32,922 bases of DNA from Clostridiales bacterium (GTDB lineage: Bacteria > Bacillota > Clostridia > Christensenellales > UBA3700). The stretch's first letter is position 1. Each line of letters opens with the position of its first letter. Positions 1 to 32,922 of the stretch are shown here, one piece after another. The position numbers and the translations under genes are program-made. The notes beneath the pieces were generated by a model. That model saw only the letters and a program-made list of their open reading frames with translations. It was not told the DNA's origin and did not search any database. Location: positions 30,009 through 62,930 of the forward strand of contig JAAVHQ010000001.1 in NCBI GenBank assembly GCA_014799645.1, in the 5' to 3' direction.

Positions 1-423
1 CTTATTGTCTTTTAACGATTTTTACTGATTGTTACTAATTTTTATTTCAAGTCTCTCAATCAGTCTGATGCCTACCGATATTGGCTGATATATATTTATC
101 GTTATTGACATCTATTTTCCTAAAATCGAACACGAATTCGACACCAAACCCATTAATTCTTTTGTTTCAGTAACATCTATTTTTCGTTATTAATTTCTAT
201 TGATTTTTAGTGATTTTTAACAAATAAAAATTCACGATCGTCTTTTGTAGAGTATGTTGTAAAATTTTGGCAGTTGTTCTACAAGGTTGAATATTTTGTA
301 GAGAGCGGATTTTTTCGCAAAAAACCGCTTAATTGCAGAAGATTCATTTCCTTTATTTTACTTCCAATGATTTGCATTTGCAATTAAAATCAATATTTCC
401 ATATCAAACGGAACGCTTTTCTA

Positions 424-452
424 TTGACAAACGTGAAATATTGTATTATAAT
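424..452 (+). promoter_or_regulatory. Predicted sigma70/A promoter of the BREX operon
   Basis: TTGACA (424-429), 17-nt spacer, TATAAT (447-452). GGAGG at 471-475 lies just upstream of the TTG start at 484. Confidence 0.85.
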
Positions 453-483
453 TAGCATGTAATATTATCCGGAGGCGAGTGGG

Positions 484-1086
484 TTGAATAAAAAAGTATA
501 TTCATCTTCTATAAAAAAGACACCGTTCAAATATGCTACTTCAAAGAAGATTGCGAAATTAATATTAGATGGATGTGGAAGGCAGGAAGTCTTTGATAAA
601 TGTTATACAGAGAACTATATAGAGATTGAGTCATCGGACCGTCGTAAAGAAATAACAAATGTAGTGTATTCTAGGTTGATTCACATTGACGAATTTTTAT
701 TAAAGCAATTTTATGAAAGTGATGTAGAAACGTCAAAGTTTATTCTAGTATATGCAATAGCAAAGAGTGATGAATTATTCTTTGATTTTATGTTCGAGAT
801 TTATCGAGAAGCGTTATTGGGTAATAAAGATTATATTTCCATTGACGATTTTGATAATTTCTTTGCGGTTAAAAAGGAAACCGATTTAATTGTGGCAACA
901 TGGGGATATTTCACAATTGATCAGTTGGCAAAAGGTTATAGGAATATTCTGGTCGAGTCAGGAATGGGTGTGAGAGATAGGAGAAGTATAAAAGTAACTA
1001 AACTTATGGTACATCCATTAGTGCAAGATTATATTAAGCAAATCGGAGATTCAGAATATCTAAAAGCGTTGTTAGGAGAAAACTAA
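484..1086 (+). CDS. brxA: BREX protein BrxA (DUF1819-like inner-membrane-annotated family)
   Basis: 200 aa, first gene of an ordered brxABC-pglX-pglZ-brxL locus; size and sequence character fit BrxA. TTG start with SD. Confidence 0.88.
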   Translation: MNKKVYSSSIKKTPFKYATSKKIAKLILDGCGRQEVFDKCYTENYIEIESSDRRKEITNVVYSRLIHIDEFLLKQFYESDVETSKFILVYAIAKSDELFFDFMFEIYREALLGNKDYISIDDFDNFFAVKKETDLIVATWGYFTIDQLAKGYRNILVESGMGVRDRRSIKVTKLMVHPLVQDYIKQIGDSEYLKALLGEN

Positions 1087-1087
1087 A

Positions 1088-1693
1088 ATGGCGGAAAGAA
1101 GTTTAAATGATAGATTTGTTGAGCTTGAAGATAGAATGATAAGTGTAGAGGCTTTAACACGTTATGGCACGGCAAATGACTTGAAGTTTTACATATTTGA
1201 TTATAATCCAAAAGATGAGCTTGTAGTTCGAAAAGAGGTTAAGAAGTTAAAAGAGCGAAATCCTAACATAATAGAATTTGATCTTTATGATATGATGATG
1301 CAGATTATCGATGATGAAGGATATATGGAAGATATAATCCGCATGGAGCAAGAGTATGATAGAAAATTATTATTGTCTGAAATTTTTCAACCATTGTTAT
1401 CGGTAGAAGAGGCAGATAATCGATTATTGGAAATGTTTATTGATAGAGCCGAGGATAACGGAGATAAAATAGTTCTTATAACAGGTATTGGGAAATCCTA
1501 TCCCGTAATAAGAAGCCACACTATATTAAATAATTTGCAGAGCATATTTAGACGTAATCCTGTTGTGATGATGTATCCTGGCAGGTTCGAGATAAAGAAT
1601 TTAATGACATTGAGGCTGTTTGAACGGCTTGATGATGACAATTATTACAGAGCATTCCCACTAGTGGAAAGGAGGAAAGGAAATGATTATTAA
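1088..1693 (+). CDS. brxB: BREX protein BrxB (DUF1788-like)
   Basis: 201 aa between brxA and brxC. Typical 'SLNDRFVELEDRM' start and 'NPVVMMYPGRFE' C-terminal part; overlaps brxC by 11 nt. Confidence 0.88.
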   Translation: MAERSLNDRFVELEDRMISVEALTRYGTANDLKFYIFDYNPKDELVVRKEVKKLKERNPNIIEFDLYDMMMQIIDDEGYMEDIIRMEQEYDRKLLLSEIFQPLLSVEEADNRLLEMFIDRAEDNGDKIVLITGIGKSYPVIRSHTILNNLQSIFRRNPVVMMYPGRFEIKNLMTLRLFERLDDDNYYRAFPLVERRKGNDY

Positions 1694-4600
1694 GGATTTA
1701 TTTAAGAAGGAGATCGATAGAAGCATTCAAGGTGTCGTTACCATTGGTAATGAGGATGAATGCCAAAAATTGCAGGAGCTTGAGGAGTATGTTTGCACCG
1801 ATGAGATAACGAAGTCTTTCCGTACTTTTTTCCGCAAATATAGGGAATCAATTTCTGTTCCAACGGAGAAAATAGGTGTTTGGATAACAGGCTTTTTTGG
1901 TTCTGGTAAGTCACACTTTTTGAAAATACTTGGATATATTCTTGAAAATGAGCTAGTTGTGGGTAATGAAGCGGTAAATTATTTTGAAGAAAAAATACAA
2001 GATCAAATGATTCTTGCCGACATAAAGCAATGTGCTAAAGCTAATAATAAAGTAGTTCTTTTTAATATCGATTCAAAGGCAAAATCAGATTCAAAGAATC
2101 GTTCGCAAGCTATTATGGATATTATGTTGCGCGCCTTTAATGAATCAGTTGGATACTGTGGATCTTCCCCGTGGGTTGCGGATATGGAAAGAACCTTAGA
2201 TAGTGAGAATTTACTGGAAGCGTTCATTAATAAATTTGAGGAATTGTCGGGCAGGAATTGGAGACAAACACGCGCCAAAGCTTTACTTAATCGGGATTAT
2301 ATCATCAAATCTCTTGTTGTGGCTCGTGGCATGAGCGAAGATAGTGCCAAAGATTTTGTTGACGATCAGATGAGACATTTTACAAACACAACAGAGGACT
2401 TTGCAAAAATAGTAAATGACTATTGCAAAAAGAACAAAAAGCGTGTTGTGTTTCTTATGGATGAGGTTGGGCAATTTATCGGAACAAATGGCGAACTTAT
2501 GCTTAACCTACAAACTTGTGTAGAAGATTTAGGCAAATATTGTCGTGGACAAGCATGGGTAGTCGTTACTTCTCAGCAAGAGCTGAAGGCAATGATTGAA
2601 AGTACAAAAGCAAAGCAAAACGATTTCTCGAAGATTCAAGGTCGTTTTGATATACGCCTTTTGTTAAGCGGATCAAATGCGGACGAAGTTATCAAGAAAA
2701 GAATACTAGAGAAAAAGGATATAGCAGTTACGCCTCTTAAGACACTATATGAAACTATCGGAAGCAAGATATCAAATCTTATTCTTTTTGATGGCAGACC
2801 GACTTGGAGTGGGTATGCAGATGCTGAGGAATTCAAGGACGTATATCCGTTTGTTTCGTATCAATTTGAATTATTGCAAAAAGTTTTCGAATCGATACGT
2901 GAGCACGGTATGAGTGAGGGAAAACATCTTTCACAAAATGAGCGTTCGCTTTTGAGTGCTTTTCAAGAATCAGCAAAGAAAATTGCAGATTATGAAACGG
3001 GGATATTAGTCCCATTTGACAGTTTCTATCAAACCATAGAACAGTTTATAGACTACGATATAAAAACAGTATTCTCCAATGCTGAGCGCCGTACAAGTCT
3101 TGATAAATTTGCTATTAGAGTTTTGCGTGTTCTTTTTATGATAAAGCACGTGAAAGAAATGCCGGCAACTATCAATAGACTTGCTACTTTAATGGTTGAA
3201 AGTGTAAACGAAGATAAGGCTGCATTAAAAAATCGTATTTATGAGGCGTTAAAGTTACTAGAAGAAGAAACATTAATACAACGCAATGGAGAAGTATACG
3301 ATTTCTTGACTAACGCAGAGCAGGACGTAAATAAGCAAATTAACAATATGCCCCATAATGAAGGAGATGTGCAAAGAAGCATTCTCGATATTGTATATGA
3401 TAGAGTGCTTGATAATAATAAACTGCGTTATGAAAACCGCTATGATTTTTCTTTGAATCGTATAGTAGATCAAGAGTCTAAAGGTTCATTCAGCCAAGAT
3501 AGTATCACTCTAAAAATCTTTACAAATTTTTCGGATCTGCATGATGAGGCTACTTTTGCAGCCGAATCAGCAAGAACAAATGCTGTGGTAGTTGATATGA
3601 CGGCAGGAACGTATATTGATGAATTGATTCGCGCTAATAAAATTAATATATTTAAACGTAATAATAGCGCATCAATGTCTGCTGCAATGACTGAGATAAT
3701 GAGCAAGAAATCCGCTGAGTATTCCGAGAGAATGAAACGCGCTGAAGATATAATCAGGCAAGTTCTTCGTACAGCTCCTATTTATTTGAATGGTAATAAA
3801 CTTGATATTAAAGAAAAAGATGGAAGAGATAGATTGACAGATGCATTGAAAGAAATGGTCAAGCAAGATTATTATAAGCTTGGACTTGTTTCTTATTTCT
3901 ATAACGATTCGAGAGCAGTATTTGAGGTTCTGGATGATAATATGGAAACAATGTTGGGTAGTGATTTTACGCATGACTCAAATGCTGCTGCATACTCTGA
4001 GATATTCGAGAAGATAAAAAATGATAAGTCCCTAGGTAGAAGAATTACAGTCAAGGGTTTGTTGGATTTCTTTTCTAAGAAGCCTTATGGATGGCGTGAA
4101 ATTGATGTTTTAGGTATGATTGCAACGCTTTGGAAAAAGAGCGCATTACAGATTGTAATACATGAAAATTTGGTTGACGCGAACAACCGTATGTTCAAGA
4201 ACGACTTCTCGCGTAAAAATGGCATTGATACTATGGTTATTAGAATTCAGGAAAAGATTGATGATAATATCCTTTATCAAGTCAAGAAGATAATGCTTGA
4301 TACATATGCCGAGAATTTGCCAATTGAAGAAAAGAAATTGAAAGAAGGTATTGTAAGTTTCTTTGAGCGTAAGCGTGATTTCCTATCTAATCTCAAGGTA
4401 AAGTATGGAGTTGAATATGCAGGCAGTAGAGTAGTTGCTGAAATATATCGAGATTTTGAATCTATTTTACGCTCGACAGACACAATTACGATATTCAACG
4501 AAATCATTTCTCGAAAAGATAGATTGTCTAATCACGCAGAAGAATTAGAGCAATTAGAGAGTTTCTATAAAGAAGGAAGCAATCAACAGCAAAATTATAA

Positions 4601-5219
4601 AGATGCAACATTGATTGCCGATTGGTATCGCGATAACTATATGCTGAATGATTTATCAAATTTATCCGAAGTTATTGATAAGATTAACGAGATACTAGCA
4701 CTCGAAATGCCATTTTCGAAGATGACCGAACTTGCGAATCTTGTTTTTAAGGCAAGAGAAATAAAAGAAACAATTCTTGCAGAAAAGTGTAAGCGAACTA
4801 AAAAGAGTTTGGAAACCGATAGAGATGCAGTCAACAAAGAGATGCGTGAGGCACTTGAACTCGAACTTACTGCTGAGCAAAAGAAAAGAATTGAAGATAA
4901 GGCAGAAGAATTGAATAAAACATATGACTCTTGGTTGGGGAATTTGCTTCCCAATACACCAAATATGGAGGCATACATCACATCTAGCCAGAATGCGCTT
5001 TCGAGATTTAAGGAATTTATTTCAATAATCATTACAGAAAAACGCGCTGGTGTGGAATCTACAAAATCTATTCGTAGCAAACGTGTAAAGGTAATTGAAT
5101 GTGTTCCTGTGGCTAATAAAAAAATAAAGACTAAAGATGACATAGAAAAGGTCGTAGCAACTATTAGGGAAATATTGCTTTCCGAACTCGTCGATAACGA
5201 TGAAATCAACCTTGACTGA
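1683..5219 (+). CDS. brxC: BREX ATPase BrxC
   Basis: 1178 aa; Walker A 'GVWITGFFGSGKSHFLKILGYIL', 'VVFLMDEVGQFIG' Walker B-like. BrxC position and size. Confidence 0.95.
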   Translation: MIIKDLFKKEIDRSIQGVVTIGNEDECQKLQELEEYVCTDEITKSFRTFFRKYRESISVPTEKIGVWITGFFGSGKSHFLKILGYILENELVVGNEAVNYFEEKIQDQMILADIKQCAKANNKVVLFNIDSKAKSDSKNRSQAIMDIMLRAFNESVGYCGSSPWVADMERTLDSENLLEAFINKFEELSGRNWRQTRAKALLNRDYIIKSLVVARGMSEDSAKDFVDDQMRHFTNTTEDFAKIVNDYCKKNKKRVVFLMDEVGQFIGTNGELMLNLQTCVEDLGKYCRGQAWVVVTSQQELKAMIESTKAKQNDFSKIQGRFDIRLLLSGSNADEVIKKRILEKKDIAVTPLKTLYETIGSKISNLILFDGRPTWSGYADAEEFKDVYPFVSYQFELLQKVFESIREHGMSEGKHLSQNERSLLSAFQESAKKIADYETGILVPFDSFYQTIEQFIDYDIKTVFSNAERRTSLDKFAIRVLRVLFMIKHVKEMPATINRLATLMVESVNEDKAALKNRIYEALKLLEEETLIQRNGEVYDFLTNAEQDVNKQINNMPHNEGDVQRSILDIVYDRVLDNNKLRYENRYDFSLNRIVDQESKGSFSQDSITLKIFTNFSDLHDEATFAAESARTNAVVVDMTAGTYIDELIRANKINIFKRNNSASMSAAMTEIMSKKSAEYSERMKRAEDIIRQVLRTAPIYLNGNKLDIKEKDGRDRLTDALKEMVKQDYYKLGLVSYFYNDSRAVFEVLDDNMETMLGSDFTHDSNAAAYSEIFEKIKNDKSLGRRITVKGLLDFFSKKPYGWREIDVLGMIATLWKKSALQIVIHENLVDANNRMFKNDFSRKNGIDTMVIRIQEKIDDNILYQVKKIMLDTYAENLPIEEKKLKEGIVSFFERKRDFLSNLKVKYGVEYAGSRVVAEIYRDFESILRSTDTITIFNEIISRKDRLSNHAEELEQLESFYKEGSNQQQNYKDATLIADWYRDNYMLNDLSNLSEVIDKINEILALEMPFSKMTELANLVFKAREIKETILAEKCKRTKKSLETDRDAVNKEMREALELELTAEQKKRIEDKAEELNKTYDSWLGNLLPNTPNMEAYITSSQNALSRFKEFISIIITEKRAGVESTKSIRSKRVKVIECVPVANKKIKTKDDIEKVVATIREILLSELVDNDEINLD

Positions 5220-5230
5220 TAGGAGTATAT

Positions 5231-7823
5231 ATGGATAAAAGAGCATTACAACTTTATGCAATGTGGGCAAAGGATAATTTGGAAAAACAAGTAGAAGTTT
5301 CCTTAAAGATGATTGGTATCAATGGGGACACAGATATCAAAGAATCAAGAGTCATAGGAGATTATACTGTTATTGAGAATGATCCTATTTCATATCCTAA
5401 AGAATTGCATAGTAAGCGTCAAATGATAGTCGAACTTATTAAGAGTGATGGATATAAAACTACAATAGAGGAGTTTGCATATACGTGGTTTAATCGTTTT
5501 GTGTCTTTACGCTTTATGGAGGTACATGACTTTTTGCCGCATGGTTTCCGATTGCTTTCTTCACGAGAGGGTAGTATAGAGCCTGAAATATTAAAGAATC
5601 TTCCGTTTGTAAAAGACGACCTGGAACTTGATTTAACACAATGCGAGAAACTTAAAGCCACAGGAATTGAGGATCTATATAGATATGTGCTATTCCGTCA
5701 ATGCAAGGCATTATCGGGAATATTACCAATGTTATTCGAAGCAGATAATGATTGCTTAGAATTATTATTACCTAAGACGCTTTTACTTGGCGATACAGTG
5801 ATTACAAAACTTGTGGCACTTGGAGAAGATGTGTTCCTCGAAGATATAGAAGTAATTGGTTGGCTGTATCAATTTTATATATCTGCGAAAAAAGACGCTG
5901 TTTATAAAGAAAAGAAGACAATAACAAAAGATACGTTGCCAGCCGTTACGCAGTTGTTCACACCGGATTGGATTGTGCGTTATATGGCAGAAAACTCATT
6001 GGGGAGGCTCTGGTTAGAAAGTTATCCAGCATCCCCATTGCGCAATGAGATGAAGTATTTTGTTCCTGAGGCTGTTCAGCCAGAAGAGGTGCAGCGCAAA
6101 ATTGATTCAGTAAAATATACATCGGTAAATCCAGAAGATATCAAGATAATTGAGCCGTGTTGTGGCTCTGGGCATATCCTTGTATATGTATTTGATTTAT
6201 TATATAAAATTTATGAAGAGAAAGGTTATCAAAAGCGTGATATACCTACGTTAATATTATCCAAAAACATATGTGGTCTCGATGTTGATAAACGCGCATC
6301 GCAGCTTGCAGCATTTTCGCTTGTAATGAAGGCGAGAAGTGTTAATCCTCGGTTTTTTAACTCTAATTATTATGTAAAGCCACAAGTATACGAAATATGG
6401 GATTCTCGTGTACTACATAGAATGAGATATAAGAAATTATTAGAAGAGACAAATCTTCTTTCGGCTGAGCAGATAGAGGATATTGAGTATTTGGCAGAAC
6501 AATTCCGTTATGCTAAAACGATAGGCTCATTACTCAAGATAAAACAAATGAATTGGGACCGCATAGATAACACAATAAATATACTTGAGCAAAAAGTAGT
6601 TTACAACGTGTTTAATCTAGAATTGTTGAATATAGCAATTCCACTTATTAAAAGGCTTGTAGTGCAGGCAAAAATACTTGCAAATAAATATGACGTTATG
6701 ATTACGAACCCGCCATATATAGGTATATCATCAATGGAATCGCAAGTGAAAGACTATGCTGTAACGTTTTATCCAAACAGCAAAACTGATATGTTTGCTA
6801 TGTTTATGGAGACAGAGTTTGTAAAACCAAATGGGTTCTGCGCTATGATAAATATGCACAGCTGGATGTTCCTTTCAAGTTATGAGAATTTGCGCAAGTC
6901 AATTTTGATGACAAAAGAAATAGTAACTATGGCTCATCTGGGTGCAAGGGCGTTTGAGACAATAGGTGGCGAGGTTGTTCAAACGACAACATTTGTAATA
7001 CGCAATGGAAACTTTGGCGGTAACGGAGTTTATTTCAGACTAGTGGATAGCAGTGATAAGGAGAATGATTTCCTTAAAACCCTTAGAAATGCGGGGGGTG
7101 GGGGTACTCTACATAGTTAGTGCAGAGGTATTCTTTTCTATTCCTAGTAACTTAATTATTTATTGGTTGAGCAATGCTATAATCGAAGTTTTTGGGAAGA
7201 GTAAAACATTGTCATCAATAGCAACTCCAAAACAGGGATTAGCTACTGGTAAAAATGATTTGTTTGTTAGATTATGGCATGAGGTCAAGACTGAAAAACT
7301 TTGCCTGGATGCAACGGACTCTATTCAAGCAGTATCTACTGGGAAGAAATGGTTTCCTTATAACAAGGGCGGGGCATATAGGAAATGGTATGGGAATAAT
7401 GATTGCATTATAAACTGGGAAGCAAATGGTCGAGCGATCAGTAATTATTCTGGATCAGTTATAAGAAATCCAAATTACTATTTCTTTGAGTCAATCTCAT
7501 GGTCCAAGATTGCAAGTGGTCCAATTGCATTTAGATATAAGCCTAATGGACACATATTTGATGTAGCAGGATGCAGTATATTTTGCGAACATTCTCAATT
7601 GGAGTATTTGTTAGGAGCAGTAAACTCTAATGTTATAATGAATATCATAAAATCAACTGCGCCTACACTTAATTATGAGGTTGGTCAAGTAGCAAATATC
7701 CCTATTATTTTCGAGAACGAAAATGCAGTTCGCGAAGTAGTGGACAAAAATATAAAAATAAGTAAAGCGGATTGGGATTCTTTTGAAGAGTCATGGGGCT
7801 TTGGAAAGCATCCACTAATATAA
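5231..7823 (+). CDS. pglX: BREX adenine methyltransferase PglX, N-terminal methyltransferase plus first specificity-like module; frameshifted at the 7093-7104 G tract (ORFs 5231-7120 and 7053-7823)
   Basis: Motif I-like 'EPCCGSGHILVYVFD' and N6-MTase motif 'NPPYIG'. The frame from 5231 ends at 7120 just after GCGGGGGGTGGGGG; homologous PglX sequence continues in the other frame as 'LYIVSAEVFFSIPSNLIIYWLSN...HPLI'. Confidence 0.9.
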
Positions 7824-7826
7824 CAG

Positions 7827-7858
7827 CAGGAGGATTATTATTCTCCTGAAAACAGGAG
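7827..7858 (+). promoter_or_regulatory. Two mutually exclusive short hairpins overlapping the Shine-Dalgarno of the second PglX module
   Basis: CAGGAG (7827-7832), CTCCTG (7843-7848), CAGGAG (7853-7858). The middle arm can pair with either flanking arm; the downstream CAGGAG is the likely SD for ATG 7864. Confidence 0.55.
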
Positions 7859-7863
7859 AGAAT

Positions 7864-8592
7864 ATGCCAAATTTGAAATATGAAACAAAGATGGACACTT
7901 ATAGTAAATTACCGGGTAATCCTATAGCCTATTGGATTGGATTAGACCTAATTAAATGTTTTGAGGAAGGTAAGAGATTTGATTCGTTTGGAGAGCCTAA
8001 GTCTGGGGTTATGACAGGTGATGATAATAAGTTTATTCGCCTTTGGTTTGAACCAATTTCTAAAAAAATTGGGTTCGGTCTTAAGAATGCGATAGAAATG
8101 AAAGAATCTATGAAGAAATGGTTTCCAGTAACGCGTGGTGGATCATATAGGAAGTGGTTCGGTAATCTTGAAGAAATAGTAAATCTAGAAAATGGTGGTT
8201 ATGCTATAAAGAATAATGGCAAGAATTATCGTCTAAGAGATGAAAAGTATTATATGCAAGAAGGACTGACTTGGACAATGATTACGACTACCAATTTATC
8301 TGTACGTATAGCTGAAGCTGGCGTATTATTTGGTAATGGAGGCCCAACAACATTTGTTAAAGAAAAAGAGTATTATTTGCTAGGATTGTTAAATAGTAAA
8401 GTCGTTAATGCAATCGTAAGTGTACTTAATCCTACGATGAATATTGTCATTAGCGACATCTGTTCAATTCCCGTTATTTTTAACAGGGTTGAGCCAGTTG
8501 AAACTATAGTTGCTAATAATCTTGTAATATCAAAATACGATTGGAATGCTTTTGAGACCTCATGGGATTTTAAAAGGCATCCATTAATTTGA
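7864..8592 (+). CDS. Stand-alone second copy of the PglX specificity-like (post-methyltransferase) module
   Basis: 242 aa, visibly homologous to 7105-7823: 'KLPGNPIAYWIG' vs 'SIPSNLIIYWLS', 'KKWFPVTRGGSYRKWFGN' vs 'KKWFPYNKGGAYRKWYGN', 'WNAFETSWDFKRHPLI' vs 'WDSFEESWGFGKHPLI'. Confidence 0.88.
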   Translation: MPNLKYETKMDTYSKLPGNPIAYWIGLDLIKCFEEGKRFDSFGEPKSGVMTGDDNKFIRLWFEPISKKIGFGLKNAIEMKESMKKWFPVTRGGSYRKWFGNLEEIVNLENGGYAIKNNGKNYRLRDEKYYMQEGLTWTMITTTNLSVRIAEAGVLFGNGGPTTFVKEKEYYLLGLLNSKVVNAIVSVLNPTMNIVISDICSIPVIFNRVEPVETIVANNLVISKYDWNAFETSWDFKRHPLI

Positions 8593-8599
8593 GGTAATT

Positions 8600-8920
8600 A
8601 TGATAAGAGTTGTTTTAAAGAGTAAAAAAGAATTACACTATGCCGAGGCAATCATAGATGACAAAGAAACTTTAGTACTAAAAGGTGCAAAGATTAATTT
8701 AATTGAATCTTTTCCGCAAATGTCTCAAGCATTGATTCTATTGCGCAGAGATAGAATGTTAGTATCAGAGGATGGGGTATTGCTCAAAGATATAAAATTT
8801 ACTAGTCCAAGTACAGCTGCGCAGTTTGTTACTGGTAGAAGTGTAAACGGTTATATTGCTTGGCGCCCTAATGACGAAATAAGCCTTAAAGAATATCTTG
8901 GGAAAAGGAGAGAAATTTGA
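8600..8920 (+). CDS. Small DUF4357-like protein
   Basis: 106 aa; 'LVLKGAKINLIESFPQ...LKDIKFTSPSTAAQFVTGRSVNGYIAW' matches the recognisable DUF4357 pattern (SPS-AA-FV-GRS-NG---W). Confidence 0.7.
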   Translation: MIRVVLKSKKELHYAEAIIDDKETLVLKGAKINLIESFPQMSQALILLRRDRMLVSEDGVLLKDIKFTSPSTAAQFVTGRSVNGYIAWRPNDEISLKEYLGKRREI

Positions 8921-10065
8921 TGAAAGAGACCCTTGTTGCACTTATAGACGATATTTCAAATATAGAAAAACATTTTTATATTCCCTCAATGCCAGCGGGG
9001 GCATTTGCCGTTCCAGTAGAGCAAATTAGCAATAGTCAGGAATTTCAATTATGGAGACAGAAAGTTTTACGTGAGTTGCATGAACTCTATTCTGTACATG
9101 ACAAAGACAAATTTCTAAAAGGGACAATTGAAGCTTTGACAAAAGATTTCAATACTTGGCAAGAACGAAAAGATTTTAATAATCTTAAAGCCAAATTGCT
9201 GGCGATACTAGATAATATCGATGTTTATTATGCGCCTGCAGTAGAAAAAGAGAATCTTGATAAACCTGCAATGATTTTTATCAGTCATTCAACAAAAGAT
9301 AAAGAATATGCGACAGCGTTAGTTAATTTGTTTGAGAGTATGGGATTAGATGAAGATACTGTTTTTTGTAGTTCAGTTCCAGGCTATGATGTAAAATTGG
9401 GAAATGACATATATGAACATCTAAGAAATTTATTTCAGACAAGAGATTTACATATTGTATATATGTTATCTAAGAACTTTTATAATAGTCCTGCAAGTTT
9501 AAATGAAATGGGGGCTGCATGGGTACTTAAAAATGAAGTTACATCTATATTGTTGCCTGGATTTAGTTTCGATGAAATGAAAGGAGTAGTGGATAATCGA
9601 GAAATAGCTATAAAACTAGATGTCGATGAAATAGAATTAAAGGACAAGCTTAATCAGTTATATGAAACAATAATTAACGAGTTTAAGTTGAAGAAAAAAA
9701 GTAGTACACTTTGGGAATGTAAACGTGATTCTTTCATAAAAAGAGTTGTAGGTATACATGGAAGCGTAGAATCCAAAGTGGCTAAGGCAGAGATATTAAG
9801 CAAAGAAGCAGAGGAGATTTTAAAGAATGCTATTCAGAGTTATGATGCACAAATTATTGTTGCTCATTATATAACTGGTGGGAAATGTATTCAAGTAGGC
9901 TGTAAAAGCTATTCGGAATCAATGGGAGCAAGGGAATTTAGTAAATGGGACGCGGCATTTGATGAATTGTTAAGAATCGGATATGTTAAGGCGATTGGAA
10001 CGAAGGGGTCTGTTTTCCAGGTTACAAATGCTGGGTTTAAATATATTGAGGAGAAAGTTAAATAG
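8920..10065 (+). CDS. TIR-domain protein with N-terminal helical region and C-terminal winged-helix-like tail
   Basis: 'MIFISHSTKDKEYATALVNLFESMGL' TIR start and 'YNSPASLNEMGAAW', containing the putative catalytic Glu. ATG at 8920 overlaps the preceding stop (TGATG). Confidence 0.82.
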   Translation: MKETLVALIDDISNIEKHFYIPSMPAGAFAVPVEQISNSQEFQLWRQKVLRELHELYSVHDKDKFLKGTIEALTKDFNTWQERKDFNNLKAKLLAILDNIDVYYAPAVEKENLDKPAMIFISHSTKDKEYATALVNLFESMGLDEDTVFCSSVPGYDVKLGNDIYEHLRNLFQTRDLHIVYMLSKNFYNSPASLNEMGAAWVLKNEVTSILLPGFSFDEMKGVVDNREIAIKLDVDEIELKDKLNQLYETIINEFKLKKKSSTLWECKRDSFIKRVVGIHGSVESKVAKAEILSKEAEEILKNAIQSYDAQIIVAHYITGGKCIQVGCKSYSESMGAREFSKWDAAFDELLRIGYVKAIGTKGSVFQVTNAGFKYIEEKVK

Positions 10066-10075
10066 GAGATTGATT

Positions 10076-11011
10076 ATGGGTAGATTAATTGAAGATAAGT
10101 ATAGAGCTTGGGAAGAAGAGTGCGAGCAACGATTTAATCAACTCAAGGCAAACGAGGAGGAACTCAACCGTATTTTCATTGAGATTTATGGTCTACAAGA
10201 TGAGCTTACTTCCGAAGTAGAAGATAAGGATATAACAGTGCGCAAAGCTGATTTGCAACGTGAGATTAAGTCACTAATCTCCTATCTTATAGGTGTTGAG
10301 TTTGGTAGGTATTCTCTTGATGTGGAAGGGCTTGTGTATGCGGGCGGAGAATGGGATAGTTCTAAGTACACTACATATATTCCTGATGAAGATGGAATTG
10401 TTATGGTGTATTCTAAACTTGGTATGCAAGATGGACTGGCAGCGCGTATTATTAAATTAATAAAGCATATCTATGGGGAAGATACATATCGTCAAAATAT
10501 AGATTTTATAGCAGAAGCGCTTGGTAAAAAACAGAATGAAGCATCCGAAGAGACATTAAATCGGTATATTTGTGATGATTTCTATACTGACCATTTAAAG
10601 ATTTACCAAAAGCGTCCTATCTATTGGATGTTTTCAAGTGGCAAAAATAGTGGTTTCAAATGTTTGATTTATATGCATAGGTACAATGAAGATACAGTTG
10701 CGAGAATCAATGCAAAGTATTTTCTTCCAGAATCCACTAGATTAAAGAATGAACTTGACGAAATTGAAATAGCGGTGGAAGGCAGTGAAGGACGAGATAA
10801 GATCCGATTGGATAAAGAGCGATCCAAGATAGCCGCTGCTTATAACGAAGCAATTGAATATGGTCAAATACTCGATAATATAGCAAATCAATATATTAAA
10901 ATTGATTTAGATGATGGAGTTAAAGTAAACTATGAAAAATTCCAAAATATAGAGATTGTAACTGACGGTGGAACGAAAGTTAAAAAGAACTTGCTAGTTC
11001 CTATTAAGTAA
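10076..11011 (+). CDS. Free-standing C-terminal segment of PglX
   Basis: 'YRAWEEECEQRFNQLKANEEELNRIFIEIYGLQDELTSEVEDKDITVRKADLQREIKSLISYLIGVEFGRYSLD...DFYTDHLKIYQKRPIYWMFSSGKNSGFKCLIYMHRY' is the canonical PglX C-terminal region. ATG 10076 has an AGGAG upstream; the longer ORF from 9983 overlaps the TIR gene. Confidence 0.9.
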   Translation: MGRLIEDKYRAWEEECEQRFNQLKANEEELNRIFIEIYGLQDELTSEVEDKDITVRKADLQREIKSLISYLIGVEFGRYSLDVEGLVYAGGEWDSSKYTTYIPDEDGIVMVYSKLGMQDGLAARIIKLIKHIYGEDTYRQNIDFIAEALGKKQNEASEETLNRYICDDFYTDHLKIYQKRPIYWMFSSGKNSGFKCLIYMHRYNEDTVARINAKYFLPESTRLKNELDEIEIAVEGSEGRDKIRLDKERSKIAAAYNEAIEYGQILDNIANQYIKIDLDDGVKVNYEKFQNIEIVTDGGTKVKKNLLVPIK

Positions 11012-11021
11012 GAGGTGTATA

Positions 11022-13544
11022 ATGGCAAATATCGATTATCAAGAAGCGATAAAAGAGATAGAGAAGATTTTTCGCGCAGATATTTTAACGCGAAAGATAG
11101 TTTTTTGGTACGATGCTCCTGCTAATTTCAAGGATGATATTGAGACGGCATCGTTTGATTTCTGTAGGCTTTTGGTGTGTCAAAATAATGAATTCGCTAT
11201 AAAGAAAACTATAGAGAAAGATGACACCACAAGCAACATACTTGTCTATATTCCTTCTGAAAAACCGAAGGATACTGAAAATTGGCTTTTGGATATTTTG
11301 ATGTACAGCGAGGAATATTACGCAGATACTGTTGCGCTTACTATGCGCCATCTTGGACTTTCAAATCCAGACTTACGCAAAGTAATAGAAAAGCATACAA
11401 AGTTTTTTGATAGTTCACAAAGAAACAGAAAACTTGAGAATTATGTTTCATTAAATGATGGGATGACTACAAATAATTTTATGCTTGCTATGATATCGGT
11501 ATTAGTAAAATCATCTGTTCGTTCCATAGAGGCTATTTTGACAGAACTTGTTTTTGACAATAGTGATCATTCTAAGTATAAAGAACTTTGCAAGTTTGGT
11601 TTTGAGGATTATCTATGGGATGAAATTGCAAAAGAGTATGATTATTCCGGAGATCAAAAAATAGATAGTCTCATCAAGAAATTTTTGTTTACAGCTATGC
11701 TTGAACAAGATATGCAGCTTGGGACATTGCCGTCATTTTATAAGCAATTTATAATTGATGGAGAAGGAAAAAATGGCGCAAAGAGTTTTGTGCACCATAT
11801 TAAGCAAGATCCACGTTATAGAGAACTGCAACTCAACGTCGCAACAGATCTTAAAATTGATGGGCTTTTGGTGGCAAGAGATGCTAGTTGTATTGGGACG
11901 AGCGATATATTCGAGTGTATTGAGAGTTGCGTGATAAAGAAAGTGTCTGCGAGCTTGGTGAGTGGTAGCCTTGATTATGATGCGTTTGTTAAGATAATTA
12001 ATGATAGAAACAACTCTATGTGGCAAGCTGAACATAAGGATGAGTATTCTTTTTTACGATCGGCAATAGAGTTTTTGCGTTTAGTGGATGTTTCTATTCC
12101 GCATGATTTGTCAGCTGTAGAATATATTAAACTTTATACTAACATATTATATAAAGTCGATATGAATTATAGGCATCTTTGTATTAGCTATGACAAGATA
12201 GAAAATCCCATTTTTGAAATTGAAGAATTATGTTGTAGAATAGAGTCACATTATGAGCAGAATTATTTGGGAGAACTAGGAAGAGAATTCAGCGCAGCTG
12301 TTTCCAAACAAAATAAATGGGATTTCTCAGGTATTCAAAAAAGTTCGCAGTTCTATCAGCTTATTCAAAGGCAACAATATAAAAAGCAGTTTGTAATCAT
12401 TTCTGATGGATTAAGATATGAAGTTGGATATGAGATTTTCAATAGTATTAAGAATAATTCTGCACTGCGAGGCAAGGTCTCGATAGATTATGCAGTTTCA
12501 CCATTGCCGTCTGAAACAAGATTTGGTATGGCATCGCTACTTCCTCATAAAGAGCTTGCTTATATTGACGGATCCGTTTTAGTTGATGGAAAAGCATCAA
12601 ACTCTTTCGCTGCTCGGAATGAGATTCTAAAAGCGAAAAATGCAGGGCATGCTGCAATCGCATACGAAGAAATCAATCGTTTTACAAGAGACCAACTTCG
12701 TGTATACATGTCAGACAAGTCACTTGTGTATATTTATCATAATGTAATAGATAAAGCAGGAGAGCATAACGAAACAAAGGTGTTTGACGAAACGATAAAC
12801 GCAATTGAAGAAATTACATCACTGGTCAAGAAACTTTATAATAATCTACAGATATCTAATTTCTATATCACAGCAGACCATGGTTTCTTGTATAGACAGA
12901 ATGTAATAGGTGAATCTGAAAAATATAGTAATATAGTTTCGCAAAGTCCTATTGAGGCATCAAAAAGGTATGTGCTTACGGATGACGACAGTATTAGTAT
13001 TCCGTACACAACGGAATTTAGACTCGAAGAAATTCACGGAGATTTGCGAGTAATCAATCCGTATGGATATGACTTATTTAAAACACAAGGAGCAGGCTTA
13101 CAGTATGTTCATGGTGGAGCCTCTTTGCAAGAAACAATTATTCCTATTGTGCACATAAGCGAACTTAATGCGAAGAAAGGCGAAAAATTGTCACGCCCAG
13201 TTGGAGTTCGTTTAAAGAGCGTGACAAGAAAGATTACAAATAGGAGTTTCGCACTTGATTTTGAACAATATGAGAAAGTTGAAGATAAAGTACAAGCGAT
13301 TAATTGTGAAACATATTTCGTAGATGAAAATGGATATAAAGTTTCAGGGGAATATCGTTTTATTGCAAACTCTAGCAGTGATGATATCGCCACAAGGGTG
13401 ACTCGTATTAGGTTCACTCTTAAAAATATAGAATTTGATAGAAACAATCGTTACTATCTTATCTTGCGAAATGTAGAATCGGATAGCGAATATATTGAGA
13501 AAGAACAGTTCACGATTGATATTCTAGGATTTAGAACTTTTTAA
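11022..13544 (+). CDS. pglZ: BREX phosphatase-superfamily protein PglZ
   Basis: 840 aa; 'FVIISDGLRYEVGYEI' and 'ITADHGFLYRQ' alkaline-phosphatase-like metal motifs; correct position before brxL. Confidence 0.95.
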   Translation: MANIDYQEAIKEIEKIFRADILTRKIVFWYDAPANFKDDIETASFDFCRLLVCQNNEFAIKKTIEKDDTTSNILVYIPSEKPKDTENWLLDILMYSEEYYADTVALTMRHLGLSNPDLRKVIEKHTKFFDSSQRNRKLENYVSLNDGMTTNNFMLAMISVLVKSSVRSIEAILTELVFDNSDHSKYKELCKFGFEDYLWDEIAKEYDYSGDQKIDSLIKKFLFTAMLEQDMQLGTLPSFYKQFIIDGEGKNGAKSFVHHIKQDPRYRELQLNVATDLKIDGLLVARDASCIGTSDIFECIESCVIKKVSASLVSGSLDYDAFVKIINDRNNSMWQAEHKDEYSFLRSAIEFLRLVDVSIPHDLSAVEYIKLYTNILYKVDMNYRHLCISYDKIENPIFEIEELCCRIESHYEQNYLGELGREFSAAVSKQNKWDFSGIQKSSQFYQLIQRQQYKKQFVIISDGLRYEVGYEIFNSIKNNSALRGKVSIDYAVSPLPSETRFGMASLLPHKELAYIDGSVLVDGKASNSFAARNEILKAKNAGHAAIAYEEINRFTRDQLRVYMSDKSLVYIYHNVIDKAGEHNETKVFDETINAIEEITSLVKKLYNNLQISNFYITADHGFLYRQNVIGESEKYSNIVSQSPIEASKRYVLTDDDSISIPYTTEFRLEEIHGDLRVINPYGYDLFKTQGAGLQYVHGGASLQETIIPIVHISELNAKKGEKLSRPVGVRLKSVTRKITNRSFALDFEQYEKVEDKVQAINCETYFVDENGYKVSGEYRFIANSSSDDIATRVTRIRFTLKNIEFDRNNRYYLILRNVESDSEYIEKEQFTIDILGFRTF

Positions 13545-13556
13545 TGGAGGAAGGTT

Positions 13557-15581
13557 ATGGACGCATTAGATAAAAAAGTATTTGAGATATTTTCTGGAAG
13601 AGTTGTGCCTAAAGGCGCAACGAAAAAGATTAAAAATAGCGCAAATGTGCCAACGTATGTTTTGGAATATTTGTTGGGTACATATTGTACTTCTGATGAT
13701 GAGGCAGAAATCGAGGAGGGAATAGAGCAAGTAAAACGCATTCTCTCTGATAATTACGTTCGTCCAGACGAAGCGGAGAAAATTAAGGCAAAAATCAAAG
13801 AAAAAGGTAATCATACAGTTATTGATAAATTGAGTGTAAAACTCAATGAAAGAAATGACACTTTTGAAGCCGATTTTATGTTTCTTGGCATTAATAAAAT
13901 TTATGTTCATCCTAAGTATGTTCGCCAATACGAAAAATTACTTGCGGGAGGCATTTGGTGTATTGTCGATATGTCATACTATTTTAATGAGGACGAAAAT
14001 GCTAGTCCATTTATTATAAATGATATTACGCCAATTCAAATGCCAAATCTTGATAAGAATGAAATTATAGAAGCGAGAAAGCAATTCTCAAAGGAAGAGT
14101 GGATTGATTTTATTTTGCGTTCTACTGGTATGGAACCTACTCAATTTGATTATAGAGTAAAATGGCATCTTCTTGCACGACTTGCTCCTCTAGTCGAAAA
14201 TAATGTCAATCTTTGTGAGTTAGGCCCACGTGGTACGGGGAAGTCACATATTTATAAGGAGCTCTCTCCTAATTCAATTTTGATTTCTGGTGGACAGACA
14301 ACAGTTGCAAATCTCTTTTATAATATGGGTAGAAGGCAAGTCGGACTTGTAGGCTTGTGGGATTGTGTCGCTTTCGATGAAGTTGCTGGTATCAATTTCA
14401 AAGATAAAGATGGCGTCCAAATTATGAAAGACTATATGGCCTCAGGTTCGTTTGCTCGCGGTAAGGATGAAATTCAGGCAAATGCTTCTATGGTTTTTGT
14501 GGGCAATATCAATCAAAGCGTTGATCTGCTTTTGAAAACGTCGCACTTATTCGAGCCGTTTCCAAGTGCTATGATAGATAGCGCTTTCCTTGATCGTATG
14601 CATTGCTATATTCCAGGTTGGGAAATCCCAAAGATGCGACCAGAATTCTTTACTGATAATTATGGATTTATATCAGATTATATCTCTGAATTTTTCCGAG
14701 AAATGAGAAAAGTACCGCAAACCGATGCTTTCGACAAGTATTTTAGGCTTGGCAGATGTTTGAATCAAAGAGATACCATTGCAGTAAGGAAAATGGTGTC
14801 AGGATTGACAAAAATTATTTATCCTGACGGAGTTGTCACGGAGGAAGAAATAGAGGAAATTCTGAAATATGCCATTGAAGGACGAAGACGTGTAAAAGAG
14901 CAACTTAAGAAGATTGGAGGAATGGAATTTTATGATGTCCAATTCTCATATATTCGCAATGCTAATATGGAGGAGTATTTTGTACCTGTCTTAGAGCAAG
15001 GCGGTGGTAAATTGATTTCTGAGGGCGTAGGCAAGCCAGGACATATCTACACGGTTGCAAATGGAAGTAATGGAATGAAAGGACTATTTAAGTTCGAGAC
15101 CACGATAGCAGAAGGTAGCGGTAAATTTGAGGTGACAGGATTGACTAGTTCGCAGGTTGTTAAGGAATCTGTCAAAATTGCTCAAAACTATTTTAAGGCC
15201 AATGCAAAACAAATAAGTCGACTCATATCGTTAGATTCCAAAAACTATGTTATGCAAGTACAGGATTGCCAAGGTGTAGGGCTTGATAGCAACGTCTCAC
15301 TTGCCGTCCTTGTAGCATATTGCAGTTGTGCGTTGAATAAATCTGTGTTGCCGCAGCTTTGTGTTTTGGGTGCTATGAGCATAGGCGGAACAATTAATAA
15401 AGTTGAAGAATTAGCATCTACGTTGCAAGTTTGCTTTGATGCAGGAGCGAAAAAAGTACTGTTGCCAATGAGTAGTGCTATTGATATAGCTACGGTACCG
15501 AGTGATTTATTTGCTAAATTCCAAATATCATTTTATAGTAGTCCCGAAGATGCGGTAATAAAGGCTTTGGGGATAGAATGA
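13557..15581 (+). CDS. brxL: BREX Lon-like protein BrxL
   Basis: 674 aa; Walker A 'LGPRGTGKSHIYKEL' and a C-terminal Lon-protease-like region; terminal core gene of type 1 BREX. Confidence 0.94.
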   Translation: MDALDKKVFEIFSGRVVPKGATKKIKNSANVPTYVLEYLLGTYCTSDDEAEIEEGIEQVKRILSDNYVRPDEAEKIKAKIKEKGNHTVIDKLSVKLNERNDTFEADFMFLGINKIYVHPKYVRQYEKLLAGGIWCIVDMSYYFNEDENASPFIINDITPIQMPNLDKNEIIEARKQFSKEEWIDFILRSTGMEPTQFDYRVKWHLLARLAPLVENNVNLCELGPRGTGKSHIYKELSPNSILISGGQTTVANLFYNMGRRQVGLVGLWDCVAFDEVAGINFKDKDGVQIMKDYMASGSFARGKDEIQANASMVFVGNINQSVDLLLKTSHLFEPFPSAMIDSAFLDRMHCYIPGWEIPKMRPEFFTDNYGFISDYISEFFREMRKVPQTDAFDKYFRLGRCLNQRDTIAVRKMVSGLTKIIYPDGVVTEEEIEEILKYAIEGRRRVKEQLKKIGGMEFYDVQFSYIRNANMEEYFVPVLEQGGGKLISEGVGKPGHIYTVANGSNGMKGLFKFETTIAEGSGKFEVTGLTSSQVVKESVKIAQNYFKANAKQISRLISLDSKNYVMQVQDCQGVGLDSNVSLAVLVAYCSCALNKSVLPQLCVLGAMSIGGTINKVEELASTLQVCFDAGAKKVLLPMSSAIDIATVPSDLFAKFQISFYSSPEDAVIKALGIE

Positions 15582-15634
15582 TGATTTAATCTAGGGAAGG
15601 TTAAGGAAGAACAAAAGAGGATTAAGGCTGAGGT

Positions 15635-16363
15635 ATGTATAATTTTAAGAATTCAAAATCAAATATAATCAACATATTAAAATCAAAGACTCCAATAGAA
15701 GATAAAGAAAAAATTCCAGCTAATCAAGAATTTACTTATGCCAATGCTGTCAGAACATGGGTAAGTGCAATATTTGTTGATATAAAAAGTTCAAGCGAAT
15801 TATTTAAGAATAGGGATGAGAAATTAGCAAGATTGTTAAGAGCATTTACATCTGAAATTATTACGATTTTTCAAGACTCCAATAACTATAATCAAATAGG
15901 AATTAGAGGCGACTGTGTATATGCAATTTACTCTACTCCCCAAAAGGATGATATTAAAGATGTATTTGATATTGCTGTAAAAACAAATACATTTATGAAA
16001 ATGTTTAACAAATTATTAACAGAGCAAGGTTATAGCAATATTGGAGTTGGCATAGGATTGGGAACTGATAAGCAATTAATTATAAAGGCAGGAAGATCAG
16101 GAACTGGAATAAATGATAAGATTTGGATAGGAGATGCTGTTGTTGATGCCTCGAATTTATCTTCTATAGCAAATAGATACGGCTATAAAAAAATTGCAAT
16201 GAATAGCTGCTTTTACAATAATATTAAAAAGTATTATGAGAAAAAGCCTTGGTTTAATTATATTTCGAATTCAACTTATTATAACGATGGATTTTACGAA
16301 TGCGATATAGTTAACACTGAATTTGATAACTGGATAAAAGGTGGAATGAAAGACAATGTCTAA
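15635..16363 (+). CDS. Class III nucleotide cyclase, PycC-like (Pycsar)
   Basis: 242 aa; 'AIFVDIKSSSELF', 'GIRGDCVYAIYS', 'GVGIGLGTDKQLIIKAGRSGTGINDKIWIGDAVVDASNLSSIA' fit a Pycsar cyclase. Overlaps the membrane-protein gene by 8 nt. Confidence 0.85.
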   Translation: MYNFKNSKSNIINILKSKTPIEDKEKIPANQEFTYANAVRTWVSAIFVDIKSSSELFKNRDEKLARLLRAFTSEIITIFQDSNNYNQIGIRGDCVYAIYSTPQKDDIKDVFDIAVKTNTFMKMFNKLLTEQGYSNIGVGIGLGTDKQLIIKAGRSGTGINDKIWIGDAVVDASNLSSIANRYGYKKIAMNSCFYNNIKKYYEKKPWFNYISNSTYYNDGFYECDIVNTEFDNWIKGGMKDNV

Positions 16364-16859
16364 TGAAAAATTAAATGAAAGTTTGCAAGTAATACAAGGT
16401 CAAATTGAGAAATTTGATAATAAAGCGAGCATTTTAATTGCGATTGTGAGCATAGTATTTGCTATCAGTTTAGAGACGTTAAATGTATTTCAGCAAATAT
16501 TTGTACAAGATATGACACAGAAGATTTTCATTAAATACATATTGGCAATAGTGTTTTTATGTTTTTATTTTACATCTTTTATTCTAGAGATGTTTTTCTT
16601 AATCTTAGTTATTTTTCCTAGGAAAAAGAAAAAGAGTGAGTGTCAGTCACTTTCATATTATTTGGATGTTTCCAAGATGACGAAAGAAGAAATTGAAAAG
16701 CAAGCCAGCGTTATGAATGAATCCGCAATTATAGTGGATCAATTGAGCGTTAATGCAAAAATATGCGCTAAGAAGCACAAGAATTTTGTAATCGCTATAT
16801 GGTTAATGATTCCACTAGTGTTATTTATGATAGCATTAACCTTTTTATCAATAATATAG
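16356..16859 (+). CDS. Small multi-pass membrane effector, PycTM-like (DUF5706-like)
   Basis: 167 aa; 'SLQVIQGQIEKFDNKASILIAIVSIVFAISLETL' followed by further TM segments; translationally coupled to the cyclase. Confidence 0.82.
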   Translation: MSNEKLNESLQVIQGQIEKFDNKASILIAIVSIVFAISLETLNVFQQIFVQDMTQKIFIKYILAIVFLCFYFTSFILEMFFLILVIFPRKKKKSECQSLSYYLDVSKMTKEEIEKQASVMNESAIIVDQLSVNAKICAKKHKNFVIAIWLMIPLVLFMIALTFLSII

Positions 16860-16874
16860 AATAGGAGAACAATT

Positions 16875-18884
16875 ATGCACATAAGTAAAATAAAAGCGAA
16901 TAACTTTAGAAATTTTTACAACCTAGAAATTGATTTGCATGATGGCTTGAATGTTATTGTAGGACCAAATAATGTGGGAAAAACAAATATTATGAGGATA
17001 ATTAGTTTTTTAGGTTCTGATCCCAATAGTGGCTCTAGCATTGAGGATTTTAATAAATATATATTGTTGCAAGAATTAGAAAGTATTAAAGAGAAGCCAC
17101 CTATCATTGAAATTGAATATACTATAGAACATGATTTGAATTTTGCGGAAGAGGATTCTGCGTTTTCAAAGTTATCAAACATTCTGGTTTTTGATCCAAT
17201 TACAGGAGGACTTGAATACAAAATCGGAGATGAATCAGCTCATTTAGTGGCAAAGGTAGAATTGCGATATGAATATGATTATAAAGAAATTGAAATTTAT
17301 AAGCAGGAAATGAGAAATGCAAATGAATTTAAGGATGTTTATAATGCGCTAAATAAATTGCAGCAAAATTTTAAATGGAATTTTTATAATGTAACATCCA
17401 AGGAGATAATCGATAAAAAATTTATAAATAATATATTTGAAATAGATACAATTGATGCGACAAGAACTATTGATAGATTAACTGATAATTCGAGAAAATA
17501 TATTAATGATAAAGTAAAAGATAAAAAAATAGATGTGTTTTCAATAAAGCAGAAAATTACTGAAACAATTCAAGGCGGATTAGGTGAGGTAAAGAAAGAA
17601 ATAGATAATGATATAAATGAAGATCAGAATCAAATAGGCATTACAAATGGTAAAAATAAATTCGTTTCCAACTTTTTCTTTGAGGGAGAATTGTCAGATT
17701 TTTTCAAATACGAACTAGAGGATGATACGTTTGGATTTTCTTTACCACTAGATCATAATGGGCTTGGATATAATAATTTGATCTATATGAGAAATTTATT
17801 AAAGCAAAAGAGCAAGAATGATTATAATATTATTCTTTTAGAGGAACCAGAAGCTCATTTGCATCCAAATATGCAATATAAATTATTAAAGTATATTGAG
17901 GACTTAAAGGAGCAGGAAACTGAAGAGACTAAAATTAAAAATCAAATTTTTATTACAACCCATTCTTCAAATATTACAGCTACGCTGAATACTAGTAGTA
18001 TTATTCTACTAACAATTGATAGAAGATGCAATCCTCCAATTACTAGATCAACAATTTTATCAAACAACTATAATTATGAAAAAGTAAAAACAAATTTTGA
18101 TGAGAATTTGGATAAAAAAGAAGAAAGAATCAAATTGTTGAAACGTGGTGAAGAACATATTTCTAAGTTTTTAGATGTAACAAGGAGTGATATTTTATTT
18201 TCTGATAAAATCATATTAGTCGAGGGAATTGCTGAGAAATTACTGCTTCCTAAATTTTTTAATACGCTTGTAAATGATCATATTTCTGTAATAGAGCTAG
18301 GAGGAATAAACTTTAATTATTTTTTACCACTAGTATTTAATACTAATAAAAAAATACTATGTATTACTGATAAAGATATAGAAATTATAAATGAGACAGA
18401 TGAAGGGCTAGAGCTTAACGTGGATGATTATAATAATAAGCGGCCGCAAATAGATGAAATGTTTTTGCATCTAGCAGATAAAGTAAAAGTTAATCAACAG
18501 ACGAAGTTTGGTTCTACTTTTGAGAAAGAAATCTTTATTGAGAATTATGATAATGGATTTGAACTATTATTAGGCCTTGTATTGCCAGCTGGATATAATG
18601 AGTTAATAAAACATAAGAGCCTAGTCTACTGGGATATTAACATTGATAAAGAAATTGCTAATGGTCGACAAAAGAAGTTCTTAAAAGATATGATTAATAA
18701 ATATATAAAACTATATGGACAAGTAAGCGATAAATCTTTAGTTGAGAAAATGTTCTTTACAAATTTATTTTATCATTATGTGAAAGACAAAAAGGGAAGT
18801 TTTGCTTTAGACTTGTTTAACAATGTCGATAGAATTAATATTCCAACATATATTAAGGAGGGAATAGAATGGTTGAATTCATAG
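16875..18884 (+). CDS. OLD-family ATPase/TOPRIM nuclease (GajA-like)
   Basis: Walker A 'VGPNNVGKTNIMRI', 'LLEEPEAHLHP', 'THSS', then TOPRIM 'ILVEGIAEKLLLPKFF' and 'CITDKDIE'; next gene is a UvrD helicase. Confidence 0.85.
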   Translation: MHISKIKANNFRNFYNLEIDLHDGLNVIVGPNNVGKTNIMRIISFLGSDPNSGSSIEDFNKYILLQELESIKEKPPIIEIEYTIEHDLNFAEEDSAFSKLSNILVFDPITGGLEYKIGDESAHLVAKVELRYEYDYKEIEIYKQEMRNANEFKDVYNALNKLQQNFKWNFYNVTSKEIIDKKFINNIFEIDTIDATRTIDRLTDNSRKYINDKVKDKKIDVFSIKQKITETIQGGLGEVKKEIDNDINEDQNQIGITNGKNKFVSNFFFEGELSDFFKYELEDDTFGFSLPLDHNGLGYNNLIYMRNLLKQKSKNDYNIILLEEPEAHLHPNMQYKLLKYIEDLKEQETEETKIKNQIFITTHSSNITATLNTSSIILLTIDRRCNPPITRSTILSNNYNYEKVKTNFDENLDKKEERIKLLKRGEEHISKFLDVTRSDILFSDKIILVEGIAEKLLLPKFFNTLVNDHISVIELGGINFNYFLPLVFNTNKKILCITDKDIEIINETDEGLELNVDDYNNKRPQIDEMFLHLADKVKVNQQTKFGSTFEKEIFIENYDNGFELLLGLVLPAGYNELIKHKSLVYWDINIDKEIANGRQKKFLKDMINKYIKLYGQVSDKSLVEKMFFTNLFYHYVKDKKGSFALDLFNNVDRINIPTYIKEGIEWLNS

Positions 18885-20785
18885 AATCTTCTCAGTTAAT
18901 TGATATTTATAAAGACGACTTTAACTTTAAAGTGTATGCTGGTCCGGGTGCGGGAAAAACATATTTCTTAATTGAAAATATTAAAGACACAATTGAAAAT
19001 AGCCAGAAATTAAAATTAGATGCAAATAGAAAAATATTGTGCATCACGTACACGAACGTGGCTGTAAATGAGATTAAGAGTAGATTAGGTCAGTATAATA
19101 AAAATGTAGTTGTAAAAACAATACATTCATTTCTGTATGAATATGTTATCAAACCATATCAACAGCAATTGAAAATTTTAATAAATGAAACATTTAATAT
19201 TCATATAGATGATAAAGTTAGGATGTATCCAAGATTAGAGGGATTTGGTTTGTTGTCGAAACTGAAAGTTTCAGACTTTATCGGAGTTCTGCAAGAAAAA
19301 TATGAGCTCTTAGTTGCTAGTGAATTATCGAAAAAGAAAATTAGTGAATGCGTGTTAGATATTTCAAGTATTAATCATTACCCTTTTTGTGAAACAGATA
19401 TTCCGTCTATTAAGAGAATATTAGGTATGACTGATGCAGATTTATTAAAATTGAAAACTGCTTTATGGGAGCAAGAAGGAGTATTAGATTTTGATGAGAT
19501 ATTGTATTTTAGTTACATCCTTTTAAAAAGATATAAGTTTATTGGATATGATGTTCAGTATGTATTTCCATATATCTTAATGGATGAGTATCAAGATACT
19601 AATCCTATACAAAATAAGATACTACAATTACTGTGTAGCAAAAATGTTTCGGTTGGGGTGGTTGGTGATAAAGCTCAATCAATCTATGGATTCGTTAATT
19701 CTACTTATAAAGAGTTTGACGATTTCCATCCTAACATTAAAGATTTCAAAACATTTGTCATAGATGGTAATAGGCGCTCAAATCAGAATATAATTTATTT
19801 TTTAAACTATATCAGACAAGTAGATAAGACATTAAATGAACAGAAGTGCTTAATTAATAATAATTCATCAAAAGTTAAGTTCGTTTTATGTAAAGATAGA
19901 AATGCGGATTTGCTTAAAAAATTAGATGTAAAAGATATAAGGGTATTATGTAGAAGGTGGGCCGATGCGTTTGAGTATATAACCGATATAGAAGTTGAGC
20001 AGAGAAAATATCTAAAAGAGGTTCATGATTATTATAGATATGTTTTAGATAGAGATCTCACAAAAGATTTCGAAAATTCAAATATTAATTGGATTAATAA
20101 TGTCAATATCATAATTTCGATTTATAAAGCAATAAGATTGGGTAATTTTGCGAGTATTCTAAAAGAGTTGGCCAAGATATTTGATATAGATATACTTAAG
20201 TTAAATAATAGAAGCAAAGGGCAAGAATTTAAAGAAATTGTAAGATTCGTTAATTTGTTTAGGAAATTTAATGAGGATACTATTTATTACGACATAATAA
20301 ATAGTATCAATCAATTCATAGATCAGACTAGCTTGAAAGCGTTTGAGAAATTGGAACTAATATCTGATGATAATGAATTGTTCAGAGATGAATTCCATCC
20401 ATTTTTACATAGTTTAAACATTAGAACATTGAAAGTAATGTTTGATGACGTTTTTTCAGAAGATAGTAAATATGTTACCGTTCATAAAACAAAAGGAAAA
20501 GAATATGATAGTGTATTAGTAAATCTTACTCCTGTAAAAGATGAGTGGTTGTTAGGTGGAATTCTAAAAGTTTTAGAGAACCCAGTTTTATTTAATAGCG
20601 AATTTGATAATGTTATGGAATTTGCAAGAATTGCATACGTTGCATTTAGTAGAGCACGGAATAACTTGTTTATTCATTTAAAAAATACAAAGGCAGAGTT
20701 GGGTACATTGATAGCAAATCTACAAGACTATTGCTTCAAACATAATATAAAAGAAGCATTTTATGAAATCATCGATTTAAATTAA
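18869..20785 (+). CDS. UvrD/Rep superfamily 1 helicase (GajB-like partner)
   Basis: 'AGPGAGKTYFLIENI', 'ITYTNVAVNEIKSRL', 'LMDEYQDTNPIQNKIL', 'GDKAQSIYGF', 'VHKTKGKEYDSVLV', 'AYVAFSRARNNLFI'; overlaps the OLD gene by 16 nt. Confidence 0.9.
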   Translation: MVEFIESSQLIDIYKDDFNFKVYAGPGAGKTYFLIENIKDTIENSQKLKLDANRKILCITYTNVAVNEIKSRLGQYNKNVVVKTIHSFLYEYVIKPYQQQLKILINETFNIHIDDKVRMYPRLEGFGLLSKLKVSDFIGVLQEKYELLVASELSKKKISECVLDISSINHYPFCETDIPSIKRILGMTDADLLKLKTALWEQEGVLDFDEILYFSYILLKRYKFIGYDVQYVFPYILMDEYQDTNPIQNKILQLLCSKNVSVGVVGDKAQSIYGFVNSTYKEFDDFHPNIKDFKTFVIDGNRRSNQNIIYFLNYIRQVDKTLNEQKCLINNNSSKVKFVLCKDRNADLLKKLDVKDIRVLCRRWADAFEYITDIEVEQRKYLKEVHDYYRYVLDRDLTKDFENSNINWINNVNIIISIYKAIRLGNFASILKELAKIFDIDILKLNNRSKGQEFKEIVRFVNLFRKFNEDTIYYDIINSINQFIDQTSLKAFEKLELISDDNELFRDEFHPFLHSLNIRTLKVMFDDVFSEDSKYVTVHKTKGKEYDSVLVNLTPVKDEWLLGGILKVLENPVLFNSEFDNVMEFARIAYVAFSRARNNLFIHLKNTKAELGTLIANLQDYCFKHNIKEAFYEIIDLN

Positions 20786-20861
20786 AGTCGTTTGGGTAAT
20801 TGATTTTCAAGTGTGAAGATGGCATGCAGTAAGATGTGTGTCATTTTCATATATTTTTGCA

Positions 20862-21437
20862 ACATTGTGAAAAAATTTACAAAGATAGTCTTAACTTTTG
20901 GCTGATTATGGACTTTTATAGCATGGAATCGTTGGAATTTTCAAAAATGTCAAAAAACTTATTTAAAAATACCCTAACAAAATGCCGATTTTTCTCTAAT
21001 AAGTGGAAGGGATATTTTCAGTAGTAAAATATGTTGAGTAAAACTTTCATTTTAGACCGTCAAGTACCACCTAAATTTTCTCTAATAAGTGAGGGGATTA
21101 TGTTAACTAGAAAATTAAAACATTGTGAAAAAATTTTCAAAGTTAACCTTAACTTTTGGCTGTTTTGAACTTTTATAGTGGGGAAAAGTAAAATTTTTCA
21201 AAAATTGCAAAAAAGTTTTAAAAAAACAGGGTGAGAAAGTGCCGATTTTTCTCTAATAGGTGGGAGGTGTTTTAGATTGAGAAAAATTATCTAAAAATTT
21301 TGGAAAAAGACCGTGGACTAAGTGCCTGATTATCTCTAATAAGTGAAGGGCGAAATATAATGCTTTCAAAAAATGTTAAACGAATTTCATTTATGCACCC
21401 CGAAAAATCAACAGGAAGTGTCCATTAATAGTGAGGG
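20862..21437 (+). repeat. Degenerate tandem repeat array: ~257-bp higher-order unit made of ~85-bp subunits ending in CTCTAATAAGTGRRGGG
   Basis: CTCTAATAAGTG-like cores at 20994, 21080, 21251 and 21334, with degenerate versions near 20913, 21170 and 21422. CTTAACTTTTGGCTG...ACTTTTATAG recurs ~259 bp apart. Confidence 0.8.
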
Positions 21438-21643
21438 ACAAAGTAATTGGGTTAATTAGTGAATAAGGTATGTAGGGAAATAGATGAATAATGAACTAAT
21501 TGTACGTTCCTAAGATTTACCTAAAATGTCCATAAAAAAGAGACAGCAAAAGACCCCCAAAAAGAAGAAAATGAAGAGAATAGAGGAGGAGTGAAATGTA
21601 GAATATATAAGGCTAAAATACCCCAAAAGGGAAGCAGGATAAG

Positions 21644-21717
21644 GAGTAGACTCAATTTGCCGTCACAAGACGATTTCGTCTACTCAAAAAACTACGGAAG
21701 CGGGATACCCGCCTTCG
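21644..21717 (+). promoter_or_regulatory. Potential structured leader upstream of the excisionase gene
   Basis: GAGTAGAC (21644-21651) pairs with GTCTACTC (21678-21685); CGGAAGCGGG-ATA-CCCGCCTTCG hairpin at 21695-21717. Confidence 0.6.
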
Positions 21718-21760
21718 TTCTGGGAGAACCAAAAAAGACATAAAAAATGGAGGAAAATAA

Positions 21761-21946
21761 ATGGAATTATTTAAAGACTATCCCGACGTTGTAAGTGTTG
21801 AACAAGTGTCGGAGATGTTGCACATTGGACAAGTGCTTGCATATAGACTTGTCCGCAGCGGTGAGATTAAATCACGCAAAGTAGGACGCAGATATATCAT
21901 CGCAAAGCGAAACGTAATCGAATTTATAAATGAGGAGGCAGCATAA
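21761..21946 (+). CDS. Excisionase-like helix-turn-helix protein
   Basis: 61 aa; 'VVSVEQVSEMLHIGQVLAYRLVRSGEIKSRKVGRRYIIAKRNVIEFI', MerR-like HTH of Xis type; overlaps the integrase start. Confidence 0.85.
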   Translation: MELFKDYPDVVSVEQVSEMLHIGQVLAYRLVRSGEIKSRKVGRRYIIAKRNVIEFINEEAA

Positions 21947-23598
21947 TGACTGGGAGATTAGTAGTTAAGAATGGAAGATATTACGTAGTCATATCATATC
22001 AAGATTCACAAGGAAAGAATAAACAAAAATGGAAGGCAACGGGTTTGCCTGTGAAAAATAATAAGAGAATAGCCGAAGAGTTGATGCGTGATATTGTTGC
22101 GAACTTTGATCCGCAAGTAGAAGAACTTGTCAAGAAGAATGGTATGCGTAAGATTAAAATGCCTAAATCTCGAAAGCCGCAGACTATGTGGCAACCGCAA
22201 CCTACATACATGATGCAAGGACAACCTATGATGCAATCTGGTTATATGTATCAAGCGAGACAATATATGGGCGAAGATATGTTGTTTGGCGATTATCTAG
22301 CGCAGTGGATTGAGATGGCGAAAACTAATTTGCAGATTAGTACATATTCATCATACAAGGCCAAGATAAAACAAATTGCTCCGTATTTTAATGACAGAGG
22401 AATAACTTTGCAAAGCATAAGTCCGATGGACATACAAACATATTATGCATGGCTGATAGATAATGGCAAGAGTGTTCAGTCTTGTACGCACGCTCACGTT
22501 ATTATCCGTAGAGCGTTGGAGATTGCATATAGAACGGACAGAATCCCAGTGAATCCAGCGTCAAAAGTAGAGAAACCTAAAAGTCCGAAATATGAAGCGA
22601 AGTATTATGACTTAAAGCAGTTGAAAGTTTTGTTTGAAAAATTGAAAGGAGATAAGTATGAATTGATGTATAAGATGACTGCGTTCTACGGCTTGCGCCG
22701 CAGTGAGCTTTGCGGTATGAGATGGAGTTCAATAGACTTTGATAACAACAAACTTACGCTCAATTCATCAATAGTGCAAGCAAGTGTAAACAACAAAACG
22801 ATACTTGTAAAGAAGGACGTGATGAAAAATGCGGCAAGCAAGAGAACTATGCCGTTGATACCCGAAATAAAAGAAGCCTTGTTGAAATTAAAAGCAGAAC
22901 AAGACAAGAATAAGGCTGAGTTCGGCAAGTATTATAATCAAGAATATATTGACTATGTTTGGGTTGATGAGATAGGAATGATAGTAAATCCTAATACGCT
23001 CACTTGTCATTTCCAAAATTTCCTTACGCAGAACGAGTTGCCGAAAATAAGATTTCATGAACTTAGACACAGTTGCGCAAGTCTCTTGCTTGCGTGCGGT
23101 GTGAGTATGAAAGAAATCCAAGAGTGGTTAGGTCATTCGGCTATAAGTACAACGGCAGACATATATAGTCACTTGAACTATTCGTCGAAATTGAACGTAG
23201 CGAATACGCTTACCAATGCGTTCGGTGGTGAAATGATGGAGCCTGACGAACAAGACCAATATGAAACGAAAGCATTGCTGTCGAATCTATTTAGAGGTGC
23301 TGAACACGAACAAGCGCAAGGAAAAGTGCCTGTGCAATCACAGATACAAGTACAAGCCAAGCCAGAGTCCGTAGAGACGAATGTGGGCGAGATTAAACCT
23401 AACGTGAAGGAAATAGTCGATAAGGCTAGTAAAATGAATCAAGCCGAACTTTTAGAAGATGTAGACAATTCTATTGAAGAATATAAGAAAGCCAAAAAAG
23501 AAATGGCGAAACTCGGTTTTGATGATTATGACGAGTATCTTGATTATTTGGAATATATGGAAAGGAGGGCAGCAAGGAAAAAGGATTTAGAAATGTAA
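21946..23598 (+). CDS. Tyrosine recombinase/integrase
   Basis: 550 aa; 'GLRRSELCGMRW', 'RFHELRHSCASLLLACGVSMKEIQEWLGHSAISTTADIYSHL' gives the R-H-R-H-Y set. Confidence 0.95.
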   Translation: MTGRLVVKNGRYYVVISYQDSQGKNKQKWKATGLPVKNNKRIAEELMRDIVANFDPQVEELVKKNGMRKIKMPKSRKPQTMWQPQPTYMMQGQPMMQSGYMYQARQYMGEDMLFGDYLAQWIEMAKTNLQISTYSSYKAKIKQIAPYFNDRGITLQSISPMDIQTYYAWLIDNGKSVQSCTHAHVIIRRALEIAYRTDRIPVNPASKVEKPKSPKYEAKYYDLKQLKVLFEKLKGDKYELMYKMTAFYGLRRSELCGMRWSSIDFDNNKLTLNSSIVQASVNNKTILVKKDVMKNAASKRTMPLIPEIKEALLKLKAEQDKNKAEFGKYYNQEYIDYVWVDEIGMIVNPNTLTCHFQNFLTQNELPKIRFHELRHSCASLLLACGVSMKEIQEWLGHSAISTTADIYSHLNYSSKLNVANTLTNAFGGEMMEPDEQDQYETKALLSNLFRGAEHEQAQGKVPVQSQIQVQAKPESVETNVGEIKPNVKEIVDKASKMNQAELLEDVDNSIEEYKKAKKEMAKLGFDDYDEYLDYLEYMERRAARKKDLEM

Positions 23599-23639
23599 AT
23601 AATTTAGAAAAAGTAATTGCCCTTTCTTTTAGATTACTC

Positions 23640-23668
23640 TTGATATTTTTGTCAAGAGGTGCTAAAAT
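23640..23668 (+). promoter_or_regulatory. Promoter of the structured RNA / SLOG leader
   Basis: TTGATA (23640-23645), 17-nt spacer, TAAAAT (23663-23668). Confidence 0.75.
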
Positions 23669-23672
23669 AATC

Positions 23673-23867
23673 TTGCGACGTCAAATTAAATAAACCTTTT
23701 GTAATTCCCAGATTAATGGGAGTCCAGACTTTGTTTGCGTGAAAGGTAGGATGAAAATTGGTAGTAATACCTGTTCCGACCTGCTTTCCACGGAAAAAGG
23801 TTTATTTGGCGTCGCAACCAAAGGGACGGTATTCTACGGTGCCGTTCCGCAAGGGGCGGCATCTTTT
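23673..23867 (+). ncRNA. Structured RNA (~195 nt) or 5' leader ending in an intrinsic terminator; family unassigned
   Basis: Long closing stem TTGCGACG...AAATAAACCTTTT (23673-23700) with AAAAGGTTTATTT..CGTCGCAA (23795-23817); internal hairpins TCCCA/TGGGA, CGTGAAAGGTAGG/CCTGCTTTCCACG and GGTA/TACC; terminator GCCGTTCC-GCAA-GGGGCGGC (23841-23860) plus T5. Confidence 0.75.
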
Positions 23868-23868
23868 T

Positions 23869-24378
23869 ATGTTAAAGTTAGTTAGATCGAAAAGTGTTTG
23901 TTTTACAGGTCATAGGAATCAGAAACTTATTTGGGGATTCAATGAGGGTGATGAGCGGTGCCTAAAAATGAAGGATAATTTGCGTATTGAAATCGAAAAA
24001 GCAATCAATAATGGATACGAAACTTTTTATAGTGGAATGGCACTTGGGTTTGATTTGATTTGTGTTGAAACGATATTAGAGTTAAAAAAGAAATATAATC
24101 ATATTAAGATTGTTGGGGTATTGCCTTGTAGGACGCAAGATATAAAGTGGCAAACGCAAGATAGAGAGCGTTATAGAAAGTTGTTGTGGCAATTAGATGC
24201 TGTTCGTTGTATTTATGATAACTATGTCGGAGCAGAGTGTATGCTTGAACGAAACAGGTTTATGGTAGATAATTCTTCTATGATGATGGCATTATATGGC
24301 GGGGCAGTAGGCGGAACGAAATCGACAATAGATTACGCTCGAAGTAAAGGATTGAAGATAACCATTATTGAGCCATAA
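23869..24378 (+). CDS. SLOG-superfamily protein (DUF1273/YpsA-like)
   Basis: 'SVCFTGHRNQK...YETFYSGMALGFDLICVETILELKKKY...VGVLPCRTQ...GGTKSTIDYA'. ATG 23869 is preferred over the track start at 23758, which lies inside the RNA structure. Confidence 0.75.
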   Translation: MLKLVRSKSVCFTGHRNQKLIWGFNEGDERCLKMKDNLRIEIEKAINNGYETFYSGMALGFDLICVETILELKKKYNHIKIVGVLPCRTQDIKWQTQDRERYRKLLWQLDAVRCIYDNYVGAECMLERNRFMVDNSSMMMALYGGAVGGTKSTIDYARSKGLKITIIEP

Positions 24379-24469
24379 AACAAGACGAACTATAATAATT
24401 GGGGCAATTTAATTGCGTAAACTGTTTGCTAATCATGTCGAACTTATGTTTATATCTATCCGATAAATA

Positions 24470-24498
24470 TTGACAAAATATGGGTTATTAATTATAAT
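24470..24498 (+). promoter_or_regulatory. Promoter of the AbiH-like gene
   Basis: TTGACA (24470-24475), 17-nt spacer, TATAAT (24493-24498); AGAAAGGAG upstream of ATG 24528. Confidence 0.8.
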
Positions 24499-24527
24499 TA
24501 TTTTGACAATAGAAAGGAGAAGAATTA

Positions 24528-25793
24528 ATGGCATCCAAGCAACTACTTATTTTAGGAAACGGATTTGATTTGCAGTGCGGACTAAGATCGAGTTATGAAG
24601 ATTTTTTTAATAGTGAAATTATCGACGATATCAGTAAAAATTTTCACTTGCAGAAAATGAAGCCAGGGTGTGTAGGATTTTGGGAAACGTTATTGTTTTA
24701 TTATTATAAACAGATTGGCAATAGTAAATATGATTGGTGTGATATAGAAACTATAATTAAAGACACGCTTTGGATCATATATTATGGGGATAAAAACAAA
24801 CTGAATAATCATAACAAAAGTTTGTGGCACGATGTGATAATATGCGCCAAGACTAAGGAAATTCCCGAGAGATATGCATGTTATATTATTAATGGAAATG
24901 AAGAGCAAATAAAATATTTGTTTTGTTATTGTGTAAAATTTATTTTAAAATTGGATAAGAGAGATGATTATACGGATGATGAAAAATTACATATGTTAAC
25001 AAAACACCTTCAGGATGAGTTAAATAATTTTGAAAAACGTTTTTGTAAATATATAAAAAATAAAACCATAAATCCACAAGATAAGAAGGGCTTGAATCGA
25101 AATTATGTTATTAATGCAGTTAATTTGTTGGCGCTATTGACAAAATTTACAGATTTCACATTTGGCTATTTGGAAGAGTTTGTCAATTCAAAAGTGGAAT
25201 TAGATGCTTATAATAGGCCTGTTATGAAAAATATACTATCTAACGAGTTTCTGACGCTAAAGGATACAAATATTATCAATTTTAATTATACTGCACTTTT
25301 TGATATTTTGCGAGTAGAGAGCCCATGTGCATATAGCAATGTTCATGGGAAATTATGCAATATTAGTTGTGTAGGAGATTGTAATTCATCAAATATAATT
25401 TTTGGTATAGATGACACGCTCATCAAAGCAGTAGATGTTGATTCTAATTTGCATATATTTAGTAAGACATATAGGAAAATGCGTGATGATAGTGCACCTA
25501 TAACTATTTTACCGCCGAGGGATGACAACAATATTGAGATTATATTTTATGGCCACTCGCTTAGTAAAGCTGATTATTCGTATTTCCAAAGCATATTTGA
25601 CTATTATAATATTTATAGCAACGATAAAGTATGTTTAATATTTTATTATTCAAAAGGACATGAACAATATGAGGCAATTTATAAACTTATAAATGAATAT
25701 GGTTTGACGCTAGCAAATGAAAATCAAGGCAAAAATTTGATCCACAAATTACTTCTAGAGAATAGACTTAAAATTGAAGAGAAGTCTCTTTAG
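24528..25793 (+). CDS. AbiH-like abortive infection protein
   Basis: 421 aa; 'LLILGNGFDLQCGLRSSYEDFF' N-terminus, 'IINFNYTALFD', 'VHGKL', 'IIFYGHSLSKADYSYFQSIFDYY' are characteristic of the AbiH family. Confidence 0.85.
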   Translation: MASKQLLILGNGFDLQCGLRSSYEDFFNSEIIDDISKNFHLQKMKPGCVGFWETLLFYYYKQIGNSKYDWCDIETIIKDTLWIIYYGDKNKLNNHNKSLWHDVIICAKTKEIPERYACYIINGNEEQIKYLFCYCVKFILKLDKRDDYTDDEKLHMLTKHLQDELNNFEKRFCKYIKNKTINPQDKKGLNRNYVINAVNLLALLTKFTDFTFGYLEEFVNSKVELDAYNRPVMKNILSNEFLTLKDTNIINFNYTALFDILRVESPCAYSNVHGKLCNISCVGDCNSSNIIFGIDDTLIKAVDVDSNLHIFSKTYRKMRDDSAPITILPPRDDNNIEIIFYGHSLSKADYSYFQSIFDYYNIYSNDKVCLIFYYSKGHEQYEAIYKLINEYGLTLANENQGKNLIHKLLLENRLKIEEKSL

Positions 25794-25884
25794 AGTAAAG
25801 AATTACATAATTAAAGATATTATCGAAACTATATCGAAGATATTGGTGATAAAAGATTAGCTGTGAGAATTTGAAGGATAGATT

Positions 25885-26343
25885 ATGTTAGAAAAGTTAT
25901 GGCGCAAAATTAAGAGATTCTTTAAGTGGTTATTTTTTGCTGACCATCAAATATTTTTCGGACGTATTCCTATAACATTAAAAGGATACAAGTGGGAGCT
26001 CCATATAACAGATGAAGACCCTAATCCATCGGTTCCACATCTTCATTGTATAGAAAATAGCAAATTGAAAATTGATGTCTACACAGGGGAAGTCTACGAT
26101 GATGGCATCAATACTGGTAAATTAAAGGATAAAGAGTTTAATGCATTGTGGCATGATAAAAAGTTTTTCGATTTAGTCAAAAGGTCTAGAGATTATTATC
26201 TAGAAAAACATCCAGGTTATCAACTTGTACATATTCCATTTAGTTCAGGTGACATTGATGAAAATGTTATAATTAGTCGTGGAGAATTAAAGAATCAACT
26301 AATAATTGAATATAAGAAAGATAAAGAGCATAAAAGGTCATGA
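25885..26343 (+). CDS. Hypothetical protein
   Basis: 152 aa ORF with 'PHLHCIENSKLKIDVYTGEVYDDG'; no family assigned. Confidence 0.6.
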   Translation: MLEKLWRKIKRFFKWLFFADHQIFFGRIPITLKGYKWELHITDEDPNPSVPHLHCIENSKLKIDVYTGEVYDDGINTGKLKDKEFNALWHDKKFFDLVKRSRDYYLEKHPGYQLVHIPFSSGDIDENVIISRGELKNQLIIEYKKDKEHKRS

Positions 26344-26457
26344 ATAAAATTAAGTGTTAGCAAAAATCAAAGTTTTGTTCATCGTGGAATCTATAAGGGT
26401 TTTTACTAATATGTTAGAGTAATATCTAGCGAAGAATAAGATAAAATCCATAAGTTA

Positions 26458-28941
26458 TCACAATATATAAGGAGATTTAATATCATCTTCATATAGAACA
26501 TACAAATGTTGTTTGGCGCGAGTAAGTGCGACATAGTAAAGACGTTGCTCATCTTCAATAGCATCGAGCATGGTTTGTCCAAATATTTCAAACAAATCAT
26601 TGTTTGGATTAAACACGGGGAAGACTCCTTTATTGATGTCTAATAGAATAACAACATCAGATTCTTCGCCTTTTGCAGTATGCACAGTTTTCATAGTTAC
26701 TCGGCTATTGTATTCTTCTTCAGACAAGAATTCAGCGCATACATTTTTTAGTGTATCATTGAAGTCTTTCAAATCTATGCTTTTAATTGTGTTGCTCCTA
26801 TTAAGGATCATTATTTTTTTATTAGGATGGGTCTGTATAATATCGGCGCACTGTTTGAGATATTTTGCCTTGTCAATTCGTTTGCGTTCATTTTCATCTA
26901 GGTATTTAAGGTATACATTGTTTTCGTCTTGAAAATCGCCTATGTATACTTTTGATACGTCAATTTCTTCTATGATGCCGTTTTTAACGTTGCTATGTGG
27001 GTGGCTTCCAGACATGCCGAACTTATCCATAAATCTATTGGCAAACTCAACAATATTGTGTCCGCTTCTATAATTAGTGTGAATATTTAAGAGTTTGGAA
27101 TCGTCATATCGTGAAGCAAAAGTCTTGAAGTATCGCAAATCAGAGCCAGCATATCTATTGATAGCTTGCCAATCATCTCCAACACAAAATACTCTTATTG
27201 ATTCATTTCGGCTTATAATTGCAGCAATAAGGTAGTCAAACAATTTGCTGAAATCTTGATATTCATCAATTAAAATCCATTTGATATTATTGATTTCTTC
27301 ATCTAATTCACCATTTAGAATGTGTTTGCTTGCTTCATATATTGTTTGATTGAAATCGTAATCATAATGATTGTATTTTGCTAATTCTCCAACATTGTTA
27401 TCACTGGATAATACTGAAAAATATTTGAGGTATACTTGATAGCCTAGTCGATAGAATATCTTAGTTTTTTCATCTTGTATATATTTTGCATGCTCAATAA
27501 ATTGATTGAGGTTGGTGTCATCAAAATAATTTTGTTGGAGTTTATTTATGAATTGCTCTATAAGTTTTGTGAAACCATCCAAGCATCTTTTCCAAGCTTT
27601 TTCGTGCAACACCTCATCTGGCAATTTTTTAGGGGATATACCATGAGAAAGCATAATTTTATATAACTCACGTTCAACATCTTCACGTTCTAATGAATTG
27701 AATTGTTTATGAGTTGTTTCGATAAATTTAGCAATTGATTTTACACTTTGATTGTATTTTCCAATATTAGATATTCTTTGGCGCCAATTACCGCCCCAAA
27801 ATCTCTGTTTCCAATTTTTATTAGAAATATAATCAGAATAGTTACCAACAGTTTTTTCAAAATTATCAACTTCGTCTTTTGCTTCGTTGCCCGTCACTGC
27901 CCAATGTTCCCAGATAATATTATATTTTGGCAAATAGAAATCGGGGACAATTTCCTTTTTCTCTTGAAGAAATGCACTTAAATCTTTAATTTCCGCGCTA
28001 GTTAATTTAGCATTTTCCAAAGATATTTTATATGGGTAGTAACTTCTTTCGTATATATAATCGATGCCGTGCTCAAAGAAAAAGTCGGCAATATATTTTT
28101 CAAGTCGTGATTTAACCGTTTCGTTATTTAGGGTAGTGTATTGACTATTCTTTAAATACTTATAGTAAGATTCAAGACTATTAAAACTTTTTCGATCAAT
28201 TCGCAAAGTATCTTTTCTAAAGAAGTCGTATACAGATTGTGAAAAGCTCTGTTTAGTGGCTTTTAATTCATTAATAATCTCTTTTATTAATCTAGTTTTT
28301 TCTTCTAATATTTTAGGGCGTTGAAGCGTGCGTAAGGCATAGGAGTGGAATGTGCTTGCTACTTCACAAATTTCATATTTAGCAATATTATCAATTTTGC
28401 ATTGTGTTGCTAATCTGTTATTAATTTCTTCGCTAGCATCTTTATTAAAGCAAAAAGCCAAAACATTGTCAGCGTCCATGTTTTGTTTTTCAAATAAATA
28501 TATTAATTTGCCAATTAGAACTCTTGTTTTACCAGAACCGGCGCGTGCAGTAACAAGGGTATTATGCTCAGATAAAATGGCGTTTAGTTGGTCAATGTCA
28601 AGATTGAAAGCTGCGTCATTGAATTTCACATGTCCCACAAAATACTTTTTCAGTTCGTCTCTTTGTTGCCTTAATGAATTGATTTGTGCAGTAGGGGATT
28701 TTGAAGAAGATTCGGCATATTCGGGATTATCAACCGTCATTTCGCCTGTCTCGAATGCACATCTAGCAATCCACCTTTTAGGTTTGCCATCAAAATTTAC
28801 TATCATTGCATTGTTAGATTGTTTACGTGCGCTAAATACTATTTCATATGGTTCATATATGACATTGCAAAATATAATGGGAATACCTTGATATGTTCCA
28901 GTCATTCCATCTCTAATAATTATCTTCTTCTCTTGTGGCAT
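26458..28941 (-). CDS. UvrD/helicase IV-like SF1 helicase with an inserted nuclease-like region
   Basis: 827 aa; 'TLVTARAGSGKTRVLIGKLIYLF', 'ILIDEYQDFSKLFDYLI', 'GDDWQAINRYAGSDL', 'TVHTAKGEESDVVILL', 'YYVALTRAKQHLYVLY'; inserted 'IVPDFYLPKYNIIWEHW'. Confidence 0.88.
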   Translation of the reverse strand: MPQEKKIIIRDGMTGTYQGIPIIFCNVIYEPYEIVFSARKQSNNAMIVNFDGKPKRWIARCAFETGEMTVDNPEYAESSSKSPTAQINSLRQQRDELKKYFVGHVKFNDAAFNLDIDQLNAILSEHNTLVTARAGSGKTRVLIGKLIYLFEKQNMDADNVLAFCFNKDASEEINNRLATQCKIDNIAKYEICEVASTFHSYALRTLQRPKILEEKTRLIKEIINELKATKQSFSQSVYDFFRKDTLRIDRKSFNSLESYYKYLKNSQYTTLNNETVKSRLEKYIADFFFEHGIDYIYERSYYPYKISLENAKLTSAEIKDLSAFLQEKKEIVPDFYLPKYNIIWEHWAVTGNEAKDEVDNFEKTVGNYSDYISNKNWKQRFWGGNWRQRISNIGKYNQSVKSIAKFIETTHKQFNSLEREDVERELYKIMLSHGISPKKLPDEVLHEKAWKRCLDGFTKLIEQFINKLQQNYFDDTNLNQFIEHAKYIQDEKTKIFYRLGYQVYLKYFSVLSSDNNVGELAKYNHYDYDFNQTIYEASKHILNGELDEEINNIKWILIDEYQDFSKLFDYLIAAIISRNESIRVFCVGDDWQAINRYAGSDLRYFKTFASRYDDSKLLNIHTNYRSGHNIVEFANRFMDKFGMSGSHPHSNVKNGIIEEIDVSKVYIGDFQDENNVYLKYLDENERKRIDKAKYLKQCADIIQTHPNKKIMILNRSNTIKSIDLKDFNDTLKNVCAEFLSEEEYNSRVTMKTVHTAKGEESDVVILLDINKGVFPVFNPNNDLFEIFGQTMLDAIEDEQRLYYVALTRAKQHLYVLYEDDIKSPYIL

Positions 28942-29040
28942 ACATTCCTCATTTATATTATTATAACATTTATACTAATAAAAAGCAATGATGAATCGTA
29001 TTGAGTTTTACAATGGGGAGGGTTAATATTGAGAAACAAC

Positions 29041-29071
29041 AAAAAGTGAGATGATTTCCATCTCACTTTTT
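29041..29071 (-). terminator. Bidirectional-looking intrinsic terminator downstream of tRNA-Ser
   Basis: AAAAAGTGAGATG-ATTTC-CATCTCACTTTTT, perfect 13-bp stem. Confidence 0.85.
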
Positions 29072-29103
29072 ATATTTGCCGACCAGACACATATCGGCTA
29101 AAA

Positions 29104-29192
29104 TGGCGGAAGCGGAGGGATTCGAACCCCCGTGGGCTTGCACCCAAATGGTTTTCAAGACCACCTCGTTATGACCACTTCGATACGCTTCC
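29104..29192 (-). tRNA. tRNA-Ser (UGA anticodon), CCA encoded
   Basis: Reverse complement GGAAGCGTATCGAAGTGGTCATAACGAGGTGGTCTTGAAAACCATTTGGGTGCAAGCCCACGGGGGTTCGAATCCCTCCGCTTCCGCCA; 7-nt acceptor stem, TTCGAAT T-loop, CTTGAAA anticodon loop, variable arm. Confidence 0.93.
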
Positions 29193-29420
29193 AGATTGAT
29201 TATTAAGTTTTTTTGAAAAAAATATTTTGTAGATTTTTTTGTGGAATCCTACGTCTTGGCAGTTGCCGTGTAGAATTCTTTGACCTACTTTGGTTTGCCG
29301 ATATAGTGCTAAGGGCGGTTTGCCCATCGGCACGAGTCGGATGTTTTGGGGAAGTTCATAAGTGGTAGGGCAGGACTTGTGGATTGATTTTGTAGGTTTG
29401 TCCCTTTGATATCAATTTCC

Positions 29421-29461
29421 TTTCAAGACCGCCTCGTTATGACCGCTTCGATACACTTCCA
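29421..29461 (-). pseudogene. Truncated 5'-half copy of tRNA-Ser
   Basis: TTTCAAGACCGCCTCGTTATGACCGCTTCGATACACTTCCA matches the 5' half of the adjacent tRNA-Ser with 3 mismatches in 41 nt; no 3' half. Confidence 0.8.
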
Positions 29462-29566
29462 TATTAGTGGGATAGGGCGTTTGGGGACGCCGTATCCGCA
29501 TTTGTTTGTATTTGATATTATAGCAGACAGAGGAGTTGCTGTCAAATGATTTTGGGTTGAGGGGGA

Positions 29567-30088
29567 TTAGATATCGTCGTCCTCGTCTTCTTCCTCTTCA
29601 TCGTCGAGGTCGGACGTGTCGACGCCGTCGATGTCGTAGTTGAAATCGTCTTCGAAGTCGTCGTCTTCGGAAACGGACTCTTCTTCCTCTTCATCCTCTT
29701 CTTCGTCCTCGCCGCTGACAAATTCGCTGTCGGCAAAGCCGTCGGGGTCGTCGAAAGAGTCGTCGTAGATATCGAATTTGTCTTCGGATTCTTCTTGTTC
29801 GAGTTCGTCAAAAGAGATAACTTCGACTTCGCTTTGTTCTTCCTCGCGAGCATTGGAATCGCTCTCGAAAGTAGCGTCGTCTTTTTGCTTGCTTCTGCAT
29901 TCGGCGCACATTCTCTCGCCGTGTTCAATATAATTGACGCCGCAGACAGGGCAGAGCATATCCTCGTCTTCGTCTTCAAGCAAAGTAAAGCCTTCGACGC
30001 CGAGTTCCGCCTTGCATACGTCGCAATATTCGTCTTCTTCGAGAATCCAGTTGAGTTCGCATCTAGGACACTTAATATATTTTCCCAT
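29567..30088 (-). CDS. Zinc-ribbon protein with a highly acidic C-terminal tail
   Basis: CPRC, CDVC, CPVC, CAEC pairs in the N-terminal half, Asp/Glu-rich tail; AGGAGGG upstream of ATG. Confidence 0.75.
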   Translation of the reverse strand: MGKYIKCPRCELNWILEEDEYCDVCKAELGVEGFTLLEDEDEDMLCPVCGVNYIEHGERMCAECRSKQKDDATFESDSNAREEEQSEVEVISFDELEQEESEDKFDIYDDSFDDPDGFADSEFVSGEDEEEDEEEEESVSEDDDFEDDFNYDIDGVDTSDLDDEEEEDEDDDI

Positions 30089-30202
30089 AATCCCTCCTAG
30101 TCGATAGAAAAAGTTATGTATTCAATGTTTAGTATTATATGCATAAAAATAAGATTTGTAAACACTTTTTCTAAAAAAAATTCAAAAAAATTTCAACTGC
30201 GA

Positions 30203-30240
30203 AAAAATCGACAAATCCCTCGCGAGATTTGCCGATTTTC
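30203..30240 (-). terminator. Intrinsic terminator downstream of spo0A
   Basis: AAAAAATCGACAAATCCCTCGCGAGATTTGCCGATTTTC forms a long hairpin, U-run on the minus strand. Confidence 0.75.
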
Positions 30241-30274
30241 AGGGTGTATTGGGGTTGTAAAAGTCTAAATAGTA

Positions 30275-31063
30275 TTAAGCGCCTTCCATAATCATTTTGT
30301 CAGCGAGAAGTGCAATGAATTCGCCGTTGGTAGGTTTGTCGTTGGCGGTATAGATTTTAATGCCGAAAATAGTGTTGATGTTTTCTATTTTACCTCTATT
30401 CCAAGCGACTTCGATAGCGTGTCTAATCGCTCTTTCGACTTTGGAAGGGGAAGTATCGAACTTGTCCGCGATTGACGGATAGAGTTTCTTGGTGATACTG
30501 TTGATAATTTCAGGGCTGTCGATTGCCATTTTGATTGCTTCTCTCAAAAACTGATAGCCCTTTATATGCGCAGGAATTCCAACGGAAATAAATATATTGG
30601 CAAGTTTTTCGTCAAGATTGCGTTGAGAGCGTTTGACCGCTTGTTGGATAAGACGGTCGTCGAGTTCGGCAGGTTTATTGGCTACCGGAAGTCCGCCGAA
30701 TTCCTTGACGCGGTCTTTGAGTACTTGCATATTTACAGGTTTGACGAGATAGTAACTTGCGCCGAGCATAATTGCTTTGTTTATAAAGTTTTCGCCGATA
30801 AGTTGCGATGCGATAATAAAGTTGGGTTTCTTTGTCATTTTGCTGTAATCTATATTTGAGAGTACGCCGAAGCCGTCGACCTCGGGCATAATCAAATCAA
30901 GAATGACGACGTCGGGATTATAGGTTTCGATTTTATGTATAGCGTCCAAGCCGTCGCGCGCCGACGCTACCACTTCAACTTCTTCGTCCTCAAAATAACT
31001 TTCTTTCACGTTGGCGATAAACTCTTCGCTGTCGTCAATGACCATGAGTTTAATCTTTTTCAT
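30275..31063 (-). CDS. spo0A: Sporulation transcription factor Spo0A
   Basis: Receiver 'KLMVIDDSEEF...DVVILDLIMPEVDGFGVL' and DNA-binding 'IGIPAHIKGYQFLREAI'-type C-terminus ('VGIPAHIKGYQFLREAIKMAI...VERAIRHAIEVAWNRG'). ATG at 31063 follows GGAGG. Confidence 0.95.
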   Translation of the reverse strand: MKKIKLMVIDDSEEFIANVKESYFEDEEVEVVASARDGLDAIHKIETYNPDVVILDLIMPEVDGFGVLSNIDYSKMTKKPNFIIASQLIGENFINKAIMLGASYYLVKPVNMQVLKDRVKEFGGLPVANKPAELDDRLIQQAVKRSQRNLDEKLANIFISVGIPAHIKGYQFLREAIKMAIDSPEIINSITKKLYPSIADKFDTSPSKVERAIRHAIEVAWNRGKIENINTIFGIKIYTANDKPTNGEFIALLADKMIMEGA

Positions 31064-31245
31064 ATTGTTCCTCCACAAATTTTTTTAAGTATCTACATTT
31101 TATTATGTCGCAAATATTCTTTCAATGTAACGGACAATCGAAAATTGCCGTTTTTGAGAAAAAATTGCGAAAATTATTGCAAAGACGATAAAAAATTTGT
31201 AGAAAATCGTTTTTATAATTTTTTTAGGCGTGTTATAATGGATTT

Positions 31246-31563
31246 ATGGAAATTAAGGACATACTCAAAAGTATCAGAAAAGCAAGCAAAATCAGTCAAA
31301 GCGAGTTGGCGAAACAACTCGGCATAGGTCAAGCGACGATATGTCAGTGGGAAAGAGGAGTTGCAAAACCCACTTGCGACGGCATAATTGCGCTCAGCAA
31401 GTACTATATGGTGTCGGCAGATTTTCTTTTGGGCATCAATGAAGAGATGCACGGTTCGGAAATCGGCGAGGAGTATTCCGAGCTTATCGGCAGATACGAC
31501 AACTTAACGCACGAGCAAAAGCGACTTATAATAGATATAATGAAACAAATGAAAGATTTATAA
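31246..31563 (+). CDS. XRE-family HTH regulator
   Basis: 'IRKASKISQSELAKQLGIGQATICQWERGVAKPTCDGIIALSKYYMVSADFLLG'. Confidence 0.92.
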   Translation: MEIKDILKSIRKASKISQSELAKQLGIGQATICQWERGVAKPTCDGIIALSKYYMVSADFLLGINEEMHGSEIGEEYSELIGRYDNLTHEQKRLIIDIMKQMKDL

Positions 31564-31616
31564 TAATTTTGTTGACTTTTGCGGAAGAAGTTGTATAATC
31601 TTAGGCGGAGATTAAG

Positions 31617-32570
31617 ATGCAGGAATTCAAGACTACTTTGATAATGGTGGGTATAATGTTGGCTTACGCCGTACCCGGATATATTTTGGTGAAAGTGAAG
31701 TTTGTCAAATCGGACAATATCTCGGCTTTTTCCAAAGTACTAATGTTCGTATGTCAGCCAGCGCTCACTTTGTATTCGTTCAACAAAGCGGAATTTTCCA
31801 AAGAGTTGGGCATAAACCTTCTTATATTTTTGGCTATAATAACAATCGCGCAGTTGATATTTATAGGTATATTTTATCTTATATTTCGAAAGAAACAAAG
31901 CGACATAAGATACCGTATCGCGACGATAGCGACCACGTTGTCCAACTGCTCGTTTTTGGGCGTACCGCTCTTGGAAGCAATCTTTCCGGATTCTCCCAAC
32001 GTGGCGGCATATTCAATGATGTATTTTCTCTCAATGAGTTTGCTCGGCTGGACGTTGGTATCTACAATCATAACACGCGACAAGAAGTATATAAATATAA
32101 AAAAGATTCTTATCAATCCCGCGACGATTTCAATCGCGATTTCATTGCCGTTTTTCTTAACGGGCTTCAAGATAGGTAGCGAGAACGGAGAAGTGTTGGG
32201 ACAAATCGGCAATATGATTTCCGTGCTTGGCAAAATGACGACGCCTCTTTGTATGTTGGTAATGGGTATGCGACTTGCGACGATTAAAGTCAAAAGTCTG
32301 TTTACCAACTGGTTGCAATACGTTTCGGTTGTGATAAATCAATTCATATTCCCGCTTTTCGTATTGGCGATTTTATCAATTTTCAAAGTGGATACGGAAC
32401 TTAAATGCTGTATGTATATTATGTGTTCGTGTCCGGTCGCATCTGTGGTTCAAAATTATGCCGAACTTCTCGGCGAAGGTCAGGACGTCGCCGCAAATAC
32501 GGTGCTACTCGGCACAATGTCGTCGATTGCGACTTTGCCGATAATGGCGCTTATGTTAAACGTGATTTAA
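31617..32570 (+). CDS. AEC-family transporter
   Basis: 317 aa, about ten TM segments; 'SNCSFLGVPLLEAIF', 'TTPLCMLVMGMRL', 'CPVASVVQNYAELLG'. Confidence 0.9.
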   Translation: MQEFKTTLIMVGIMLAYAVPGYILVKVKFVKSDNISAFSKVLMFVCQPALTLYSFNKAEFSKELGINLLIFLAIITIAQLIFIGIFYLIFRKKQSDIRYRIATIATTLSNCSFLGVPLLEAIFPDSPNVAAYSMMYFLSMSLLGWTLVSTIITRDKKYINIKKILINPATISIAISLPFFLTGFKIGSENGEVLGQIGNMISVLGKMTTPLCMLVMGMRLATIKVKSLFTNWLQYVSVVINQFIFPLFVLAILSIFKVDTELKCCMYIMCSCPVASVVQNYAELLGEGQDVAANTVLLGTMSSIATLPIMALMLNVI

Positions 32571-32591
32571 GTGATTTAGGAAAAATCGTTT

Positions 32592-32922
32592 TTAGAACAA
32601 TTCCTTTTTGAATTTTACCGAATCTTGCGGAGTAAGTTTTCTTATTACTCGGCAGGGAACGCCTGCGGCGATTACGCCTTCGGGAATATCTCTCGTGACT
32701 ACGCTGCCGCTTGCGATAACTGAATTTTTGCCTATCGTAACTCCGCCGTTGACAATAACTCCGCTTGCAAGCCAGACGCCGTCGCCGATAGTGATTGGCT
32801 TTGCATATTCGAGGTCGTAAACGCCGTCGGGGTATTGCTGAATGGCTCTCTCGCTCGCAAGTAGCGGATGAACGGGAGTTGCTATCGTGACGTTTGCGCC
32901 GAACATTACGTTGTCGCCGATA
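32592..32922 (-). CDS. Sugar O-acetyltransferase, left-handed beta-helix (5' end cut by window)
   Basis: Hexapeptide repeats 'ITIGDGVWLASGVIVNGGVTIGKNSVIASGSVVTRDIPEGVIAAGVPCRVIRKL'; open at the window edge. Confidence 0.88.
   Translation of the reverse strand, partial: IGDNVMFGANVTIATPVHPLLASERAIQQYPDGVYDLEYAKPITIGDGVWLASGVIVNGGVTIGKNSVIASGSVVTRDIPEGVIAAGVPCRVIRKLTPQDSVKFKKELF

Follow-up and report, generated by a model that had tools for sequence, protein, structure and literature searches.

The window, a stretch of 32,922 nucleotides from a Clostridiales bacterium, carries a Type 1 BREX gene set, with brxA, brxB, brxC, pglX, pglZ, and brxL all present, in order, and on the plus strand at 484-15581 as identified with PADLOC and Pfam. 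The operon opens with brxA (484-1086; PADLOC BrxA, E 8e-49), brxB (1088-1693; PADLOC BrxB, E 2e-53), and brxC (1683-5219; PADLOC BrxC, E ~0), and closes with pglZ (11022-13544; PADLOC PglZ, E 1e-201, and Pfam PglZ) and brxL (13557-15581; PADLOC BrxL, E ~0, and Pfam BrxL_ATPase and BrxL_N). The pglX in the middle is divided. A preliminary description of this DNA had assigned two ORFs to a BREX pglX, at 5231-7120 (629 aa) and 7053-7823 (256 aa), and both were found. Both match the PADLOC PglX profile (E 9e-213 and 2e-81), which is 1174 positions long, and their matches abut at profile positions 618 and 627. The first encodes the N-terminal and methyltransferase domains (profile 1-618) and ends, in the assembled frame, at the hinge between the methylase and the first target recognition domain (TRD). 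That domain, TRD-A or TRD1, occupies 7104-7823 on the same strand (profile 627-869) and ends HPLI-stop.

At this frame change lies an interrupted poly-G tract, G6-T-G5, at 7093-7104 on the plus strand, as the preliminary description had it save for a quoted end that was one base off. Bases 7088-7108 read AATGC (7088-7092), G6 (7093-7098), T (7099), G5 (7100-7104), and TACT (7105-7108). The tract acts as the frame-setting element of the hinge. In the assembly the methylase and TRD1 are out of frame and unfused, and they are joined only when the tract changes by -1 or +2; translation bears out the earlier claim that deleting one G or inserting two links 5231-7120 with 7053-7823, giving ...NAGVGVLYIV... 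and ...NAGGGGVLYIV..., respectively. No other run of at least six G occurs in the window, there are about 16 in the 1.68 Mb genome, and dinucleotide shuffling gives an expectation of 0.02 tract-like 12-mers per window with one mismatch allowed.

Downstream of TRD-A, also on the plus strand, is a standalone spare TRD, TRD-B or TRD2 (7864-8592; PADLOC PglX profile 626-869, E 2e-75), with its own ATG, an AGGAGA ribosome site, and the same HPLI-stop ending; TRD-A and TRD-B are 36% identical. An AlphaFold model of TRD-B had a mean pLDDT of 46 from a 16-row alignment, too low for use. Two further plus-strand genes follow, a DUF4357-domain ORF (8600-8920; Pfam PF14267, E 1e-12) and an SpbK-like TIR-domain protein (8917-10065; PADLOC spbK, E 8e-62). 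The TIR gene has a TTG start at 8917 with an ATG shortly downstream, and a 64% identical counterpart occupies the same place in locus L002. The PglX C-terminal domain (CTD) is a gene of its own on the plus strand (10076-11011; profile 876-1166), starting MGRLIEDKY within an ORF at 9983-11011 whose true start is probably the ATG at 10076. The CTD genes of other split loci are likewise separate, are 71-90% identical to that of the window, and have the same MGRLI start. PglX in the window is therefore not one polypeptide with an integral TRD and CTD but three pieces, methylase(-TRD1), TRD2, and CTD, a layout that the preliminary description had missed, and the methylase, TRD-A, TRD-B, and CTD ORFs show no further disabling mutation.

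Placed on E. coli BrxX (9ewz), these pieces cover residues 6-635 (methylase), 649-870 (TRD-A), 644-870 (TRD-B), and 946-1190 (CTD). The published borders of BrxX are 211-650 for the methylase, 651-837 for the TRD, and 838-1205 for the CTD, with a flexible methylase-TRD hinge at residues 638-675 (PMC11842806), so that the tract falls at the hinge and pglX is split near its domain borders. Canonical Type 1 BREX PglX/BrxX, as in E. coli and Salmonella, has the methylase, TRD, and CTD in the same order as the window, but as a single chain of roughly 1200 aa that includes one integral TRD, and a 2025 review describes the TRD as integral to the BREX methylase (PMC12707154). We considered and rejected a full-length single pglX carrying a sequencing error: repair of the tract yields only a methylase-TRD1 protein ending HPLI-stop. 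The restored protein would not be a full PglX because the CTD is a separate gene, with a spare TRD gene in between. Inversion of a TRD cassette or site-specific recombination at the tract was also set aside, as no notable inverted repeats and no long direct repeats were found around TRD-A and TRD-B in the window; the integrase of the window (21946-23598) is far from the tract.

To place this arrangement among relatives, we compared 67 distinct pglX loci from public genomes, window included, each having one or more TRDs and an almost complete methylase part; the architecture was in part assigned from TRD-B matches. Nine of the 67 have two or three TRD modules, with a separate CTD gene wherever the contig reaches the CTD; the second TRD of L004 is joined to its CTD, and the L008 contig stops short of the CTD. 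The standalone TRDs of these loci have their own start codons, intact frames, and mostly clear ribosome sites. A poly-G tract at the hinge was found in eight of the nine multi-TRD split loci versus none of 58 single-TRD pglX. Tract lengths are G6TG5 in the window, G9 in L002 and L003, G10 in L005 and L008, G11 in L087 and L088, and G12 in L091. Three of these loci (L003, L008, and L091) are fused in the assembled frame, and the other five (the window, L002, L005, L087, and L088) are unfused. Viral contigs yielded a single distant full-length match, and every match to plasmids was below 60% identity.

The association of tract and multiple TRDs is strong but represents few independent events, because all nine loci fall in one clade. 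In the methylase tree, the 12 nearest loci are the nine multi-TRD loci plus L006, L007, and L077, which form a single clade with local support of 0.994, and the Fisher p of 1e-9 for co-occurrence is inflated by this shared ancestry. L006, L007, and L077 lack a tract and have just one TRD; of the three, L007 and L077 are full-length, and the CTD of L006 contains a frameshift. L004 has no tract either. Its methylase is a fixed 631-aa ORF with a stop at the hinge, after which GGAG...TAAGAATG opens a separate TRD with an ATG and ribosome site, followed by the TRD-CTD fusion. The simplest history would be one gain, then joint loss of the tract and the spare TRD in the L006/L007/L077 sublineage, with L004 keeping a fixed split.

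In two more distant pglX loci, L078 and L079 (35-39% identical), the CTD is likewise cut off from the TRD by intervening genes; each has a single TRD and lacks a hinge tract, and theirs is apparently an independent event at the same domain border. Some pglX frames are broken in places without a poly-G tract, at or near the hinge in L052, inside the TRD in L080, and in the CTD in L006, and these breaks are likely to be common frameshifts or errors of assembly.

The sequences of L087 and L091 speak most directly for a toggling of the frame by tract length between close relatives. These loci are 92% identical in DNA over 7.6 kb and have identical immediate flanks, GCATTTTTGAT-[G]-TATAACTACTAACC, and yet the G11 of L087 leads to a stop while the G12 of L091 reads through into an 867-aa methylase-TRD1 frame. 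This pair provides the length polymorphism between close relatives expected of a contingency locus, and in all eight tract loci the length of a mononucleotide tract within coding sequence sets the frame. A long, uninterrupted tract (about 7 or more) is also expected of such a locus; the other seven loci have one (G9-G12), but the window has G6-T-G5, the sole T-interrupted tract among the eight. Slippage should be far less frequent in runs of 6 and 5 than in runs of 9-12, and because of the T the window allele is the least mutable of the eight. It is the weakest carrier of the tract, being interrupted and out of frame, and may switch slowly or be stuck unfused. Phase variation by poly-G in pglX, as proposed in the preliminary description, is well supported for the family, on eight loci with G9-G12 plus G6TG5 and the G11/G12 pair, and less so for the window allele.

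The sequence following the tract is unusual as well. In all eight tract loci one frame fuses the methylase to TRD1, while both others stop 0-4 codons past the tract. At the corresponding position, both off frames stop so soon in 4 of 55 single-TRD control loci, and over nearby offsets in 6.4% of cases, where control positions were placed by TRD-B matches and L091 was counted through the flank it has in common with L087. If about four independent lineages are assumed, the chance of this pattern is 0.064^4, or about 2e-5. The immediate stops suggest that a clean methylase domain is produced when the parts are unfused, though they could instead simply mean clean inactivation. Among L087, L088, and L091, dN/dS is 0.07-0.11 for the methylase and 0.06-0.12 for the CTD, so the methylase is under strong purifying selection even though two of these three loci are unfused, and the CTD gene likewise. 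The TRD blocks of the same three loci are just 36-51% identical in protein within flanking DNA that is 89-92% identical, which indicates that TRD modules are exchanged as cassettes while the tract stays. The conserved ends of the cassette are IPG.PIAYW and SWDFKKHPLI-stop.

Poly-G tracts are altered reversibly by slipped-strand mispairing. Judged from these sequence comparisons, a poly-G contingency switch at the hinge of a split multi-TRD PglX family is well supported. Our main reading, to which we give a probability of about two in three, is that the window tract is a degenerate copy of this conserved element and that the switch alters the recognized motif. Since the CTD is separate and a spare TRD gene is present, switching may alter specificity instead of turning BREX on or off. 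Relatives differ in tract length, with one frame fusing the methylase to TRD1 and both others ending at the hinge, and we propose that the fused state would give a PglX with TRD1 specificity, aided by the separate CTD, while in the unfused state the bare methylase would work with the standalone TRD2 (and TRD3) and the CTD in trans. The switch would then change the motif recognized and methylated, and hence the phages excluded, across the population. The window allele is unfused as assembled, and its T interruption probably makes switching slow, if it occurs at all. Use of a TRD and CTD in trans by a BREX methylase is plausible by analogy with EcoKI, in which the methylase and specificity parts work either fused or as coupled separate genes (PMC3510504); against it, known PglX/BrxX proteins hold the TRD and CTD in one chain. 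The fullest form of the proposal, a Type 1 BREX lineage with a Type I-like modular PglX whose tract picks stochastically between TRD1 in cis and TRD2/TRD3 in trans, yielding subpopulations that differ in motif and phage range, we hold tentatively, at nearly even odds.

A close rival to this specificity switch is a plain on/off switch, in which the tract toggles TRD1-PglX and the standalone TRDs are a recombination reservoir for the TRD1 position, without use in trans. This behavior is established for S. coelicolor (PMC4365076) and Cj0031 (PMC4889913), and the swapping of TRD blocks between relatives with 91% identical flanks would fit a reservoir, in which the conserved cassette ends could serve recombination. 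The standalone TRDs nonetheless keep start codons and intact frames with mostly clear ribosome sites, L004 has a methylase and TRD that are fixed as separate genes, and both off frames terminate the methylase almost immediately. We regard on/off switching as a serious possibility at less than even odds, and a specificity switch (TRD1 in cis versus spare TRDs in trans), similar to that of NgoAV, as the most likely purpose of the tract. It is also quite possible, though less likely than not, that the switch has decayed in the window genome, the T having frozen the unfused frame so that phase variation no longer takes place and leaving either a fixed split like that of L004 or a dead TRD1. The window tract is the only interrupted one of the eight, and the sublineage of L004, L006, L007, and L077 shows that tracts can be lost; the methylase, TRD-A, TRD-B, and CTD ORFs are, however, free of other disabling mutations, and G6 is still able to slip at a low rate.

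The remaining explanations concern the out-of-frame state itself. The preliminary description named a sequencing or assembly indel as the main alternative, with the true window sequence in frame. The window genome is a 34-contig draft, homopolymers are error-prone, and a single base decides the frame, so an error here is possible. The overall pattern can, however, be explained without it, and as a general cause it is unlikely, since the tract recurs in eight genomes. The frame is lost at exactly this position in five of the eight independent assemblies, including the named-strain genome of L002. The T moreover marks the window tract as a distinct sequence, and even a real indel in the window would leave the family-level switch in place; we consider this explanation improbable. 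Least probable of all is programmed ribosomal or transcriptional slippage on the G tract, by which every cell would make both fused and unfused products. Long homopolymers can promote such slippage and both halves stay intact in unfused loci, but L003, L008, and L091 are genetically in frame, and lengths ranging over 9-12 would be needless for a fixed programmed site.

Phase variation of pglX through poly-G length is already known, and the gene has been noted as commonly phase-variable or disrupted (PMC11341690, PMC9122589). The parallel with Streptomyces coelicolor drawn in the preliminary description is right in mechanism, as a change from 8 to 7 G in pglX switches phage defense there (PMC4365076), but that Pgl system is a Type 2 BREX with a single pglX, and is not known to have spare TRDs or a separately encoded C-terminal domain. 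The window is not of the S. coelicolor type (PglW kinase, no BrxL), as it has BrxA, BrxB, and BrxL, and PglW was not among the matched window operon genes (PADLOC, Pfam). The proposed switch more closely recalls NgoAV of Neisseria gonorrhoeae, in which a G-tract change in hsdS1/hsdS2 fuses or separates recognition parts and alters specificity (PMC9577141). NgoAV differs in being a Type I R-M system with HsdR, with the tract inside hsdS and not between a BREX methylase and a TRD; separate TRD genes are present in the nine multi-TRD loci, and HsdR was not among the matched operon genes of the window. In the Type IIG enzyme Cj0031 of Campylobacter jejuni, a G9 tract similarly splits a methylase-recognition fusion into two frames and alters methylation (PMC4889913). 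Cj0031 is, however, a simple on/off system outside BREX with the restriction enzyme fused in, and no spare TRDs are described downstream of it. EcoKI HsdM/HsdS is active as two coupled genes or as one fusion once a frameshift is removed (PMC3510504), as in our model, but that fusion is engineered, is not phase-variable, and belongs to a Type I R-M system.

A PglX split in this way, with several TRDs and a switch at the hinge, seems not to have been described in the literature searched, which took in few subscription journals and neither preprints nor the original BREX survey. The main text of a 2026 BREX survey (PMC12839542) is free of wording on split, fragmented, truncated, or frameshifted genes and uses "phase-variable" once. 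The current view is that a single large protein fixes BREX specificity. If the proposed switch is real, a clonal population could carry several BREX specificities simultaneously, and these loci would make it possible to test in a natural setting if a BREX methylase accepts recognition domains in trans, and would open a route to modular re-targeting of BREX.

Long G runs are far more numerous in the genome of L002 than in that of the window. The single run of at least eight G in the window genome is a G9 on the minus strand (G000:C9:38195-38203, L086), which falls outside the ATG-started ORFs of at least 90 aa there. The genome of L002 (G100, Pumilibacter muris) has 115 overlapping G8 matches, probably some 50 poly-G tracts of at least 8, and its phase-variable genes may be numerous.

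Accessory genes vary from locus to locus in a hotspot, the gap that separates the last TRD from the CTD gene. It holds TIR/SpbK-like genes in the window (8600-10065) and L002 (11534-13525), PDC-M14A/B in L087 (9664-10747), PDC-S05 in L088 (8822-9880), small ORFs in L091 (reversed; 9274-10100), one of them apparently a membrane protein, and AbiH in L079 (7233-8141); in L078 the gap spans 7418-8341. Directly downstream of brxL, window positions 15635-20785 hold a Pycsar pair, cyclase (15635-16363) and TM effector (16356-16859), and a Gabija pair, GajA (16875-18884) and GajB (18869-20785), forming a dense defense island. The island continues over 21946-28941 with a tyrosine integrase (21946-23598), a YspA-type SLOG protein (23758-24378), an AbiH-like protein (24528-25793), and a UvrD/GajB-like helicase on the reverse strand (26458-28941).
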